Assembly: GCF_014696925.1 (NCBI RefSeq)
Contig: NZ_JACJQY010000007.1
Coordinates: forward strand, 1 to 64,000
Direction of reading: 5' to 3'
DNA length: 64,000 bases
Origin: Phormidium tenue FACHB-1050
GTDB taxonomy: Bacteria; Cyanobacteriota; Cyanobacteriia; Pseudanabaenales; Pseudanabaenaceae
Shown: piece after piece, positions 1 through 64,000 of the stretch
Layout: every line of letters starts with the position of its first letter
Position numbering within the stretch: position 1 is the stretch's first letter
Notes under the pieces: generated by a model
Told to the model about the DNA's origin: nothing
Databases searched by the model: none
Seen by the model: the letters and a program-made list of their open reading frames with translations, nothing else
Made by a program: the position numbers and the translations under genes

Positions 1-2
1 TT

Positions 3-25
3 CCAAAGGGGGTACTCCCCTTTGG
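3..25. terminator. GC-rich perfect hairpin at window edge
   Basis: Perfect 9-bp inverted repeat (CCAAAGGGG / CCCCTTTGG) with a 5-nt loop. No T-tract follows, so it may be a terminator for a gene left of the window or part of an element end. No gene can be supported in the first ~590 bases. Confidence 0.35.
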
Positions 26-159
26 CAAGCGTAATGTTGCCGTCGAACAAAAATCAAGCGATAGCGCGATTTCTTGTCCGACGAGCAACATAGCTTGCGA
101 GGAGTTTTAGACATACCTCAAAGCACGCAAATTCGTTGTGGATTCGGATCGATCCGCCC

Positions 160-261
160 AAACTTGGGAAGATTTTAGGACAACAGAAGGTACAAACTTG
201 GGACGATTTTAGGACAATAGAAGGTACAAACTTGGGACGATTTTAGGACAATTTTGAGACA
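160..261. repeat. Three 34-bp tandem repeats (iteron-like or transposon-end-like)
   Basis: Two full 34-bp units and a third partial one share the core ACTTGGGACGATTTTAGGAC; the first unit differs mainly by AAG for ACG and CAACAG for CAATAG. They lie about 340 bp upstream of a ParA-like operon, so they could be iterons, a partition site or operators. Read on the other strand the array begins TGTCTC and consists of repeated TTGTCCTAAAATCGTCCC blocks, which is also how the multi-site ends of Tn7/Mu-like transposons look. The rest of positions 1-596 is AT-rich and shows no gene. Confidence 0.6.
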
Positions 262-596
262 TAAATCGCCCCTAGTTCTCACTCAATTGGCATAGAATTA
301 CCACTCAAAATATAATACTTAAGAAATACAAATTAATGTCCGAGTATAAAAAATATCCAATATAAGGATTGACTTAATACTTTCTTGGTAAACAAAATTG
401 TTAGATTTCAGATATTGATAGGAATTGTGCCGATGTTAACAAATTGTAAAAATCTCATCAAGCAAAGCCAACTAATATTCTTTAGCAATGGTTATGATTG
501 AAAAAAGCAATAAACTGGGAGGTGATAAAACCAATATAAAAACTAATCTGAGACAGAGATTTCTAGATTTGGGAATTTTTGGGTAACAGTTTAGAA

Positions 597-1223
597 ATGT
601 CCATCCACCAAACAACAGCTAAAAAAATGACTGAAGATCCCTCACGTTCATCTTTAGTGGACTTGGATACAGATAAGTTAATAGCTTTATCAGAGCGCTG
701 GATCAATGAACCCCAGAAGAAAAACAAACTCAAAAGCAAATTGGATATCATCCGAACTTTGGAAAGTGGGATTAGATCTTTAATCGCTTCGGGATACACC
801 TGTGAAGAAGTCAGCAACAAACTGACAAGTGAACTACACATTTCTATCTCTGGTGCGACAGTACAAAGGTATTTGCAGAAGATTGATGTGGAAAATAAAA
901 AGGCGGCAGCAAAAGCCAAACGCGATGCTACTAAAGCGGCAAAAGCCTCGGGTGCTCCTACTCTGTCAATTTTGCCGTCAGAACCCGCCAAGTTTTCGGA
1001 TGATTATCCTAGTTCACCGCCTATTAATCAGAATGTTATTGGCTTAACCAAAGACATTCAACCTACAACTACCAGAATAAATTCGGACTTAAAACAGACT
1101 AATCAGGCTGAGTCTAGGAATCCTAAAAGCATCGTCCCCAAGTCTGTCCCTGTAGACGATGACGACGATGATGATGACTACTTAGCACAACAGAAAATCT
1201 TGAAACACTACAATCGTTATTAG
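597..1223 (+). CDS. Small plasmid protein with predicted helix-turn-helix, upstream of ParA-like gene
   Basis: A 208-residue protein, first gene of a three-gene operon. I chose the ATG at 597 over the in-frame TTG 18 bases upstream. A helical segment around residues 60-95 (SGYTCEEVSNKLTSEL, then SGATVQRYLQK) has the look of a helix-turn-helix seen in small proteins encoded beside ParA/MobD-like ATPases of mobilisable plasmids. The middle is rich in K and A, and the tail carries a run of eight aspartates, a feature of disordered acidic tails. It ends 11 bases before the ParA-like start, which suggests translational coupling. Likely an accessory DNA-binding or partition/mobilisation partner. 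The family is not firmly recognised. Confidence 0.6.
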   Translation: MSIHQTTAKKMTEDPSRSSLVDLDTDKLIALSERWINEPQKKNKLKSKLDIIRTLESGIRSLIASGYTCEEVSNKLTSELHISISGATVQRYLQKIDVENKKAAAKAKRDATKAAKASGAPTLSILPSEPAKFSDDYPSSPPINQNVIGLTKDIQPTTTRINSDLKQTNQAESRNPKSIVPKSVPVDDDDDDDDYLAQQKILKHYNRY

Positions 1224-1234
1224 GAGGCAAATTT

Positions 1235-1954
1235 ATGGCAATTATTAACCTGATCGATGGTGAAAAAGGTGGCGTGGGCAAAAGCTGGGTTGCTCGAACT
1301 ATGCTCCAATACCTCAAGGATCGCGCCATCCCATTGGCTGGCATTGAAGCGGATCGTAGCAATCCCACTGTCCTCAATATTTACAAAGACAGCAAGGCTG
1401 CTTTTTTCTCCGAAAACGAGAAAATGGCGGATGTCCCTGACTCTATTTTTGACTATGCGCTCAAGAAAACTGTCGTCGTCAATTTACCCGCTCAAGCCCA
1501 TCGCGCTGTATCCCAATGGATTAACACCAAAGGCTTGCTAGACTTGGGCAAAGAGCATGGCGTGTCTTTCATTAAGTGGTTCGTCAGTGATGGTGAAAGT
1601 GACTCAATCGAGCTATTTATTGAGTCTCTGGAACATTACCAAGGCTACATCACCCATGTGTTTATCAAAAACTGGGGTCGTTGTGATGAATGGGGCTATT
1701 TCCACGAGCATGAAGCAATCCAGAAGGCGATCGCCGAATATGGTGTAGCCGTAATTGATTTTCCGAAGTTGGGAGATGGCAGGCGCATTGAAATCAATGC
1801 TAAACGACTAACTTTTGATGAGGCTTCTAACTACTCCGAATTTGGCATCATTGGCAGGAATCAAATCAAAACCTTCCTCAGAGATGCTTACAAAGCCTTT
1901 GAATCCACCAATCTCTTGCCTCAAAACGTCCAGAAAAAAGAATCCAAATCCTAG
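1235..1954 (+). CDS. ParA/MinD-like ATPase, MobD-like
   Basis: A 239-residue P-loop ATPase. A canonical deviant Walker A with signature lysine (KGGVGKS, residues 11-17) places it in the ParA/MinD class, which binds DNA or membrane as an ATP-dependent dimer and positions cargo. The rest diverges from chromosomal ParA and resembles the MobD-like ATPases of mobilisable plasmids. A Shine-Dalgarno-like AGGAGG precedes the ATG. It sits between a small putative DNA-binding protein and a membrane protein; the downstream ATG begins one base after its stop. A second, unrelated ParA lies near 49.3 kb, so this one may serve a purpose other than basic segregation, for example mobilisation or placement of a membrane complex. 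No relaxase is seen in the window. Confidence 0.8.
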   Translation: MAIINLIDGEKGGVGKSWVARTMLQYLKDRAIPLAGIEADRSNPTVLNIYKDSKAAFFSENEKMADVPDSIFDYALKKTVVVNLPAQAHRAVSQWINTKGLLDLGKEHGVSFIKWFVSDGESDSIELFIESLEHYQGYITHVFIKNWGRCDEWGYFHEHEAIQKAIAEYGVAVIDFPKLGDGRRIEINAKRLTFDEASNYSEFGIIGRNQIKTFLRDAYKAFESTNLLPQNVQKKESKS

Positions 1955-1955
1955 T

Positions 1956-2642
1956 ATGAATAGCGATCCTCAACCCAAAACTTATCTGGATATTGCCATC
2001 CATGACTACGATCCCACGGTCAAAGCCAAGATTTACGAGATTGTGGCTAAATCTGGCATTCCTCAAAACGATCCTTATATTGCGATTTTTCTATCCAATG
2101 CCCAAGTTGCGGCAACGGTTGCCACTGCGCCCAACCTACTCCAAAATGCCTTAGCCAATGGCTTTGATGTTGGTATTCAAAAGTTCCGTGACTTTCTAGC
2201 GACGCTGCGCGAGACTGCGGTTAAGGAACAGGAGGTGGCGATTAGTCAGGCGATCGCGAATATCATCAAAAACAAACAGCATCAGGAATCCCAAGGTTAT
2301 TGGCGGGCGATTAGCCTGCCCTTCATTGGTTTCTGTGCGGGGATGTTGATGATTGGCTTAGCAGCGGGTCTGGTTTCGGGCTTGGCGATCGCTAAAGTAG
2401 TCTCTCCTCAAGCTAGTCTAAATCCTCAGACAGCAAAGAATTTAGACTGGTTAGCGAGCGATGATGGCAAACTTGCCAAAAATCTCATGGACTGGAATCG
2501 AGACATTTTGAAGACCTGTTTGCAAGACCAGCAAAACCTTAAGGATGCTTTGATTATTCTCAATGGTAAGTACGTTACTAGAGGTTTATGCGCTCTTTGG
2601 GTTTTACCTGAAAACCAGAGGGGCTATGAAGATCGGCGTTGA
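1956..2642 (+). CDS. Membrane-anchored plasmid protein (DUF6753-like)
   Basis: A 228-residue protein, start ATG at 1956 directly after the upstream stop. A soluble N-terminal half is followed by one hydrophobic segment (about residues 118-150, rich in G, A, L and I) and a C-terminal domain with WLASDDGKLAKNLMDWN and LCALWVLPENQR. That arrangement matches, from memory, a cyanobacterial plasmid family of unknown function (DUF6753-like); the family name is tentative. Being in one operon with a ParA-like ATPase, it may be the membrane partner of that ATPase. The 3' end of the gene is partly duplicated about 230 bp downstream. Confidence 0.6.
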   Translation: MNSDPQPKTYLDIAIHDYDPTVKAKIYEIVAKSGIPQNDPYIAIFLSNAQVAATVATAPNLLQNALANGFDVGIQKFRDFLATLRETAVKEQEVAISQAIANIIKNKQHQESQGYWRAISLPFIGFCAGMLMIGLAAGLVSGLAIAKVVSPQASLNPQTAKNLDWLASDDGKLAKNLMDWNRDILKTCLQDQQNLKDALIILNGKYVTRGLCALWVLPENQRGYEDRR

Positions 2643-2666
2643 TTTTATTACACCGATCATTAATCG

Positions 2667-2707
2667 AAAAAACACTATATCCAATTCATTGGATATAGTG
2701 TTTTTTT
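2667..2707 (+). terminator. Rho-independent terminator of the ParA-like operon
   Basis: A perfect inverted repeat (AACACTATATCCAAT and its complement) with a very short loop, flanked by an A-tract and a T-tract. It is likely bidirectional but is placed right after the plus-strand operon. Confidence 0.85.
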
Positions 2708-2817
2708 AATCAACTAAAGATTCTCTCTAAAAATAGCTGTATTCTCAATAATACAAGGTTGAAGCCCTTGATTTATCGTTACTACTGTCAATAGTATAGA
2801 GACACCCTAAATGTTAG

Positions 2818-2890
2818 TGCCCTCTCTGGGTATGGTGCTGAAACCCAGAGGGGATATGAAGATCGGCGTTGATTTTGATTGCTCCTAGTC
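2818..2890 (+). repeat. Degenerate duplicate of the 3' end of the upstream gene
   Basis: The last ~58 bases of the upstream membrane-protein gene (2589-2646) recur here; the final 30 bases are nearly identical (GAAGATCGGCGTTGATTTT). Both copies contain a short reading frame beginning MKIGVDF, which stops after a few codons. This suggests the duplicated segment once overlapped the start of a further gene that has been lost. The rest of 2708-2980 holds no gene. Confidence 0.6.
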
Positions 2891-2980
2891 CTTGAGCTAA
2901 AAAACACCCCAGCCAACAGATTGGTTGATTTATTTTTTAGTAGAGGTAACATTTACAACAGCAGTCAATTGTGATGCAGA

Positions 2981-4132
2981 TTACTTAACTTTTGTATTTA
3001 AAATTAGTATGTCCAATGCTTGTTCCGTTGCTTCTATATTTTCGACTGGGATGAATGCTTCCAAGCTATTTTTCTTCGGTTTTTTCTCCCTCGGCTTCGG
3101 CTTATTGCGATCGCTGTTCTCAATCCTGCCGCGCTTTCTAATCTCATACCCATGTTTAATTAACATGCCTCGGATCGTGGAATCACTCAGACCGAAGATG
3201 GCTCCCACTTCGTCTAGGCTCATTGGTTTGCTATATAGCTCCCAATATTTCTGGGCGATCGCTTGTTCTTCCTTGAGAGCCGCAGCTTTTTCCCTTTGTG
3301 CTATCGAGGAAATATCGATCCCTGCTTGGACAATTACCCGTTCTATGGTTTTACCTGACAGACCATAGATCTTGCCCACTTCCTCAAAGTTTATGCCTCC
3401 TTCATTCACCAGTTGCCAATATTCTTGGGCGCGACCATAGTTCTTGAGTCGCTTAAGTTTTTGCTGATCTTCGCGTCTCTGCCTGATCCGCATCAAGATC
3501 TGACGGCGCTCTTTTTGTTTTGGAGTCAGCTTGGGTGTGGGTAATCCGGCGATACCTCCTAGCTTATGTTTTAGTTTAAAGGTCGGACGATTTTTTGAGT
3601 CTACAGTCTGCCTAATTGGATAGCCATTACGCTTTAGTTCCCTCACGATGATCGGATGGGATACTCCAAATAGTTCTGCGGTTTCTCTGAGGGTTAAGTG
3701 GTAATCGTTATAGGCTTTGTGAAACTGAGCCGCGCGATTGGCTGAGGTAACTAAATCAATTCCTCGGCGGATGGGGATGCCGTGCTTTTCTAGGACTTGG
3801 TTGAGAGTTTTCGCTCCAATATTGAGCTTTTGGACTACAGCCGTCCTTGTCAATCCTGATTGGTAAAGGGCGATCGCCTGTTCTTCTTTAGACATCCTTG
3901 TATGGTTCATCCGTGCATTTTTGGGTCTAAATTCATTAAACCCCGACGCAACCATAGCGTTATATACCGTCGAAATCGCTACCTGAAAATGCTGGGCTAT
4001 CTCTCGAATCGCATAGTGTTTTTCTTTGTACAGCTGAATATACTCTGATACATCAGGCATAACTTTAGGAGTTTTTACCTTTGAAGTCTTTGCCTTTGGA
4101 TTTTTTTTCTTGTCTACTTTTTGCTTTTTCAT
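2981..4132 (-). CDS. Regulator with five tandem helix-turn-helix units
   Basis: A 383-residue basic protein. Five similar ~36-residue units are visible at about 31-65, 85-120, 136-175, 236-275 and 293-332. Each has the pattern YxLxxxGxxxxEVAxxFGLSxxTIxxxLxxxGxxIR, the homeodomain-like/sigma-region-4 type of helix-turn-helix found in resolvases and transposase N-termini. No recombinase catalytic domain follows, so the protein is an array of DNA-binding units joined by basic linkers. It is divergently transcribed from the LysM/M23-rep gene pair, and the shared intergenic region holds a promoter with a small inverted repeat, which fits an autorepressor or copy-control regulator. Function is inferred, not recognised. 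Confidence 0.7.
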   Translation of the reverse strand: MKKQKVDKKKNPKAKTSKVKTPKVMPDVSEYIQLYKEKHYAIREIAQHFQVAISTVYNAMVASGFNEFRPKNARMNHTRMSKEEQAIALYQSGLTRTAVVQKLNIGAKTLNQVLEKHGIPIRRGIDLVTSANRAAQFHKAYNDYHLTLRETAELFGVSHPIIVRELKRNGYPIRQTVDSKNRPTFKLKHKLGGIAGLPTPKLTPKQKERRQILMRIRQRREDQQKLKRLKNYGRAQEYWQLVNEGGINFEEVGKIYGLSGKTIERVIVQAGIDISSIAQREKAAALKEEQAIAQKYWELYSKPMSLDEVGAIFGLSDSTIRGMLIKHGYEIRKRGRIENSDRNKPKPREKKPKKNSLEAFIPVENIEATEQALDILILNTKVK

Positions 4133-4161
4133 TACCTAGTCCTCAAAATTCAAATGCGTTT

Positions 4162-4190
4162 TTGACTTTCTACAATAGGTAGAATATATA
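4162..4190 (+). promoter_or_regulatory. Sigma70-like promoter with operator-like inverted repeat
   Basis: TTGACT and TATATA are separated by 17 bases. The spacer is exactly the palindrome TTCTAC-aatag-GTAGAA. It faces the M23 peptidase and replication genes and lies just upstream of the divergent multi-HTH regulator, a natural place for that protein to bind. Confidence 0.45.
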
Positions 4191-4316
4191 TATAAAGGTA
4201 AAATTTAGTAAAAGTATTCCCAAATACTAACTTTTTCTACTATGCTCTGTTAAGTTGCTTTTGTCAGAAAAGACAAGCAATAGATGTAACCTTAGGTAAA
4301 GTATATTACTGATACT

Positions 4317-5570
4317 ATGATCTCACAGTCTAGAAAAACATTTGTGCAAAACACAACATTTTTAGGAAGCGTTTGTAGACCTCTAGTAATTACAGGACTT
4401 CTTGCTGGGTATAGCTTTAGTTGTTTGCTTCCTGTCAGTGCTGAAGTAATTTCTAATTCCCTAAAACCAACAGTTGTTAGCCTTAAAGTATTCCCAACTG
4501 TTGGTGCTAAATTGCACCAAGTACAAACAGGAGATACCCTATACAGCCTCACTCAGATGTATCAGGTTGATGCAGCAGCGCTTGCTAATTCTAATCGTAT
4601 CAGTGCTGCGACACCTTTGCAGATAGGCTCTCAACTTGTCATTCCTCCTGTTGATAGCATTATCTACAAAGTCCAGCCCGACGATACCCTCAGTCAGGTG
4701 GCTAGCTTATATCAAGTGCCACAAGTTCAGATCGCCAAGGCTTCCAATTTGTTGACTCCCGACGATCTGAGGATTGAGCAACCTCTGGTCATTCCTGGAG
4801 ATGTCAAGCGTTTACTCTCAAACCGTGAGGCAAATACCATACAGGATCTCACTCTCAAGAGGGATCTACTGCATCAAAGGCTTCAAATGACCAAAAGTTT
4901 TACTTCTAATCTCAACAGCCTAAATACATTGTCACCACTCCTGACTGCTAAAAGCTGGTCATCGAGATTTCATTTTCAAGCGGATAATATACCTACCGAG
5001 CTAGCGATACTCCCTGAATCAGAGGCTCGTATGACTACGGTAGAACTATTTCAACTGACTAGAGAGGTAGAAGCCCTTGATAGTTGGCTTGATCGTCATA
5101 AACAGGTAATTGCCTCGACCAAGCTTCAGGGAGTACCAGTCAATCCACCAAATCCAGCATCTTCAAGTATTCCTACCTCCACTGCTAATTCATCGGTGAT
5201 AATTTGGCCCACTGAAGGAACGATTTCTTCTGGTTTCGGTTGGCGTTGGGGTAGAGTCCATCAAGGTATTGATATTGCCGCTCCTGTTGGCACTCCTGTC
5301 TGGGCGGCGGCGGCTGGCGTGGTTGAGTTTGCGGGTTGGGATGATAGTGGTTATGGCAACATGATCGATATCCGTCATCCTGATGGGTTTCTCACTCGTT
5401 ATGCCCATCTCAACAATATCTCTACTCAACAAGGATCTGTAGTCAATCAATCCCAAGTGATTGGTGCTGTTGGCAGTACAGGTAACAGTACAGGTCCTCA
5501 CTTACATTTTGAAATTATCCCCCTATCGGGTGTTGCAGTCGATCCGATTTCTTATCTTGCAAAACGGTAA
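4317..5570 (+). CDS. LysM-LysM-M23 metallopeptidase (peptidoglycan hydrolase)
   Basis: A 417-residue exported or membrane-anchored protein. A hydrophobic segment (about residues 22-42) ends in a possible signal cleavage site near VSA-EV. Two LysM repeats follow at about 66-110 and 116-160 and would bind glycan strands. A ~90-residue linker leads to a C-terminal M23 (LytM) endopeptidase domain with the zinc ligands H315 and D319 (HQGID) and H395/H397 (HLHFE), so all catalytic residues are present. It would cut peptide cross-links in peptidoglycan. It lies 47 bp upstream of the replication gene, probably in the same transcript, which is unusual. A role in DNA transfer through the wall is possible, but no conjugation genes are visible here. 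Confidence 0.9.
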   Translation: MISQSRKTFVQNTTFLGSVCRPLVITGLLAGYSFSCLLPVSAEVISNSLKPTVVSLKVFPTVGAKLHQVQTGDTLYSLTQMYQVDAAALANSNRISAATPLQIGSQLVIPPVDSIIYKVQPDDTLSQVASLYQVPQVQIAKASNLLTPDDLRIEQPLVIPGDVKRLLSNREANTIQDLTLKRDLLHQRLQMTKSFTSNLNSLNTLSPLLTAKSWSSRFHFQADNIPTELAILPESEARMTTVELFQLTREVEALDSWLDRHKQVIASTKLQGVPVNPPNPASSSIPTSTANSSVIIWPTEGTISSGFGWRWGRVHQGIDIAAPVGTPVWAAAAGVVEFAGWDDSGYGNMIDIRHPDGFLTRYAHLNNISTQQGSVVNQSQVIGAVGSTGNSTGPHLHFEIIPLSGVAVDPISYLAKR

Positions 5571-5617
5571 ACTGAGCATTTTTTAACAAAACTTTAGTTA
5601 TCTACTTAATATTAAAG

Positions 5618-8600
5618 ATGAAATCAACAATTTTAGATCTACATTCTTTTTCTGATTTAGTTTACCGTGAATGGATTGATGGCAGTGCGATCTCGCCCGA
5701 ACTTTTTACTGCTAATGTGGAAATTATAGCAGATGAAATTATTGAAAGTGGTGCTGAAGTCAACTACCCAATTCATGAGGCACTGAATTGGAATCCTGCT
5801 AAGTGGCGTACTGTCTGGCAATCTGGTAAGCAACAACGTCCAGAGCTATTTGGAGCGCTGATTCATTCTTGGAATCCCATTCTCGAAAAACCTGAAGTAT
5901 TCCAAGTCAAGCTTAGCAATCCTTTAATTGATCAGAAAAAAGGGAAACCCCGCAAGTATGAGAATCCTGCTAAACGCGGACAGGTCGGTGGTTTTGCTTT
6001 AGTTCCTCAGTCAATTTGGCAAAAGGTAGCCGATCGCTATGGAGTTGAGGTTGATTTCTCGGCTTTACCTGATTCTGTTAATTTCTGGTCTTGGGTTGCT
6101 GCCCATCCTGAAATTCCGATCTTCATCTGTGAGGGGATGAAAAAGGCTTGCTGCTTGTTATCTCAAGGTTATGTGGCGATCGCTTTGAGCGGGATTACGA
6201 TGGGGCGGACTAAAGGTGCGGATGGTAAGCTGGCTCTACAACCCTATCTAGCTAAGTTTGCTATTCCTAAGCGTCAGGTCTGCTTCTGCTTTGATGCCGA
6301 AACCAAGGAAAAAACTAAGCATGATGTTTTTCTGGCTACGGTTAAAACGGGCAAGCTATTTGCGGATGCTGGCTGTCAGGTTCGGGTAATTGAACTGCCG
6401 TTGTTGGAAGGTACTGATAAAACTGGGGTTGATGATTTCATCGTTGAGCGTGGTATTGAGGCTTTTGCTCAGGTGTATGCGACTGCGATTTCCCTCAACA
6501 CCTATAGTTGGGAATACCAACAAGATTGCCAACTTACAGTAAAGCCGTTTAAGAGTTTATCCATGAATATTATGTTTCAGTTGGATCGATATGAAATCCC
6601 CGATTACATCCCCAAAACTGGGATTGTGGCGCTGCAATCGGCTAAGGGGACGGGGAAAACTAAAGCAATCGCAGCGATCGTGGCGGGAACGGATAAGTTG
6701 GCGCTGCTGGGTCATCGTGTCAGTTTGGTTCGTGGTCTATGCAAGGTAATGAATGCGGATTTCAAAGGCGACATTGATATGGCGGATGGGCAGTTTATTA
6801 CAGAGTCGGCATATTCGGCTCGGGTGGGAGCCTGTGTCGATAGCCTGTTGGCTTTTGATCCCCGTCAATTTGTCGGTTGCGATCTCGTCATTGATGAGGT
6901 GGAACAGGTACTCAGACATTTGATTTCTGGCTCAACCTGCAATAAAGATGGCAAACGCTCGGCACTGCTTGCCCGTCTGCACATCCTCGTGAAAGTCGCT
7001 AGACGGGTAATTGTTGCTGATGCCGATCTCTCAGATATTAGCTTGAACTATCTCCAAGCTTTGCGGGGTGATGGTTCTGATGTCTTTTTGATCAAGAATG
7101 AATTTCAACCTGAAGGCTATCCTGCTCGATTCATTGTGGCAAATAACGATGTGCCGATTATTCAGGAGTTAATCGCGGATATAACCAAGGGTAATCGCGT
7201 GTTTGTGGCGACGGATAGCAAGTCCAGTAGCAAGGCGATCGCTAAGTTGGTTGAAAAAATTAGGGCGATTCGTCCCAAGATTAGGATCTTGCTTTTCAAC
7301 TCGGATACCAGTGGTGGGCGGCATGAAACGGATTTCATGAGCAATGTTAATAAGCGGGTGTTCAACTACGATGTGATCATTGCCACTCCTTCGATGAGTA
7401 CAGGTGTTTCAATTGAGGTCAAGCGCTTTCATAAGGTCTATGGTTTGTTCTATGGTACGGTCACGGATGCTGATGCGAGTCAGGCTTTGTCTCGGGTCAG
7501 GGATAATGTCCCGCGCACCGTTTGGTGTGCCGAACGTGGTATTAATTTCTGCAAAATTGATCGATCTTCTTCGCCGTCTCAACTTAAAAGTACGCTCAGG
7601 AATCGCTGGGATCGGGAGGTTAGTTTGATTCGGGCGAGTTTGGGAGATTCTTTAATGCCTGTCGCCGATCATGTTTCTCTGGACAATCCTCACATTGACC
7701 TATGGGCAAATGTGACCGCTAGAACCAATGCGGCGATGTGGGCTTTGCGAAATTATTTGCTGGCTCGTCTGGTGTTTGAGGGTAATCAAGTTACGGTGGT
7801 GACGATCAATAAAGATGATTCTGGTAAGTCGATTAAGGAGGCTTTGGCTCAGTCTAGACAAGAACGCTATCAAGCTGTCTCTAGCGCCAAAATCTTGTCT
7901 CCTGCCGAACAAAAGGATTTACTCTCAAATGAGTCTCACTCGTATCAAGATTTACTGGATCTAGAAAAAACTGCGATCGCCAAGTTTTATTGTCTCGATC
8001 AGGTTTCTCCAGAACTCGTCGAATACGATCGCGATGGGCAAAGGCGATCGGAGATTATTAAATTGGAAGCTTTGTTTGAATCAGAGCTTGCTATTGATGC
8101 TGATGTTCATGCCTTTACTCGTCAAGCTAAGTTTGGTATGGGTATTTTCCTCCCAGATCAGCCTTGTCATGAATTGGGACGCTATATCAGATCGGGATTA
8201 GGTTTGAAGGAGTTACTTAATCCTGATGTTCAATACACTGACTCAGATCTGGAGAACTTGGGTAGTCTTTGTCGGCAATTTGCTAAAGATATCAAAAGGT
8301 ACTTGGGCTTCAATGTTCCTCAAGATGCGACCAATATTTGGATTTTTCGCATTCTCTGTAATCAGCTTGGGGTCAAAATCTGTTCTAAGCGCATTCATGG
8401 CGATGAGGGCATGATTAATGTCTGCTGGCTTGATGCTGATGCTTGGCATCAGTTGCAAGCGATTCTTGAAAGACGCTCCCTCTCTCGGCAACAGGTAACA
8501 GCTACTCAACCCGTTTCTAGCGATCGCCCCCCCCTTATAACAAATGATAGTCAGGGGGCGATCGCTAGAAACGGCAAGTTTGCGGTTTGGACTAGGCTGA

Positions 8601-8758
8601 TTGCCACGGTCACTTATCTACGCCATGTACTCACATCGGATATTTCCCCCTATCACCCTCTGTATAAGCTCAAAAACCAGCTATCAGTCTTGTTTTTCAA
8701 CTTCCAAGTCATGTTCAATTCAAAATTATTCTTGAATTGCTCTCAAGTAAAATCTTAA
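5618..8758 (+). CDS. CyRepA1-like plasmid replication protein (DUF3854 plus helicase)
   Basis: A 1046-residue protein with the architecture of the cyanobacterial CyRepA1 plasmid initiators. Residues ~110-270 form a DUF3854 TOPRIM-like region, with CEGMKKACCL as acidic motif and CFDAETKEKTKHDV further on. A superfamily-type helicase follows, with Walker A AKGTGKT (342-348) and an acidic DEVE box near 426. Motifs typical of later helicase steps include STGVSIEVKRF and QALSRVRDN. Such proteins are thought to bind the plasmid origin, unwind it and prime or recruit the replisome. The final ~60 residues, after a C-tract and an inverted repeat near 8520-8570, look less conserved. This gene is the best argument that the window belongs to a plasmid or chromid. 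Confidence 0.85.
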   Translation: MKSTILDLHSFSDLVYREWIDGSAISPELFTANVEIIADEIIESGAEVNYPIHEALNWNPAKWRTVWQSGKQQRPELFGALIHSWNPILEKPEVFQVKLSNPLIDQKKGKPRKYENPAKRGQVGGFALVPQSIWQKVADRYGVEVDFSALPDSVNFWSWVAAHPEIPIFICEGMKKACCLLSQGYVAIALSGITMGRTKGADGKLALQPYLAKFAIPKRQVCFCFDAETKEKTKHDVFLATVKTGKLFADAGCQVRVIELPLLEGTDKTGVDDFIVERGIEAFAQVYATAISLNTYSWEYQQDCQLTVKPFKSLSMNIMFQLDRYEIPDYIPKTGIVALQSAKGTGKTKAIAAIVAGTDKLALLGHRVSLVRGLCKVMNADFKGDIDMADGQFITESAYSARVGACVDSLLAFDPRQFVGCDLVIDEVEQVLRHLISGSTCNKDGKRSALLARLHILVKVARRVIVADADLSDISLNYLQALRGDGSDVFLIKNEFQPEGYPARFIVANNDVPIIQELIADITKGNRVFVATDSKSSSKAIAKLVEKIRAIRPKIRILLFNSDTSGGRHETDFMSNVNKRVFNYDVIIATPSMSTGVSIEVKRFHKVYGLFYGTVTDADASQALSRVRDNVPRTVWCAERGINFCKIDRSSSPSQLKSTLRNRWDREVSLIRASLGDSLMPVADHVSLDNPHIDLWANVTARTNAAMWALRNYLLARLVFEGNQVTVVTINKDDSGKSIKEALAQSRQERYQAVSSAKILSPAEQKDLLSNESHSYQDLLDLEKTAIAKFYCLDQVSPELVEYDRDGQRRSEIIKLEALFESELAIDADVHAFTRQAKFGMGIFLPDQPCHELGRYIRSGLGLKELLNPDVQYTDSDLENLGSLCRQFAKDIKRYLGFNVPQDATNIWIFRILCNQLGVKICSKRIHGDEGMINVCWLDADAWHQLQAILERRSLSRQQVTATQPVSSDRPPLITNDSQGAIARNGKFAVWTRLIATVTYLRHVLTSDISPYHPLYKLKNQLSVLFFNFQVMFNSKLFLNCSQVKS

Positions 8759-8852
8759 TTTCGCAATTATTTGGACAAACAGACATTTTTGTGGAAAGAT
8801 ATCTTATAAAAATCAGTCAGTTTAGGGAGATTTATCATCTCTAAGGTTTGAG

Positions 8853-9536
8853 GTGGGGCAATCCTTGTTTAGAAATTTTATGATGGAGTCCTATGTGGGT
8901 ACATTAACCGATATTTTCGTTGCTCAAAAAGATCAACGATTTGATTTTCTGCGTGAACACTTTTCTCGAATTTTTTTTAAGTATCATCAAGATCGGTTTG
9001 CAATTAAACAAATGCAACTAAAACCTTTTACTACCTTTCTTGACTCTCAGCTTTCTGAGCCTATCGATATCAATGTCACGGCTCAGTTTATCAAGCAACA
9101 TTGTGCAGATGCTCAATCTTTCGTTTCTACTGCTATTAGCGAAGTTGGTAAGTTTAACAATGTTCAACTTCTAGGTGGGGTTTCGCCTCGTTCAGCTAAT
9201 CTTGTGCGGGATTTATTCGCTGATGAGGATTCCTTGATTGTTAGTATCAGTCAGGATATTGTCATCGAAATTATTGATTTTCTCTGCTCAGATACTCACT
9301 ATCCTATGCTTTGTGATATTTGCTTTCCCTGTACTAGTCAAGTCATTGTAGCGGCCCATAAAAAGCGAATTCCTGTATCAGTAAGAATACTCAAACCTCC
9401 TCTGAGTTTCAAACGCAACCGCCATCGCATCATTGCTTGCAAGAACTGGGACGTACTTGTTCAATATGCTAGTGCTGATGTCGTCCTCAAACTATGCAGT
9501 ATTCCTTGGCTAGATGAAATTCCTTGCTTCGGCTAG
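8853..9536 (+). CDS. Hypothetical protein downstream of the replication gene
   Basis: A 227-residue protein of unrecognised family. The listed start is a GTG with an AAGG-type ribosome site; an ATG-ATG pair at 8880 is the alternative and would remove nine residues. Sequence is mixed alpha/beta with a cysteine cluster near residues 155-170 (CDICFPC), possibly metal-binding, and a basic patch (KRNRHR) after it. It lies in the same direction as the replication gene and ends before a strong bidirectional terminator, so it may belong to the replication unit. Confidence 0.55.
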   Translation: MGQSLFRNFMMESYVGTLTDIFVAQKDQRFDFLREHFSRIFFKYHQDRFAIKQMQLKPFTTFLDSQLSEPIDINVTAQFIKQHCADAQSFVSTAISEVGKFNNVQLLGGVSPRSANLVRDLFADEDSLIVSISQDIVIEIIDFLCSDTHYPMLCDICFPCTSQVIVAAHKKRIPVSVRILKPPLSFKRNRHRIIACKNWDVLVQYASADVVLKLCSIPWLDEIPCFG

Positions 9537-9553
9537 GTTTCTCGCTCAGGAAA

Positions 9554-9607
9554 AAATAAGCAGTCCGCTCTGCTCTTGTTGATCTGATTAGTTCGGACTG
9601 CTTATTT
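9554..9607. terminator. Bidirectional terminator between convergent genes
   Basis: A perfect 14-bp stem (AAATAAGCAGTCCG / CGGACTGCTTATTT) lies exactly between the convergent hypothetical gene and the PRTRC thiF gene. A- and T-tracts on both sides would let it work in both directions. Confidence 0.85.
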
Positions 9608-9609
9608 CT

Positions 9610-10290
9610 CTATTGGGGCTTCGCTCTTAGGTATTGTTTGGGCTTGCCAATCACTGCTGCTACTTCTTCTAGGGTGTTGAATCTAGACCATGCACTGCCA
9701 TGTTTGCAGTTTACATAGGTAGCAAAACGGGTCAGGGTTCCGCTTAGTAAGCGTAGTAGCATGTCCAATGCTTCATCAGCTATACGGTGATTGATCGACA
9801 TCGACTGAGCATTGGCGATCGCTGCTTCTTCACAGGATAGGACTTTCTGGATTACCTCTTGCTCCACCAGTAGATCTGGATGTTGCAAGGCGGGTGATGG
9901 CAGGGCTGTACAAAATGTGGGTATATGAAAGGCTCCTTTCATAATGTCCGCGGTGGCGCTAGATCCAATTAGTACTTGCCCCGAATCGTAATGATTGCCA
10001 CAGTCTAACCAGAAGGTTGTTTTTCCATTTTCTAAAACTTGGGCAATTTCAGTTCTAGCTTCTGGATTGTCCACCGCGCCAATACAGATGGTCAGGTGTT
10101 TCCATCGCGATGTTGCCATGTCTGCTCTAAATGATGAGACAATGGCGCTGATTTCGATGCCCCATTGCCATCCATACCTTGCTGCTAATACCGATGCTTT
10201 GGGAAGCTCAAGGTCGTTAGGAGTAAAGTTTTGGCGAGGAATATTCGTTGCTTCTACCCGATCTGGATCGATGAAAGTAACTGAGGTTGA
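9610..10290 (-). CDS. PRTRC ThiF/E1-like protein, 3' exon
   Basis: The second exon encodes 226 residues of a ThiF/E1-superfamily adenylyltransferase, separated from its 5' exon by a group II intron. After in-frame joining the protein is about 280 residues, as expected for PRTRC ThiF. Seen here are VTFIDPDRVEATNIPRQNF, the strand and loop that bind ATP and the DPD/E1 arginine region, and IGAVDNPEAR, the usual second motif. Such enzymes adenylate the C-terminus of a ubiquitin-like or sulfur-carrier protein; the cassette's own candidate substrate is protein C at 15.1 kb. I placed the exon start directly after the intron end. An open frame does continue upstream into the intron, but that extension is not thiF sequence. 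Confidence 0.85.
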   Translation of the reverse strand, partial: STSVTFIDPDRVEATNIPRQNFTPNDLELPKASVLAARYGWQWGIEISAIVSSFRADMATSRWKHLTICIGAVDNPEARTEIAQVLENGKTTFWLDCGNHYDSGQVLIGSSATADIMKGAFHIPTFCTALPSPALQHPDLLVEQEVIQKVLSCEEAAIANAQSMSINHRIADEALDMLLRLLSGTLTRFATYVNCKHGSAWSRFNTLEEVAAVIGKPKQYLRAKPQ

Positions 10291-12460
10291 GTCGAGGTAG
10301 GGTATTATCCCTAGCCCCTCTCTGTTAGATCCGTACGTGCGATTTTCATCGCATACGGCTCCCGATATTCTTAGCTTGCGCTTTTGCTCATGTGATGATA
10401 ATCGTGGCAACTTTCGTGTATTGCTGCAAGATTGTTAGGCTTCCGATTATTGTGATTTCCATCTATATGGTGCAGATGTACTCTTTCATCATCTACGAAC
10501 TTGAGTCCGCAAATTTTACATGAATGGTTTTGCCTATTAAGTGTTTTAGAGGTCATGTTGTCGTAGAGCTTACTGTGACGTTCGCTCCAATAAACCATAT
10601 CGCCATCGTAGGGGGATTTATTCCCTTTGACATTGATATGTCTACTTTCGGAGTAAGGCACGGCAGGGAAGGCTTTATCTAGTAATTGCTTACAGGAGTA
10701 GCGATCTTGCTTGGCTTCCTTGTTGAACACCTTAAATGCTCTGTATTGGATGTGATATAACGAGTTTCTTGAACCGTCCATCTTACAAAAGCGGTGGTAA
10801 TTTCTCCAACCTCTAACAATAGGTGCTAGCTTTTCAGCTTTTACCTTTGCACCATAATTCGAGTTATTGACAATGGCTTTTACCTTTTTGCGGAAAGCTT
10901 TGAAATTAGCCTCTGAGGGCGTACTTTTAAATTTTCCGTTTTTCTGACATTTGAAATGCCAGCCTAGGAAGTCAAATCCATCTTTCGTGGCGGTTGTCTT
11001 GGTCTTTTTCTCGCTAACCTGCATACCTCTTGCAGCTAAAAATTCGCTGATTTTGGTAAGTATTTCAACATCATTGTCTTCAGGGCGAAGAATTATCACC
11101 ATGTCATCCGCATAACGGATTGATGGTTCTCTCCATCCATTATTGGAACCTCTGTATCTATGGATACTTTCGATTCCGTTTAATGCGATGTTTGCTAATA
11201 GTGGGCTTACGACTCCGCCTTGTGGCGTTCCTTGGTCTGGAAAACCTACATTGATTCCAGCTTTAAGACATCTAAAGATGCCAAGCTTTAATCCCGTGGG
11301 GGCGATTAGGTTATCCATGATTGCAGAGTGGTTAATCCTATCGAAGCATTTTTCAATATCGAGTTCAATAACTCGTTTATTTATCCCATTTGCTTCACTG
11401 TTGAGGTTGCTGAATAGGAGTTTCTGAGCATCATGCGCTGAACGTCCCGTTCTAAACCCATAACTTCGCGCGTGGAAAGTTGCTTCGTGTGCTGGTTCAA
11501 GTGCATATTTTGCTAGGCATTGCCAAGCTCTATCCGCAATTGTAGGTACTTTGAGCATACGGGTTGTCCCGTCCTTTTTAGGGATAGGGATTTCTCGTAA
11601 ACCTGAGTGTTTCCAGTTGATATAATGTTTGGCTAAAGTTTTCTCTAGCTCAAATCGTTCCTCGAATGAGAGAGACTTTTTACCATCTATACCAGCCGTC
11701 TTTTTACCAGCGTTTAGCTGCGTTACTTGCCGAATCGCTAGTAATCTAGCTGATTTGGATTTAAGAATTAGCTTTTGTAATGACCTTGCTTTCCGCATGT
11801 CGTTAACTTGAACTGCTTTGAACACGCGCTTTTGCAACCTAAAAAGGTTAACTCGGAATTTCTTCCAAGGTAATTCTTTCCAAAGTTCACTAATATTTCT
11901 ATTGTGGCTAACCATGATTTGCTCTAGTTTGTGTTTTCTGAATACCTTGAGGCAATTACGCCTCATCCTACCCGAACCTAAGGGGTTAATCCTCTCGTCT
12001 GGTCTACCGTAAATTCGACAATTTACAGACCTTAGACTCGTTTTTATTCGTTCCGTCCAGATGATTGTTTTGTCCCCTTAGACGTAGCCATTTCAACCAC
12101 CAGAACCCCTTACTCATACCGATAGCAAAGTCAGTTCGGCGGGATACAAATCTCTGGTAGAGTCAGACATTAGGATTGCGTCTGCTCGGGAATAGGTCGT
12201 TTTTCTAGGCTCTATTTCGTCTTAGGGACTCCCTGTTAGCGCCAGTGTCATCTGCAATTGATGTCTGATTGCGCCCTGTTCCCAGCTTCGACCTCCCGTA
12301 ACCGAGTCGGGTTATCGTGGGCAGATAAGGAGTCAGTCTTGAGTTTAGACGGAAGGGCTTGCACCTTCATCGTCTGGACAGTTAAGCTAGTCTTGGGAGA
12401 CTTGGCTCTGATGGTTATGTACGGACTGATTACCGTGATTCACCATCAAACGAATCGCAC
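10291..12460 (-). mobile_element. Group II intron 1, inserted in PRTRC thiF
   Basis: A 2170-nt intron on the minus strand. Its 5' end reads GTGCGATTCGTTTGATGG, the GTGCG start of bacterial group II introns. Domain V lies at 10328-10361 (34 nt, GAGCC...GGATC, with catalytic AGC and a GAAA-type loop), followed by domain VI and an end in CTCGAC. Joining the flanks gives ...GKKV-STSVTFID..., which restores the thiF frame exactly. The 5' part (12013-12460) is domain I and other structural RNA and holds no gene. The intron-encoded protein sits in domain IV. It is closely related along its length to the second intron at 23.8-26.0 kb. Confidence 0.92.
10371..11915 (-). CDS. ltrA: Group II intron reverse transcriptase/maturase with HNH domain
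   Basis: The intron-encoded protein. The frame could begin 51 bases further upstream, but the Met starting MVSHNRNISELWKEL gives the usual N-terminus, 514 residues. The reverse transcriptase fingers-palm region includes GTPQGGVVSPLLANIALNG and the catalytic YADDMVIIL. It is followed by the maturase (X) region (GWRNYHRFCKMDGSRN) and a C-terminal HNH endonuclease with the cysteine pairs CKICGLKF and the HHIDGNHNN core. All catalytic residues appear intact, so the intron is probably able to splice and move. The protein assists intron splicing and copies the intron into new DNA sites. Confidence 0.93.
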   Translation of the reverse strand: MVSHNRNISELWKELPWKKFRVNLFRLQKRVFKAVQVNDMRKARSLQKLILKSKSARLLAIRQVTQLNAGKKTAGIDGKKSLSFEERFELEKTLAKHYINWKHSGLREIPIPKKDGTTRMLKVPTIADRAWQCLAKYALEPAHEATFHARSYGFRTGRSAHDAQKLLFSNLNSEANGINKRVIELDIEKCFDRINHSAIMDNLIAPTGLKLGIFRCLKAGINVGFPDQGTPQGGVVSPLLANIALNGIESIHRYRGSNNGWREPSIRYADDMVIILRPEDNDVEILTKISEFLAARGMQVSEKKTKTTATKDGFDFLGWHFKCQKNGKFKSTPSEANFKAFRKKVKAIVNNSNYGAKVKAEKLAPIVRGWRNYHRFCKMDGSRNSLYHIQYRAFKVFNKEAKQDRYSCKQLLDKAFPAVPYSESRHINVKGNKSPYDGDMVYWSERHSKLYDNMTSKTLNRQNHSCKICGLKFVDDERVHLHHIDGNHNNRKPNNLAAIHESCHDYHHMSKSAS

Positions 12461-12622
12461 TACTTTTTTCCCTGCTTGTTTCTGTAAATAGGCGATGCGT
12501 GGCAAGTTCACGGCTAACCATCCGCCTGTGCCTCCACAGCCTATGAGAATTAGGTCTAGTTCTTCATAGGCTGGTAGCAGGATGGGGACAGCTGCGGCAA
12601 AGGGTAATGATAGATTTGACAT
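12461..12622 (-). CDS. PRTRC ThiF/E1-like protein, 5' exon
   Basis: The first exon encodes 54 residues, including the dinucleotide-binding glycine motif IGCGGTGGWLA that holds ATP in E1-like enzymes. Its ATG overlaps the stop of PRTRC gene A (TAATG), so the genes are translationally coupled. The coding frame runs up to codon GTA, immediately before the intron's GTGCG. Reading on without splicing gives only VRFV and a stop. A functional enzyme therefore requires intron removal. Confidence 0.85.
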
Positions 12623-13311
12623 TACCAATCCTCCGCTAAGCAGTCTGTTAGTTGTGCTGGTAACTCCAAGATCCCTGTGGTTGCGGTTTCGTAGAAATGA
12701 CCGTAAATTCCCACTCGCATCCTGATCTGTGGGTTGGAGAAGATTTCACCCAGCACTCCATAAATCCGAAAGCCTGTCTCATCTCGGTTATCTGTTTCGG
12801 AGAAGTAAGCTCTCATGCCATGATGGGAATGGATTTCGATAATTGCTTTGCCGTAGGTGCTGTTTACACTATTGTCCAATGGCTTACAGGATGTGGCTGT
12901 TTGCTCTTGTTCTGGAATCGCGAGCTGCCAATTGCCATTTTCAAAATATAGGTGAAATACAATTTCAACTGGGCGATTATTAGTGTCGCAAGCAATGCGT
13001 GAGGCTTCGAGCATTTGCTCTACTAGCGTTACGGGGACTGCGGGGTATGTCATCTGTACAGATGTTGATATTGCTCTTAGTCCTTTGGCTTTGTAATACG
13101 ACACTGGCGCGATCGCTGTCAAACCTTGCCTCTTTGCCCTGACAAATGTGCCATTACTGCCGTACACATACTCATACATTGAGGTTGGGGCAATTTCAGG
13201 CAAGCTTTGATTTGTGGCGATGATGTGCTGAATTAACGGGGGATTCTGGGCGGATGGCAATGCGGTATTTGTTGTGGCTACGTGCTTTTGGATATGTTCT
13301 AATAATTTCAT
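12622..13311 (-). CDS. PRTRC system protein A (JAB/MPN domain)
   Basis: A 229-residue protein. The start is the ATG that overlaps the stop of gene B by four bases (ATGA). The C-terminal half carries a JAMM-type motif, EIHSHHGMRAYFSETDNRDE: a glutamate upstream, two zinc-ligand histidines, and S-x-x-D with the final D/E. JAB proteins of this kind are zinc isopeptidases that trim or remove ubiquitin-like proteins. In PRTRC (ParB-Related, ThiF-Related Cassette) loci, protein A is found beside ThiF and protein C, giving the set of activating enzyme, ubiquitin-like protein and protease. The role of the whole cassette is still unknown. Confidence 0.85.
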   Translation of the reverse strand: MKLLEHIQKHVATTNTALPSAQNPPLIQHIIATNQSLPEIAPTSMYEYVYGSNGTFVRAKRQGLTAIAPVSYYKAKGLRAISTSVQMTYPAVPVTLVEQMLEASRIACDTNNRPVEIVFHLYFENGNWQLAIPEQEQTATSCKPLDNSVNSTYGKAIIEIHSHHGMRAYFSETDNRDETGFRIYGVLGEIFSNPQIRMRVGIYGHFYETATTGILELPAQLTDCLAEDW

Positions 13312-14015
13312 TGGTTGATTACCATGTTGATCGCTACCTTTACGGAACTGCCACATTGGACGAGATCGTTGATGGGGTAGCGGTTGGATTTCTGCAATTG
13401 GATCAGTTTTTCGCGGATGTCTTCTGGATGGGTATTTGATTTGCTATCCACAAGATGATTGTTAAATGGTGCAGTCATAAACATCTGCCATGCTTTAAAT
13501 AGGCGCTCTATCCCTTCTGCATAGTTGCTGAGATTATTCTCAACTCCCATACAGATCCTGCCATCTCCATAGATGTTTGGTAATGGCACATGGTAAATAG
13601 GTGCTTCGGGTTCAAAGGTTTTTTGTTTGGTTGCCCAGATGTAGCAAGTGTCACCGCATAGCATAAATACTGTCCCCATCATGGGAATGGTCAGGGAGAT
13701 TCGCTCTCCATCACCCTGTAGGTCGGCGAAGGTAAATGTCCGTTTTGCAGGTGGCATAAACTGCACATACCAATGCCCTTGACGACAAATACCCAATCGT
13801 TTTACTCCGTCGGGTATCCAGCCTGAGTCGATACGTTCATGTTGAAAGGCAGCTCTCACTGTTTCAGGGGATAAGAACTTGTAAGTTTCTTTCTCTCCCT
13901 GTCGATATTGAAAGCAGTAATGTCCTCCTTTCAGAAACAGGAGTTTTGCCTCTGCTTCGATTAATGGATAGCCATCGGGTTTGAGGGCATCTTGGAGTGG
14001 GTCTAGGATTAGCAT
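13308..14015 (-). CDS. PRTRC system protein B
   Basis: A 235-residue protein. I chose the ATG at 14015 because GAGGAA lies six bases upstream; a TTG 21 bases earlier is the alternative. The signature HVPLPNIYGDGRICMG, about two thirds of the way along, is the conserved core of PRTRC protein B. Its fold and activity are not known. It overlaps gene A by four bases, so A, B and ThiF are likely made in fixed proportion. Confidence 0.85.
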   Translation of the reverse strand: MLILDPLQDALKPDGYPLIEAEAKLLFLKGGHYCFQYRQGEKETYKFLSPETVRAAFQHERIDSGWIPDGVKRLGICRQGHWYVQFMPPAKRTFTFADLQGDGERISLTIPMMGTVFMLCGDTCYIWATKQKTFEPEAPIYHVPLPNIYGDGRICMGVENNLSNYAEGIERLFKAWQMFMTAPFNNHLVDSKSNTHPEDIREKLIQLQKSNRYPINDLVQCGSSVKVAINMVINQ

Positions 14016-14025
14016 TGCTGTTTCC

Positions 14026-14778
14026 TCATGCGGCAAGATAGTGGTTGCGTATTTCGGGATTTGGCTCTTTACATTTGTTCCAGAGCTTGACCACCTTGAT
14101 ACAGTTGGCGGTGTCTTGATCTAGCCATTCGATGAATTCTCGATACTTTTGCCTGATCGCTTGGGCTTCTATATAGGCTTCTCTTAAGTTATCTATTACC
14201 TCTACTGTCCAATGAGCATCTACGATGTCATTCTCATAGGAGATATCTAGCCATAGATTGCCTGTGGACTGAGTTAGCATATCCAACGCTATGGGTAAGA
14301 GGGTGATTGTCCCTCTTACCTTTTTGCATTCCCGAGTTAACTTTTGGTAATTGATGTAACTCGCGACAGGTGGCAAGTCTTGTTCCAGTTCTCCCTCAAT
14401 GTCATCCCATGTATCCCTATCTAATCCATGAATTAGACTCATCAAGAATTTCTCGGTCGCTCCTAGTTCTTCAAAGTTATCGTAATACCATGAAGTGCCA
14501 AGTGGCTCTACGGGAATATAGGAGATACGTTCTGATTCTTCTAGCAGTAATGGTAGTGGGAAGAATTGCTCATCCACTAAGGTCAGAAATTCTAGCTCCT
14601 TATCACTAAAGTTTTCAAGGCTAGTAACTTTGACACTAGCCTTTGATTGTTGGTATTCGTCAGGATAGTAATACTGATACAGTTGCAGCATCGTAGCTCG
14701 TTGCTGGAGGGCTGCAATATGTTCCACAGCTCTGTCGGCAGAGCTTGCTGCTAACCACTCGAATTTAGCTTTGTCCAT
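14026..14778 (-). CDS. Hypothetical PRTRC-operon protein (position of protein F)
   Basis: A 250-residue acidic, largely helical protein of unrecognised family. It contains many aromatic and acidic residues (DRDTWDDIEGELEQDLPP) and no visible catalytic motif. It lies in the PRTRC operon directly upstream of gene B, where other PRTRC cassettes encode protein F. That assignment rests on position only. The one-base gap to the upstream gene and the 11-bp gap to the B start support operon membership. Confidence 0.65.
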   Translation of the reverse strand: MDKAKFEWLAASSADRAVEHIAALQQRATMLQLYQYYYPDEYQQSKASVKVTSLENFSDKELEFLTLVDEQFFPLPLLLEESERISYIPVEPLGTSWYYDNFEELGATEKFLMSLIHGLDRDTWDDIEGELEQDLPPVASYINYQKLTRECKKVRGTITLLPIALDMLTQSTGNLWLDISYENDIVDAHWTVEVIDNLREAYIEAQAIRQKYREFIEWLDQDTANCIKVVKLWNKCKEPNPEIRNHYLAA

Positions 14779-14779
14779 C

Positions 14780-15034
14780 TCAGAATCCTCGGATCGTCAT
14801 CGGTGCGGCGATCGGGTTTGCTCTTTTCAGGCTGTCTATTGTCCTTTGATTGCATAGGCTCTGTTTGTGTAGTTTTTTGCTTGCTTCCTCAAAGTCCTCT
14901 AACCCGATGATCTCACTCAGCTCGATTAAATGATGCCCCTGCGCTTCGTACTGCTCAATTTCCCACAGTATTTCAAGCAGGGGTGGGATTTCTTCTGGGG
15001 TTGTTATCAAAGTAGCGATCGCTGTCTCGCTCAT
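14780..15034 (-). CDS. Small helical PRTRC-operon protein
   Basis: An 84-residue acidic protein, predicted helical throughout (LLEILWEIEQYEAQGHHLIE, then LEDFEEASKKLHKQ). Its start overlaps the stop of gene C by four bases. No family is recognised. Its place between protein C and the larger hypothetical suggests it belongs to the cassette, perhaps as an adaptor. Confidence 0.6.
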   Translation of the reverse strand: MSETAIATLITTPEEIPPLLEILWEIEQYEAQGHHLIELSEIIGLEDFEEASKKLHKQSLCNQRTIDSLKRANPIAAPMTIRGF

Positions 15035-15243
15035 ATTGCCCCTTTTGTCCCAGCAAGTTTGCAGACATCCACGAGGATATCGCCGTTGGCTTGCACGGTT
15101 CTTTCGATTTTCGAGTTCTTGATTCCTTCAAAATACAGGCTGAGAGTAGCCCTAATTTGTTCGTCACTGCTGCCAATTTCAGGTGGGACGGGAATCGTCT
15201 GTCCTTCAATCTTGATGTTATAGTTCACTTCTGTTCCATTCAT
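15031..15243 (-). CDS. PRTRC system protein C (ubiquitin-like)
   Basis: A 70-residue protein with the small beta-grasp pattern of PRTRC protein C: GQTIPVPPEIGSSDEQIR, then a helix, YFEGIKNSKIERTV, and a final strand ending KLAGTKGAI. PRTRC C proteins usually end soon after a GTKG motif, as here. It is the likely ubiquitin-like substrate for the ThiF/E1 protein and the JAB protein of the same operon. The two residues after the glycine would have to be trimmed if the glycine is the conjugated end. Four-base overlaps with both neighbours show tight coupling. Confidence 0.8.
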   Translation of the reverse strand: MNGTEVNYNIKIEGQTIPVPPEIGSSDEQIRATLSLYFEGIKNSKIERTVQANGDILVDVCKLAGTKGAI

Positions 15244-15557
15244 AATAGTGCCATCTGTTCTGATTTTGTCGATACTAGGGATCGTTTGGTGGTTGTGATT
15301 AGTTCTGGCTTTTCTTCTTCAACCATTGCAGTTGGTTCTTGGATTGCCAACTGACTGGTGGCATAAGCTTGAACGATCTGGGCTAGGGGCAAAGGAATTG
15401 GCACTAACTCTTTCAATCTAATCGTCTGAATCAATGGCATGCCCTGTTCACGGCAAATGGAAATTATCACCATTCGCTCGGCTGAGTCTGCTTCTGGCAA
15501 TATCTCAATGCACAGCTTTAGTCTGTCTTTGTCTAAGTCAATTGCTGGGTTGGTCAT
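15240..15557 (-). CDS. Hypothetical first protein of the PRTRC operon
   Basis: A 105-residue protein, predicted alpha/beta in its first 70 residues (KLCIEILPEADSAERMVI, CREQGMPLIQTIRL) with a low-complexity tail. It is the first gene of the cassette and overlaps gene C by four bases. It could stand in the position of PRTRC protein E, but I do not recognise the sequence. The promoter should lie in the 77 bp between it and the terminator at 15.64 kb. Confidence 0.6.
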   Translation of the reverse strand: MTNPAIDLDKDRLKLCIEILPEADSAERMVIISICREQGMPLIQTIRLKELVPIPLPLAQIVQAYATSQLAIQEPTAMVEEEKPELITTTKRSLVSTKSEQMALL

Positions 15558-15634
15558 GGCTTTTTCGCTACTGGAATTATGGCTATCTTCGTTAGCAATG
15601 GCGCTAGCCGTTTTTAATAAGCATTAGTTGAATT

Positions 15635-15679
15635 AAAAAAACAGCAAAATCCTCAAATATGAGGATTTTGCTGTTTTTT
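15635..15679 (-). terminator. Rho-independent terminator
   Basis: A long perfect stem (AAAACAGCAAAATCCTC and complement) with a small loop and mirrored A/T tracts, just beyond the stop of the next minus-strand gene. It separates that gene from the PRTRC operon. Confidence 0.88.
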
Positions 15680-15686
15680 CGCTCGA

Positions 15687-16124
15687 TTAGGCGGCAATTT
15701 GTCTATACCTTGGTTTCGCTTTAGACTTGATGCCAACTGGAATTGGGATTCGGGCTGGGAATACGCGCAAACGTTCTTCTGTAAATACTCTGAACTTGGC
15801 GGTGTGATGTCTACCGTTATCATTGACAGTCAGATACACTCGCTCGTCCAGAATTGCTTCGATGGTTGCATCGGGTAGTTCTGGTCGGGGATACAGTGGG
15901 AATATATCCTCATGTTCTTGCAAGAATAACTCCACTGTCTCAGCAAAGCGTTGTTTAGTTTGTTCCCTGTCAAAGCCTGTAATCAATTTTGTACCAAGCC
16001 ATTGGGCGAATACTTTCTGCTCAAGGCTGACTGAATACTTCTTGGCTTGAGCTACCCATTCAGTGCCTTGATTGGTGAATCGAACCGATAGCAAACATTG
16101 ATAGCCTTTGTGAGTGTAAATCAT
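15687..16124 (-). CDS. Hypothetical protein, 145 aa
   Basis: No family recognised. The protein starts with a beta-rich stretch (HKGYQCLLSVRF, WVAQAKKYS) and ends in a basic proline-containing tail (IPVGIKSKAKPRYRQ). It is flanked by its own terminator on one side and that of ssb on the other, so it is probably transcribed alone. A leader with CGCTATCGCT lies upstream, like the heads of the leader motifs at ssb and other genes. Confidence 0.6.
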   Translation of the reverse strand: MIYTHKGYQCLLSVRFTNQGTEWVAQAKKYSVSLEQKVFAQWLGTKLITGFDREQTKQRFAETVELFLQEHEDIFPLYPRPELPDATIEAILDERVYLTVNDNGRHHTAKFRVFTEERLRVFPARIPIPVGIKSKAKPRYRQIAA

Positions 16125-16176
16125 AGTTGCTTTCCTACTTTTTTAGCTGGGCAGGAGCCTTGAGCGATAGCGACTA

Positions 16177-16210
16177 AAAAAAGCAGAGAGCAATACTGCT
16201 CTCTGCTTTT
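16177..16210 (-). terminator. Terminator of ssb
   Basis: Perfect stem AAAAGCAGAGAGCA / TGCTCTCTGCTTTT with a four-base loop, immediately after the ssb stop. Confidence 0.88.
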
Positions 16211-16214
16211 TCAA

Positions 16215-16622
16215 CTAGAAGTCATCATAGAAAGGGGCTGATTCTTGATACTCTTCGTCTTCGGCAGACTTCTTCACAACATCAATGAAGTTTAGAGATT
16301 GGGCATGAATCACAGTTCGCGCATGATGCTTCTTGTCTTTCTTGGACTTATACTCTTCTGGTTGAGTCAGAACTCCAGTTACTTCGACGAAGCGCCCAGA
16401 TTCTGCGCGCTCTTCGGCATATTCCGCAGTTCCATTCCAGCAGACTACCTTTACCCAGAGAGGTTCTTGGTTGATCCAATTACCATCTCTGTCGCGACGA
16501 GGTTTGGGCTGCACGGCGAGGCTGAAGTCTAGAACGTCTTTGCCGCTGGTTTTGGTTTGACGAATTTCAGATACATTACCGACATAACCAGAGAGGACTA
16601 CGAGATTAGTAGAATTACACAT
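16215..16622 (-). CDS. ssb: Single-stranded DNA-binding protein
   Basis: A 135-residue SSB with one OB fold: NLVVLSGYVGNVSEIRQT at the start, then DFSLAVQ, WVKVVCWN and GRFVEVTGVL, in the usual order. The C-terminus is acidic and ends in DDF, the tip that binds recombination and replication partners. It is shorter than chromosomal SSBs, as plasmid copies often are. It coats single-stranded DNA during replication or recombination and sits beside a RecA-like ATPase gene. The leader carries a motif shared with three other genes here. Confidence 0.93.
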   Translation of the reverse strand: MCNSTNLVVLSGYVGNVSEIRQTKTSGKDVLDFSLAVQPKPRRDRDGNWINQEPLWVKVVCWNGTAEYAEERAESGRFVEVTGVLTQPEEYKSKKDKKHHARTVIHAQSLNFIDVVKKSAEDEEYQESAPFYDDF

Positions 16623-16645
16623 GAGTTTTTCCTTCCATTTAGGAA

Positions 16646-16676
16646 TCAGGTCATGGACTTCTACGCGATAGCGTAT
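16646..16676 (-). promoter_or_regulatory. Shared leader motif, copy at ssb
   Basis: On the minus strand this reads CGCTATCGCGTAGAAGTCC then ATGACCTGATT, about 25-55 bases before the ssb start. The same pattern, CGCTnnCGC-nn(n)-AAGTCYRTGA-nGATT, recurs upstream of the genes starting at 23705, 34308 and 35420. Confidence 0.5.
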
Positions 16677-16684
16677 CTTTAAAA

Positions 16685-16732
16685 AAAATCAATAACTCTC
16701 CAATCCATTTTGACTGGTGAGTTATTGATTTT
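16685..16732 (-). terminator. Hairpin terminator after the RecA-like ATPase
   Basis: Perfect 14-bp stem AAAATCAATAACTC / GAGTTATTGATTTT with a 20-base loop and flanking A/T tracts, directly after the gene's stop. Confidence 0.75.
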
Positions 16733-16739
16733 GCGATTT

Positions 16740-17912
16740 CTAGAATTCCAGTTGGTTGGCGATGTCTTTGGCGATCGCGGCATATTGTCCTGGATGCCGC
16801 GATGTCGAAATGTCGATCAGGTTCTGGGCTAGTTCGGTGGTGTATCCTTTTAGCCCTAACCATTCCCGCATCAGTGCTTCACAGACGGCTTTGATTTGTT
16901 CAGCGGTCATATTCTCACTGTTGAATTTGGGTTTTGTACCACTTTCATCGGCTCCATACAGCTCAATGCTAGTCTCAATCACTTTGCTGATCTGTTGCTG
17001 GGTAATTGCCAATAATGCTTTGAAGGCGGCTTTGGCGGGGTTATCAGGTTTGCTGGGATTAGTTTGAGGATTGGCAATTGGCTTAGTTTCCACGGCTGTT
17101 GCTACATGACCATTGGTACTAGCAATTTGAGATACATGACCATTGCTGCTGGCAACGGTGGCTAGTTCGGGCTGTACCTGTGGTTGCTGGATAACTGGAC
17201 TTACAGGTACAGCGATCACTGGGATAAAAGCATTTTTGTTGGCTGGAGTGTCATCACTAAGCCATGTCTGAATCATTTCGGCAAACTTCTTCCCTGGTTT
17301 TGGAAAAATACCGTTACTAATTTCGGGACATCTGCTCTTGGAGATTGTGAGTGTGTTCTGGTCATCTAGTAAGCCACAGATGTCCAGTTCATATTCGCTG
17401 CCTTCCTTTTGAATTGGTGCTGTGCCAATCTTGCGGACACTGGTGATTTTCTGCTTGCCACCAACTTCAGCCGTGTTAAAGTCATATTCGATCTTCGATC
17501 TCATTGTGGCAATGATGTGACAGCTTGAGCTGATGATTTTGTCCCATAGTTGGCGTTCGATAGGACGGACTTTTGCCCAGTTCCTCACGTCACTGCCCAC
17601 TGCGTCTAGTTCGGCATACCATGCATGGGATAGGGAGTCGATGATTAGGTAATCAAATCCTGATTCTTCGGCGCTTTCAATGGCATTGTAATACTGGCTG
17701 GGACCAAATTTGGTTAGTTCTAGTGATTTGAAGTTAAACAGGTTGGCATATTTACGGCTAGAACCATATTCGGTGTCGATCAGTCCAATCTTCTTGCCCA
17801 ATATTGATGCTAGTTGCAGGGCGGTGTAGGTTTTGCCACAGCCTGGTGGCCCGTACAGCGCCATGCGGAGTTTGATGTTTTCTTTGGTTGCTTGCTGAAA
17901 TGAGTAGGTCAT
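16740..17912 (-). CDS. RecA-like AAA ATPase (AAA_24, Sak4-like)
   Basis: A 390-residue protein. An N-terminal RecA-type ATPase core has Walker A GPPGCGKT (21-28) and Walker B FDYLIIDSLSH (acidic residue D92). ATPases of this type are common in phages and plasmids next to ssb and act in single-strand annealing or recombination (Sak4-like). Residues ~220-300 are a low-complexity linker with three copies of NGHV-like segments, and the last ~90 residues form a separate helical domain. Placement next to ssb supports a recombination or repair role on single-stranded DNA. It is probably transcribed alone. Confidence 0.75.
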   Translation of the reverse strand: MTYSFQQATKENIKLRMALYGPPGCGKTYTALQLASILGKKIGLIDTEYGSSRKYANLFNFKSLELTKFGPSQYYNAIESAEESGFDYLIIDSLSHAWYAELDAVGSDVRNWAKVRPIERQLWDKIISSSCHIIATMRSKIEYDFNTAEVGGKQKITSVRKIGTAPIQKEGSEYELDICGLLDDQNTLTISKSRCPEISNGIFPKPGKKFAEMIQTWLSDDTPANKNAFIPVIAVPVSPVIQQPQVQPELATVASSNGHVSQIASTNGHVATAVETKPIANPQTNPSKPDNPAKAAFKALLAITQQQISKVIETSIELYGADESGTKPKFNSENMTAEQIKAVCEALMREWLGLKGYTTELAQNLIDISTSRHPGQYAAIAKDIANQLEF

Positions 17913-17986
17913 AGATATTTCTCCTTTTGAGTAAGTGGGTTTGGTAAATACTTGGAATTTTTCCTTGCGAGCCTCGCTAGAGGAAA

Positions 17987-18025
17987 AGCGAGAAAAGGCG
18001 GCGCATCGCGCCGCCTTTTCTCGCT
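17987..18025 (-). terminator. Strong GC-rich terminator after the VWA gene
   Basis: A perfect 18-bp stem (AGCGAGAAAAGGCGGCGC and complement) with a three-base loop, placed between the VWA gene's stop and the start of the ATPase gene. Confidence 0.85.
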
Positions 18026-18035
18026 TCAGAGTTTT

Positions 18036-19493
18036 TTAGATGCTGTATAAACAGTCAGATACTTCGCCGTCGTCTGTGAGATCTTCTATCTGCACATAGC
18101 GATCGCATAGCTTGCCGATCGTGCTTTCATAGTTGCTAAGGTTGCCACTGGTAATCAAAATGCCATAACAACTAAATTCATACTTTTTCCTGTCTGCTTG
18201 CCATTGCTCCATGAAACTAGATGATGGGTTGTCTAGTCCGTCGGTGATTAATACCACGTCGGCTTTCTTGGTATGTTCGTGCTGTTGGATCGATGCTAAT
18301 GCTCCCGTGAGGGCGGCTGTAAAACAAGTACTGCTGCCGTTGTAGAACTTTTCGATGCAGTCAATTACGCGATTAGTGTCGGGAGTTTCACCTGCAAAGT
18401 CGTCGATCCGCTCCACTATGTCTGTAAAGTGCAAGATGCGGCAATGGCGCTTTTGGCTCACAGCGATACTCAATAGAGCTAGAGCGATCGCTTTGCTCCA
18501 GATTTCTGCTTTCCCTGCCATTGACCCACTGGAATCTAGACAAATGATGATTGGTCCTCTGGCTAGGGGTTCGCGGCTGATTAATTCTCGTTGCAAAAGC
18601 GATCGCTCGATGTACCCTTGGGCAAATATGGGAAATAGTGCGGGTTGGGTGAGCTTGACTAGCTCGCAAGGCAGTAGTCGGGTTAGGTCGTTGCCTGTGG
18701 TTACGCCGATGATTTCGGTGCGTCCTTCTTTGACTTTGCTGCGTTGCATCTTGGCAGCGATCGCGATTTTCTTGCCTGCGAGTTCAGCGATCGCTTGCAG
18801 TTTTGGCGATGCTTGAAGGCGCTGGGCTAGATGGATTTTATCGGCGATTTTGAGTTGGGTTTCGTTGCTGTAATTGCTGCTGCCGCTAAAGGCTGATAGG
18901 CTTTCGGCGATCGCTTGCATTTCGGCTTCGGCTTTGGCAATGCCGATCAGCAGTGCGGTTTCAATTTCTGATGGGCTAATTGAGTCGGCGTAGGCTTCAC
19001 ATGCAAGTCGGACTTCTAGTCCCTGTTGTTTTAACTGTTGAATCTTTTGCATCAGTCCCGCGCTGGGTGTTTGCTCTTGAATCGCTTCAAAGATGCCTCG
19101 CAGTTGTTTTCGGATTACTTCTGGGTCTTCTAGTGGCTCGACTGGTTCGGGCAGCATTTCCACGATGGCGATACATAGGGCGGTTGTGCCGATGCCTGAG
19201 AGAAATTCATCTCCGTTCAGGCGGTTGCTAAATTGTTGAAATACTTCTAGTTCGCTCATCTGTTGGTGGATGGCGATCCAGATTTTGTTTTCTGGTTTAA
19301 TAGCACTGTCTTCTAATCGGTTGGGCTGGCGATCGTACAGCCGATGGTAGGTTTCGCTGACAAAGGTTTCAAAGTTGTAGATTTTGCGATCGCCTTCTTC
19401 GATAACATCATTCAGTCTGGATGACTTTTCTTTAAAATCATCTATACACAACTCTGTCCATTTGGGGATTACATACACTAATGGTTCTTGCAT
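18036..19493 (-). CDS. VWA-domain protein, partner of MoxR ATPase
   Basis: A 485-residue protein. The C-terminal von Willebrand A domain carries a complete metal-binding MIDAS: DSSGS (D320), a conserved threonine in SSTCFTAAL, and DGLDN. The N-terminal 280 residues are helical and acidic. The architecture resembles ViaA-like proteins, which act with a MoxR/RavA-type AAA+ ATPase; such a gene lies immediately upstream. These pairs are thought to work as chaperones that insert metal or remodel a target complex. The target is unknown here. The protein immediately upstream of MoxR is the best candidate partner. Confidence 0.82.
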   Translation of the reverse strand: MQEPLVYVIPKWTELCIDDFKEKSSRLNDVIEEGDRKIYNFETFVSETYHRLYDRQPNRLEDSAIKPENKIWIAIHQQMSELEVFQQFSNRLNGDEFLSGIGTTALCIAIVEMLPEPVEPLEDPEVIRKQLRGIFEAIQEQTPSAGLMQKIQQLKQQGLEVRLACEAYADSISPSEIETALLIGIAKAEAEMQAIAESLSAFSGSSNYSNETQLKIADKIHLAQRLQASPKLQAIAELAGKKIAIAAKMQRSKVKEGRTEIIGVTTGNDLTRLLPCELVKLTQPALFPIFAQGYIERSLLQRELISREPLARGPIIICLDSSGSMAGKAEIWSKAIALALLSIAVSQKRHCRILHFTDIVERIDDFAGETPDTNRVIDCIEKFYNGSSTCFTAALTGALASIQQHEHTKKADVVLITDGLDNPSSSFMEQWQADRKKYEFSCYGILITSGNLSNYESTIGKLCDRYVQIEDLTDDGEVSDCLYSI

Positions 19494-19522
19494 TTTGAGT
19501 CTCTATTAGGTTGAGAAAGTTG

Positions 19523-19545
19523 AGAGAGCAGATAGTCTGCTCTCT
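19523..19545 (-). terminator. Hairpin between MoxR and VWA genes
   Basis: Perfect 10-bp stem AGAGAGCAGA / TCTGCTCTCT with a three-base loop. It could attenuate readthrough into the VWA gene or protect the upstream mRNA end. Confidence 0.6.
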
Positions 19546-19556
19546 TTTGGTTGGGG

Positions 19557-20774
19557 CTATGCTCCGTACATGATTTCGCTGACTTTCGCTAGTAATGGTT
19601 TCTTCTTGGCTTCGATTTCGGCGATCGCTTGTTGTGCTTTCTTTGCCCTGTTTGGGTGTTGAGCAATCAGGCTTTGCAGTCTGTCGATCATGTTTCGCAT
19701 ATCGGACAGTACTCCCGAACCTTCGGTTGCCCAATCGTCTTGCTGTTTCTTTGTGCCATAAACTGGACAGTTTCCCAAGTTTGAAAGCTTTTCGGTGATG
19801 GCAGCGAGGATTTCTTGGGCTTGGATATTCACGGGGTTGCCCACTTTGGCGACGATTTTTCTGATCAGCGCTTGTTCTCTAGGATGATTCCAGATCACAT
19901 GGTTGAGAATTTCAAAGCTGTCTTCGCTTACTTCGGGTTCTTCTTGCAAATAAGCATAGGCTTTGAGAATGGTGACAATCTGCACGTATTTTCTGGTACT
20001 GACGATGAAGTTTTCTTTCTTTAGTTCCCGTTGCAGGTCAATCAGGGAGGCGATGACTGGGGCGGGGAATGTCACGTTTTTCACAGCGGTTTGCATTTGC
20101 TCTAGTTCTGCTAGGCTCAGCATGGTGGTAATCTGCGGTGCGGCAATGTTGCCTGTTTTGCGGAGCAGTAATGTTCGCAGGTCTTCATCGCCTAGATAAT
20201 CGACCATGTACCGCAGGCTCAGTCGATCCCAGAATGCTCCATCTTCTTCCCCATCTAGGAGTTCGTTGGAACAGCCAATCATGGTGATTAATGGTGATTG
20301 CAGTTTGGTTTTGCCGTTTAGAAATTCCCGTTCGTTCATCAGTCCTAATGCGGAGTTGCGGACAATGCTATTGGCTTTGCCAATTTCATCCATTAACGCT
20401 AGATGGGCTTCGGGTAACATTGCTTCGGTGTCGCGCACGAATTTGCCTTTTTGCAGTTCGGCAAGGTCGGGCGCTCCTAATACTTCTTCGGCAACAGTAG
20501 TTTTGGTCATCAGGTAATGGAAGAAGGTGGTTCCTGTGATTGCGTCTGAGACGGCTTTCGCGAGTTCGGTTTTGCCTGTGCCGGGTTTGCCTCCTAAGAA
20601 GATATGCATTTTCGATAGCAGTCCCACCATGATTAGGTCGATCGCTTCGCTGCGGTCTAGGTACACGCTTTTCAATTCTTCTCGCAGTTGTTGCAATTTC
20701 GCTAAGGCTGATTTTGGGGTTACGGTCAAGGCGGTGATATGTCCATTGGTCTGCGCGATTTCGGTTGCCATCAT
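19557..20774 (-). CDS. MoxR/RavA-family AAA+ ATPase
   Basis: A 405-residue AAA+ protein: Walker A GKPGTGKT (62-69), Walker B LALMDE (D129-E130), sensor-type IGCSNE, and the MoxR hallmark FHYLMTKTTVAEEVLGAPD. A C-terminal lid and a coiled basic tail follow. MoxR ATPases form hexamers that remodel protein complexes together with VWA-domain partners; the next gene encodes such a partner. The following three-gene set (unknown 346-aa protein, MoxR, VWA) is probably one functional unit. Confidence 0.88.
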   Translation of the reverse strand: MMATEIAQTNGHITALTVTPKSALAKLQQLREELKSVYLDRSEAIDLIMVGLLSKMHIFLGGKPGTGKTELAKAVSDAITGTTFFHYLMTKTTVAEEVLGAPDLAELQKGKFVRDTEAMLPEAHLALMDEIGKANSIVRNSALGLMNEREFLNGKTKLQSPLITMIGCSNELLDGEEDGAFWDRLSLRYMVDYLGDEDLRTLLLRKTGNIAAPQITTMLSLAELEQMQTAVKNVTFPAPVIASLIDLQRELKKENFIVSTRKYVQIVTILKAYAYLQEEPEVSEDSFEILNHVIWNHPREQALIRKIVAKVGNPVNIQAQEILAAITEKLSNLGNCPVYGTKKQQDDWATEGSGVLSDMRNMIDRLQSLIAQHPNRAKKAQQAIAEIEAKKKPLLAKVSEIMYGA

Positions 20775-20808
20775 TGTTGAGTTCCTCTTAATCTTTGATT
20801 TTGAATGG

Positions 20809-20830
20809 GGAGTAGCGCGTTGGCTACTCC
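20809..20830 (-). terminator. Hairpin after the 346-aa gene
   Basis: Short stem GGAGTAGC / GCTACTCC with a six-base loop between the unknown gene and MoxR. No long T-tract, so attenuation or mRNA protection is as likely as full termination. Confidence 0.5.
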
Positions 20831-20842
20831 CTAGATACTTCG

Positions 20843-21883
20843 CTAGAAGCCGAGATCGAATAGGTTGTCTGAGTTCTCGTCTGTCGTTTCTGTTAGGTTG
20901 GTTTCTTCTAGTTCAGCGATGATTTCTTCTGTTTGGGTGATTTCTTCCTCTGGGATTTCCACTGCTGTCGTTGTCACAATTTCATCTAAGACGTTTAGGC
21001 AACGTTGACGCAGTTTGGCGAGTTTGTCGGTCAGTGCATCGGAGCGAAATTGCAATAGCTCGGATAGCATTTTCGTCTTGTCTTCGACTTCCCGATATAC
21101 CTTGAGTTGGTTTTTCAGGGTGCTGCCTTTTGTCTCTGATACTTTTTGAGGGTCTAGAAGTTCGTCTAGGTAAATGGACATCGATTGCACTTCTTTTTCT
21201 AAGGATTGTCTGGCGATGATGTCCATGTCGCCGATGCCTGCGATCGGCATCCAGCGAATGTTGTTTTCTTTGTGAATCAGGGGTAGTAGTTCGCGAAAGG
21301 CGGTTAGTTCTAGCCGATAACTACGCGCAACAAAGTATGTGCCACCTCGTTCTCGAAATGGTACTCCTGCTTTTTTGACGAACTCCGTCAGCATGGCGCG
21401 GATTTCTTTGCTGGTGATTTCTTGGCTCCATGCATACCATTTGTCGAAGGTGGTTCTGGCTATGTCAATCAGCGATTCATTTTCATAGCTCCAGTCTTCT
21501 TGGTTCCAATTGGTTGTCTCGTTGCTCTTATCAAAGCTATAGGAGGCGAGTTGGTTATAGCGCAGCTTTTTGTCTTTCTCGTTCTTGTTCTCTAGGACAA
21601 ATCCATAGACCAGTACTCCGTTATTGGAGATTTGACGGATGAGGAGGTTTTGATTGCTCAGTTGGGTTTGAGTTTTGGTGCGGGCATTTTTGAATGCGCT
21701 CAGTTTGTTAGGACTTTCGGGCAAATAACTGAAGTTGAGGTTGACTTGCTCGGCGGCTCGTTTTAAGGTGGCTTCGCTTAGTCGGGTTTCGGCACTGATT
21801 GACCATGCGATTAGGTCGCCTAAGTATTCGGCTCCTTTGTCGATCAATGCTTGCTGGGTGGCGATCATCGCTGCTGTGTTCAT
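20843..21883 (-). CDS. Unknown protein upstream of MoxR-VWA pair (DUF6744-like)
   Basis: A 346-residue protein, mixed alpha/beta in the first 230 residues (LELTAFRELLPLIH, WMPIAGIGDMDI) with a C-terminal helical coil and a glutamate/threonine-rich tail. From memory it resembles a phage/plasmid family of unknown function (DUF6744-like), but that is uncertain. Being first of three genes with MoxR and VWA, it is a good candidate for the complex that the pair remodels. No catalytic motif is obvious. Confidence 0.6.
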   Translation of the reverse strand: MNTAAMIATQQALIDKGAEYLGDLIAWSISAETRLSEATLKRAAEQVNLNFSYLPESPNKLSAFKNARTKTQTQLSNQNLLIRQISNNGVLVYGFVLENKNEKDKKLRYNQLASYSFDKSNETTNWNQEDWSYENESLIDIARTTFDKWYAWSQEITSKEIRAMLTEFVKKAGVPFRERGGTYFVARSYRLELTAFRELLPLIHKENNIRWMPIAGIGDMDIIARQSLEKEVQSMSIYLDELLDPQKVSETKGSTLKNQLKVYREVEDKTKMLSELLQFRSDALTDKLAKLRQRCLNVLDEIVTTTAVEIPEEEITQTEEIIAELEETNLTETTDENSDNLFDLGF

Positions 21884-22003
21884 GGCTTGTATCCTCTAAT
21901 TTAGATATAGATGAGCGATCGCCTTTTGCAGTCTGCTAGGCGATTGTTTGGTAATAGTGAATTCGGTAGCGGTTGTCTTGGGATGGCTCTACTTGACTTC
22001 TGT

Positions 22004-22336
22004 TTACTTGATTCCCGTCCCTAGTTTTCTGGTAGGTTCCGTACTCACATGGGCTGCTTCTAGCAGTTGCTTTATCTCTTTTGTATAGGGGTCGTTTTGA
22101 AACAGGTTTTCATTGAGATCTACCGTTCCGTCACTGCGAATTGTCAATGATGGGTCAAATTTGGCATGAGTTGGTCGATCGTGATGGCATTTGAATTCAG
22201 CTCGAATATCTCCTACAAATAGATAAGAGCCTTCTTTGCTCCGAGAGCTAATAATCTTTTTCAATTCCCAATGATATTTGCTGCAAATCTTCAGCATGGT
22301 TTTGATTTGATGGATGTTGCCTTTGATATTTTTCAT
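22004..22336 (-). CDS. Hypothetical protein, 110 aa
   Basis: A small basic protein with AAGGAG upstream of its ATG. The sequence suggests a helix followed by a beta-rich part (GSYLFVGDIRAEFKC, TIRSDGTVDLN). No family recognised. It overlaps the preceding gene's 3' end by 89 bases in another frame; the ribosome site supports this start. Confidence 0.55.
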   Translation of the reverse strand: MKNIKGNIHQIKTMLKICSKYHWELKKIISSRSKEGSYLFVGDIRAEFKCHHDRPTHAKFDPSLTIRSDGTVDLNENLFQNDPYTKEIKQLLEAAHVSTEPTRKLGTGIK

Positions 22337-22568
22337 GCAAGCTTTGCTCCTTGATAATTGGCTTCACGTTTGCTGCTATTTCACAATCGCGTGACAGTAT
22401 CTGCAAATGGTTTTTAGCTATTTGCAGATCGATAGCGGTCTTCTTTTTTCTGTTATTCTTGTCGAGTTTGGATTGTAGAAAAGCGATTAGCTTTTTTGTT
22501 TTTTTGATTTCTGGTTCAATCTTGGCAAGATGAGAAGATTCACCGAACTGGAAACTATTTGTTGTCAT
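22248..22568 (-). CDS. Hypothetical coiled-coil protein, ~106 aa
   Basis: A lysine-rich helical protein (KIEPEIKKTKKLIAFLQSKL) starting at MTTNSFQF; a GTG 15 bases upstream is possible. It overlaps the following gene by 89 bases, which is unusual. Either the last ~30 codons are real and the two genes truly overlap, or a frameshift has separated them. Function unknown. Confidence 0.45.
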   Translation of the reverse strand: MTTNSFQFGESSHLAKIEPEIKKTKKLIAFLQSKLDKNNRKKKTAIDLQIAKNHLQILSRDCEIAANVKPIIKEQSLHEKYQRQHPSNQNHAEDLQQISLGIEKDY

Positions 22569-22585
22569 ATTTTTGGAACTCACAA

Positions 22586-22619
22586 ATAGCAGTTAGCTTT
22601 TGGCTAATCGCTAACTGCT
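22586..22619. terminator. Hairpin between small genes
   Basis: Perfect stem TAGCAGTTAGC / GCTAACTGCTA with a 12-base loop, downstream of the small membrane-protein gene. Weak tail. Confidence 0.5.
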
Positions 22620-22627
22620 AATTTCTT

Positions 22628-22795
22628 CTACGCACTAATCCTCTTGTGCTTCTTTCGCCAATATTTGCGCTGGCGACGGGTTTGGATGTGGATGATTCTT
22701 GGTTGCTTTTCTTCTACGTGATGCTGTTCTGGATGGATGGCGATCGCCAGTAGCAATAGTCCACACAATACGCTTTTGTATCTTTTGGTGGTCAT
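22628..22795 (-). CDS. Small protein with N-terminal hydrophobic segment
   Basis: A short gene of 55 codons starting MTTKRYKSVLCGLLLLAI. GGAG six bases upstream decides this ATG; a second in-frame ATG lies 12 bases earlier. A hydrophobic stretch (VLCGLLLLAIAI) follows a basic start like a signal peptide or membrane anchor, then a strongly basic tail (RRQRKYWRKKHKR). A frame overlapping it on the same strand gives a less protein-like product. It is probably a small membrane-associated nucleic-acid or phospholipid-binding peptide; no family recognised. Confidence 0.5.
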   Translation of the reverse strand: MTTKRYKSVLCGLLLLAIAIHPEQHHVEEKQPRIIHIQTRRQRKYWRKKHKRISA

Positions 22796-22817
22796 ATTTG
22801 ACTCCATAACAAATTAG

Positions 22818-22840
22818 CCTCTCGATCTGCATCGGGAGGC
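22818..22840 (-). terminator. Terminator after the 156-aa gene
   Basis: Stem GCCTCYCGAT / ATCGRGAGGC with a four-base loop (one mismatch), followed on the minus strand by an AT-rich tail. Confidence 0.6.
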
Positions 22841-22868
22841 TTTTGAAGGTTGAATATTGGGTTTGGGG

Positions 22869-23339
22869 TTAGTCGGTTCTATCTACTGCGAATTCGGCTT
22901 GAAGTCTAGATTTATTGGCTTCATAGGCTTGTTTCGCAGTCAGGAATGGATGGGCGATAACATAGGAGCTAAAGCCGCCATCGGTGCGGATAAAGCAGAC
23001 TACGACTTGGTTTTTGGGTTTGTAGTCTCGAATCTGTCTCTTCTCATCCTTTTGGAATGGGTTTGGATATCCCGATTCTTTGGCGATACGCTCTGCTGTG
23101 GCTTGGCTTAGGTAGCAGCCATAGCTCTCAGAATTCAGCCATTTTTGATAGGGGCTGATACCAATTTGTGATTCTTTGGATTTGCCGACATCGATGATAA
23201 TCGCGCCTCTGCCTTCGCTTTCGTAGCCGTGCCACGCTACGGCTAGCAGTAGTTCGAGATTCACGCGAATGAATTCTACATGGCTTTGCCTTGATTCACT
23301 GCCACTCGGTAGGTCAGACGCTTTGTATTTCCACGCCAT
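22869..23339 (-). CDS. Hypothetical protein, 156 aa
   Basis: Alpha/beta sequence with no recognised family (VEFIRVNLELLLAVAWHGYE, GAIIIDVGKSKE, NQVVVCFIRTDGG). It begins with a clean ATG after an AAGGAGTAGAT-type site and has its own terminator. Function unknown. Confidence 0.55.
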   Translation of the reverse strand: MAWKYKASDLPSGSESRQSHVEFIRVNLELLLAVAWHGYESEGRGAIIIDVGKSKESQIGISPYQKWLNSESYGCYLSQATAERIAKESGYPNPFQKDEKRQIRDYKPKNQVVVCFIRTDGGFSSYVIAHPFLTAKQAYEANKSRLQAEFAVDRTD

Positions 23340-23399
23340 TATTTTATCTACTCCTTATATTCGTCACAAAATTCCTGCTAAGGACTTCTTACAAACCTG

Positions 23400-23463
23400 T
23401 GTGATAAAAAATTAGCCTACCCATTCTACTACATGAGTATGGGTAGGCTAATTTTCTATCACA
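23400..23463 (-). terminator. Very long terminator hairpin
   Basis: Arms of about 25 bases (ATTAGCCTACCCAT and complement within longer imperfect arms, closed by GTGATA/TATCAC) and a 14-base loop, right after the next minus-strand gene. The largest hairpin of this series. Confidence 0.8.
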
Positions 23464-23468
23464 CTGAT

Positions 23469-23705
23469 TTATATCTTTAGATTTTCTCCAGTGCAGTCTT
23501 GTATTTTTCCACTTGCTAGCATTTGCTGAATTGTTCCAGTTTTTGAAGGCAAGAATGATACTGCATCTCGATTGCATTCGAGAATTTCGCAAGCATAATG
23601 GTCTTTGAGCCTAGATGCTATCTTTTTGATTGAGCGCTTGAAACTCACTATTACATAACATTTGCTATTTTTAAACAGTGACATCTGGCAATTTTCTTGG
23701 ATCAT
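23469..23705 (-). CDS. Short paralogue of the 146-aa protein at 33.9 kb
   Basis: A 78-residue protein. It is clearly related to the C-terminal half of the protein encoded just upstream of RNA polymerase-like gene 1: both share the pattern IxKxxxRLxxHYxCxIL then FLPSKxxTIxxxxxxG. It lacks the N-terminal half of that protein. The leader carries the shared CGCTnnCGC-AAGTC motif. The ~70-residue domain is a plasmid-specific module of unknown function, perhaps a small nucleic-acid binding unit. Confidence 0.6.
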   Translation of the reverse strand: MIQENCQMSLFKNSKCYVIVSFKRSIKKIASRLKDHYACEILECNRDAVSFLPSKTGTIQQMLASGKIQDCTGENLKI

Positions 23706-23711
23706 TTTTGC

Positions 23712-23748
23712 ATCTCAAATCTTCACAGACTTTTAGCGACAGCGCTTT
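23712..23748 (-). promoter_or_regulatory. Shared leader motif, copy at the 78-aa gene
   Basis: Minus-strand sequence GCGCTGTCGCTAAAAGTC then TGTGAAGATTTGAGA, placed within 45 bases of the start codon. It aligns with the copies at 16.65, 34.35 and 35.45 kb. Confidence 0.5.
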
Positions 23749-23782
23749 CCCTATGGAATTCTATTCTAAAAGAACAGAATTC

Positions 23783-23827
23783 TTAGAATAATGTTAGCTG
23801 TTCTCTTTGCTCATCCACATTGGTAGA
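23783..23827 (-). CDS. 3' exon of the DarB-like helicase
   Basis: Fourteen codons and a TAA that follow group II intron 2. Joined to the large 5' exon the product reads ...TIPQK-STNVDEQREQLTLF. The exon is too short to be seen as a gene by itself. It is supported by the in-frame junction at the predicted intron ends and by the polar, QREQLxLF-type tail common at protein ends. Confidence 0.7.
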   Translation of the reverse strand, partial: STNVDEQREQLTLF

Positions 23828-25998
23828 GTCGAGGTAGGGTATTATCCCTAGCCCCTCTCTGTTAGATCTGGACGTACCCATTTCTGTGTATCCAGCTCCC
23901 GATATTCTTAGCTTGCGCTTTTGCTCATGTGATGATAATCGTGGCAACTTTCATGTATTGCTACAAGGTTTTTATGCTTCCAATTATTATGATTTCCATC
24001 TACATGATGTAAATGTACTTTTTCATCATCTGCGAATTTTAATCCACAGTTTTTACATGAATGGTTTTGCCTTTTAAGGGCTTTAGAGGTCATGTTGTCA
24101 TAGAGCTTGCTATTACGTTCGCTCCAATAGACAATATCGCCATCGTAGGGGGATTTATTTCCTTTGACATTGATATGTTTGCTTTCAGAGTAAGGAACGG
24201 CAGGGAAGGCTTTATCTAGTAATTTCTTGCTAGAGTAGCGATTTTGCTTGGTTTCCCTGTTAAACACCTTGTATGCTCTGGTTTCGATATGGTATAACGA
24301 GTTCCTTGAACCGTCCATCTTGCAGAAGCGATGGTAGTTTCTCCAGCCTCTAACAATGGGTGCTAGCTTTTTAGCTTTTTCCATTGCACCAAAATTCGAG
24401 CTATTGACAATGGCTTTTACCTTCTTACGGAAAGATTTATAGTTCGCCTCTGAGGGTGTACTTCTAAATTTTCCGTTTTTCTGACATTTGAAATGCCAGC
24501 CTAGGAAGTCAAAACCGTCTTTCGTGGCGGTTGTCTTGGTTTTTCTTTCACTAACTTTCATACCTCTTGAGGCTAGAAATTCGCTGATTTTGGCAAGTAT
24601 TTCAACATCGTTATCTTCAGGGCGTAGGATTATAACCATGTCATCTGCGTAACGGATTGATGGCTCTATCCAAACTCTATTGGAACCTTTGTATCTGTGA
24701 ATACTTTCGATGCCATTTAGTGCGATGTTGGCTAATAATGGACTTATTACTCCGCCTTGTGGCGTTCCTTGGTCTGGAAAACCTACATTGACTCCAGCTT
24801 TGAGGCATCTAAAGATGCCAAGCTTTAGCCCTGAAGGGGCGATTAGGTTTTCCATGATTGCAGAGTGGTTAATCCTGTCAAAGCATTTTTCAATATCAAG
24901 CTCGATAACTCGTTTATTGATTCCGTGGCTTATGCTTCTAAGGTTGTTGAATAGGAATTTCTGAGCGTCATGCGCTGAGCGTCCTGTTCTGAACCCATAG
25001 CTTCGTGCGTGGAAGGTTGCTTCGTGTGCTGGCTCAAGTACATATTTTGCTAAGCATTGCCAAGCTCTATCCGCAATTGTGGGTACTTTGAGCATACGGA
25101 TTGTCCCATCTTTTTTAGGGATAGGGATTTCTCGCAGACCTGAGTGTTTCCAGTTGATATGATGTTTGGCTAAAGTTTTCTCTAGCTCAAATCGTTCCTC
25201 GAATGAGAGGGACTTTTTGCCATCTATACCAGCCGTCTTTTTGCCAGCATTTAGCTGCGTTACTTGCCGAATTGCTAGTAGTCTAGCTGATTTGGATTTG
25301 AGAATTAGTTTTTGTAAAGACCTTGCTTTCCGCATATCTTTAACTTGAACCGCTCTGAACACTCGCTTTTGCAACCTAAAAAGATTAACTCGAAATTTCT
25401 TCCAAGGTAATTCTTTCCAAAGTTCACTAATATTTCTATCGTGGCTAACCATGATTTGCTCTAGTTTATGTTTTCTGAATACCTTGAGGCAATTACGCCC
25501 CATCCTACCCGTGTCTAAGGGGTTAATCCTCTCGTCTGGTCTACCGTAATTTCGACAAATTACAGACCTTAGACTCGTTTTTATTCGTTCCGTCCAAAAG
25601 ATTGATATGTCCCTTTAGATGTAGCCAATTCAATCGCCAGAACCCCTTACTCATGCTGCTAATCAAAAGAAGTTGCGGCGGGGTGTTAATCTCTGGCGAG
25701 GTCAGATTTTAAGGATTGCGTCTGCCTACTCCTAGATTGCTTTTCTAGGCTCTATTTCATCTTGGGGACTCCCTTTAGCGCCAGTGTTACTTGCAATTAG
25801 TATCTGATTGCGCCCTGTTCCCAGCTTCAGCCTCCAAGTAACGAGCTTGGTCACTGTGGGCAGATAAGGAGTCAGTCTTGAGTTTAGACGGTAAGGCTTA
25901 CACTTACATCGTCTGGACAGTTAAGCTAGACTTGGGAGTCTTGACTCTAGCGGTTATGTACGGACTGGTTACCGTGATTCACGCTAAACGAATCGCAC
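23828..25998 (-). mobile_element. Group II intron 2, inserted in the helicase gene
   Basis: A 2171-nt intron on the minus strand starting GTGCGATTCGTTTAGCG and ending CTCGAC, the same ends as intron 1. Domain V lies at 23865-23898; its basal stem matches intron 1, but the upper stem is changed (ACACAGAAATGGGT), with one likely A-G mismatch. The 5' portion (25504-25998) is structural RNA without a gene. The insertion point is 14 codons before the end of the helicase gene. High similarity to intron 1 implies recent movement within this replicon. Confidence 0.92.
23908..25452 (-). CDS. ltrA: Group II intron reverse transcriptase/maturase with HNH domain (copy 2)
   Basis: A 514-residue protein from the Met of MVSHDRNISELW; the frame could extend 51 bases upstream. 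It is very close to the protein of intron 1 over its whole length, with scattered substitutions. The catalytic YADDMVIIL, the GTPQGGVISPLLAN motif, the maturase region and the C-terminal HNH zinc-type domain (CKNCGLKF, HHVDGNHNN) are all intact. Either intron protein could serve both introns. Confidence 0.93.
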   Translation of the reverse strand: MVSHDRNISELWKELPWKKFRVNLFRLQKRVFRAVQVKDMRKARSLQKLILKSKSARLLAIRQVTQLNAGKKTAGIDGKKSLSFEERFELEKTLAKHHINWKHSGLREIPIPKKDGTIRMLKVPTIADRAWQCLAKYVLEPAHEATFHARSYGFRTGRSAHDAQKFLFNNLRSISHGINKRVIELDIEKCFDRINHSAIMENLIAPSGLKLGIFRCLKAGVNVGFPDQGTPQGGVISPLLANIALNGIESIHRYKGSNRVWIEPSIRYADDMVIILRPEDNDVEILAKISEFLASRGMKVSERKTKTTATKDGFDFLGWHFKCQKNGKFRSTPSEANYKSFRKKVKAIVNSSNFGAMEKAKKLAPIVRGWRNYHRFCKMDGSRNSLYHIETRAYKVFNRETKQNRYSSKKLLDKAFPAVPYSESKHINVKGNKSPYDGDIVYWSERNSKLYDNMTSKALKRQNHSCKNCGLKFADDEKVHLHHVDGNHNNWKHKNLVAIHESCHDYHHMSKSAS

Positions 25999-28900
25999 CT
26001 TTTGTGGAATTGTAAGTTGTTCGCCTCCTCGAACTAATCTAAAGTCAGCCAATAGCTTGGATTCTGGGATTGCCCCAAGCCGATCGCCATTCACAGGAAT
26101 TTCAATCTCAACATTGCTAACAAGCTGCGCGATTTGTTCCAGCCAGTTATCAGCGTCACCTGATACCCAATCCTCAAACTGTCTCTGCCTTAATGCCTCC
26201 ACGATCGCTGTTGATGGTGGCTCTAGTTGAGATGCCCTAGAGTCTCTTTCCCAGAAGATTTCTTGCGATTCTTCCAAGTCTTCGCCATCTACACAGTTGT
26301 CAGTTTCACTATCATCGACAGGAGATTCATGGGCGATCGCATCAAACATCTCCTTCAGGAATCCTAACCGATTTGATTTCTGCTCATATTCCTGTGCTTG
26401 CTCAAAGGGTTGACTGACTCGATTTTGTAGTATTGGCAATTCTTGTCTGTCTCGTTCCAGATTCTCTTGGGCTGTGGTTAGCTTGGCAGCGATCGCATTT
26501 CTCACTACATGCAATAGTGAACTATAGGGTTGCTGGCATTCTGCGTTAAATTCATAGCCTGAATTGATGCTCGTACCGATATACCCATTAACCTCTGATC
26601 CAAATCTGCTTAGAAATACGTTCAGTCCTGCAAATTGTCCAATTTGGATGTGGGTCAATCGATAGCTTTCTTTTAGACGTTGCACTTGTTCGGTAATGTG
26701 ATGATCGATGAGCACGGCTTTATCCAGCATCACTCCGCGATCGCTGATGAATTGTTTTAGGTTCGCTTGAGATACTGTGGCTAGGTCGTCTTGAATGCGC
26801 TGAATGCTGGCGGTATGGGTGGTATTTACCATGTCAGTTAGGTACTGAATCTTGGATTTATCCCTAAATTGCCTGTCGTTATAGGCTTGCAATTGCATTC
26901 CTAGTCCTTGCAATTCAGCTTCGAGGGTAGCGCGTTCCATGATGAGCGGATCTCCCGATGCGATCGCTTTCATTTGGGCGGCATTGAGGACTGTCTCATC
27001 AATGTCTTCAATGGTGCGATGGGTGCGATCACCCGACATCACCTGCGAAATCATCCGTTGTTTGTTCTCAATCGCTTGCCACAGAAATGAATCAAATCCT
27101 GCTTGGTTATTCCTACCTTCAGTAACATAACGGAAGATAAAGACATCACTCCATTCGTTACCCTGACGCACGCCTCTACCTTCCCTTTGTTCCAAATCCG
27201 ATGGTCGCCATGGACAATCAATATGATGCAAGGCGATGAGTTTGCTTTGCATGTTCACGCCTGTTCCCAGTTTTGATGTCGAACCGAAAACAATCCTGAT
27301 CATGCCCTCATTGATGGCTTCAAATAGTTTGGCTTTTTTGGTATCGGTGTCGTAATCATGAATAAAGGCAATCTGGTCAGCGGGTATGCCCAGTATCACG
27401 AGAGTATCGCGGATATAGCAATAGCTATTCCATCTGTCTTTTTTGGGTGCGTTGCGATCGCAGAAGATTGCTTGAGTGCCTTTGGCGATCGCGGTAATTG
27501 TCCAGATTTGCCAGACATTCCATGCACAGGCTAGCAGTTTGTTGTTAATCCATTCACTTGCATTAGGCGATACCAATTTGGTGTGCATACAAGCTTTGGC
27601 TCCATCGCCTGTGATTTTGAGCATGTTGTCAATTTCGGGTTTGACTTTACGTTTTGCCACTGCCTCAGCGCGATCGCAGAGTTTGTCCATATAGGCGATT
27701 TGCTCTGGTGATGGTTTGCAGGACATCACATGGTAATGGGGCTTCGGGGTTTTCACTTCGGCAAGGGCTGCGGTCTGGATATCGGTGACTTGACACCACA
27801 TCGCCATCAGTTCGGGCATGTTAACGAATTCGCGGAGGCGGGTTTTCGATTTCAGTTTGCCTGTGGGACTGATTTCTAAGGCGGTGCTGGTTTCACAGAA
27901 TCTCGAACAGAAGCTATCGAAGTGGGTTAGTCCTTGCTGTTGTAGCAGGTCTAGTTGCAGATAGCGCATCCACACGTCCATTTCTGCCATAGTGTTGCTT
28001 AGGGGTGTACCTGTGGAAAAGATGACTCTTTTGCCGTTGATGAGCAGGTATCGCACTTTCATGAAGGAGTCATGGGCGCGTTGGCTATACCCTGTGGGAA
28101 TGCCCGCAACATTGTGCTGGGTGGTCAGGATTTGCAGTCGTTTGATTTGCTGTACTTCGTCCAGAAATAAAGCATCAATTCCCAGTTGCTCGAAGTAAAT
28201 CACGCGGTCTTTGCGATCGCTGTTTTCGATTTCTTGGATGCGTAAAGAGATTTTCTTTCGCATGGCTTCTAAGTTGCGGAAGACTTGTTTGGATTCTTCT
28301 TTGTTGGTGGCTTCACAGATAGAGCTAATTGCGGACATTTGCTCCTCGAGAAACAGAAGTTCGGTTGATTCGCTGATTTGCAGGTTGAAGAATTGTTCGT
28401 AGGTGAGGATGATGGCATCATAGTTGTGGGTGGCGATTTGGCTCAGTAGGACTCGGCGGCGATCTTTGGCAAAGTCTTGAGCATTCGGTACGAGAATCTT
28501 GGCTTCAGGATAAAGTCGTCTAAATTCTTTGCTGTAGCCTGGCAAAATCGATTTCATGGTTACGTGCATGACTTTGTGAGCCATGCCTTTGCGTTTTAAC
28601 TCCATGCCTGCGGCAATCATTGTGGCAGTTTTGCCATAGCCAACCCGATGGGCGGCAAAGGATGCTTTTTGCCGTTCGACGCGACGCACGAAGTTGCGCT
28701 GGTGACTTCGCATCTGAAAGTCGGGAGCCATGTTGGGGAAGGTTAGATGTGAGCCGTCATATACGGTGTCGCGGTAGAGGTTGTGGTATTGGTTGTAGTG
28801 CAGACATAGTTGTTCGGCGCGATCGCCTTCACTCCAGATCCATGCTTTAAAGGCGGTTTGGATTTTGTCTTGCATTGTCCGCGATGCTGTGGTGGCTTCT

Positions 28901-30210
28901 ACATTCAAAATGCTGATGACGTTGCCTTGTTTGTCTGTGATATGGTCATAGATTTTGGGATCTTTTTGGTTCAGTGAGTGTTCTATCAGTTCAAGTGCTG
29001 TGTGGCTGGTGGTTCCCCATTCGGTTTTGTTTTGGGGTGAGTTGATCAGTTTGCTGTCGCCTTTGATTACCCAGATGTTGGCTGGGTCGGGATGGAATTT
29101 GACGGTGCTGATTCCTGCATGGCTAAGTAGTTGTTCGCTAAATTCTTTGATGACATCTTCGGGGAGCCATGTCGTTCCTAGTTTGACGCGGATCGTGTTG
29201 TGCAATAGTAGGTTTAGCTCGTCGGTGGTCATGCCATTGACGTTGATGCCGAGTTTGACTGCACAGCGCACTTTGATATCTACGTCTGGGGTTTCGGGTA
29301 AACAGGGGACGGGTTGATTGCTGCTGATGGTTTGATGGTATTTGTCGATGTTTAGCCAGTTGGGGACTCCGCTTTCTTGCCATGCGATGATTTTGTTGAG
29401 TCGGTTGACGACGTTGCCACTGATGAATTCTTCTCTGGTTATCCATTCGGAATTAGTAGTTTCATTCACTGTTGCGGGTGGGATTGTGCCGTTGTAGAAG
29501 ATGTCGCCTTCTAGTTCAGTGATGACGGTGCTGATGCTTTTGTCAATCAGGTTAGCGATCCAGTCTAGATCGATATAACTTTTGGCATCCAGACATTGGG
29601 CTAGGGCATCTTTGGCATTGTCTGCTCGATACCTTGGGGTGGCTCTGACTGTCCTTTGATGGAAGATGGGGGCTTTGGCTGGGCTTTTGCCTTTGCCTCG
29701 GTCAATTTCTAATGCTCTCAATCGATAGTAGTTGGGGTCATCGTGGAAAATACCGAGGTTCTCTTTGCTGGTGAAATGTCCGAATCTAATTGCGAACTCA
29801 TCATATTTTTGATTGAGAATCTGACGCAGTTTGGCTAGTTCTTTTTCGTCTTCGTATTGCTGCATTCTCAGCACTAGGTCTAGGATTTTAGCGACAGACA
29901 TGGCGGCGCGAATGCGTTGTTGTTGGTTTGCGACTAGTTCTAGCTGATAGTCGGTGCGACGATAGATTTGTCCTTCATGTTCGCAAAAGGCGTTGGGTAG
30001 CACTTTTTGTAACTGCGGTGGGATCTGAATTACTTTGGTTTGAGTTACAGAGGGTTCATAGAATTTTGCGATCGCTTTACCGATTTTGCTAATCTCTTTT
30101 CTCAGGTCAAAGTTTGCTGGGGCAGTTACTCCTAAATGCTCTCCTCCATATAGTTTGGAGACAGTCAGTTCACCAAGGATATTGCGGAATTTTAATGGGG
30201 TTATAGACAT
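25999..30210 (-). CDS. DarB-like SF2 helicase, 5' exon
   Basis: This exon encodes 1404 residues; splicing adds 14 more. A long N-terminal region (~490 residues) precedes an SF2/SNF2-type helicase with Walker A VGYGKT (about 523-528), an acidic box LFLDEVQQI, STGTPLSNTMAEM, and the C-terminal motifs KLGTGVNMQ and QREGRGVRQGNEWSD. The last ~330 residues are coiled-coil rich. This type of helicase is found in phage P1 DarB-like and plasmid methyltransferase-helicase proteins, where it acts on incoming or replicating DNA, for example in anti-restriction. Its methyltransferase half is encoded separately by the next gene upstream. Without splicing the protein would end VRFV. Confidence 0.85.
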
Positions 30211-30231
30211 GGGTTTGTTCTCAATTAAAAA

Positions 30232-30263
30232 AGCGAGTCAATCCTTTTAAGGATTGACTCGCT
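30232..30263 (-). terminator. Terminator after the methyltransferase gene
   Basis: Perfect stem AGCGAGTCAATCCTT / AAGGATTGACTCGCT with almost no loop, preceded on the plus strand by an A-tract that becomes a T-tract on the transcribed strand. Confidence 0.85.
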
Positions 30264-30299
30264 CGGTAGTTTTGGTGTGGTTACTCTTTAGCCTAGCCG

Positions 30300-31283
30300 C
30301 TAGGCAACCTCTACAAACCATTGATTAATCATGATTGGCTCCTGATTGACTGTGTGTTTGCCCGATGGAACTGTCTTTACCCAATCAGGACATTTATAAT
30401 TCTTTTGATTCGTGGCTATCTGTTCAGTTTCTGTGAGTTTACGGAAAATAAGAATATCGGCAACTACTTCCGTGTTGGCAAATCTCTTAAAAGCGATGTC
30501 TGGCAATCTAATCGCAGTCACTAGCTCTAATTTACTCGCTAGATATTTCCGAAAGCTGGTATTAGAAGCATCTAGGGTGAAACAACTGGTAATCAAGCAT
30601 ATCAATCCATTTTCTCTGACTAAATCTATAGATTTGACTAGGAAATAGTTATGGATGCTTAAGTTCATGTGGGCATACCGTGGATCGTACAGTTTGTAAT
30701 TGCCAAAGGGAACATTACCGATCGCTAGATCAAAACTGTTGTCACTTAGGCTCACTGTCTCAAATCCCTGAGCGTAAATCAGTGCTTCTGGGTATAGCAA
30801 TCTCGCAATTTGGGCAGAGATTGGGTCTAGTTCTATGCCGACCCATTGAGAGATCTCTCTCATCGCTGTAGGCTGACATCCCATGAACGCTAGGGTATTG
30901 CAAGCGGGTTCAATGATCGCTCCACCTGTAAAACCAATATCACCAAGGAGATCCCACATGGCGCGGATTACTTCAAAGCTAGTTTGGTAAGCGGTTGCCG
31001 TTGCGGATTTGGCGGCTTGGATTTCGGCTTGGGTCAATAGTTGACTTAGTTTTTCATGGCATCGATGCTGCCAAGTATTACCTTGATGATTGGCTTTCAC
31101 CCAGATATCGGTGAGTGTTCCCCATCCTGATGCTTTGGCTAGTTCTACCTGTTGTTGTTGTGTTGCTGTTGATATTGATTTACTGAGGGCGATCGCCTCG
31201 ACGGTTGCTTCGGCTTTTACTCGCAGGGGACTATCAAAATGCTGCTCGATTTCTGGCGTGATCTCAAATATGGGTTGGTACAT
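30300..31283 (-). CDS. N6-adenine DNA methyltransferase-like protein (DarB-type)
   Basis: About 327 residues from MYQPIFEITPE; a longer form starting MASASS, 48 bases upstream, is possible. It has a Rossmann-type methyltransferase fold: motif I region IIEPACNTLAF, a WVGIELDP segment binding the adenosine ribose, and motif IV NVPFG in place of NPPY. The NVPFG variant and the degenerate glycines are usual for the methyltransferase half of DarB-like proteins. It precedes the helicase gene and would modify adenines, or bind SAM without methylating. The helicase and methyltransferase are fused in P1 DarB but separate here. Confidence 0.8.
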   Translation of the reverse strand: MYQPIFEITPEIEQHFDSPLRVKAEATVEAIALSKSISTATQQQQVELAKASGWGTLTDIWVKANHQGNTWQHRCHEKLSQLLTQAEIQAAKSATATAYQTSFEVIRAMWDLLGDIGFTGGAIIEPACNTLAFMGCQPTAMREISQWVGIELDPISAQIARLLYPEALIYAQGFETVSLSDNSFDLAIGNVPFGNYKLYDPRYAHMNLSIHNYFLVKSIDLVRENGLICLITSCFTLDASNTSFRKYLASKLELVTAIRLPDIAFKRFANTEVVADILIFRKLTETEQIATNQKNYKCPDWVKTVPSGKHTVNQEPIMINQWFVEVA

Positions 31284-31344
31284 TTTTGGCTTTTTCCCTA
31301 GTTTTTGTTCTTGGGAACTGGCGCTAGCCATAAAAAAAAGAAAA

Positions 31345-31376
31345 AAGGACACAACTAAAGCTGTCGTGTCCCTTTT
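31345..31376 (-). terminator. Terminator after RNA polymerase-like gene 1
   Basis: Stem AGGGACACGACA / TTGTGTCCTT with one mismatch, followed on the minus strand by TTTTTTCTTTTTTTT. Confidence 0.82.
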
Positions 31377-31425
31377 CAGATATTTGGTGTGAAAATCGTT
31401 ACCTTTGCCTTTTTCTCCTTGATTT

Positions 31426-33792
31426 CTACGCAGCCACCAGTTCGCAAACTATGGTCTTTTGCTGTGTTTTCAGCGAAGCTGTGTATTCACCCACCAATAC
31501 TTTGGCGGAGTCTTTGGCGACTAGTCCCAGCAGGTATGGCTTTTTCCTGCTTTTACGGATGACTTCTATCTGATATCTGCCATCTTCTTGGCGTTGAGAT
31601 ACAACGATGGGAATACAGGCATGTTCTCCATTTCCTGTCCATTTGGTTGATGCGAGTTCTCCATACTGTGCGCCCACTATTTGCAGTCGCATCAGTTGGT
31701 TGTCATGGAGCTGATCGCAGATCTCTAGGAGGAACATATTGAACACAACACTTGCAGTGCCATGATCGCCGTTGTGACTGGCTTGCCACATGGCGGCGGC
31801 ACAGGTTTGGGCGGTTTTATCGCTTTTCTCCCGTAGTTTCTCGCCTAGTGCTTTTGCCCATTGCACTGCTGCTCTCAGGATTTTCTTGCGGGATTCGCGA
31901 TCGCTTGATAGTTTCATGGCTTCCCTAATCTTGCTGGTATATTCATCGCGTCGAGCGATCGCTCTTTTGTAGAGGGTTTCGTTCGGTTTGACAAATAGTT
32001 CGCGGAATTCGAGCAGGGTACGTTCGTGTAAATCTACAGGTTGCCAGATCTCATTTACTGACTGAATCAATAAAGAAATTGCATCGTTGTATTCGCCGTT
32101 GGCTTCCATTGTTCTAGCGGGCTGTTTGCATCTCTGCTTAGCATCGTAGTAGCTGCCATAAACTCCTTGACGCTTGCGGTCAATTAGCCAATCTAGTTTC
32201 GGTAAGCTTTTGCCGACTTCATCTAGAAAGGCTTGGTCGTGGCTGAGGTCGGATTTGAGCCGATCCACAGCGACTTGCACTTCTTGGGCTAAGCCTCCAA
32301 TGTATTGATGATTACCTGTTGCCCATGCGGTGGCTAGGTAATAGGTAATCAGTCCAATTTGGTTTTCGGTGGATCTGAGGGCGACTTCGGCTAATGTGCC
32401 TTGCACTGGTACTTTGTCTGGTTTGTAAGTGGTGGGCTTGATGTGGTGCTGACGAATTTCTTTGGCGATTTCAGGTAGTTTCTTAACTGATTTCACGCAG
32501 AAGGTGTCACCGTCAAAGTCCATGCCACAATAGTCACGGGCGATGTCTGGGTTGACATACATGGTTCCCTGTTGGTTTAGTCCCTTGATGTGTTTGTTTG
32601 TCCAAATCTGTAAGTCATTGCGATCGCGGATGGGATAGCGAAATCCTACATATTCGCCTTCGGGTATTTCGGGGATACACATTTCTAGTTCGCCCAGTTC
32701 GGGGCAGGGTTGTGCCATGAAGCTGGAGAAATTGATACCGCCACTTGTCGCTAGGGTTAACCAACGTCGTCTTACTAAGTCTTCGATCTTTCGCACCACA
32801 TAGGGATGCTCTAGCAGTTGTCCATGAATGTCATGTTTGAGGATTTCCGATAGGATTTTGCCATCGGCTTCTTCTTCGTTACTTGCTTCTTCAGGATCGT
32901 CTACTTTGACCCATTGCTCTGTTTGTACCAGTTGGCAAAGTTGTTTGATGTCTGACTGGGCGGCGACTAGGGTTTCCGCTTTCTGTTGGGTGGTTGGTAA
33001 CACATCTTGGGCGATCGCTTGTTGGCTAAACCATTGCCAGACGGTGTAGGAGGTTTTGACTCGCCGCTTTTGGGCGAAGTTGACGATTCCTAGTTTCAGG
33101 TTGGTTAGTTTGTGAATACCTAATGCTGGTTTATGTCCTTTAAAACATGATAGTGGCAGAATTAGGTCGATTCCTTTTAGACAATTTAGGCTGAGCTGCA
33201 ATGTTCCTTTGGCGACCCATTGATTGGCGACTCCTGCTCGGAACTGGAATGGAGTGTTTGCGTGGATGACAAAATCTTCGCTTTGGCGCAGTTGGTTTAG
33301 AAATTCATGGCTGATTTTGCCGTGACAGTCATCGGTGCGATGTTCTTTGTCTTGGACAATCAGGATGGTTACTCGTTCGATGCCATATATCTTCAGGCAT
33401 TCAGTCATCAGGATAGAGCCGTAGTTGATTTGTCCCATAGCGCTGGGGAAATAGGTGGCAAAGGGATTTAATCCTTGGCTGAAGAAGAAGTCTCCATGTT
33501 TTCTGGCTCCCGACGCTCCCGCTAGTTGGTATTTGTCTATCCCTTTGGTTAAGGCGGCGATCGCTTGTTTCTTTAGGGGTGCAATGCTTTTAGCGGCGGT
33601 ACTGCGCTTGCTGGCAGATTTGCTGGTTTTAGCGATGCTTTCGGCTTTGGCTATCTTTTGCAAGTAGGTAGAAATGTTGCCGATGCTGAGGTTGATGTCT
33701 GGATGTAAGGCTTCGAGCAAGGTGTCCCGAAATTGGATTTCGTTATCGACGATCTCGCCTGTGGCGAGGTTGGTCTTGGCGATCGTTAGCAT
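31426..33792 (-). CDS. Predicted single-chain double-psi beta-barrel RNA polymerase (QDE-1/YonO-like), 788 aa
   Basis: The polymerase motifs appear in the order found in RDR/QDE-1 enzymes: DDCHGKIS (155-161) like the DGxGxIS strand; PFQFRAGVANQWVAKGT (181-197) like PxxFQxRxxxxKG, with K195; a second lysine K218 in SCFKGH, 23 residues later; EYVGFRYPIRD (380-390) like the R-x-P strand; and GMDFDGDTFCV (423-433) with the three metal-binding aspartates D425, D427 and D429. A downstream block, NQIGLI (477-482) and LAQEVQVAVDRLKSD (501-515), matches the conserved block after the aspartates in RDRs. I infer a DNA- or RNA-dependent RNA polymerase with both barrels in one chain. The N-terminal 90 residues are helical and basic. 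The 146-aa gene upstream is separated by a hairpin. Confidence 0.8.
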   Translation of the reverse strand: MLTIAKTNLATGEIVDNEIQFRDTLLEALHPDINLSIGNISTYLQKIAKAESIAKTSKSASKRSTAAKSIAPLKKQAIAALTKGIDKYQLAGASGARKHGDFFFSQGLNPFATYFPSAMGQINYGSILMTECLKIYGIERVTILIVQDKEHRTDDCHGKISHEFLNQLRQSEDFVIHANTPFQFRAGVANQWVAKGTLQLSLNCLKGIDLILPLSCFKGHKPALGIHKLTNLKLGIVNFAQKRRVKTSYTVWQWFSQQAIAQDVLPTTQQKAETLVAAQSDIKQLCQLVQTEQWVKVDDPEEASNEEEADGKILSEILKHDIHGQLLEHPYVVRKIEDLVRRRWLTLATSGGINFSSFMAQPCPELGELEMCIPEIPEGEYVGFRYPIRDRNDLQIWTNKHIKGLNQQGTMYVNPDIARDYCGMDFDGDTFCVKSVKKLPEIAKEIRQHHIKPTTYKPDKVPVQGTLAEVALRSTENQIGLITYYLATAWATGNHQYIGGLAQEVQVAVDRLKSDLSHDQAFLDEVGKSLPKLDWLIDRKRQGVYGSYYDAKQRCKQPARTMEANGEYNDAISLLIQSVNEIWQPVDLHERTLLEFRELFVKPNETLYKRAIARRDEYTSKIREAMKLSSDRESRKKILRAAVQWAKALGEKLREKSDKTAQTCAAAMWQASHNGDHGTASVVFNMFLLEICDQLHDNQLMRLQIVGAQYGELASTKWTGNGEHACIPIVVSQRQEDGRYQIEVIRKSRKKPYLLGLVAKDSAKVLVGEYTASLKTQQKTIVCELVAA

Positions 33793-33816
33793 TTGTTTGT
33801 AATCTCAAAATAATTG

Positions 33817-33850
33817 AGCAGATAGATTCAACGGTTTGAATCTATCTGCT
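33817..33850 (-). terminator. Hairpin upstream of RNA polymerase-like gene 1
   Basis: Stem AGCAGATAGATTCA / TGAATCTATCTGCT with a small loop, after the stop of the 146-aa gene. It would terminate or attenuate transcription before the polymerase gene. Confidence 0.8.
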
Positions 33851-33867
33851 TTTGATTTATGGATAGG

Positions 33868-34308
33868 TTAGGCTGCTTTCCTATTCAGGTCTTGACGATA
33901 AACGACAAATCCATTCTTTTGCAGTTCGTCAATGGTAGTGGGCTTGGATGGTAGAAAGTTGATCTTCCCTTCCTTGGTTGCCAGAATCTTGCAGCCATAG
34001 TGAGTTTGCAAGCGTTGGCTCACTTTCTCAATTGGCATACTGAGGTTGGTCAAGGCCCATCCCTTCTTCGCTTGATATAGCCACATCTTGTCTGTGCTGA
34101 CTTGTGGTTTACGCGCTTTGGGTTTGCGGCTGGTTTCAACTACTGCATTACTGGCTGCTACTGTCTTTCCCAGTTCCTTGACGGGGATTTGTGCGTTGAT
34201 ATGGACGATCAAGGCTCTGGTGGTTACGTGCAATTCTGCTTGACTCAGTTTGTCAATGATTTTATCGGCAAGTTCTTCAGGGGTATCGAATCTTAGTTGA
34301 CGCGCCAT
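33868..34308 (-). CDS. Hypothetical 146-aa protein upstream of RNA polymerase-like gene 1
   Basis: The N-terminal ~60 residues form an amphipathic helical region (TPEELADKIIDKLSQAEL). A basic linker (RKPKARKPQ) joins it to a C-terminal ~70-residue domain, IEKVSQRLQTHYGCKIL ... INFLPSKPTTIDELQ, that recurs alone in the 78-aa protein at 23.5 kb. Its leader carries the shared CGCTnnCGC-AAGTC motif. Two paralogous copies on one replicon suggest a plasmid-specific factor. Function not recognised. Confidence 0.6.
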   Translation of the reverse strand: MARQLRFDTPEELADKIIDKLSQAELHVTTRALIVHINAQIPVKELGKTVAASNAVVETSRKPKARKPQVSTDKMWLYQAKKGWALTNLSMPIEKVSQRLQTHYGCKILATKEGKINFLPSKPTTIDELQKNGFVVYRQDLNRKAA

Positions 34309-34337
34309 GTTTTTAGTCTCCTAACTTTATTTTTTGG

Positions 34338-34372
34338 GTTGACAATCGTTCACGGACTTTACGCGCTAGCGT
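34338..34372 (-). promoter_or_regulatory. Shared leader motif, copy at the 146-aa gene
   Basis: Minus-strand sequence CGCTAGCGCGTAAAGTCC then GTGAACGATTGTCAA, ending about 28 bases before the start codon. Closest to the copies at 35.45 and 16.65 kb. Confidence 0.55.
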
Positions 34373-34387
34373 TCTTCTTGGCTCATG

Positions 34388-34435
34388 CTTGTCAATGCAG
34401 ATAACATTCTTGGATGAATATCTACATTGACAAGC
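34388..34435 (-). terminator. Hairpin after the SAP-domain gene
   Basis: Stem GCTTGTCAATG-AGATA / TATCT-CATTGACAAGC with one bulge per arm and a 14-base loop. Confidence 0.65.
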
Positions 34436-34448
34436 TTTCTCTTGCAAA

Positions 34449-34865
34449 CTAGGCGGTTAAGTAGAAGATCAAGTCCTTCTTCTTCAGTTTTCGCCAGTTA
34501 GGTATTTTGCGTTCTCTGGCTAAGGGTCTTAGTTCTTGGACGGTCATTTTCGTGAGTGGCTTAGTCGCGACGGTCGCTATGATTTCTGTATTTGTTGCCT
34601 TGACTGCCGATTCTAAGTTCGGGGCTGCTTTTGCTGAGGGTAAAGATACTGTTGCATCTGGTAGCACTGAGTTTGTGGCTGTTAGATTCCTGACTGTGGC
34701 TTCAGGTATTTGCCCCTGAGAATTTAGAAGCGATTGATCGGTGGGTTCAGTCCCTAGAAACGATAGTAGAGCGTAGGTTAGTGCGGTCACTAATCCCAGT
34801 AATGCGATGAGGCTGATTGTTACGATCGCTTCGGTTGCGATCTCGAATAATGATTGAGTTTTCAT
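34449..34865 (-). CDS. Membrane-anchored SAP/Rho-N-like protein
   Basis: A 138-residue protein. A single N-terminal transmembrane helix (about residues 12-36, AIVTISLIALLGLVTALTYA) leads into a low-complexity Ser/Thr/Ala linker. The final ~32 residues, MTVQELRPLARERKIPNW then KLKKKDLIFYL, have the two-helix pattern of SAP or Rho-N domains, which bind DNA or RNA. The protein could tether plasmid DNA or RNA to the membrane, but this is inference. No partner is obvious next to it. Confidence 0.65.
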   Translation of the reverse strand: MKTQSLFEIATEAIVTISLIALLGLVTALTYALLSFLGTEPTDQSLLNSQGQIPEATVRNLTATNSVLPDATVSLPSAKAAPNLESAVKATNTEIIATVATKPLTKMTVQELRPLARERKIPNWRKLKKKDLIFYLTA

Positions 34866-34967
34866 GGGTTTCCTGATCGGGGTTAATGCTGTTTAATTTT
34901 GCTGAGAAATGGTTCTAGCGATCTTTGCAATTCCAATCGAATTTGAGCGCGATCGCTAGACTGATTT

Positions 34968-35420
34968 TTAGTTCAATTGTCTGGCTGCGTTTTTTTTAGA
35001 GAAGATATAGGGGAAGTCTTCGTGCAGGCTTTCCAACTGATTCTCAACAATTCGCCGACAATTTGCCCGATCTGTGGTGCACTGATTCATGGCGGCTTTG
35101 GCGAAATACTCGGCACTGGTCAGCATTTCCACTACACCTGTGCCAATTTTCGAGATTTGGTCGGGGTGTTGGCTGAGATATGCGCCTAGTTCTTGAACGC
35201 TGTCTCTCACTGCATCCAATATCGAATCTTGGTTCTGCACTGTTCGCTTTGTGCCGTCTCGAAAGGTTAATAGTTTTGTGCCGTCTGTTAAATCGGTGAC
35301 TTTTGCATTCATCGATTTGGCTAGGTCTATTAGCTGTTTGGTCGTCTTCAGACAGCGTGATTTCGATCTAAATACCTGCGCCTGTGTTCGGCCTGTCAAT
35401 GCACTTATTGCTATTTCCAT
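34968..35420 (-). CDS. Hypothetical protein, 150 aa
   Basis: A basic, mainly helical protein with no recognised family. Two cysteines in the last third (NQCTTDRANC) and a K/R-rich start are visible. Its leader holds a copy of the shared motif. It is the first of the minus-strand genes transcribed from this end of the block. Confidence 0.5.
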   Translation of the reverse strand: MEIAISALTGRTQAQVFRSKSRCLKTTKQLIDLAKSMNAKVTDLTDGTKLLTFRDGTKRTVQNQDSILDAVRDSVQELGAYLSQHPDQISKIGTGVVEMLTSAEYFAKAAMNQCTTDRANCRRIVENQLESLHEDFPYIFSKKNAARQLN

Positions 35421-35438
35421 AAGATTGTTTTTCCTAAT

Positions 35439-35473
35439 TTGTCAATCGTCATGGACTTCAAGCGTAAGCGCTC
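35439..35473 (-). promoter_or_regulatory. Shared leader motif, copy at the 150-aa gene
   Basis: Minus-strand sequence GCGCTTACGCTTGAAGTCC then ATGACGATTGACAA, ending about 18 bases before the start codon. That distance is too short for its TTGACA to act as a -35 box, so the motif probably lies within the transcript or overlaps the operator region. Confidence 0.55.
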
Positions 35474-35574
35474 TTCCTATTTTGGGATAAGTTATGAAGT
35501 TCCTCTATGCTTATCTCAGCGTGACCTAGCCTATGCTATTCATGTTCCCTATCAATATCAACGGGTAAATGAGA

Positions 35575-35722
35575 TTATCGTCGTCGCGGCATTGCGCCTA
35601 GCATGGCTTTACGCTTGGCTCGGTTCTTTTCCACTTCGGCTGATTTCTGGTTCGCTTGGTTTGACAGATAGTTCGCGGAATTCAAGCAGGGTGCGCTCGT
35701 GTAAATCTACGGATTGACAAAA
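35575..35722 (-). pseudogene. Relic of an RNA polymerase-like gene 1 paralogue
   Basis: The minus strand encodes SVDLHERTLLEFRELSVKP, nearly the same as PVDLHERTLLEFRELFVKP in the 788-aa polymerase-like protein, and the DNA is similarly conserved. After a frame change it continues NQKSAEVEKNRAKRKAM and a basic tail to a stop at 35575-35577. The rest of the gene is missing. The remaining part of 35421-35829 shows no other gene. Confidence 0.65.
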
Positions 35723-35829
35723 ATCAAAACAAGGTACATTCACATCAAAATCAAAGTCTGAAATACTATAGACAAAATTATAAACACAATCTAAGATATT
35801 TGCTAAATAACTACTATATCTCGTCAAAT

Positions 35830-37812
35830 ATGGCTAAATACGAAAGCCAGCGTAAAATTGAAAATAATTGGGTCACTATAGCTCTACATAGCAATGTTGA
35901 TCATGCGAAAAAAGTATTAGTTGAGAAGTATTCAGATCGAGAAGTTCGTATAATTGATAGCCGCACTCAAGAAGTTATATTTCCTTCACGGGAAATAGTT
36001 GTCAAAGACCAACCTAGCAGAAAGAATAAAGATACTACTTCTGAAAAAGAATTTAAGGAAGCCTTAAAAAAATGCTCAACAGCTTCAAAAAGGGCTTACG
36101 ACACAAGTTTAGTCTACTACACCAGAGTTTCACAAATACTTGAGAAACTCGAAAAAAATTTAGATGAAATTGCCCCCCAATTATTAGCCGATAAAGATGC
36201 GGCTAAATACCTTTTTGGCGAAACGGTTAGACAAATAACTACTGAAATAAGCGATCAATCTACAACAAAACTAGACGACCTAAAAAGATATCTCGACAAA
36301 CAGAAAGAACACCTAAAAGATTTTACTGTTGTATTGTTTGGAAAAACAAAAGCGGGTAAAAGCACAATTCGGGAAGCATTTACTCGTGGTGATGGCGGTA
36401 CAATTGGAAAAGGAGCGCAACGTACAACTCAAGATGTTAAAGAATATGAATGGCAAGGACTGCGTTTAATTGATACTCCTGGGATAGAAGCTTATAAAGG
36501 AGAAGAAGATAAACGTAAAGCAATGGAAATCACCCGTGAAGCTGATATGGTAATTTTTCTTGTTAGCGATGACTCAATCCAGCCTAAAGAATTTGAAGCT
36601 ATGGCTTGGTTAAAACAAATCAATAAATACTTTTTCATTCTTTTAAATGTCAAAGAAAAACTTGATAACAAGAAAAGAATTGAGAGATTTATTAAAGCAC
36701 CTGAGAAAATCTTTGACACTAAAAGATTACAAGAACACGAACAACGTATCAAAGAAAATGTTGCTAACATTTTTGAAGTAGAAAAAGTCGATATTGTTTA
36801 TATTCAAGCACTTGCAGCATTTTTGAGTACCCAAAATGAATACTTAGACTATTCAGATGAACTTTGGAATTTAAGTCGTGTTGAAAAAGTTTACAATTTA
36901 ATTACTAAAGAGATTGTCAAAACAGGCTATCAGAAAAGAGTGCTAACAATTTGTAATGGAGTTGTCAATTTTATTGACGATATTATTAGGTCTCTCAATA
37001 CACATCGAAAATCACTTGAGGTACAAGTTGGATTTATGAATGATGAATTACCAAACCTAGAGAAAGAACTTCAAAAAATATCTAAAGAAGGCAATCAAAG
37101 GATTGAAAGAAAATGCAAGGAAAAATTCGATAAAATTCGAGGGTGGATTCCTAGATTTGTTGATAATTATTTAGGTAAAGAGGGCGCTCAACTGGAATAT
37201 CAAAAGAGAATAAACAAGGAGACTGAATATATTCAAAAAGAAATGGAGGGATTATTTCAAGAACTAGTCAATAAAGTAAAAGAAGCATTAAAAGAATTTG
37301 AGAAAGAGTATATGTATGACATGGGAACAATCAAAATTGATCCTCCTGAAATTAATAATTTCCAAAAAGATTATACAGATGACACTTTAAGGTATGTGAG
37401 CATGGGTTTGGGGGCAACTTCTGCAATCGCAGTAGGAATAGCAGCTTTTGCAGGAGCAAATTTCTGGAATCCTATTGGCTGGGTTGCAGGTATCGCATCT
37501 GTTGTGGTTGGTATCTTTGGCTGGCTATTTGGTAGCGGTAATGATGAGCGTAGGGCTTGGCAAAGGCAAAAACAAGAGGCAAAAGATTTACTATATAGAA
37601 AACTGCATACATCAGAAAATGAAATCGTTAAGTCTTATCAAGATTTACTACAAAAGTACATTACTTCAAGGCAAAATGAGGAACTGAAACGAATTAAAAC
37701 CTATATAAACCAATTATCTAAAATCTCTAATGAGTTGTATATTTTTGGTATACAACCATTGAAAGAACAAAATGTTAAGCTAATTTCAGTCAGGGATCTT
37801 ATGGCTAAATAA
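35830..37812 (+). CDS. Dynamin-like GTPase 1
   Basis: A 660-residue protein starting MAKYESQ. The GTPase domain has G1 GKTKAGKST (about 171-179), a threonine-containing switch (RTTQD), G3 DTPGI and a degenerate G4 region (NVKEK). Long coiled-coil segments follow, then two adjacent hydrophobic stretches (YVSMGLGATSAIAVGIAAF; WVAGIASVVVGIFGWLFG), the membrane paddle expected of bacterial dynamins. The first ~60 residues form a small separate domain. It is clearly AT-richer than the flanking plasmid genes. With the next gene it forms a tandem pair, like other bacterial dynamin pairs that remodel membranes and in some cases protect against phage. Confidence 0.82.
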   Translation: MAKYESQRKIENNWVTIALHSNVDHAKKVLVEKYSDREVRIIDSRTQEVIFPSREIVVKDQPSRKNKDTTSEKEFKEALKKCSTASKRAYDTSLVYYTRVSQILEKLEKNLDEIAPQLLADKDAAKYLFGETVRQITTEISDQSTTKLDDLKRYLDKQKEHLKDFTVVLFGKTKAGKSTIREAFTRGDGGTIGKGAQRTTQDVKEYEWQGLRLIDTPGIEAYKGEEDKRKAMEITREADMVIFLVSDDSIQPKEFEAMAWLKQINKYFFILLNVKEKLDNKKRIERFIKAPEKIFDTKRLQEHEQRIKENVANIFEVEKVDIVYIQALAAFLSTQNEYLDYSDELWNLSRVEKVYNLITKEIVKTGYQKRVLTICNGVVNFIDDIIRSLNTHRKSLEVQVGFMNDELPNLEKELQKISKEGNQRIERKCKEKFDKIRGWIPRFVDNYLGKEGAQLEYQKRINKETEYIQKEMEGLFQELVNKVKEALKEFEKEYMYDMGTIKIDPPEINNFQKDYTDDTLRYVSMGLGATSAIAVGIAAFAGANFWNPIGWVAGIASVVVGIFGWLFGSGNDERRAWQRQKQEAKDLLYRKLHTSENEIVKSYQDLLQKYITSRQNEELKRIKTYINQLSKISNELYIFGIQPLKEQNVKLISVRDLMAK

Positions 37813-37870
37813 AATCAACTTAAGTTGATAAATTTTTATAAATACAGCAAATACTATACAGGAGTTACTA

Positions 37871-39529
37871 ATGTCTAAATTTCAATTCAAAGAAAAAGCC
37901 CAAAAAGTTGATAGTCTTTGTCAAGAAACTATTAAAATACTTGAATCATATCAAGATGATAAAATTGAATGTCTTTTAATCGACTTTCAAAATTTTTTCA
38001 AAGATTATCAATTACAAACTAAGCTAACCATTGCTTTTATAGGTCAATACAATGCTGGTAAATCTACCTTAATTAAGGCTTTGACAGGAGATCCGACAGT
38101 CAAAATTAGTGCTGATGTATGTACAGACTTTATAACAGAATACCCTTGGCATGATGTATTACTAGTTGATACACCAGGAATCTATGCAGGAAAAACAGAG
38201 CATGACGAAATTACTCTAGATAGAGTTTCTAGATGTGATTTGCTCGTTTTTATGGTTTCTAATGAACTGTTTAATCCTCAAGGCGGAGAATTTTTTAAGA
38301 AGGTTTGTGAAATGCAACGAGTAGGACAGATTCTTCTTGTGGTTAACAAAATGAGTGCAGGTGGTGAACCTCAATATTTAATCAAGTCAATACTAGAAGT
38401 TATTGAGCCGTATCATCCTAATGATTTTTATACTTGTTTCATTGACGCTAAATCATATTTAAACTCTCAATTAGAGCAAGATCAAGAAGAAAAAGAATTT
38501 CTCATTGAGGATTCTAATTTTGATGATTTTTTAAGTTCGCTAGAGAAGCTAATTAATAGAAATAAACTTTCTGCAAAACTTGCAACACCTCTACATCGAG
38601 CCGTTGATACACTTGATCAGGCACGAAACCTACTGAGTACCGATGATCCTACTACTCGCAATCTACTAGAGCTACTCCGCAGGAAAGTCTTAAAGTTTAA
38701 AGCTTCTCAAACTAAGTTCCAGAATGACTACCAAGCAAGACTAAATGATTTTGAACACGAAATTATCATGTTGGGGGATGCCGTTGCTAGTAAAGTTGAT
38801 GGTGAACACACTGAAGATGATGTCAATAGTGAAATCCGTAAAGCTGAACAACAAATAGAAATATTGTCACGCAGCACGACCCAAAGAATTCAATCAGATT
38901 TAGAAGAACAACTTCAAAACCTACAAATTGACCTAGAAGAACTCATGCAATCTCCACTAGGTAGATCTCTCACCGAGGAGATTGCTATTCCATCATCAGG
39001 AATCCCTAAAGGTAATAACTATGGAGTTAATTTCAGTACGGAAACATCTAACTTTTTGAAAAATTCTCCCGATTTACTTAAAAGTGTAGGTGTACTTGCT
39101 TCAGGTGTCTCTAGAGACTTTGTATACAATATTGGTAAGTTTATAGGTATTAAGTTTAAGCCTTGGGGTGCAATAAATGGCGCAAAATTTATTAATGGCT
39201 TAGGTGCGGTAATAGGTGCAGTGGGAATCGCTGTTGATATATTTATGACAATTCAAGAAAAAGAAGAAAAAGCCCGTATTGAACAAAAACTAAGAGAAGC
39301 TAGATCGAATATTAGGGAATCTTTTAGAAATCTAGCTTCTGAAATCAAAGTGGATTATGAGGCGAATATCAAACAGCAAGTTATTAATGGATTTTACTTC
39401 CACGAAATTAAGGCAGTAGAAGATCAGCAAAATGCTCTAAGAAAAGCTGATGCAAAAAAAGCTAATGCTCAAGTATTGATTACAGCTAAACTTCAAGAAA
39501 TCAAAATTGAAATCGGGAATCTTTCTTAA
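37871..39529 (+). CDS. Dynamin-like GTPase 2
   Basis: A 552-residue partner protein. G1 is GQYNAGKST (58-66), G3 DTPGI, and G4 NKMS, so the nucleotide-binding set is complete. A long helical region follows, with one hydrophobic stretch (LGAVIGAVGIAVDIFMTI, near residue 455) and a coiled C-terminal part. An AGGAG site precedes the ATG. It lies 58 bp after dynamin 1 and has the same AT-rich composition, so the two were probably acquired together. Probable heteromeric membrane-remodelling GTPase. Confidence 0.8.
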   Translation: MSKFQFKEKAQKVDSLCQETIKILESYQDDKIECLLIDFQNFFKDYQLQTKLTIAFIGQYNAGKSTLIKALTGDPTVKISADVCTDFITEYPWHDVLLVDTPGIYAGKTEHDEITLDRVSRCDLLVFMVSNELFNPQGGEFFKKVCEMQRVGQILLVVNKMSAGGEPQYLIKSILEVIEPYHPNDFYTCFIDAKSYLNSQLEQDQEEKEFLIEDSNFDDFLSSLEKLINRNKLSAKLATPLHRAVDTLDQARNLLSTDDPTTRNLLELLRRKVLKFKASQTKFQNDYQARLNDFEHEIIMLGDAVASKVDGEHTEDDVNSEIRKAEQQIEILSRSTTQRIQSDLEEQLQNLQIDLEELMQSPLGRSLTEEIAIPSSGIPKGNNYGVNFSTETSNFLKNSPDLLKSVGVLASGVSRDFVYNIGKFIGIKFKPWGAINGAKFINGLGAVIGAVGIAVDIFMTIQEKEEKARIEQKLREARSNIRESFRNLASEIKVDYEANIKQQVINGFYFHEIKAVEDQQNALRKADAKKANAQVLITAKLQEIKIEIGNLS

Positions 39530-39560
39530 AGTACTCATGCGGCAAAAGTGATAAGAAAAA

Positions 39561-39881
39561 ATGACAACTATCCCCCTAACACGCGACTTTAAAGAAACAG
39601 TTAATGCAAGAGTTCAAAGAAATTCAGCATTTGCCGCCGCTTTACTTGACGAAGCTATTTCCCTTTTCCTCAATGGCGAACCAGAAACCGCGAGACTCAT
39701 ATTGAGGGATCTCGTTAATGCCACTATCGGATTTGAAGAACTAGCGATCGCCACATCTAAGCCCAGCAAAAGCCTTCATAGAATGCTATCTGCAAAAGGA
39801 AATCCCACAATGGATAATCTCAAAGTCCTGCGTAAAACCCTTCAAGTCGATACCAAAGTTCATACTGTTGCTTGCGCTTAA
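39561..39881 (+). CDS. HTH antitoxin-like regulator (addiction-module antidote type)
   Basis: A 106-residue protein. The C-terminal half, IATSKPSKSLHRMLSAKGNP then TMDNLKVLRKTL, is the XRE helix-turn-helix of the probable addiction-module antidote family, normally the antitoxin of a RelE/HigB-type toxin. No toxin gene is visible on either side. It lies 32 bp after dynamin 2 and could act as a regulator of the dynamin pair or be an orphan left from a toxin-antitoxin unit. Confidence 0.75.
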   Translation: MTTIPLTRDFKETVNARVQRNSAFAAALLDEAISLFLNGEPETARLILRDLVNATIGFEELAIATSKPSKSLHRMLSAKGNPTMDNLKVLRKTLQVDTKVHTVACA

Positions 39882-39921
39882 AATATCTGCCATAGAAACC
39901 TCAGAACGGTCACACCCCTCA

Positions 39922-42900
39922 CTACCTTTGCTCTTGTCTCCCCTTTTGATTTTCAGCAATAACTTTAAGAGCGCGATCGACATTCTGAGCATCTTTGACA
40001 GTCACCTGACTCTGAGCAATTTCTAAACCTTTTTGCACCAGCAATGGTACATATTCGATATTTCCTTGCCTCAAGGCTTTTGTATCTAAGGTCAACGTAT
40101 CTGTAGACTGCTCCCACGTTGCCCTATATTTACCTTCATTTCCTTTACGCTCAAATACAAGATTTCCATTTTTAGATCCCACATATTCACTGGGAGTAGC
40201 CAATACTTCTCGCCACTGCGATGCGATGTGCTGGCTCAATGACTGATGATCTTTGTGCATTGCTTGCTGTGCTTTTTCGGTGATACTTTCACCTGCGATG
40301 AGGTCTTGAATACGGTCTATATATTTCTCACTCTTGCCCAAATACTCAGCGGTTCGACTCCACTCCGTTAGTTGCTGAATTTCAGCTACTTCATTACGAT
40401 CTAGTTTGATAGATTGTTGTTGTGTCGGAAATGGCACAATCTTTCCATCTACATAATCTCCTAAAGGCTGAAAGTGCATTCCCCATGTGTTGCTATGTCC
40501 TTGAAATGTCGTCAATTCCTTGGCACTATGTTTTTCCATCTGCGACCATTGCTGTTGATAGGTAACGTCTTTCAGCATTTCTGGGGTGATTTTGTACTGT
40601 TTACCCACCTGAAATGCGACTTTCTGCTCTCCTGCGATCGCGATCGCTATGTCCCCTTCCTTAAATCCATAGGCGGCATAGGGTTCATATCTCCGCGTCG
40701 TGTGACATCTACCATGTCCGCGCATTGCTTCGATACAGGTATCGACTGGCAATGAGTTCACTTCTCCATGCAGCTTTAGGGGATAAACCATCTTGATGGG
40801 TTTTCCTGTGATTTTTACTGATTGTTCAAGTTTTTCAGCAATCTCTTTTTCCTTGAAATCCTCTTGTGGGGTAGCCTGAGTATTACTCTGGGTAGCAGTA
40901 GCAACTGAGGTAAGCGCTTCTCGATCTCGCTGGGGATCGTATCGCACTCCCATCGCGGCGAGATTCTTCCATGTCATCTCGACTAAGCTTGCTTTTACAG
41001 CCTGTCCTTCATAGAGATAGGTAATTCCATTAATTCTGCCTCCTGCTTGCACTTGTGCCTTTAAACCCACGTTCTCATCGGCAAGTTTTGCCACGAATTC
41101 GGTCATTGTCGGTTGGTTTGCAGCAGCCTTGGCGATCGCTTCTTTTAATTGCGGCACAATGGCATCAAGGTTGACTGCTTCTTTGACTCGTTCTGGTGAT
41201 AATCCATGCCATATTTCAGGCAATTTGAGTGTACTTCTGTCGATCGCTAAGTCTGCATCTTTCTTGCTGGCAGAAATATGGATATTTGCAATGAACTGAC
41301 TGCCAATGGGCATATAGGCTGCATCATTGTGGACAACGCCCATATTTTCCCATTGGTCACCCGTCTGGACTTGAATTACTCTCTTGTCATAGATAGGACT
41401 TTGAGGATTGGCTTCGATTGCCATTCGGCAATTTAGGGATTCATGGGGTTGCCATTGTCGATCTTTAAGTTCGTTGGTTTCATACTGCAAGCCAATTACT
41501 TTGATTTTTTCTACCTGTAGTTCTTGCAGTTGCTTGGCGACGACTTCCGTAAACATCTTGCCTGTGATCGCGCGATTATTGTTATGCCATAGGGCAGCAG
41601 CTCGGCGATCTCTTTCGGCTTCTGGAATTGCATCCCTCTGGGTTTCCAGATATTTCTCGGCGGCAGCAAATTTGTCGTCAACGTCATTTTTGGAGATTCC
41701 TAGTTGGAATTCTAGTTTGAGGTTGGCGAAGATTTTGTCCTTTTCAAGGGTTTTCCCATAGGCAGCTAAGGTGGCTGGCGAGATTAATCCCACGTCAATT
41801 TTGTCTTGATCGATTAGGGCTACGGCTTTGTATGGATATTGTTTTTCGGTCTTCCAGTCTTTATTCTTAGCAATCTTGATATCGACAGTTTCACCTTTGC
41901 GGGCGATCTCCCAGATTGGTGACTCGCCATCGGGGTCAGTGCTAATCACGCTGACGATTTCGATTTTGTTGCCTTTGCTAGATGTTGCAGTAAGAGCAAT
42001 CCCTTCTTCATGTTCGAGACGGCTACGACTGGCGGCAGCTTCGGAGATAAGCTTGTTGTAGTGTGTGGCAATTCCCTTTGCCCATTCGCTATCTGCGGCG
42101 GTGTGGCTGTCTTTGGGGAAGATATGGTCAAAACGATTGTAGTTGCGATCGCCAATTAAACTATATTCTTTGTAAATCTGGTTGGCTTGTTCCACCATCC
42201 AGCCTACGGGGTCTTGGGTGTTAGTTTTGATGCCTTCAGTACCGATATAGGCGTAGCTATTATCTTTGTCTTTAATCCATTCGACTTGTTTGTATTTAGC
42301 GACTTTCTGACAAAATTGAAATTCATCTTCATTGACTTTTCTGGCACTTTTGGGCGTATCGACAGCACGTTGTAAGTTGACGGCGGCTAGGCTTTCTAAC
42401 TGCCACAGCAGTCTCTCGGTTTTGGCTAAACCTTGAGTTACAACAGGTGCTTTTTCTGGTTCTGGGAGTTTGGGTATGGTACTGGCGATTTGGCTGATTT
42501 CGACAATCTGGTTCCTCCATACGTCATTGAGAATGCGAAAGGGTTTCTTATCCTCTTTGTCTTCGGCAAGTAGCTTTTGGAAGTGTTTGCCTATGTCCTG
42601 CAAGTATTCGCTTCTTTCGGATTCTGGGATATATTGGGCATCCCATCGCAAGGCTTCTAGCCTCATGCCTAGATTTGCAACTCGTCCTGTGGGATTATCG
42701 GCAGCATTGACCGCAGCACTGGCTAGGTTGGCAAATCCATTGGCTGCATCGCGGGGAATCTTCTTTTCTTTTTCGACTTGAATTGGTTTGTTCTCTGGCA
42801 GATTCTTGTCAATAATCTCTTGAATTAGGGTTGGGTACTGCTCAATTGTTCTCTTGGAACTGGCTTGCTGGTCTGAGGTTAGTTGGCTAGGAATTATCCC

Positions 42901-44346
42901 TACGCGATCGCCATCAAAGTCGATGACTAGTCGTTTCGCATCGTTGGGATTGAGGTAGCAAACTCCTCTCTGTCTATAGGCTTCGGGATCTAATTCCCGC
43001 AAAACTGTGAGGTTATTCGTAAATACATCAAAGTTGGCGGCATTGGCGACGGGACTGCGATAGATGGCAACTTCGGCTCCATCGGGTAGTCCTGTAAAAC
43101 TGACTTCTCCTTCTTGGAGTTGATTATGAGGTTGAGCAATACCACTGGGGACGTAAACGCCTCCTGTGGCGACTTCTTGCCATTCACTCTGTAGGAATTC
43201 TCGCAAGCGTTTGGCGATATCTTCCATTTCTAATATCTGACAATGACCGCCTTCGATTAGGTCGGTTTTGAGGATGTCATAGAGCCAATCTTGGTATTCT
43301 TCGTTAGGTGAGGTTACTGTCTCTCGTTCAATTTCATTGGCTGTTGTGTTTTCTTGTGGGCTTAATCCTAGTTCCAGTGCTAGTTCTGGCTCAATGATTG
43401 GTGTAATGTTAGCGCGATCGCCTGTTTCTTCTTGCCTCTGCTGTTGTCGCTTTTCATGACGCTCGATATACAGTTGCGCTACCTTACGCGGGTCAGATTG
43501 GGCTTCAGCTAAGCGTTCGGCTTTGATTTTCAGCTTAGGCAATACGTCTGCTTGGACTCCTTCAGGGAAAAAGACGAGAGCTTGAGTACCCAGTTTTTGT
43601 TCAGTGAATTTAGCATCTTCTTTTCTTGACCAGAATAGACTGATCTCGTGGATTCCTGTGGTGGTGGTTTTGTTATCGCCTTTGATGCTCGATTTGGCGA
43701 TAATTCCATCGACTTCTAGGGCTTGGCAAAGCAAGCTGGCTCGACAGGTTCCTTTGATTACACCCTGCCACTCAGGTACGGCGGCGCGATATTGAAATGG
43801 GCGATTCGGTTCAGCTTTCAGTTGGTTTGCGAGTTCTGGAGAGATCAGGCTATAGCAGTCGCCGAGTTTGCTGGCGATCGCTCCCATTGCTTTGTTACTA
43901 AGGGTAATACCGTTGCTGAGGGTGATGAGTTCCTTTCCCCAGTCCGCTTGGTAGATTCCTGTATCTGGATCTTTGCTCAGTGTTTCATCATCGATGATTA
44001 GGATTCTGGCGCTTTCTTTATAGATTGAGGTTTTTGCTTCTGATACAGGTAAACTGCCATAGGCGACAGCATCGCTATGATTGGTGAAGATTTCTTGGCT
44101 TACCTTTTCAGAAATCTCGCGATCGCCAAAATAAGCAGTTCTCCCATTAGCAAGAATTAGATACAGCCCTTGCTCTTGCAGTCGCTCTATGTCTCGCTCA
44201 GTGATGCCGTCGTACATCTTGCCAACAGCTAGTTTACTCGGCTCAATGTCTTTCCCGATCTTCAGTTCGAGGTAGCTATGCTCAACGGTTTTCGGGGGCA
44301 AGGGTAACTCTTGCCCTGTCTTCAGGTCAATCTGTCTAAATTCCAT
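39922..44346 (-). CDS. Predicted giant double-psi beta-barrel RNA polymerase (QDE-1-like), 1474 aa
   Basis: The N-terminal ~670 residues carry the same ordered motifs as the 788-aa protein: PFQYRAAVPEWQGVIKGT (183-200) with K198; K222 in SSIKGDNK, 24 residues later; EVAIYRSPVANA (425-436); VCYLNPND then LVIDFDGDRVGII with D476, D478 and D480; and NPTGRVANLG (551-560) with AVDTPKSA (661-668). Only the invariant residues are shared between the two proteins, so the families separated long ago. The ~800-residue tail includes a GGRINGITYLYEGQAVKA segment (~1100), resembling the small domain at the end of some MOB relaxases, and an ASCH/PUA-like stretch (~1230-1300). A single-chain RNA polymerase with attached nucleic-acid domains is the likely role. 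Confidence 0.78.
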   Translation of the reverse strand: MEFRQIDLKTGQELPLPPKTVEHSYLELKIGKDIEPSKLAVGKMYDGITERDIERLQEQGLYLILANGRTAYFGDREISEKVSQEIFTNHSDAVAYGSLPVSEAKTSIYKESARILIIDDETLSKDPDTGIYQADWGKELITLSNGITLSNKAMGAIASKLGDCYSLISPELANQLKAEPNRPFQYRAAVPEWQGVIKGTCRASLLCQALEVDGIIAKSSIKGDNKTTTTGIHEISLFWSRKEDAKFTEQKLGTQALVFFPEGVQADVLPKLKIKAERLAEAQSDPRKVAQLYIERHEKRQQQRQEETGDRANITPIIEPELALELGLSPQENTTANEIERETVTSPNEEYQDWLYDILKTDLIEGGHCQILEMEDIAKRLREFLQSEWQEVATGGVYVPSGIAQPHNQLQEGEVSFTGLPDGAEVAIYRSPVANAANFDVFTNNLTVLRELDPEAYRQRGVCYLNPNDAKRLVIDFDGDRVGIIPSQLTSDQQASSKRTIEQYPTLIQEIIDKNLPENKPIQVEKEKKIPRDAANGFANLASAAVNAADNPTGRVANLGMRLEALRWDAQYIPESERSEYLQDIGKHFQKLLAEDKEDKKPFRILNDVWRNQIVEISQIASTIPKLPEPEKAPVVTQGLAKTERLLWQLESLAAVNLQRAVDTPKSARKVNEDEFQFCQKVAKYKQVEWIKDKDNSYAYIGTEGIKTNTQDPVGWMVEQANQIYKEYSLIGDRNYNRFDHIFPKDSHTAADSEWAKGIATHYNKLISEAAASRSRLEHEEGIALTATSSKGNKIEIVSVISTDPDGESPIWEIARKGETVDIKIAKNKDWKTEKQYPYKAVALIDQDKIDVGLISPATLAAYGKTLEKDKIFANLKLEFQLGISKNDVDDKFAAAEKYLETQRDAIPEAERDRRAAALWHNNNRAITGKMFTEVVAKQLQELQVEKIKVIGLQYETNELKDRQWQPHESLNCRMAIEANPQSPIYDKRVIQVQTGDQWENMGVVHNDAAYMPIGSQFIANIHISASKKDADLAIDRSTLKLPEIWHGLSPERVKEAVNLDAIVPQLKEAIAKAAANQPTMTEFVAKLADENVGLKAQVQAGGRINGITYLYEGQAVKASLVEMTWKNLAAMGVRYDPQRDREALTSVATATQSNTQATPQEDFKEKEIAEKLEQSVKITGKPIKMVYPLKLHGEVNSLPVDTCIEAMRGHGRCHTTRRYEPYAAYGFKEGDIAIAIAGEQKVAFQVGKQYKITPEMLKDVTYQQQWSQMEKHSAKELTTFQGHSNTWGMHFQPLGDYVDGKIVPFPTQQQSIKLDRNEVAEIQQLTEWSRTAEYLGKSEKYIDRIQDLIAGESITEKAQQAMHKDHQSLSQHIASQWREVLATPSEYVGSKNGNLVFERKGNEGKYRATWEQSTDTLTLDTKALRQGNIEYVPLLVQKGLEIAQSQVTVKDAQNVDRALKVIAENQKGRQEQR

Positions 44347-44360
44347 GTCATGATTTCTCG

Positions 44361-44576
44361 CTAGAATTCAAAGTCAATTTCTGCTTCTTTATTTGGTTTA
44401 GTTCCTTGTGTTTTCGGTTTGGCTTTTGCCTTTTTGGGCTTTGGTTCTGCATCTTCGTCATACAGGGAATACTGTGATTCATAGCGTGCTATGTCATCAA
44501 AGCTGGCTAGTCCTTCACTTAGTAATTCGTCGTAGGTATAACCTGCGTCAATCTTGGACTGGATATTGTTTCTCAT
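44361..44576 (-). CDS. Small acidic/basic protein upstream of RNA polymerase-like gene 2
   Basis: A 71-residue protein: a helical N-terminal half (DAGYTYDELLSEGLASFDDI) followed by a lysine/proline-rich tail and an acidic end (EIDFEF). It ends 14 bp before the giant polymerase-like gene and is probably co-transcribed, so it may be a small accessory subunit. No family recognised. Confidence 0.6.
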   Translation of the reverse strand: MRNNIQSKIDAGYTYDELLSEGLASFDDIARYESQYSLYDEDAEPKPKKAKAKPKTQGTKPNKEAEIDFEF

Positions 44577-44803
44577 TGGTTCCTCTTTAGGTGTTTAGGA
44601 TTGAATACAACGGATTGGAGAAATCGATAATCTAGAGAGTATATTTTATCAATTTCTCTGGATTGATGTTTGAGAATATTGTTGGTACAAATTCTGGGAT
44701 TGTCAATACTCCATTATGGTAGTTTTAGCTTCATCGGCGAATCGCTAGATTTTCCAATAGTTTCACGTTGGCTGTATTCTGGTTGTAGTTTCATTTCTTC
44801 TGT

Positions 44804-45560
44804 ATGACCCTGCTCAATCTCAATCAAGCTGATTTGTCCGACACCCGTTTAATTGCTTCCGATGTTGATGGTACTCTTACCCGCAATGGAAAATTCTCTT
44901 CTGATTTCATCTCGACTCTTCTCGATTTACAATCATCGGGAATTAAAGTCCTGTTAGTGACAGGTCGCTCAGCGGGTTGGGTCAGTGCTTTGGTGAATTA
45001 TTTACCTGTCTCTGGGGCGATCGCTGAAAATGGGGGGGGGGTTACAGGCTGATGGTCAAAAAGATTTGCTCTCTTCGGTTCCTAATCTATCTAGACATCG
45101 CATTCTTCTAGAAAATACTTTCCATCACATTAAGCAGCTATTTCCTAATCTTCTCACTTCTGCTGATAATCAGTTCCGTATTACCGATTGGACGTTTGAT
45201 GTCGATAATTTATCGGCTGATGATATTCAAGCAATTTCTGCTCAATGCGATCTCATGGGTTGGAGTTTTACCTATAGCAATGTCCAATGTCATATCAAGC
45301 CCCTCAGCCAAGATAAGGCTACTGGCTTGCTCTCAGTTCTAAAAAAATATTTTCCTGAACTCAATTCGCAGCAAGTTCTAACTGTTGGCGATAGTCCTAA
45401 TGATGAGGCGATGTTTGATCCTGCTTTATTTCCCATCTCGGTCGGCGTAGCAAATGTTCGTCATTATCAAGACAAAATGCTGCATTTACCCAAGTACGTT
45501 ACTGAGGCTTCTGAGTTTGCTGGTTTTTCTGAGTTGGCAAAATTATTACTACAAACGTAA
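44804..45560 (+). pseudogene. HAD-family phosphatase with poly-G frameshift
   Basis: A HAD hydrolase of ~251 residues (Cof/sucrose-phosphatase-like type). Motif I IASDVDGTLT, motif II VTGRS and motif IV GDSPND are present. The frame breaks in a run of ten Gs (45032-45041); nine Gs would give ENGGGLQADGQ and a continuous protein. It may be a phase-variable tract, an inactivating mutation or a sequencing error. The substrate is probably a small sugar phosphate. The break is the only defect seen. Confidence 0.75.
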
Positions 45561-45563
45561 AAA

Positions 45564-45592
45564 GCGGCGCATCGCACCGCCTCTTATTTTTT
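45564..45592 (+). terminator. Terminator after the HAD gene
   Basis: Stem GCGGCGC-ATC-GCACCGC (one mismatch) followed by CTCTTATTTTTT. It lies between convergent genes. Confidence 0.75.
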
Positions 45593-45608
45593 GGCAAGGA
45601 CTAACAAT

Positions 45609-46298
45609 TTAGCGATCGCCTCTAATCAATAACAATTGCACCAGTTGCAATGCTGCATAAATCGCTGTCGCTACATACGTCCATGCCGCCGCATTCAGAA
45701 CACTACGAGCACCTCGATTTTCATCGCCTTGCAAAATTCCTAACTCGTCAATTAGTTTCAGAGCACGGCTTGATGCATCAAACTCAACGGGTAAGGTGAC
45801 GATGTGAAACAGGATCGCTCCTGCAAACAAAATAATGCCAATGTTGATAAAAACTGTACTCAAACTACCCAATGAGGTTAGAAATAGCCCTGCCATTACC
45901 ATCAGGGGGCCAAAGTTTGCACCGATATTTGCCACTGGCACTAGCGATGCACGGATATTCATGAATTGATAGCCCCGTACATCTTGCAATACGTGACCAC
46001 ATTCATGGGCGGCGATCGCGGCGGCGGCTAGGGATGACGATGCGTACACCGACTCCGATAATCGCACGGCTTTAGCGGATGGGTCGTAATGATCGGTCAG
46101 TTGTCCTTCGACTTGCTCAACGGTAACATCATGAATACCCATACGCTGCAAGATGGTCTTGGCAACTTGTGCGCCTGTCATCCCTAAACTCGATTGAATT
46201 TCGGCATATTTTTCATAGGTTGCTTTGACCCGATGTTGCGCCCAAAACATCAAGATCATCCCTGGAATTAGGATTAAGTAGGACGAGTGAAAGTACAT
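45609..46298 (-). CDS. YugP-type neutral zinc metallopeptidase
   Basis: A 229-residue membrane protein. The zinc site HECGH (AAHECGHVLQD) lies near residue 94; an N-terminal transmembrane helix and three later hydrophobic segments are visible (SLVPVANIGANFGPLMVMAG; FINIGIILFAGAILFHIV). VEFDASSRAL holds the expected third ligand region. This matches the YugP/Zn_peptidase_2 family, usually chromosomal in cyanobacteria, with unknown substrate. Its presence beside the HAD gene is the main hint of a chromid or an integrated element. Confidence 0.88.
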   Translation of the reverse strand: MYFHSSYLILIPGMILMFWAQHRVKATYEKYAEIQSSLGMTGAQVAKTILQRMGIHDVTVEQVEGQLTDHYDPSAKAVRLSESVYASSSLAAAAIAAHECGHVLQDVRGYQFMNIRASLVPVANIGANFGPLMVMAGLFLTSLGSLSTVFINIGIILFAGAILFHIVTLPVEFDASSRALKLIDELGILQGDENRGARSVLNAAAWTYVATAIYAALQLVQLLLIRGDR

Positions 46299-46972
46299 AA
46301 ACTTTTTTCCTTTAGTCAGTTCTGTATCTCATTATCCCCTTGCTACTTCAGCCTCTGACGGTAGTGAAAACACCACTACTGCTGCACTTTCTCAAACATT
46401 ATCAAGTCGTTGTAGTCAGCAAAGTGGGAAAATCCCGAAATATTATGAATACTGAAATCATACTTTGCTACAAAATAGTGTCACAGATGACAGTATGGCG
46501 ACCCTGAACCAAAATTGACAATAAGTTCGAGCAAATTTTGAGAATTTAGAGATTAGATCTAGAGTGATCGATGTATGCTTAAATTGCAGTTTTTTATCTA
46601 CAGGAGATTACTTAATTAGTTTTCCCCTTCAAGTTAAAAAGCCAGTGACGCGAACCACTAGCTTTTTAAAACCCGAAGGTACAAATTAAATTTTTTGGAA
46701 ACGGGCAGAGCTGCTTTGGAAAGGCAAGATTTGTTCGGTGCTTTCTTATATCTTAAATGCAAGATACGAGTTTAGCAACAATTTTTGTTGCAAATTTTTT
46801 GAATTTGTCAAAAATAACGATCAAACAAGTCTAAAAAATCTATCCGTTTCCTGAGTGAAGACGCTACAACCCTTACATTCAGGACAATTGAGATGTTATT
46901 AAATTTGCGAGACTTGACTCGGCAGATCTGCAAAGTGATCGCTGAAGGCAAGCAAAAAAGAGGTCGAGTAGC
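46299..46972. other. Intergenic region upstream of the PrimPol gene
   Basis: About 670 bp with no supported gene. It contains a hairpin GGTAGTG/CACTACT near 46365, a terminator-like inverted repeat AGTTAAAAAGC/GCTTTTTAA at about 46632-46669, and GCAACA-ATTTT-TGTTGC followed by AAATTTTTT (46775-46800). Promoters for the protease (left) and the PrimPol gene (right) should lie here; I cannot fix them. Confidence 0.6.
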
Positions 46973-48736
46973 TTGACCTCACAGATAGATCGTATTTCTA
47001 ATGTTGCGGATCTTGAATTTACAACCAAAGGCATAGATCCAAAATTACTAACCACAACAGAATTAGCAGCGCAAACCTTTGCGAGCTTTTTCCCCTATGC
47101 GTGGAGTTTTATCTACGCCAAAAATGTAGATCGGACGAATAAACCCGAATGGAAGACAGAAACGCGCTACCCCATCACAGGAAGGCGACTATATGACTAT
47201 TGGGCAGATAACGAAACGCTGATCGGCGTAAGATTCGGCAACCAAACCGAATATGCCCTACTCGACATAGACAAAGGCAGCCCCTACCACCCCAGCAATA
47301 ATCACGAGAAATTTAAGACAGTCCTCCAAGCTCTAGAAGACATAGGACTAGTCAGACCGCTAATCGTGCAGAGTTCGCATAGCGAAGGACTACATATCTA
47401 CTATCCCCTGTGGCAAGAAGTCCCCAGCTTCGGCATCGCCTGCGCGATCAAAGCCTGCCTGCAAAAAAACAACTGCGAAATCGCCGCAGGAGTAATCGAA
47501 AGCTTCCCCAACACCAAAAAATACGACTCAGAATACAACGGACATCGACTGCCACTGCAAACAGGCAGTTACCAACTCGACAACGACCTCCAGATCATTG
47601 GACGGGATCTAAATCAATTTGTCGAAACATGGCTGACCGTACAAGAGCATCAAGACATCGACCTACTAAAACAGGCGATCGCCGAAGCCAAAGCCAACTA
47701 TCAACCACCCAAAGACAATCGAAAAACGATCCAATGGCGAGAAGACCTCGAAAAACAAATCCAACAAGGATGGACAGGACAGGGGCAATCCAACGAGCTA
47801 CTATACCTCATGGGCAAATACGCCCGAGTCTTCCTAGGCTGTGAAGAAGACGATGCGATCACCGAATACATCACCAAAACAGCAAAAGCCGCCGCAGGAT
47901 TCCTAAAATTTTGCGGAGATATCAAGAGACTCGAACAAAAAGCCAAAGACATCGCCAAATGGTGTATCAAGCATCATTTCCCCTGGGGCAGTAAAAAGGA
48001 AGAACAAACAGACAACGAAAAGGAAAATACAGAAATCCAAAAAGCCCAGAAACAAGCAGAAAGGCTAGAACGCATCCGCACAAGTGTAAACGAACTAAAT
48101 AAAACAGGAGAAATGCCAGAAACAATCCGAGGGATGGCACAAGCGATCGCCAAAACAGCAAAAGTATCAGTAGAAACCCTATACGAAAACAAACAGCTAT
48201 GGCATCCAGAATTCACAGAATCGCGTAACAGTCCAAATACAAACAATTTCGCCCCATCCCCCATAGTGATCGCCCCCCCTGTCGAACAAGCTGAAACCCA
48301 GACAGAAAAGACTGTTACAGAAAAAGTCCTATATAAAGCGTTAGCTCTGTCTGAAACGCCCCTGCGAGGGCAAGAATTGCCAAAATTTGCCGACGTTGAT
48401 TTTCAGGTCTCAACAGACTTGTCAAAGTCGCCGCAAAAACCTAGCGATCCGATGTGGATCGAGACTCATGGTAGGCTAAGTCAGCCAAAAGCTGAAATTT
48501 CTAAGGTCACGATCTCTCAAAATCCATCTACCCGCACGGCTAATGCCGACTGTTTGCGACCCTATGAACCACCAAAATCTGAGCCTATATCAGCGATTGG
48601 TAGTAGGATTGGCTATCTCAAAGCTTTACTAGAAACGCCAATTTTGCGTAGGAGTAAATCTGCATCGGAAATTGCTAGCTTGCAAGCCGAACTAGAAAGG
48701 CTAGAACGCGATCGGCAGACAAACTCCAGTCCCTAA
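46973..48736 (+). CDS. PrimPol-like (AEP) plasmid replication protein
   Basis: A 587-residue protein. I used the TTG at 46973, preceded by an AGAGG site; no nearby ATG fits. The N-terminal domain has the archaeo-eukaryotic primase pattern: YALLDIDKG with D98 and D100 (metal-binding DxD), SSHSEGLHIYYPL (134-146, the sxH motif), and RLPLQTGSY further on. A helical domain follows, as in other plasmid PrimPol proteins, then a ~240-residue low-complexity tail. It could prime replication of this replicon or act as a Rep protein. Together with the CyRepA1-like gene there are two replication functions, which suggests a fused or composite replicon. Confidence 0.75.
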   Translation: MTSQIDRISNVADLEFTTKGIDPKLLTTTELAAQTFASFFPYAWSFIYAKNVDRTNKPEWKTETRYPITGRRLYDYWADNETLIGVRFGNQTEYALLDIDKGSPYHPSNNHEKFKTVLQALEDIGLVRPLIVQSSHSEGLHIYYPLWQEVPSFGIACAIKACLQKNNCEIAAGVIESFPNTKKYDSEYNGHRLPLQTGSYQLDNDLQIIGRDLNQFVETWLTVQEHQDIDLLKQAIAEAKANYQPPKDNRKTIQWREDLEKQIQQGWTGQGQSNELLYLMGKYARVFLGCEEDDAITEYITKTAKAAAGFLKFCGDIKRLEQKAKDIAKWCIKHHFPWGSKKEEQTDNEKENTEIQKAQKQAERLERIRTSVNELNKTGEMPETIRGMAQAIAKTAKVSVETLYENKQLWHPEFTESRNSPNTNNFAPSPIVIAPPVEQAETQTEKTVTEKVLYKALALSETPLRGQELPKFADVDFQVSTDLSKSPQKPSDPMWIETHGRLSQPKAEISKVTISQNPSTRTANADCLRPYEPPKSEPISAIGSRIGYLKALLETPILRRSKSASEIASLQAELERLERDRQTNSSP

Positions 48737-48847
48737 TGGGGGTAGATACAGGATACGTGGTGCGTTTCATTTCTGAGAAACTAGCCCGAAATCGGGCGAT
48801 CGCTTTCAGGATGGTGACAAAATTTATTCAACTAAGAGGGTAAATAC

Positions 48848-48918
48848 CTCACCGCAGAGCGGTGTGAGTATATTCTAGTAAAAAAGAATTTGATACCCCG
48901 TCCGCTTGCGGCGGGGTG
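48848..48918. mobile_element. IS200/IS605-like end relic (paired hairpins)
   Basis: Two GC-rich hairpins 35 bp apart in AT-rich DNA: CACCGC-AGA-GCGGTG and CCCCG-t-CCGC-tt-GCGG-c-GGGG. Imperfect hairpins of this sort mark the ends of IS200/IS605 elements and their non-autonomous derivatives. No transposase or tnpB gene is present, so this is a solo end or a small MITE. Confidence 0.45.
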
Positions 48919-49160
48919 ATTTATGTCTTGTCGGGTTTTGATCTTGGTGATATTCCCCATACTCTTATTAAATCTAGTGATATCACAACTGATGCGATGA
49001 CTAACTTGGAGCTTTTGCAACTCAATGTGTCTCAGGTCATCAATAGCGTTCAGGATGGTGGGTTTGATTTGCTGAGTGCTTCAGAACCAAGTTTTTTGGG
49101 ATTAAGAGCGGGATGCTGCGTTACCATTTTGATTGGATCAAACCGTTATTAGATAAATAA
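48919..49160 (+). pseudogene. Truncated, frameshifted gene fragment
   Basis: The strand reads like protein from the hairpin onward (IYVLSGFDLGDIPHTLIK, DLLSASEPSFLGLR), then changes frame and continues GMLRYHFDWIKPLLDK to a TAA at 49158. The 5' part is missing at the IS-like relic. I do not recognise the family. The remaining bases up to parA are AT-rich and contain TTGGTGTCATTA-type motifs discussed with the centromere. Confidence 0.5.
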
Positions 49161-49266
49161 CTCAATGACTTAGATTCATGGATGTCACTATTGCTTTATT
49201 TATATAATGGTGTAATTATATATTGGTTCATCTATTAATGACACCAAAAACTAATCACATCATTAT

Positions 49267-50046
49267 ATGATTACATTAACAATATGTTCATTAGCTGGTG
49301 GGCAGGGTAAGACAAGCTGCGCTTACTTTGTAGCTCGCATGCTGGCAGCCAAGTACAAGGTTTTGTTGGTAGATGGCGATCCACAAAGCTCTCTAACACT
49401 TTACTCAAGACATCAAACCAAGCAAGATGAGCCGAGCTTATTTGAAGTTCTAAAGGGAGTTGTAAAACCCATTGAAGCTGTTTATCAGTTAGAAGCGCCC
49501 AATATATTTTTGATACCTAGTGATGATGGCTTAGATAAAATTCAGCAACATTTAGCTGACTCTGGCATGGGTGGTCTTATGCTTCGTAAGTATCTTAAAC
49601 CGCTCAATGATCTATTTGACTTCTGTATCATTGACTCACCTCCTCAGCGATCTCAATTGTGTATTTCTTGTATGGGCGCAGCTAATAAACTGCTTATTTC
49701 CTGCGAGTGTACGATCAAAGGAGTTCAATCCCTACTACGAACTATTGACACAATTGCTGAGTTGAAGGACATTGAATTGCTCAATGGCGATATTTTGGGC
49801 GTGCTACCGTTTAAAGATGTGTGGGTTGGGGCAAACCAAACAACTACGAGCAAGAAAGCAACGACTCTCATCAAAGCTACTGCTATCGAAGAAGAACTCA
49901 GAGTCTTTTCATCAATTTTGCAGTCTGAACGACATAAACAAGCGATGGATAACGGTAAAACACTTTCTGAAATTGGATATAGAGATTTGGAACACCCCTT
50001 TATTCAGGTAGTTGAGGACTTAGAACTATGTGTGCCGCAGAAATAG
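49267..50046 (+). CDS. parA: ParA-family partition ATPase
   Basis: A 259-residue ParA without an N-terminal regulatory domain (type Ib size). The Walker A is AGGQGKT (10-16), so the usual signature lysine is an alanine; the second lysine K15 is present. VDGDPQ and IIDSPPQ mark the switch regions. A small DNA-binding protein follows with a 19-base overlap, and palindromes lie beyond, which is a standard par layout. It should move plasmid copies by forming ATP-dependent gradients on the nucleoid. The missing signature lysine may change dimer-linked hydrolysis. Confidence 0.88.
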   Translation: MITLTICSLAGGQGKTSCAYFVARMLAAKYKVLLVDGDPQSSLTLYSRHQTKQDEPSLFEVLKGVVKPIEAVYQLEAPNIFLIPSDDGLDKIQQHLADSGMGGLMLRKYLKPLNDLFDFCIIDSPPQRSQLCISCMGAANKLLISCECTIKGVQSLLRTIDTIAELKDIELLNGDILGVLPFKDVWVGANQTTTSKKATTLIKATAIEEELRVFSSILQSERHKQAMDNGKTLSEIGYRDLEHPFIQVVEDLELCVPQK

Positions 50047-50417
50047 AAGATTTTTTGAGACGTAGTAAACGTCCTAAAGTGCATCGAGATACCTCAATTG
50101 GTAGTGAGGTTAATAATATTAGTAACAATCAGGAATTTATTGAGGTTCAGGAAACACAACCGATTACAGACCCTGAAGAACAAAAAGTAGCCTCTACTGT
50201 TAGACTCCGAAAATCAATCAGTAAAGCATTAAATAACTTGAAGTCAGAGCAAGGTATTACTAAGGATGCTTTTATAGAAGCAGCTTGGGAAATTTGTCAA
50301 CAAAACGAAGAAGTTATGAAATTAATTTCTCAGCAAGCAACTGCAATCAATGATCATAGACGTAAGCAAGGCATCTTATTACGAGCTGAAAGTGCGATTA
50401 AAAATTTAAAAGGTTAA
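50028..50417 (+). CDS. Small ParB-like centromere-binding protein
   Basis: A 129-residue protein overlapping parA by 19 bases. The N-terminal half is polar and probably disordered, as is usual for ParA-stimulating segments. The C-terminal half has a beta strand plus two helices (ASTVRLRKSISKALNNLK, TKDAFIEAAWEICQQ), the pattern of ribbon-helix-helix DNA-binding proteins. This fits the small partner in type Ib par systems, which binds the centromere and often represses the operon. Confidence 0.72.
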   Translation: MCAAEIEDFLRRSKRPKVHRDTSIGSEVNNISNNQEFIEVQETQPITDPEEQKVASTVRLRKSISKALNNLKSEQGITKDAFIEAAWEICQQNEEVMKLISQQATAINDHRRKQGILLRAESAIKNLKG

Positions 50418-50923
50418 CCTAAATAAGTCTTGGTGTCATTATATATTTATATCAAGACTTATTTATATGTTTAGCTTATTATATAAATGCTCTCTAAATT
50501 TACTAACTTTTAGTGTCTTGACTTTTTCTGGAGTGCTATCTTCATCCAATACCTTTCATCGAATTCACTCAAGGATTATGACCTGAATTAACAAAAGCCA
50601 GAATGCTTAGGCGGTAGTGATCTATCAAATAGAGGTCGCACCCTTTCTGTGAATCTTATAAATACACCAAGGTTTCATTATATCTTGGTGTATTTATGTA
50701 ATGACTGCAAGACATTATTATATCTTGCAGTCATTACATAAATAATTGTGATTAAGACTGAACAACATTGTTGGAGTGTTGGTAATTCTCCTAAATCAGA
50801 TCTGATTGATAGGTATCAGATCTGAGCGTGATGTAAGCACATATTTGCTGAGAAGATTTTGACTGAAAAAATAATCATATAATTACATCTTGGTGTCATC
50901 ATATAATGATTACAAGATATAAT
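50418..50923. promoter_or_regulatory. Palindrome-rich centromere-like (parS) region
   Basis: About 500 bp without genes. Perfect inverted repeats: AAATAAGTCTTG arms (50421-50464); TAAATACACCAAG arms (50659-50696); and a 20-bp arm pair TTTATGTAATGACTGCAAGA (50693-50742). The loops all hold CATTATAT-like sequence. A palindrome TCAGATCTGA is repeated 20 bp apart (50796-50825). TTGGTGTCAT recurs at about 50431 and 50890 and, inverted, upstream of parA (about 49237). This is the expected binding region for the ParB-like protein. The first repeat may also terminate the par operon. Confidence 0.6.
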
Positions 50924-51586
50924 TTAGCCAATCCAAATTTCGTTTGAATTATAGAAAACGCCTTTTTGCTCCAGTTTGAAATCACCTAAAAGTAAACCTA
51001 GCCAAATCTCGACGATGGGCAATTGCAAACTATCCTGTAAAGCCAGTAAACGCATAGGTAAAGCATTGATCTTTAGCGAATAAGCGATAGCCTCAATCCA
51101 AGCCGAAACATCTTCAGCATGAGCCGTACTAATCGCCCGTTCAAATTCCTCCTCAAAACTAAGCAAACTTTCCTGCTCCAAAGCTTGAATCAAAACCTCC
51201 TTATCAATTGCGCCAACTATCGAATTACCCTGTTTAGTCTGTTCAGGAATCTTCCTAGGTAAACTTTGCAAAGGTTCAATAAACTGGTCAAAATCGGCCA
51301 CCATAGACTGACGCACATAACGAACAAAAGCATCATCAGCCATGATCGGCTCACCATTTACCGCACGAGAATGTAACTCCTCAAATAAAAAATTAGAGCG
51401 ATTGCAAAACAAATCTGCAATCTGACATACCGCTTCTCCTGCTACTCGTAACTGCGATCGCGTATCGAGATCAACCAGAGTCAGATCCAAAAGCTCAAAC
51501 ACCATTGATAAATTAGCCTCTTCAGGAGTTTGTCTCGCGGTTGAAAGGACATCCCACAAATCCAACTCAAGCTGTTTAACTTGCAT
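50924..51586 (-). CDS. Hypothetical protein, 220 aa
   Basis: An acidic, helical protein (LELDLWDVLSTARQTPEEAN, FELLDLTLVDLD) with no recognised family or catalytic motif. It follows the 163-aa gene on the same strand with a 48-bp gap, so the two may form an operon. Its 3' end runs into the centromere-like region. Confidence 0.6.
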   Translation of the reverse strand: MQVKQLELDLWDVLSTARQTPEEANLSMVFELLDLTLVDLDTRSQLRVAGEAVCQIADLFCNRSNFLFEELHSRAVNGEPIMADDAFVRYVRQSMVADFDQFIEPLQSLPRKIPEQTKQGNSIVGAIDKEVLIQALEQESLLSFEEEFERAISTAHAEDVSAWIEAIAYSLKINALPMRLLALQDSLQLPIVEIWLGLLLGDFKLEQKGVFYNSNEIWIG

Positions 51587-51634
51587 AGTTTCTCCAGAAG
51601 TTTTGATGGGATTGCGAAACGCTCACAAACCCAA

Positions 51635-52126
51635 TTAGGTAGGATGACAAGGGCAAGGACGCAAAGGGCAAAGCCAAGGATCGAGACGTTCTTGGCTAGC
51701 GAATTTCTTAATCCCATAATTTGACTCTAGCAAAACCAATACTTTCTGCACATATGTATGCACCTGAGTCGCTACCATCCCCGCACAATGAATTGGTGGA
51801 ACCGCCGCAAACTTTTCTTGCCCTTTCCATACTTGCGCCGCGATTGCATGAATCGGCGTATCCGTTCCTGCCTGCCGATAAACCACTAGCACAGCCCAAT
51901 ATACTGACGCAAACTCATCAATATTCACAACTAAACTTTCATCAGAATCACCACGTTTATGAGCGCGAACCAGATTACGGCGATCTCGATGACGAGCATA
52001 GGAGCGGCGACTATAGCAAACAGCAGGATTCCAACAGCGATCGCCTAACTCACCATGAAGTTCTTGAGCCTGAGTCGCCGAAAGCATCGCACACTTTTTA
52101 CATTTCTCTGGAATACTTTTAGTCAT
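51635..52126 (-). CDS. Hypothetical cysteine-containing protein, 163 aa
   Basis: The N-terminus has KCKKC and CWNPAVC, a possible zinc-binding set, followed by a strongly basic stretch (RRSYARHRDRRNLVRAHKR). The middle, VYWAVLVVYRQAGTDTPIHA, reads like a folded alpha/beta core. A proline/cysteine tail ends the protein. The type is seen on cyanobacterial plasmids, but I know no function. A nucleic-acid-binding role is possible. Confidence 0.55.
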   Translation of the reverse strand: MTKSIPEKCKKCAMLSATQAQELHGELGDRCWNPAVCYSRRSYARHRDRRNLVRAHKRGDSDESLVVNIDEFASVYWAVLVVYRQAGTDTPIHAIAAQVWKGQEKFAAVPPIHCAGMVATQVHTYVQKVLVLLESNYGIKKFASQERLDPWLCPLRPCPCHPT

Positions 52127-52292
52127 ATTTAGGACAGAAATAACCTAATAGAAATCGCTAAGACTCCTTCAGATGTGAGGTTTAAGCTCTGGTAGCGTAT
52201 GCTAGAGAACAAATGTGTTATGAATACATATTGTTATATACAGCTAAAAGCTTACCAATCGTTAACCATAAAAGTCTTGCACTACCGAATCT

Positions 52293-55200
52293 ATGCTCCG
52301 ATCTATTTTTGAAACCTGTGTACCACGCGATGAGGTGCTTGGCGGTAACTTATCAGAGGATGTATTTGCTGCGAAATTAAAGCAAGTTGTGGATGGTAGT
52401 GCGCCTTTAGTTTATCAAGATCCAAATACATTTTTCGCGAATACTTTTCCGACAAATGGACTCAAGACTCTGATATCCGAAGTATTTGGGCGTTTAACAG
52501 GTGCAGATACAGGTTCGCCTGTAATTCGCTTAGAAACCAGTTTTGGAGGAGGTAAGACCCACGATGAAATCGCGATTTGGCATATTGCGAAAAATGGAAG
52601 ACAAATAAGTGGGTTAGATAGATTTGTAAATGACATTACAATTATTCCAGATCGCCCGATCCAAGTAGCGGCGATCGCTTGTCAAGATCTTGACCCAGTA
52701 AATGGTGTATTGCATGAAGAGTCAGGGATAAGAGTACATACACTTTGGGGTGAAATCGCTTATCAAATTGGCGGGGTAGAAGGCTATAGCTTGCTTAGAG
52801 GTTCGGATGAGCAGAAAGTTAGCCCAGGAACAGTTGTCATCGAAAAACTGACCAAAAAAGAACCGACGGTAATCATTCTTGATGAAATTGCTCAATATTT
52901 GCGCCGTGCTAAAGCAATTGCCGTAGGCAAAAGCGATCTATCTGAACAAGTCGTTGCATTTCTATTTACACTGATGGATTTAACGGCTGCCTGTAACAAT
53001 ATTGTATTTGTCTACACTTTAGCCTCGATATCCGATACCTTTGGCGCAGAAACCAACGATCTAAAGGAAGCATTGCAAACGTCGGCTCGACAAGAACGGG
53101 TACTTAGTCCCAGCACAGATATTGAAATCTACAACATTGTTAAGCAGAGAATTTTTAAGAGTATTGACGATAAAGCTGCTGATGTTGCGGCAAAGGATTA
53201 TTTAAGCGTTTATAAATCCAGTCGGCTAAATCTACCTGATGGGTGTAAAGATGCGAACCATGCTCAAGTATTGAAGTCTAGCTATCCATTTTCTCCAGAA
53301 CTATTTGACTTATTAACCAAAAAAATTGCATCTATTCCTAATTTTCAGCGTACAAGAGGGGCGTTGCGGTTACTTGCGATGGTGGTAAGGCATCTCTGGC
53401 AAGATATGACGGTATGGATACCAATGATTCATCCACACCATATTCCCATTGGTTTAGATGAAGGTGTGACCAGCGAATTTACGTCACGATTAGAGCGTCC
53501 ATTGATGCGAAGCCCAATCCAGGCAGATATTTTTAATACTGATGGGAAACTTGCTCATGCCCAAATACACGATCAAGAGTGGGAGGCAGCAGGCAAGTCG
53601 CCCTTTGCGACATGGGTAGCGAGAACAATCTTCTTGCATTCCATTAATCAAGGTACATCCGCAGGTATCCGTCGCGCAGAGCTAAATTTAGCTTTGCTGA
53701 TGCCCACTGTTGAAATTAGTTATATTGAACCTGTGTTAGATCGATTAACGAGCGTGGCATGGTATCTGGATATCGATCCGATTACGACGATCGCACGTTT
53801 TAAAGAAGAACCATCGATCAATAAAATTATTGCGGAAGAGAAAGAACAGATTGGCAATCTCACAGCGAAAGACCATCTGCGATCGCGTCGCGATAGTATC
53901 TTTGCCAACAAAGTATTTACCTTAGTAGCTAGTCCTGAAAGTTCGGGAGATGTTGATGATAAACCTGATGATATTGCGCTTTGTGTAATTGATTTTGACC
54001 AAGGAACCGTGAATGCTTCAACCGATGTTGCACCGAATCTAGTTGAGCAAATTTTTAATAATACTGGTGAGTCTGGTAAGTTCCGCACATTTCGGAATCG
54101 ATTGCTTTTTTTGGTGGCAAATAAGCAGGAACTAGATCGGGCGATCGACATTACTAAGGAGCATCTTGCCATTCAAAACATTTTGAAGTCACCAAATCGC
54201 CAAGAGGACTTATCAGAAAATCAGCGTAAGCAATTGCGTGAAAGAGGTGGTATCAAAGACCTAGATGTAAGAGTTGCCTTAACAAATACCTATCGCCATC
54301 TTTTTTATCCAACTAACGATCCAGTCAAAGCACCGAAAGGATTGCTCCATTTCACTTTACCTGCGGAGTCATCAAGTGATGTCAAAGGCAATAAAAACCA
54401 ACAGGATGTGATTCTCAAGTCTTTAAAGGATTGTCAAAAAATTCGTTTAGAAGATGCGGGAGCATTTGCACCTGCTTACATTCTGCAAAAGGTTTGGTTA
54501 GCAGGAATAGAGCATTGGACAACAAGAGCATTAAAAGAAGAATTTGCCAAAAATCTAGGATTACAGATGTTGCTTGATGCGGATATTCCCAAACTAAGAG
54601 AAACCGTCCGTAAAGGTATACAGGAAGGTCAATGGGATTTAAAAGTTGGTGCTAAGGTCTATATTCGTGGTGATGATGGTAAGTTGCCAAGTCTACCAGA
54701 CACAATTGAATTTTCCGATCGCATGGAATTATATCGGCGTGGTATTCTCAAGCCACCTGAGCCGCGTGTGATCGAGTTGTCTGCTCAGGTGATGCCCAGT
54801 AGTGAATTAGCAAAAACTGTGAATTTACGGTGGCGATCGCAGGGAGCTTTATCGGTCAAGCTTTATCAGGATGGAGTACCAATCGCTGGTGAATTTTTGC
54901 CATCGGATAGTCGTCAGGTACAAATTAGTCAAACCACGATTTTTAAAATTGTGGCTGACTATGGCAATGGGGAAACCGCAGAGCAGGAAACTAGAGCCGC
55001 AATTGTTTCCTATGAAACTCCCACTAACATGGGTTCGGCGACAAATGGACATGATGCACCTTCAATTTTTGAAGTAAAGCCTGAAACGATTGATCTGTCT
55101 GGAACTGTTAATGCTGCGTTTACAGGATTTAGTGATCGCTGTTCTGATTACAAAGTTAAAAACATTCAGAGTATCGAGATTACGGTCGATCAAGTGATGG

Positions 55201-55517
55201 ACTATCGCAAGATTACGACATCTTTCCCGTTACTCGGTAAACTTACCTTTGAGATTGATCAAAAAGCAACAATTCAGATGGACAAGCAATTTGTGCGTTT
55301 AGATTATCAAGGTGGATTGCGTGGTTTTCAAGGTTTCTTGAATCCTGTTAATTCTCTTTTAAATACTGAGGGAGTTAGAGCTAATGTGAGTCTCAAGCTA
55401 ACATTTACCTTTGAACCTGCGATCGCCACTAATGGTAATGAGTTAGTAATCTTACAACAAGCTTTACTGCGTAATCCTGTCGAGCGTCTATCTTTAACAG
55501 CGAGGGTAAGTTACTAA
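52293..55517 (+). CDS. DUF499-family ATPase of defence island
   Basis: A 1074-residue P-loop ATPase. It opens with SIFETCVPRDEVLGG, the usual start of DUF499 proteins. Walker A is GGGKTH (85-90) in LETSFGGGKTH, and Walker B VIILDEIAQYL (D197-E198). DUF499 ATPases are encoded with DUF1156 methyltransferases and SNF2 helicases in predicted anti-phage systems (Hma-like: helicase, methyltransferase, ATPase). The large C-terminal half lacks known catalytic motifs and may contact DNA or the other subunits. The next gene overlaps it by one base (TAATG). Confidence 0.85.
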   Translation: MLRSIFETCVPRDEVLGGNLSEDVFAAKLKQVVDGSAPLVYQDPNTFFANTFPTNGLKTLISEVFGRLTGADTGSPVIRLETSFGGGKTHDEIAIWHIAKNGRQISGLDRFVNDITIIPDRPIQVAAIACQDLDPVNGVLHEESGIRVHTLWGEIAYQIGGVEGYSLLRGSDEQKVSPGTVVIEKLTKKEPTVIILDEIAQYLRRAKAIAVGKSDLSEQVVAFLFTLMDLTAACNNIVFVYTLASISDTFGAETNDLKEALQTSARQERVLSPSTDIEIYNIVKQRIFKSIDDKAADVAAKDYLSVYKSSRLNLPDGCKDANHAQVLKSSYPFSPELFDLLTKKIASIPNFQRTRGALRLLAMVVRHLWQDMTVWIPMIHPHHIPIGLDEGVTSEFTSRLERPLMRSPIQADIFNTDGKLAHAQIHDQEWEAAGKSPFATWVARTIFLHSINQGTSAGIRRAELNLALLMPTVEISYIEPVLDRLTSVAWYLDIDPITTIARFKEEPSINKIIAEEKEQIGNLTAKDHLRSRRDSIFANKVFTLVASPESSGDVDDKPDDIALCVIDFDQGTVNASTDVAPNLVEQIFNNTGESGKFRTFRNRLLFLVANKQELDRAIDITKEHLAIQNILKSPNRQEDLSENQRKQLRERGGIKDLDVRVALTNTYRHLFYPTNDPVKAPKGLLHFTLPAESSSDVKGNKNQQDVILKSLKDCQKIRLEDAGAFAPAYILQKVWLAGIEHWTTRALKEEFAKNLGLQMLLDADIPKLRETVRKGIQEGQWDLKVGAKVYIRGDDGKLPSLPDTIEFSDRMELYRRGILKPPEPRVIELSAQVMPSSELAKTVNLRWRSQGALSVKLYQDGVPIAGEFLPSDSRQVQISQTTIFKIVADYGNGETAEQETRAAIVSYETPTNMGSATNGHDAPSIFEVKPETIDLSGTVNAAFTGFSDRCSDYKVKNIQSIEITVDQVMDYRKITTSFPLLGKLTFEIDQKATIQMDKQFVRLDYQGGLRGFQGFLNPVNSLLNTEGVRANVSLKLTFTFEPAIATNGNELVILQQALLRNPVERLSLTARVSY

Positions 55518-55945
55518 TGCAAGAGTTTCAACTAAGGGTTGTACCCACAGATAACAATAATTTTGCTTTGGAGCTATATCAATGTGCTTATAAGCAAGCG
55601 GGTGAGAAAAAGCGTCCTGCGGCAAAGCGGATCGGTAAGCTCAAGGGTAATGCGTTAGTACTGACCAGACAGGCGATCTATGCGGCACTGAAAGCAAATA
55701 AGTACGATCCCAAAACTTTGAAATGCGATCGCCAAGCGCCCTATATCCTTGATGAACAATCAGGGGTAAGTTTGGCTTTGCTATTTCAGACGGTACAACC
55801 ACTCTCGAAGGAGGAGAGGATTGCCAATATTGCTAATGGTGTGACGGCGATGAGTAATGAGGAGGCGCATTATTGGTTTGCAAAGGTGTCCAATGGGTCT
55901 AAAAGAAATGCTCTTAAAGCGATTCGGGTATTACTAGGTGATTAA
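55517..55945 (+). CDS. Small DUF499-associated protein (DUF7680-like)
   Basis: A 142-residue protein translationally coupled to the DUF499 gene. The N-terminal half is beta-rich (MQEFQLRVVPTD, NFALELYQC), the C-terminal half helical. From memory similar small proteins follow DUF499 genes (DUF7680/DUF3780-like position), but the family name is tentative. Probably a structural subunit of the complex. Confidence 0.65.
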   Translation: MQEFQLRVVPTDNNNFALELYQCAYKQAGEKKRPAAKRIGKLKGNALVLTRQAIYAALKANKYDPKTLKCDRQAPYILDEQSGVSLALLFQTVQPLSKEERIANIANGVTAMSNEEAHYWFAKVSNGSKRNALKAIRVLLGD

Positions 55946-55959
55946 ATAATACATTTACC

Positions 55960-57990
55960 TTAACGTGTTAATGGTAAGTGAAGTTTTTCAAACAGAACAT
56001 TATTACGTTTCTTCGCATCAGAAACAAGTTTGTCAAAAGAGATGATTTCTATATAAGTGTTTAGATTTGGATTGAAGTTAAAGTATCCCATTTGGTCAGG
56101 AGCTACAGTAAAACCAGCATATTTTGCAAGATCTCTAATCTTTGGTGTCAAATCACAAATAATATAAGCATAGAAAGGAATATTCTTTGAGATCGGAATT
56201 AATCTTCCTTCTTTATCTGTAGTATTACCTTCTTGAATCTTATTGATGTATCCAAGAACTTGATTGATTGGGTTTTCATCCTCACTATATCCCTTACGCA
56301 TAGGGCGCTTAAATTCGATGATCACGACAGATGAATAGGGAGTTTCACCCTCTACAAAAGCAAAAGGATGATTAAATACTACAAGATCTGGGCGATCGTT
56401 ACTCTCTATTGACATCCCCTCTAAATTACTAAGTGGAACATCTGATGCAAGGTATTTATGATACGCAAGTTTCTCATCTATAATCCATAAGTTTTGTCGA
56501 TCAAAATCAACATTATCTGAAGTTGTTTTAATTGGAAAGATCAGCTCATGAATATGTTTCTCCAGCTTATAATTACCTTCCTCATCACGGTTTAAGTGAC
56601 TATCTAGAAGATCTAAAAGAGTTTTTCTATGAACAATATATTGAGCGAGGTTTGCTTTGCCAAAGTCATTGAATTGTTCGATAAACTTGTTATATTGTTG
56701 AGAATAGTCAGGATAATTATTAAAATCATCAACAGTTGCAGTAAGAAAAGTTTGACTAAGCTCTTTGATTTCAAGTGTAACTTTTGCATTGAGCTTATAT
56801 AAGGCAAGGTCAAGTTTATCCTCAGATAAACCTGCTTCGATATTATCTAGAAGTGCAGGGTGATGTCTCAATAGTGACCGATACTGAGGAGCCTTAGTTG
56901 TAACAAATCTCTGTACCTCTAAAAATTTATTGTCTTTAATACCTTCTAGCCAAGGAGCCAAGTAGTTTTTTACTTGAGAAATTGTTTCCTTTTTGAGTTC
57001 ATCTAAGGTAATCTCATCTGGAAAGTCAATCTCGGAAGAACTGGTCATATTAAAGTTAGTTCGCTCAGGGTTTACTCGCTCGTCAAGATAGGCTCCTGTG
57101 ACATAAGCCAAATATGTGAAAGGATTCTCTTGATCGTCTTTTAATCGTTTGTTTAAGTCAGAAATGTAGCTGCTAAGCTTCTCATTTATTACTTCTCTAT
57201 CTTGACCACAAAAATATATCCTGTGTTCAGATTCTTCGCTACCATATAGTTTTAAGCTTTTAATCTTGAATTCTTTTGCTTTTAGAGTAAATATTTCTTC
57301 TCTAGAGTTTGCCTCAACTGTTTTGGAGAAAAGACTATTTAATTCAAATGTCTCATCGCCATCATGGACGTAAATTTTGGGACATGATTGTGACAAAAAG
57401 AAGACTAAGCAATGCTCAATAATTCTTTTAGATATAGTCTCAGCCTTTTGAGGACAATGCTTACGATAGCTATCTTTGAAACCCAGCAAATTAACTTCGG
57501 TTCTCAGACTATCAGTTTTTGCTGCGACCTCTTCTACCAAATCTGTAACTGCTTCATGTTGGAGCGAAAATCTAAATTCTCGCCTATATGGCTTATTGTC
57601 AGACTTGTATATGCTTTTAATAAAAACTGAGTTAAATACTTTTAGCCATAGGAATCGTCCAATACCTTTCGCGCCTTTTTCAATTTTCCGAGCAGAATCT
57701 GAAGTGAGAAATGATTCAAAATTATCATTATTGAATCCTATTCCGTTATCAGCAATCTTGAAACCTGTGATTGGATAGATGTTTCGTGAATTGTCTACTA
57801 GGTTTCCTTGGGATTCGTTGCGTTCAATAGTAATCCGAATCCAGCCATCCAAGATACCTGCTTCCTCAATTGAATGGATGGAATTTACAATAGCCTCATA
57901 AAGTGGCATCAATGCTTTGCTAGTTGGTAGGGTCATATTTTTAACCCTACCAACTAAGTTTACTTTCATCTTTGCTTGAGCCATATTCAT
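55960..57990 (-). CDS. GHKL ATPase fused to PD-(D/E)XK nuclease-like domain
   Basis: A 676-residue protein on the strand opposite the rest of the island. The N-terminal Hsp90/MutL-type ATPase has EAIVNS (E32, N36), IADNGIG (80-86) and KGAKGIGR (105-112). A ~300-residue middle region is helical. Near the C-terminus RPDLVVF (D535) and VVIIEFKRP (E559, K561) give the spacing of a PD-(D/E)XK nuclease core. This is a two-domain effector type, an ATP-gated nuclease, as found in some anti-phage genes. It interrupts the DUF499-methyltransferase operon in antisense. Confidence 0.78.
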   Translation of the reverse strand: MNMAQAKMKVNLVGRVKNMTLPTSKALMPLYEAIVNSIHSIEEAGILDGWIRITIERNESQGNLVDNSRNIYPITGFKIADNGIGFNNDNFESFLTSDSARKIEKGAKGIGRFLWLKVFNSVFIKSIYKSDNKPYRREFRFSLQHEAVTDLVEEVAAKTDSLRTEVNLLGFKDSYRKHCPQKAETISKRIIEHCLVFFLSQSCPKIYVHDGDETFELNSLFSKTVEANSREEIFTLKAKEFKIKSLKLYGSEESEHRIYFCGQDREVINEKLSSYISDLNKRLKDDQENPFTYLAYVTGAYLDERVNPERTNFNMTSSSEIDFPDEITLDELKKETISQVKNYLAPWLEGIKDNKFLEVQRFVTTKAPQYRSLLRHHPALLDNIEAGLSEDKLDLALYKLNAKVTLEIKELSQTFLTATVDDFNNYPDYSQQYNKFIEQFNDFGKANLAQYIVHRKTLLDLLDSHLNRDEEGNYKLEKHIHELIFPIKTTSDNVDFDRQNLWIIDEKLAYHKYLASDVPLSNLEGMSIESNDRPDLVVFNHPFAFVEGETPYSSVVIIEFKRPMRKGYSEDENPINQVLGYINKIQEGNTTDKEGRLIPISKNIPFYAYIICDLTPKIRDLAKYAGFTVAPDQMGYFNFNPNLNTYIEIISFDKLVSDAKKRNNVLFEKLHLPLTR

Positions 57991-58203
57991 ACACTTACTT
58001 CACAATTGTGCCTTTCTTCTTCGACAATTGCGCCCAAAAGCTTTTCGACCGCTACTTCATCATCAGTAGCGATCGCCCTAAACATTCTTTTGAGCAGATC
58101 AGCTTTCACAGAGCAAAACGTTTGGTAACACAGGTATATACGCTCAGTTTAGCTGATAATGTCAATAGATCTGTCAAAAGTATGATTATCGTAACTAATA
58201 TCC

Positions 58204-61086
58204 ATGCCTGATACTGAGCCAAAACGCAAACCCGTTTTTATTGAAAAGATTATGCCTGTGAAGCTTCTGAACGAGCAGGTTTACTATGAAAACGGGGGCA
58301 ATCCGTTTAAGGGTTTGCATCGGTGGTATTCGCGGAAGCCGTTGTCTTTTAGTCGGGCGAGTGTGTTGGGTTCGCTGTTGCCTGCGGATATCAGCATGGA
58401 GGAGTTTGAGTATTTGTTGGGGTTGGATCAGGCGAGAACAGATCGGCGCGAGACTGAGAAAGAAAAAAACGATCGCCACCAACGTACAAGGCTATATAAA
58501 ACGCCGCCAACTCCTGAGCGGGTGAAGCGCGTGCAGGAGCTTTGTGAGCAGATGTGGGGAGATAAGACTCCTGCGGTGTTAGATGCGTTTGCGGGTGGTG
58601 GGTCGATACCTTTTGAGGCGGCGCGATATGGGTTGCGGGTGTTTGCGTCTGACTTGAATCCTGTGGCGGTGGTGACGATGAAGGCAGCGATCGCTTTTCC
58701 GTTACAGTTTGGGGCGGCGTTGCAGGAGGATATTGATAAGTGGGTGAAGTGGGTTGGTGATGAGGCGGAGGAGCGGCTAAAGGATTTTTTTCCGTCTCAG
58801 GATGGGGAGAAGGTGCAAAATTATCTCTGGGCGCATACTGTGGTTTGTCCGAGTTGTCAGTCGGTTGTGCCGCTTAGTCCGAATTGGTGGCTGAGTAAAA
58901 CGAGTAATTATGCTGGTAAAGGTCAAGAGAGAAAGGTTACAACTGATTGGTATGCGGTTAAACCGATTCCGAATCTTGCAGAAAAACGGGTTGATTTTGA
59001 ATTGATTAAGGGTAAAAAGAGTAAAAGTAATTTTATTCAAACTCCTGATGGTGATTACGATCCTGATGATTTTTCTACAATCGCTAGAGGCGTTGGAAAA
59101 TGTCCAAATTGTGATTCTGTTATTGAGAATCAATTTGTTATGCAAGCTGCTAAAGATAAACAGATGGGGTATCAGCTTTATGCAGTAGCTTTTAAAAGGG
59201 GTAAGGGTGGATTAGAATTTCGGATTCCTATTCAGCAAGATTTAGAGGCTTTTAGTTTAGTTTCTGAGAAGTCACAAGAGAAAACTGATTGTTTTGATAG
59301 TTTAATTCCTAATGAAATAGTTCCAGAGGGACAAGATTTAGATGAGCAAATTAGAACTTTTTGTCCGACTTGGAAGGATATGTTTAATCCTCGCCAGCTT
59401 TTAACTTTGGCGACTTATGTTGAGATTATTAATGAGGCTAAGGAAAAGATTAGAGAGGAATTAGGCGAGGAAAAATTACAGGCTATCCTTACTTATTTAA
59501 CTCTAATTTTGGATAGATGTGTTGACAAAAACTCTCGGCTAAGTAGGGTTAATCCTGCACTAGGAACAACTGAAGAAGCATCTAGTCAGCATTCCTTAAA
59601 TTTGATGTGGAATTATGCGGAACCATCTGGAAAAGAATATTTATGGCAATCATGTCAGTATGGCTCTAAAAACTATTCTAAACTTTGTGAAATACTTGGC
59701 ACTAAAATAAACTCATCCAGCTTTCAAGAAATAGAAAGTCATACCGAAAAAACCTTTCAAATTGATTCAGCCTCAGCAGATAGTCTATTTCATTTAGACG
59801 ATCAGAGCATTGATGTGATCGTCACTGATCCGCCCTATTACTCCACAATTCAATATGCAGAATTATCTGACTTTTTCTATGTTTGGCAAAAGAGAATCTT
59901 AGGCGATATATTCCCAGACCTCTATTACACCGAACTCACTGACAAAGATCGCGAAGCAGTCGCCAATCCCTCTCGCTTCCGAGATATGGGAGTCAGCCCT
60001 AAAGAACTCGCCGATCGCGACTATGAAGCCAAAATGCAAAGTGCCTTCGGTGAATATTACCGAGTTCTCAAAGACAACGGCGTAATGACCGTGCAGTTTA
60101 ACCACAAAGACTCTGGCGCATGGGATGTTCTCGCCCAATCCCTAATCGTCGCAGGATTTGAAATCACCGCAAGCTGGGCAGTCAGCACCGAAAACCCGCA
60201 AAACCTGCACCAAGCTCAGAAAAATAGCGTCTCTAGTACCGTCCTGCTCATTTGCCGCAAACGCGACCCCAACGCAGGACAAGCATGGTGGGATGATCTC
60301 CGCCCCGAAGTCGCCAACCTAGTCGAACAACGCGCCCCCGAATTTGAAGCTAATGAGATTCAAGGCATAGACCTTTATCTCAGCGCCTTTGGTCCTGCCC
60401 TTAATGTCTTCTCCCGCAACTATCCCATCCTCGACAGCACAGGTGAAGAAGTTCGACCTGAAGTAGCCTTTGCCGAAGCCCGTAAAGCTGTAGCCAATTA
60501 CCGCTTCCGCAAACTTGCCCAAACTGACACCGCAGGATTTGACCCACTGACGCAATGGTATTTCCTCGCTTGGGATGCCTTCCAAGCCCGTGAGTTTCCC
60601 TTTGATGATGCCCGACAGCTTGCCCTCGCCGTTGGCGGCTTCAATGTTGCCGACCTCGGTAAAACCTACAAACTCCTCGACATCAAAAGCGGTACTTGCA
60701 AGCTCCTCAGCCCCGATCAACGCTACAAAAAACACGCTTTCTCCCTCGTTGACAATGAGTTTTCGGCACGTTATCTCATTGATGGACTGCACGCGATTAT
60801 CGCTATCTACCTCGAAGAACAAACCATCGAACCCGTCCGCCGCTTCATGAAAGCTACAGGCTTAGTCAGCAATGAGATGTTTATGCGAGCATGGGAAGTA
60901 GCCCTGCGCGTCATCCCCCACATCAGCGATCCGCGCAAACGCATTCCTGAAGAAAAAGCCCTTGCTGACCTGTGGCTTGCTATGGATGAGATTAAAGCTA
61001 AGGTTAGTTATGTGCAGCCAGAGATTGACTATGCAAGTGGTCAGATGGGTTTAGATTTTGATACAACAGAATTACAGGAGGACTAG
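58204..61086 (+). CDS. DUF1156 adenine-specific DNA methyltransferase
   Basis: A 960-residue methyltransferase. The N-terminal DUF1156 segment (FIEKIMPVKLLNEQ, then GLHRWYSRKPLS) is followed by motif I LDAFAGGGSIPFEA (about 123-136) and, after two zinc-ribbon-like pairs (CPSCQS, CPNCDS), motif IV TDPPYYSTIQY (about 541-551). The DPPY form indicates N6-adenine or N4-cytosine methylation. It likely marks host DNA as self for the helicase/nuclease module. A fall in GC in the middle and a rise at the end suggest a mosaic history. Confidence 0.88.
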   Translation: MPDTEPKRKPVFIEKIMPVKLLNEQVYYENGGNPFKGLHRWYSRKPLSFSRASVLGSLLPADISMEEFEYLLGLDQARTDRRETEKEKNDRHQRTRLYKTPPTPERVKRVQELCEQMWGDKTPAVLDAFAGGGSIPFEAARYGLRVFASDLNPVAVVTMKAAIAFPLQFGAALQEDIDKWVKWVGDEAEERLKDFFPSQDGEKVQNYLWAHTVVCPSCQSVVPLSPNWWLSKTSNYAGKGQERKVTTDWYAVKPIPNLAEKRVDFELIKGKKSKSNFIQTPDGDYDPDDFSTIARGVGKCPNCDSVIENQFVMQAAKDKQMGYQLYAVAFKRGKGGLEFRIPIQQDLEAFSLVSEKSQEKTDCFDSLIPNEIVPEGQDLDEQIRTFCPTWKDMFNPRQLLTLATYVEIINEAKEKIREELGEEKLQAILTYLTLILDRCVDKNSRLSRVNPALGTTEEASSQHSLNLMWNYAEPSGKEYLWQSCQYGSKNYSKLCEILGTKINSSSFQEIESHTEKTFQIDSASADSLFHLDDQSIDVIVTDPPYYSTIQYAELSDFFYVWQKRILGDIFPDLYYTELTDKDREAVANPSRFRDMGVSPKELADRDYEAKMQSAFGEYYRVLKDNGVMTVQFNHKDSGAWDVLAQSLIVAGFEITASWAVSTENPQNLHQAQKNSVSSTVLLICRKRDPNAGQAWWDDLRPEVANLVEQRAPEFEANEIQGIDLYLSAFGPALNVFSRNYPILDSTGEEVRPEVAFAEARKAVANYRFRKLAQTDTAGFDPLTQWYFLAWDAFQAREFPFDDARQLALAVGGFNVADLGKTYKLLDIKSGTCKLLSPDQRYKKHAFSLVDNEFSARYLIDGLHAIIAIYLEEQTIEPVRRFMKATGLVSNEMFMRAWEVALRVIPHISDPRKRIPEEKALADLWLAMDEIKAKVSYVQPEIDYASGQMGLDFDTTELQED

Positions 61087-61089
61087 ATT

Positions 61090-61710
61090 ATGGCAACAGT
61101 TAAAATTCCAAAATCCAAAAAGAAAAATTTCTCTAGTTTTAGTGTTGGTGAAGCCTATAAACAGTTAGGAATTATTACATTGCTCCCTTGGGAATTTGAA
61201 AGTCAACCACTCCCAATAACTGATTTTTTCAAAAAAAGACTAGAGCGATTACAGAAGCGTTTTGACCTCCGCAGCTACGAAGAATCGAAAAAATTGCTGA
61301 TCGATGCCTTCTGTGAAGAAGCAATGGAAGATTTCGACCAGCTTAAGATTTGGAAAGGCGGCAGGTTAGAAAGTGACTTATTAATTGGTAACGCTGACTA
61401 TTTGATCGCTCAGAAAAAAGACTATTTAGAAGCTCCATTTGTTTGTATTGTCGAAGCAAAAAAAGACGACTTTGAACAGGGACTAGCACAATGCTTAGTG
61501 GAAATGCAAGCTTGCCAATGGCAAAACAAACAATCGGGGAAGCTGATTGATGTATTGGGAATAGTGACGAATGCAAGAGAATGGATGTTTTATAAACTTG
61601 ACCTGTCAGGTAAAGTTTATGAGAGTAGAGGCTATATTGCAGACGATGCAGCCCTAACCTTGGGAGCATTGCACTACATTTTCCAAGAGTGCGAGAAAAA
61701 CTTATTTTAA
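61090..61710 (+). CDS. PD-(D/E)XK nuclease-like protein
   Basis: A 206-residue protein, four bases after the methyltransferase stop. A basic N-terminus leads to a restriction-endonuclease-like core: NADYLIAQ (D103), IVEAKKDDFEQG (E122, K124) and AQCLVEMQAC, the D...ExK...Q arrangement of PD-(D/E)XK enzymes. It is likely the cleaving subunit, or a DNA-end-sensing subunit, of the system. It does not resemble a stand-alone type II enzyme. Confidence 0.75.
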   Translation: MATVKIPKSKKKNFSSFSVGEAYKQLGIITLLPWEFESQPLPITDFFKKRLERLQKRFDLRSYEESKKLLIDAFCEEAMEDFDQLKIWKGGRLESDLLIGNADYLIAQKKDYLEAPFVCIVEAKKDDFEQGLAQCLVEMQACQWQNKQSGKLIDVLGIVTNAREWMFYKLDLSGKVYESRGYIADDAALTLGALHYIFQECEKNLF

Positions 61711-61718
61711 ATGTTTTT

Positions 61719-61922
61719 ATGAAACAAAGCATCAAGACTGAATCTGAATACGATCGCGTACTAGAGAAAATTGCATTGCTAATGAATGCTAAGGCTGGTA
61801 CATCTGAAGCTAATGAGTTGGAAATGTTGGCGATCTTGGTTGAAGCCTATGAAGACAAGCATTATCCAATTAACCCACCCACCCAATTAGCCTCGATTCA
61901 ATTTCGTCAAAGTAATGAGTAA
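61719..61922 (+). CDS. HigA-like N-terminal fragment (antitoxin type without HTH)
   Basis: A 67-residue protein. TESEYDRVLEKIALLMNAKA, then LAILVEAYEDKHYPI, is the N-terminal region of HigA-type antitoxins; the C-terminal helix-turn-helix is absent, and the gene ends by overlapping the helicase start by eight bases. It is in frame and coupled, so it may be a real small subunit and not a broken gene. No HigB toxin is visible. Confidence 0.68.
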   Translation: MKQSIKTESEYDRVLEKIALLMNAKAGTSEANELEMLAILVEAYEDKHYPINPPTQLASIQFRQSNE

Positions 61923-64000
61923 AAAACTAAGCGATCGCCATTGGAAAATCGGATATGGCAGTGATGAAGATAACTTAATCACTGACTTCTATATTCCTGC
62001 CCTCGAATGCGCCCTGCAATACGATCGCAAAGCAGGATTTTTCAATAGCAGTATTCTCAGTCGCGTAGCTAGAGGCATTGGTGCATTACTGGAAAATCAA
62101 GGCAGAATGCGCCTAATCATGGGTTGTCAGTTCTCACCCGAAGACTTGCAAGCCGTCCAACAGGGTTACGCCTTGCGTGATGCTTTGACCAGTCGCCTAG
62201 ATACTGAACTCACCCCACCGAGCAACTTTGCCCAACTCAAGCATTTTGAAATCCTTAGTTGGTTAATTCAAAATGAATATCTCGACATTCGCATTGCCAT
62301 ACCACTCAAGCCAAGCGGTCAACCTGACTCATCCGAACGAGTTCTCGATCCGCAACATCTCTTTCACGAAAAGGTAGGTATTATCTCTGACGCGAATGGG
62401 GATTGTCTTGCTTTTAATGGCTCTAACAATGAGTCAATCGGGGGCTGGCAAGCCAATCGTGAATCGTTTCATGTCTTCTTTTCATGGGATGGCGGTAGAG
62501 ATTTACAACGGGTACAACATGAAAGCGATCGCTTTGAACGTCTATGGAAAGATGAACTTCCCAATGTGCGAGTATTTGAAATTCCCACAGCCGTAAAACA
62601 AAAGCTATTGCGCTATGCTCCAACCCAAAAGCCAGACTGGAATCGACAAGCTGAATTTGATGACCGTCCGATCGCAACAAAGCCAGAAATATTAGAACTG
62701 CCTACTGAAGAAACTACACCACCACCTCAAGTAGAAATCCAAATCTCTAAAGAAGAAATACAAGCGGAACGCGAACAATTTATTCAACTTGCCAATATTC
62801 ATGACCATGCAGGTTGTCTAGACTTTTCCGTTAAGTCCATTCCTGTCAAACCTTGGGCGCACCAAATGAAAATCTTGCGTCGGATGGCTGCCGAGTTTCC
62901 CCGTAATGCCCTAATTGCCGATGAAGTTGGCTTAGGTAAAACCATTGAGACGGGTTTAGTATTGCGTTACTTACTGCTGTCCAAAAAAGTAAAACGGGTT
63001 TTAATCTTGGCTCCTGCCAGCGTTCAACCTCAATGGCAAGAAGAAATGCGTGAAAAATTTAATTTGCATTTCTGGTCGTATGGCAAAAACGAACTTATCG
63101 ATCCTTACAAACAATCAGTCACAGTTACAGGCAATCCTTGGAATCAGAAAAACTTAGTCCTTGCCTCTAGTCATTTGGTACGCCGCAAAGAGCGAATGCA
63201 AGAGTTATTAGAGTCTGAACCTTGGGACTTAGTAGTATTGGACGAAGCACACCATGCAAGGCGTAAAAGTCCTCAAAATCGTAAGGATACTCCCAACTGT
63301 CTACTCGAATTAATGGCGCAACTTAGAGCGCATACCCTAGCTCTCTTGCTTCTTTCGGCTACCCCAATGCAGATCGACGCGGTGGAAATGTTTGACCTCA
63401 TTAAATTGCTTGGTTTAAAAGGTCATTGGGAATTTGCCGATGCTTTTTGTGATTACTTTGCGACCCTATCCGAACCCGCCGACAAGCATAATCTCAACTT
63501 TTGGCAAACCATGTCTGTCGATTACTTTGCCAATGGAGGCAAGCCTTGCAGTAAGATTCAGCAAGCATTAGAGACTAGCGATCGCCTGTTGTCATACCAA
63601 ATCGAAGATATTTGGCAAACTGGTCAGAAGATAACTAATCCTCAAAAATACCTAGCTGACGATAATTTCATCAGTGAATCGAAAAAGTTTCTCGCCGCCA
63701 ATACCCCAATTAAAGACCTGATGTTTCGCCATACCCGCGATACCTTGCGCGAATATTACAAACGTGGCTTCTTAGATAAATCTGTACCAACGAGAGAGGT
63801 ATTTGATAATGCAATTACCCTAGAACAAGAACGGGAAGCCCATTTATATCGTGAAGTCAGCGATTATGTACGCCATTTTTACCGTCTCGCTCAAAAGGAA
63901 AACCGTAAGGCGCTAGGGTTTCTGATGACGCTATATCGCAAGCGCTTGACCAGTTCTTTTTATGCGATCAAGAAATCTTTACAACGGAGACTAGAGTATC
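61915..64000 (+). CDS. PLD-SNF2 helicase of defence island (partial)
   Basis: The gene is open from MSKKLSDRHW to the window end (695 codons), so it is incomplete at its 3' side. Residues ~20-175 hold a phospholipase D-type nuclease half-site: H151-x-K153, D159, then GSNN (169-172). The SF2/SNF2 core follows: ADEVGLGKTIETG (Walker A near 335-342), VVLDEAHHARR (near 443) and LLSATPMQ. Helicases of this build act with DUF1156 methyltransferases and DUF499 ATPases in predicted restriction-like defence. The remaining helicase motifs should lie to the right. Confidence 0.85.
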   Translation, partial: MSKKLSDRHWKIGYGSDEDNLITDFYIPALECALQYDRKAGFFNSSILSRVARGIGALLENQGRMRLIMGCQFSPEDLQAVQQGYALRDALTSRLDTELTPPSNFAQLKHFEILSWLIQNEYLDIRIAIPLKPSGQPDSSERVLDPQHLFHEKVGIISDANGDCLAFNGSNNESIGGWQANRESFHVFFSWDGGRDLQRVQHESDRFERLWKDELPNVRVFEIPTAVKQKLLRYAPTQKPDWNRQAEFDDRPIATKPEILELPTEETTPPPQVEIQISKEEIQAEREQFIQLANIHDHAGCLDFSVKSIPVKPWAHQMKILRRMAAEFPRNALIADEVGLGKTIETGLVLRYLLLSKKVKRVLILAPASVQPQWQEEMREKFNLHFWSYGKNELIDPYKQSVTVTGNPWNQKNLVLASSHLVRRKERMQELLESEPWDLVVLDEAHHARRKSPQNRKDTPNCLLELMAQLRAHTLALLLLSATPMQIDAVEMFDLIKLLGLKGHWEFADAFCDYFATLSEPADKHNLNFWQTMSVDYFANGGKPCSKIQQALETSDRLLSYQIEDIWQTGQKITNPQKYLADDNFISESKKFLAANTPIKDLMFRHTRDTLREYYKRGFLDKSVPTREVFDNAITLEQEREAHLYREVSDYVRHFYRLAQKENRKALGFLMTLYRKRLTSSFYAIKKSLQRRLEY

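Follow-up and report, generated by a model that had tools for sequence, protein, structure and literature searches.

The window, the whole 64,000-nucleotide stretch of Phormidium tenue FACHB-1050 DNA analysed here, encodes a large protein (P0001; 39922..44346, minus strand) that is almost certainly an intact QDE-1-type single-chain two-barrel polymerase, as judged by fold and catalytic residues. We consider it most likely (probability about 0.5) to be an RNA polymerase or primase working on transferred single-stranded DNA. The suggestion that it acts on the DNA strand during cell-to-cell passage is made because the polymerase is fused to a piece of a DNA-transfer enzyme.

Polymerase core and catalytic residues

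The P0001 open reading frame has an ATG start and no internal stops, and it encodes 1474 aa. Alignment and a fold model support its identification. The AlphaFold model of the core (residues 1-1040; 41227..44346, minus strand) has a pLDDT of 83.8 and a pTM of 0.77. By Foldseek the core matches QDE-1 (7y7q_B, E 1.8e-10) and maize RDR2 (7w82, E 2.1e-10), and the top 17 matches are all QDE-1 or RDR2 chains. The model also matches the RNA polymerases of phages P74 and P32. VIA gave Z scores of 18.4 for phage P32 gp64, 17.6 for RDR2 and 16.3 for QDE-1, with the gp64-type structures 8f72 and 8f5m as top matches. The fold thus bears out the QDE-1-type assignment made in a preliminary description of this DNA.

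Three motifs mark the core: a lysine barrel signature running from K198 to K222 (KGT ... SSIKG; 43681..43755), the catalytic DFDGD at residues 476-480 (42907..42921), and a QxAVDxxKS motif at residues 659-667 (42346..42372), all on the minus strand and located by the core alignment. That alignment comprises 45 of the 58 homologues whose core is complete, drawn from 80 loci. K198, G199, T200, K222 and G223 are invariant in all 45 rows, the lysine pair (spacing 24) being counted from alignment columns. Equally invariant are D476, D478 and D480, the DxDxD metal-binding triad of one barrel, as well as Q659, A661, V662, D663, K666 and S667. Position 479 is G in 40 homologues and R in five (DFDRD). 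The positions described earlier, K198 and K222 24 apart and DFDGD at 476-480, were confirmed exactly. We take QDE-1 lysines K743 and K767 to be the counterpart of the pair about 24 apart, on the other barrel of the same chain.

Comparison with four relatives indicates that P0001 is under strong purifying selection, with dN/dS values of 0.08-0.13 for the core, 0.05-0.09 and 0.10-0.12 for two tail modules described below (relC and ASCH, respectively), 0.06-0.17 for the C-terminal module (three of four pairs measurable) and 0.33-0.42 for a linker (two of four pairs measurable).

No Pfam, NCBIfam or PHROGs model recognizes P0001. The Pfam RdRP family PF05183 has no match to it and is absent among the 25 of 28 families listed for 45 large homologues. 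Searches of PDB sequences returned no polymerase matches, either by phmmer with P0001 or by hmmsearch with the core alignment (A4) and a further alignment (A1). Because sequence-only searches failed, the link to solved polymerases rests on the fold and on a paralogue encoded in the same window.

A smaller paralogue

The paralogue, P0002 (31426..33792, minus strand), is a 788-aa two-barrel polymerase identified by alignment and by its profile match to P0001. BLASTP between the two gives E 2e-24, and hhalign aligns their profiles with probability 100 and E 3.9e-58 over 744 columns (profile positions 24-1012 for P0001 against 59-856 for P0002). By these alignments the two are paralogous along the whole core. 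The paralogy proposed earlier therefore holds; the accompanying statement that little else is shared was wrong, because the hhalign match spans the whole core. K195 and K218 are invariant in a 10-row alignment of the P0002 family, and the counterpart of QxAVDxxKS comprises Q506, AVD at 508-510 and KS at 513-514. PF05183 matches P0002 with E 1.1e-4 and 21.6 bits, below the gathering threshold of 23.8. The preliminary description had staked its case on profile similarity between the two proteins or to an RDR profile. That case survives through the paralogue and the fold, and the RDR profile gives a mixed answer (P0002 subthreshold, P0001 none). P0002 also strongly matches phrog_34895, a PHROG of unknown function (E 3.4e-53). 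A search of 50,697 phage records with both proteins gave no matches at E 0.01, and an IMG/VR scan with the A1 alignment pattern confirmed none of 74 candidate stretches. P0002 lacks the tail modules of P0001.

A modular tail with a relaxase-like segment

Residues 1054-1142 (40921..41187, minus strand), identified by sequence matches, form a module common to MOBP relaxases, here called relC. The stretch matches a Marinobacter MOBP relaxase with E 3e-9. In the MOBP relaxases of Marinobacter, Trichormus and the IncQ2 plasmid pGNB2, relC lies within residues 179-283, directly behind the PF03432 domain (17-155). The relaxase encoded on the window's own contig (C67) carries two relC copies, as does each relaxase of three complete relatives (164-254 and 251-342). 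R1162 MobA is described as having one internal T4 signal at 204-323 and a second at 322-387 (PMC10025392), a similar place behind the nuclease. The PF03432 nuclease domain has no match in P0001; only the module behind it is common to both. A stretch likened earlier to the C-terminal domain of MOB relaxases is thus present, although it is the module behind the nuclease and not the extreme C-terminus. Among the loci examined, relC is fused to a polymerase only in Pseudanabaena. Outside Pseudanabaena, the matches listed (35 of 84 records) carry the name relaxase or mobilization nuclease, or no name. The tail model over relC has low confidence.

An ASCH domain follows at residues 1174-1307 (40426..40827, minus strand), as structure prediction bears out for the ASCH/PUA-like module proposed earlier. 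It matches YqfB by Foldseek (probability 1.00, E 0.018; no Foldseek matches at 0.001) and by VIA (Z 9.0, 93 residues, 2.5 Å), and a search with the domain found 37 cyanobacterial plasmid records. In YqfB-type amidohydrolases the catalytic lysine presumably lies just before an HTTR motif. The residue before HTTR is C in 9, T in 7, S in 4 and V in 2 rows, together 22 of the 26 alignment rows with the motif (three rows are relC only). We found no support for the proposed coupling of transcription to modified bases; the putative coupling to DNA transfer, proposed with it, is supported by gene context.

The C-terminal module (residues 1321-1474; 39925..40386, minus strand) is supported by homologue counts and a match to a 235-aa protein. 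It is present in 50 of 63 complete homologues, that is, 43 counted plus seven duplicate-filtered loci (L043, L045, L046, L047, L049, L051 and L052), and in 42 of those 43 it ends 0-3 residues short of the stop. The match to the 235-aa protein, which is encoded two genes behind VirD4, covers residues 1374-1463 with a pairwise E of 1.9e-10. A match of the module's HMM (cterm.hmm) to the 235-aa proteins was discarded as circular, the HMM having included them. Matches to 411-aa VirD4 neighbors are weak (1.7e-4 to 9e-4 on three contigs of this genome; 0.012 on pPg_04). Joining the module to relaxase tails was rejected, as matches were only marginal (E 0.03-2).

Across the homologues the core is the constant part and the tail the variable part. 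ASCH occurs in 29 rows and an SLOG-like module in 16 (80 loci; the final tail alignment left out relaxase-fragment rows), and RNase H is found in two different polymerases of the family, with a third locus identical in sequence to one of them.

Gene neighborhood and plasmid geometry

Directly upstream of P0001 is an open reading frame for a 71-aa protein (44361..44576, minus strand), and a small gene occupies the same place upstream of the polymerase in ABRG53a and pPg_04. A promoter-like TTGACA-17-AACAAT, assigned by consensus match only, precedes it (44678..44706, minus strand), and TTGACA is kept in six of eight aligned upstream rows. The plus strand of the upstream region is more stably folded than shuffled sequences (z -2.68; 2 of 200 as good). 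No Frpo-like promoter-in-hairpin was seen upstream of P0001; the eight-row alignment there is poor for several rows.

The other genes of the polymerases' block lie on the same minus strand. Between the polymerases are open reading frames for a 146-aa neighbor of P0002 (33868..34308; also in ABRG53a and pPg_04), a protein with a Rho_N domain (34449..34865; PF07498, 1.9e-8) and a 150-aa protein (34968..35420). Beyond P0002 come an adenine-type DNA methylase (30300..31352; PF07669, 1.4e-8), a DarB-like SNF2/ResIII helicase (25984..30210; phrog_10089, 5.6e-245) and genes annotated as MoxR ATPase, VWA, AAA_24 ATPase and SSB (16215..20774), which have the same order in relatives. At the block end are annotated genes for ThiF, Prok-E2_D and neighbors, with one group II intron ORF inside (9610..14778). 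A CyRepA1-type replication protein (DUF3854; PF12965, 4.2e-42) is encoded at 5618..8758 on the plus strand, and in the relatives a CyRepA1 gene occupies the corresponding place. Contig C67, which is open and has ends without overlap, also carries VirD4 (E 1.1e-33) and the sole PF03432 match in this genome, the only family that the relaxase search covered.

In three complete circular Pseudanabaena plasmids, both polymerases stand at the head of a block of genes in one orientation (SSB, MoxR/VWA, E1/JAB) aimed at mobC and the relaxase; judged by gene order, this is leading-region geometry. P0001 occurs in five Pseudanabaena plasmid records (pPg_04, pPg_05, ABRG53b, ABRG53a and NZ_CP112875), and the mob region was read in the first three. 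ABRG53b and pPg_05 have the 235-aa and topA genes, and ABRG53b the 411-aa gene, in stretches that exclude the T4SS itself. On pPg_04 the polymerases are about 30-48 kb from the presumed oriT, which is far compared with the 13.5-kb leading region of F.

Of the 22 Pseudanabaena contigs on which P0001 matches over 675 aa or more, 16 also carry P0002 (hand count), with P0001 always upstream on the same strand. A survey of plasmids for co-occurrence, as proposed in the preliminary description, found both genes in all five Pseudanabaena plasmid records with P0001, two copies being incomplete or interrupted. The co-location counts from genomes are lower bounds, because the genome searches scored the two best candidates per genome. 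More broadly, P0001 matches occur in 78 of 388 cyanobacterial genomes (E up to 0.001), some by parts only, and in 85 plasmid records. PLSDB types 30 of the 85 as non-mobilizable, including pPg_05, which nonetheless has annotated mobC and relaxase genes. Features under the matches in the plasmid rows listed are called hypothetical proteins, except in two records that name ribonuclease H; some rows lack a feature or extend over neighbors too. A relaxase gene lies within the examined stretch in 11 of 80 loci and upstream of the polymerase on the same strand in nine. Eight of those nine are in the tree, all in one clade that also holds two loci without a relaxase. Broken copies were found at L053, L054 and pPg_04, and one homologue is on a contig (G252:C3) that extends past 3.2 Mb. 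Gene content places P0001, together with P0002, among the backbone genes of a family of conjugative plasmids in cyanobacteria; like the polyvalent proteins of conjugative elements, P0001 combines several unrelated domains on an element with relaxase and T4SS genes. Our literature search found no papers on this plasmid-borne cyanobacterial family; Iyer and Aravind 2012 and Ruprich-Robert and Thuriaux 2010 lay outside its coverage.

Possible function and alternatives

If P0001 works on transferred DNA, relC and/or the C-terminal module would bring it to the relaxosome or the coupling protein VirD4, and it would make RNA on the transferred single strand. That RNA could prime second-strand synthesis, supply early transcripts from the leading block (SSB, DarB-like helicase, methylase), or do both. 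P0001 may itself pass to the recipient along with the DNA. More tentatively, and at odds of roughly one in three, it would be an RNA polymerase delivered by conjugation, which a relaxase-type signal recruits and which passes through the T4SS with the strand. Delivered P0001 would start RNA synthesis on the incoming strand, freeing the plasmid from host RNA polymerase and single-strand promoters. P0002, on this reading the enzyme produced or retained within the cell, would then succeed it, much as nvRNAP follows vRNAP in phage P23-45.

That phage encodes two single-chain two-barrel enzymes on one element, gp96 (vRNAP) and gp64 (nvRNAP); the vRNAP is fused to the tail tape measure protein and acts on entering DNA, and gp64 transcribes phage DNA (PMC10770324). 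The pair resembles P0001 and P0002 in number per element, but delivery there is by a phage tail tape protein, whereas P0001 is on a plasmid with a T4SS. QDE-1 of Neurospora and plant RDR2 share the two-barrel single-chain core; P0001 differs from them in its long modular tail, its plasmid location and the absence of any RNAi context seen. YonO of SPbeta and YonO-like proteins are likewise single-chain bacterial two-barrel polymerases, but YonO is a prophage enzyme of about 100 kDa. P0001 also resembles the polyvalent proteins, large multidomain proteins encoded beside relaxase and T4SS genes of mobile elements, whose known modules include primases and the N4-type RNA polymerase (PMC5512222); its tail varies between plasmids (SLOG-like, RNase H, ASCH) as theirs do. 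YonO, RdRP and double-psi are absent as terms from the main text of that work, which describes polyvalent proteins as scarce in cyanobacteria (PMC5512222). SogL and TraC are priming enzymes transferred along with a plasmid (PMC5512222, PMC8406263), but they are Toprim primases with a fold unrelated to P0001. Precedents counted for a transfer-coupled polymerase are SogL, TraC and the N4 and P23-45 virion RNA polymerases.

It is possible, if on the unlikely side, that P0001 is a vegetative enzyme serving the resident cell, either in the transcription of plasmid genes or in the priming of plasmid replication, with relC merely binding plasmid DNA near oriT or the replication origin. The Rep and SSB genes in the same region, the sigma-70-like promoter before the 71-aa gene, and homologues on non-mobilizable-typed replicons and on the >3.2-Mb contig would fit this, and the interruption of several copies shows that the gene can be dispensed with at times. 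Against it stand the naming of the listed relC matches outside Pseudanabaena and the aim of the block at mobC/relaxase in the three plasmids read. We think it improbable that the tail comes first, making P0001 a polyvalent anti-defense protein whose ASCH, SLOG-like and C-terminal modules overcome the recipient's defenses, with the polymerase one payload of several. The differing tail modules of relatives and the helicase and methylase of the block agree with such a role, but it is the core that stays constant, and the P0001 modules are without demonstrated anti-defense function.

That P0001 copies RNA templates into double-stranded RNA directed against competing elements, in the manner of the fungal silencing polymerase QDE-1, is very unlikely: the first 17 Foldseek matches point that way, but gp64-type phage enzymes match equally well, one of which transcribes DNA, and no argonaute- or dicer-like genes were found among annotated or Pfam-scanned neighbors. 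A dead polymerase kept as a scaffold is hardly credible, with both lysines and all three aspartates in 45 of 45 homologues and the low core dN/dS; the five DFDRD homologues apart, nothing speaks for it directly.

If P0001 does work on transferred DNA, the backbone of bacterial plasmids includes the gene for a polymerase of the RNA-interference type that is linked to DNA transfer, and P0001 would be the plasmid counterpart of injected phage RNA polymerases. Priming or transcription of entering single-stranded plasmid DNA without host promoters would become testable, and single-chain RDR relatives would have a natural setting in bacteria. It would also mean that cyanobacteria do use polyvalent proteins, in a family that is widespread among the sampled genomes and mostly annotated as hypothetical in the plasmid rows listed.

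Polymerase core and its small partner

The preliminary description had read the 1474-aa ORF at 39922-44346 (minus strand; P0001) as a QDE-1-type polymerase, and on the basis of fold and catalytic residues this is right. Residues 1-1040 were modeled with AlphaFold from an alignment of 45 of the 58 homologues whose core is complete (mean pLDDT 83.8, pTM 0.77). Foldseek returned 22 matches to this model at E <= 0.001: QDE-1 and plant RDR2 chains take the first 17 places (best E 1.8e-10), and the others are crAss phi14:2 RNA polymerase, phage P74 gp62, and P32 gp64. By VIA, the core aligns with P32 gp64 (Z 18.4, 512 residues, 4.3 A), maize RDR2 (Z 17.6, 592 residues, 4.7 A), and QDE-1 (Z 16.3, 591 residues, 7.6 A). 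K198, G199, T200, K222, D476, D478, D480, and QxAVDxxKS are invariant in all 45 rows of the core alignment, and G479 is replaced by R in five. DFDRD in place of DFDGD was seen in five homologues that keep the other catalytic residues (L057-L061, from Oculatella, Halomicronema, Oscillatoria, Leptolyngbya, and Phormidesmis). The P0001 sequence had no match at E < 0.01 in Pfam, NCBIfam, or PHROGs, and PDB sequence searches found no polymerase. P0001 is under purifying selection.

The two polymerases had been proposed as possible paralogues, and profile-profile comparison of the P0001 and P0002 families (P0002, 788 aa, 31426-33792) did give significant similarity (744 columns, probability 100, E 3.9e-58, 22% identity). 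BLASTP aligns the two proteins at 2e-24 and adds another segment (916-1015/665-768). A quick tree of 61 rows, in which several long branches and long-branch joins are flagged, places the two kinds on opposite sides of the midpoint root (support 98). P0002 matched Pfam RdRP below the cut-off, and P0001 had no match to it. P0002 also matches PHROG family 34895 (function unknown) at 3.4e-53, yet P0002 has no match in the phage collection.

By hand count, 22 Pseudanabaena contigs have a P0001 match spanning 675 aa or more; P0002 is also present on 16 of them, and in all 16 P0001 lies upstream on the same strand. A second contig of the genome (C56, 171 kb) carries a P0001 copy that is 89% identical and its own 788-aa partner. 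In the Pseudanabaena plasmid pPg_04, a Tn3-family transposon splits P0001 (L172:1-4733, L173:45139-49994), leaving P0001 in pieces and P0002 intact.

Matches occur in 78 (P0001) and 79 (P0002) of 388 cyanobacterial genomes, counts affected by each query also matching relatives of the other, and in 85 and 75 plasmid records, respectively. All 80 loci from the genome scan (kept from 83 confirmed) are cyanobacterial by name. Phage records contained no match to either protein, and the A1 pattern scan of IMG/VR yielded none.

A modular tail

Two tail modules anticipated in the preliminary description, a MOB relaxase-like stretch and an ASCH-like module, were both borne out. The former, relC (residues 1054-1142), was searched by tblastn with residues 1042-1147; 84 records matched, 64 of them typed mobilizable, and the best 40 rows listed include relaxases of Marinobacter (3e-9) and Trichormus (8e-6) and many small plasmids. 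The match falls within residues 179-283, right behind the relaxase nuclease domain (PF03432), in three of three relaxases examined. An iterated relC HMM found 38 domains among 4827 distinct ORFs, each of them in a relaxase or in a Pseudanabaena polymerase, some of the latter being broken. The relaxase of contig C67, which contains the window as its positions 1-64000, has two relC copies (5e-31, 7e-26), and the relaxases from three complete plasmids likewise carry a pair (164-254 and 251-342). R1162 MobA contains T4 signals at both 204-323 and 322-387 (PMC10025392), and relC may be such a signal.

The ASCH region (residues 1174-1307) is modeled with pLDDT mostly 80-94. In the Foldseek search, E. 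coli YqfB (probability 1.00, E 0.018), TTHA0113 (0.90), and ZmASCH (0.96) account for ranks 1-4 and 8; ranks 5-7 are unrelated and of low probability. The first 13 VIA rows (Z up to 9.0) are ASCH or related proteins. Thirty-seven plasmid records, all with cyanobacterial names, contain the module. Its identity outside Pseudanabaena is 39-69%, and it is more conserved than the core of the same proteins (e.g., 60-69% versus 25-26% in L066-L075).

The C-terminal module, CTM (residues 1321-1474), was located with an HMM of 149 positions that had been seeded with a Nostoc homologue and extended. Of 63 complete polymerases, 43 end in this module (50 once seven duplicates are restored), and in 42 of those 43 only 0-3 residues separate it from the stop. 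A 235-aa protein encoded two genes behind the coupling protein VirD4 matches P0001 residues 1374-1463 at 1.9e-10. For the 411-aa-type protein whose gene immediately follows that of VirD4, the HMM gives 1.7e-4 to 9e-4 on three contigs of the genome and 0.012 in pPg_04. Relaxase tails match marginally (0.03-2). CTM and core dS values are out of step (1.46 versus 0.39 to L043; 0.42 versus 1.18 to L048), which suggests that plasmids have swapped this end of P0001 and fits a modular tail.

Tails of other relatives include a module that we take to be SLOG-like (16 rows) and RNase H, in Gloeothece (PF00075, 2e-29) and Oculatella. The Gloeothece plasmid polymerase (L012:7995-15341) has 2448 aa with RNase H in the same chain; pairing RNase H with a core that makes RNA would be in line with an enzyme whose product or substrate is an RNA-DNA hybrid. 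A longer Trichormus relative (L154:16583-24315; 2577 aa, running off the end of the stretch) matches CTM at 4.9e-44 and has no Pfam match below 0.01, which leaves its middle part unassigned.

Plasmid backbone and transfer genes

Contig C67 is 158,456 bp, its ends do not overlap, and the closest matches of its genome are Pseudanabaena. It encodes VirD4 (1.1e-33), by eye a VirB4-like protein and further T4SS-like ORFs, and, at one end, the sole PF03432 match of the whole genome. Contigs C56 and C27 each carry a VirD4 gene with a 411-aa-type neighbor. Several related plasmids seem to coexist in this genome.

Gene order is the same in the three relatives that are complete circles (pPg_04, ABRG53b, and pPg_05): P0001, P0002, then DUF6744, MoxR-type AAA, VWA, AAA, SSB, Mov34/MPN, and ThiF, all co-directional. 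A DarB-like helicase was seen in pPg_04 and ABRG53b, and a methylase in pPg_04, ABRG53a, and the window. Counter-oriented genes inside the block are two GTPases between the polymerases (pPg_04 and window) and single others. After the block, in the three relatives, come CyRepA1 and MobD-like genes in opposite orientation, a gap (~0.8, 0.8, and 1.2 kb), then mobC and the relaxase. The T4SS lies on the mobC/relaxase side in pPg_04; in ABRG53b and pPg_05, only its 235-aa and topA neighbors were seen.

In the window, the block runs from 44576 to 9610 (minus strand), and CyRepA1 is at 5618-8758. The block is broken in a low-GC patch (0.347 for 36001-40000) by three plus-strand genes at 35800-39881, two of them for dynamin/HSR1-type GTPases and one for a small antitoxin-like protein. 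Two very similar ORFs inside the block (10371-11966 and 23908-25503) resemble, by eye, group II intron reverse transcriptases. ThiF and Prok-E2_D genes (9610-14778) share the block with SSB and the polymerases, with a Mov34/JAB gene added in relatives; they may represent a ubiquitin-like system as plasmid backbone.

Relaxases fall within the fetched stretch at 11 of 80 loci. At nine of these, the relaxase gene precedes the polymerase gene on the strand they share, with a gap of 712-5026 bp; eight of the nine belong to the 42 loci for which 9.5 kb or more of upstream sequence was covered. Eight of the nine are in the tree and share one clade of ten, mostly named Nostocales, so the upstream relaxase reflects few events, not nine. 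The relC-fused Pseudanabaena polymerases have their relaxase tens of kb away; elsewhere some relaxases adjoin the polymerase.

Possible role in conjugation

QDE-1-type enzymes can start RNA chains on single-stranded templates, and complexes with DNA templates are present among the polymerase structures listed by Foldseek. P0001 would act on single-stranded DNA brought by conjugation. Known elements send primases (SogL, TraC) with this DNA (PMC5512222 and PMC8406263), and phage P23-45 has tail-fused and resident two-barrel polymerases from one duplication (PMC10770324). We liken that pair to P0001 and P0002. On this basis, P0001 would be the transfer-linked enzyme and P0002 the resident one. 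The data show the fold, the conserved residues, the modules, the gene order, and selection; template, recruitment, transfer, and this division of labor we infer.

Leading-region SSB, methylase, and anti-defense genes of known conjugative elements lie on the T-strand, suggesting reading from the single strand (PMC11541004). The cyanobacterial block would fit this pattern provided that the gap contains oriT and that transfer ends with the relaxase/T4SS side. Linking P0001 to DNA transfer, as the preliminary description did, appears the better-supported reading. A single-chain two-barrel polymerase and a polyvalent protein are kinds already known; their combination, the backbone role, and the cyanobacterial spread look new within the literature and databases searched.
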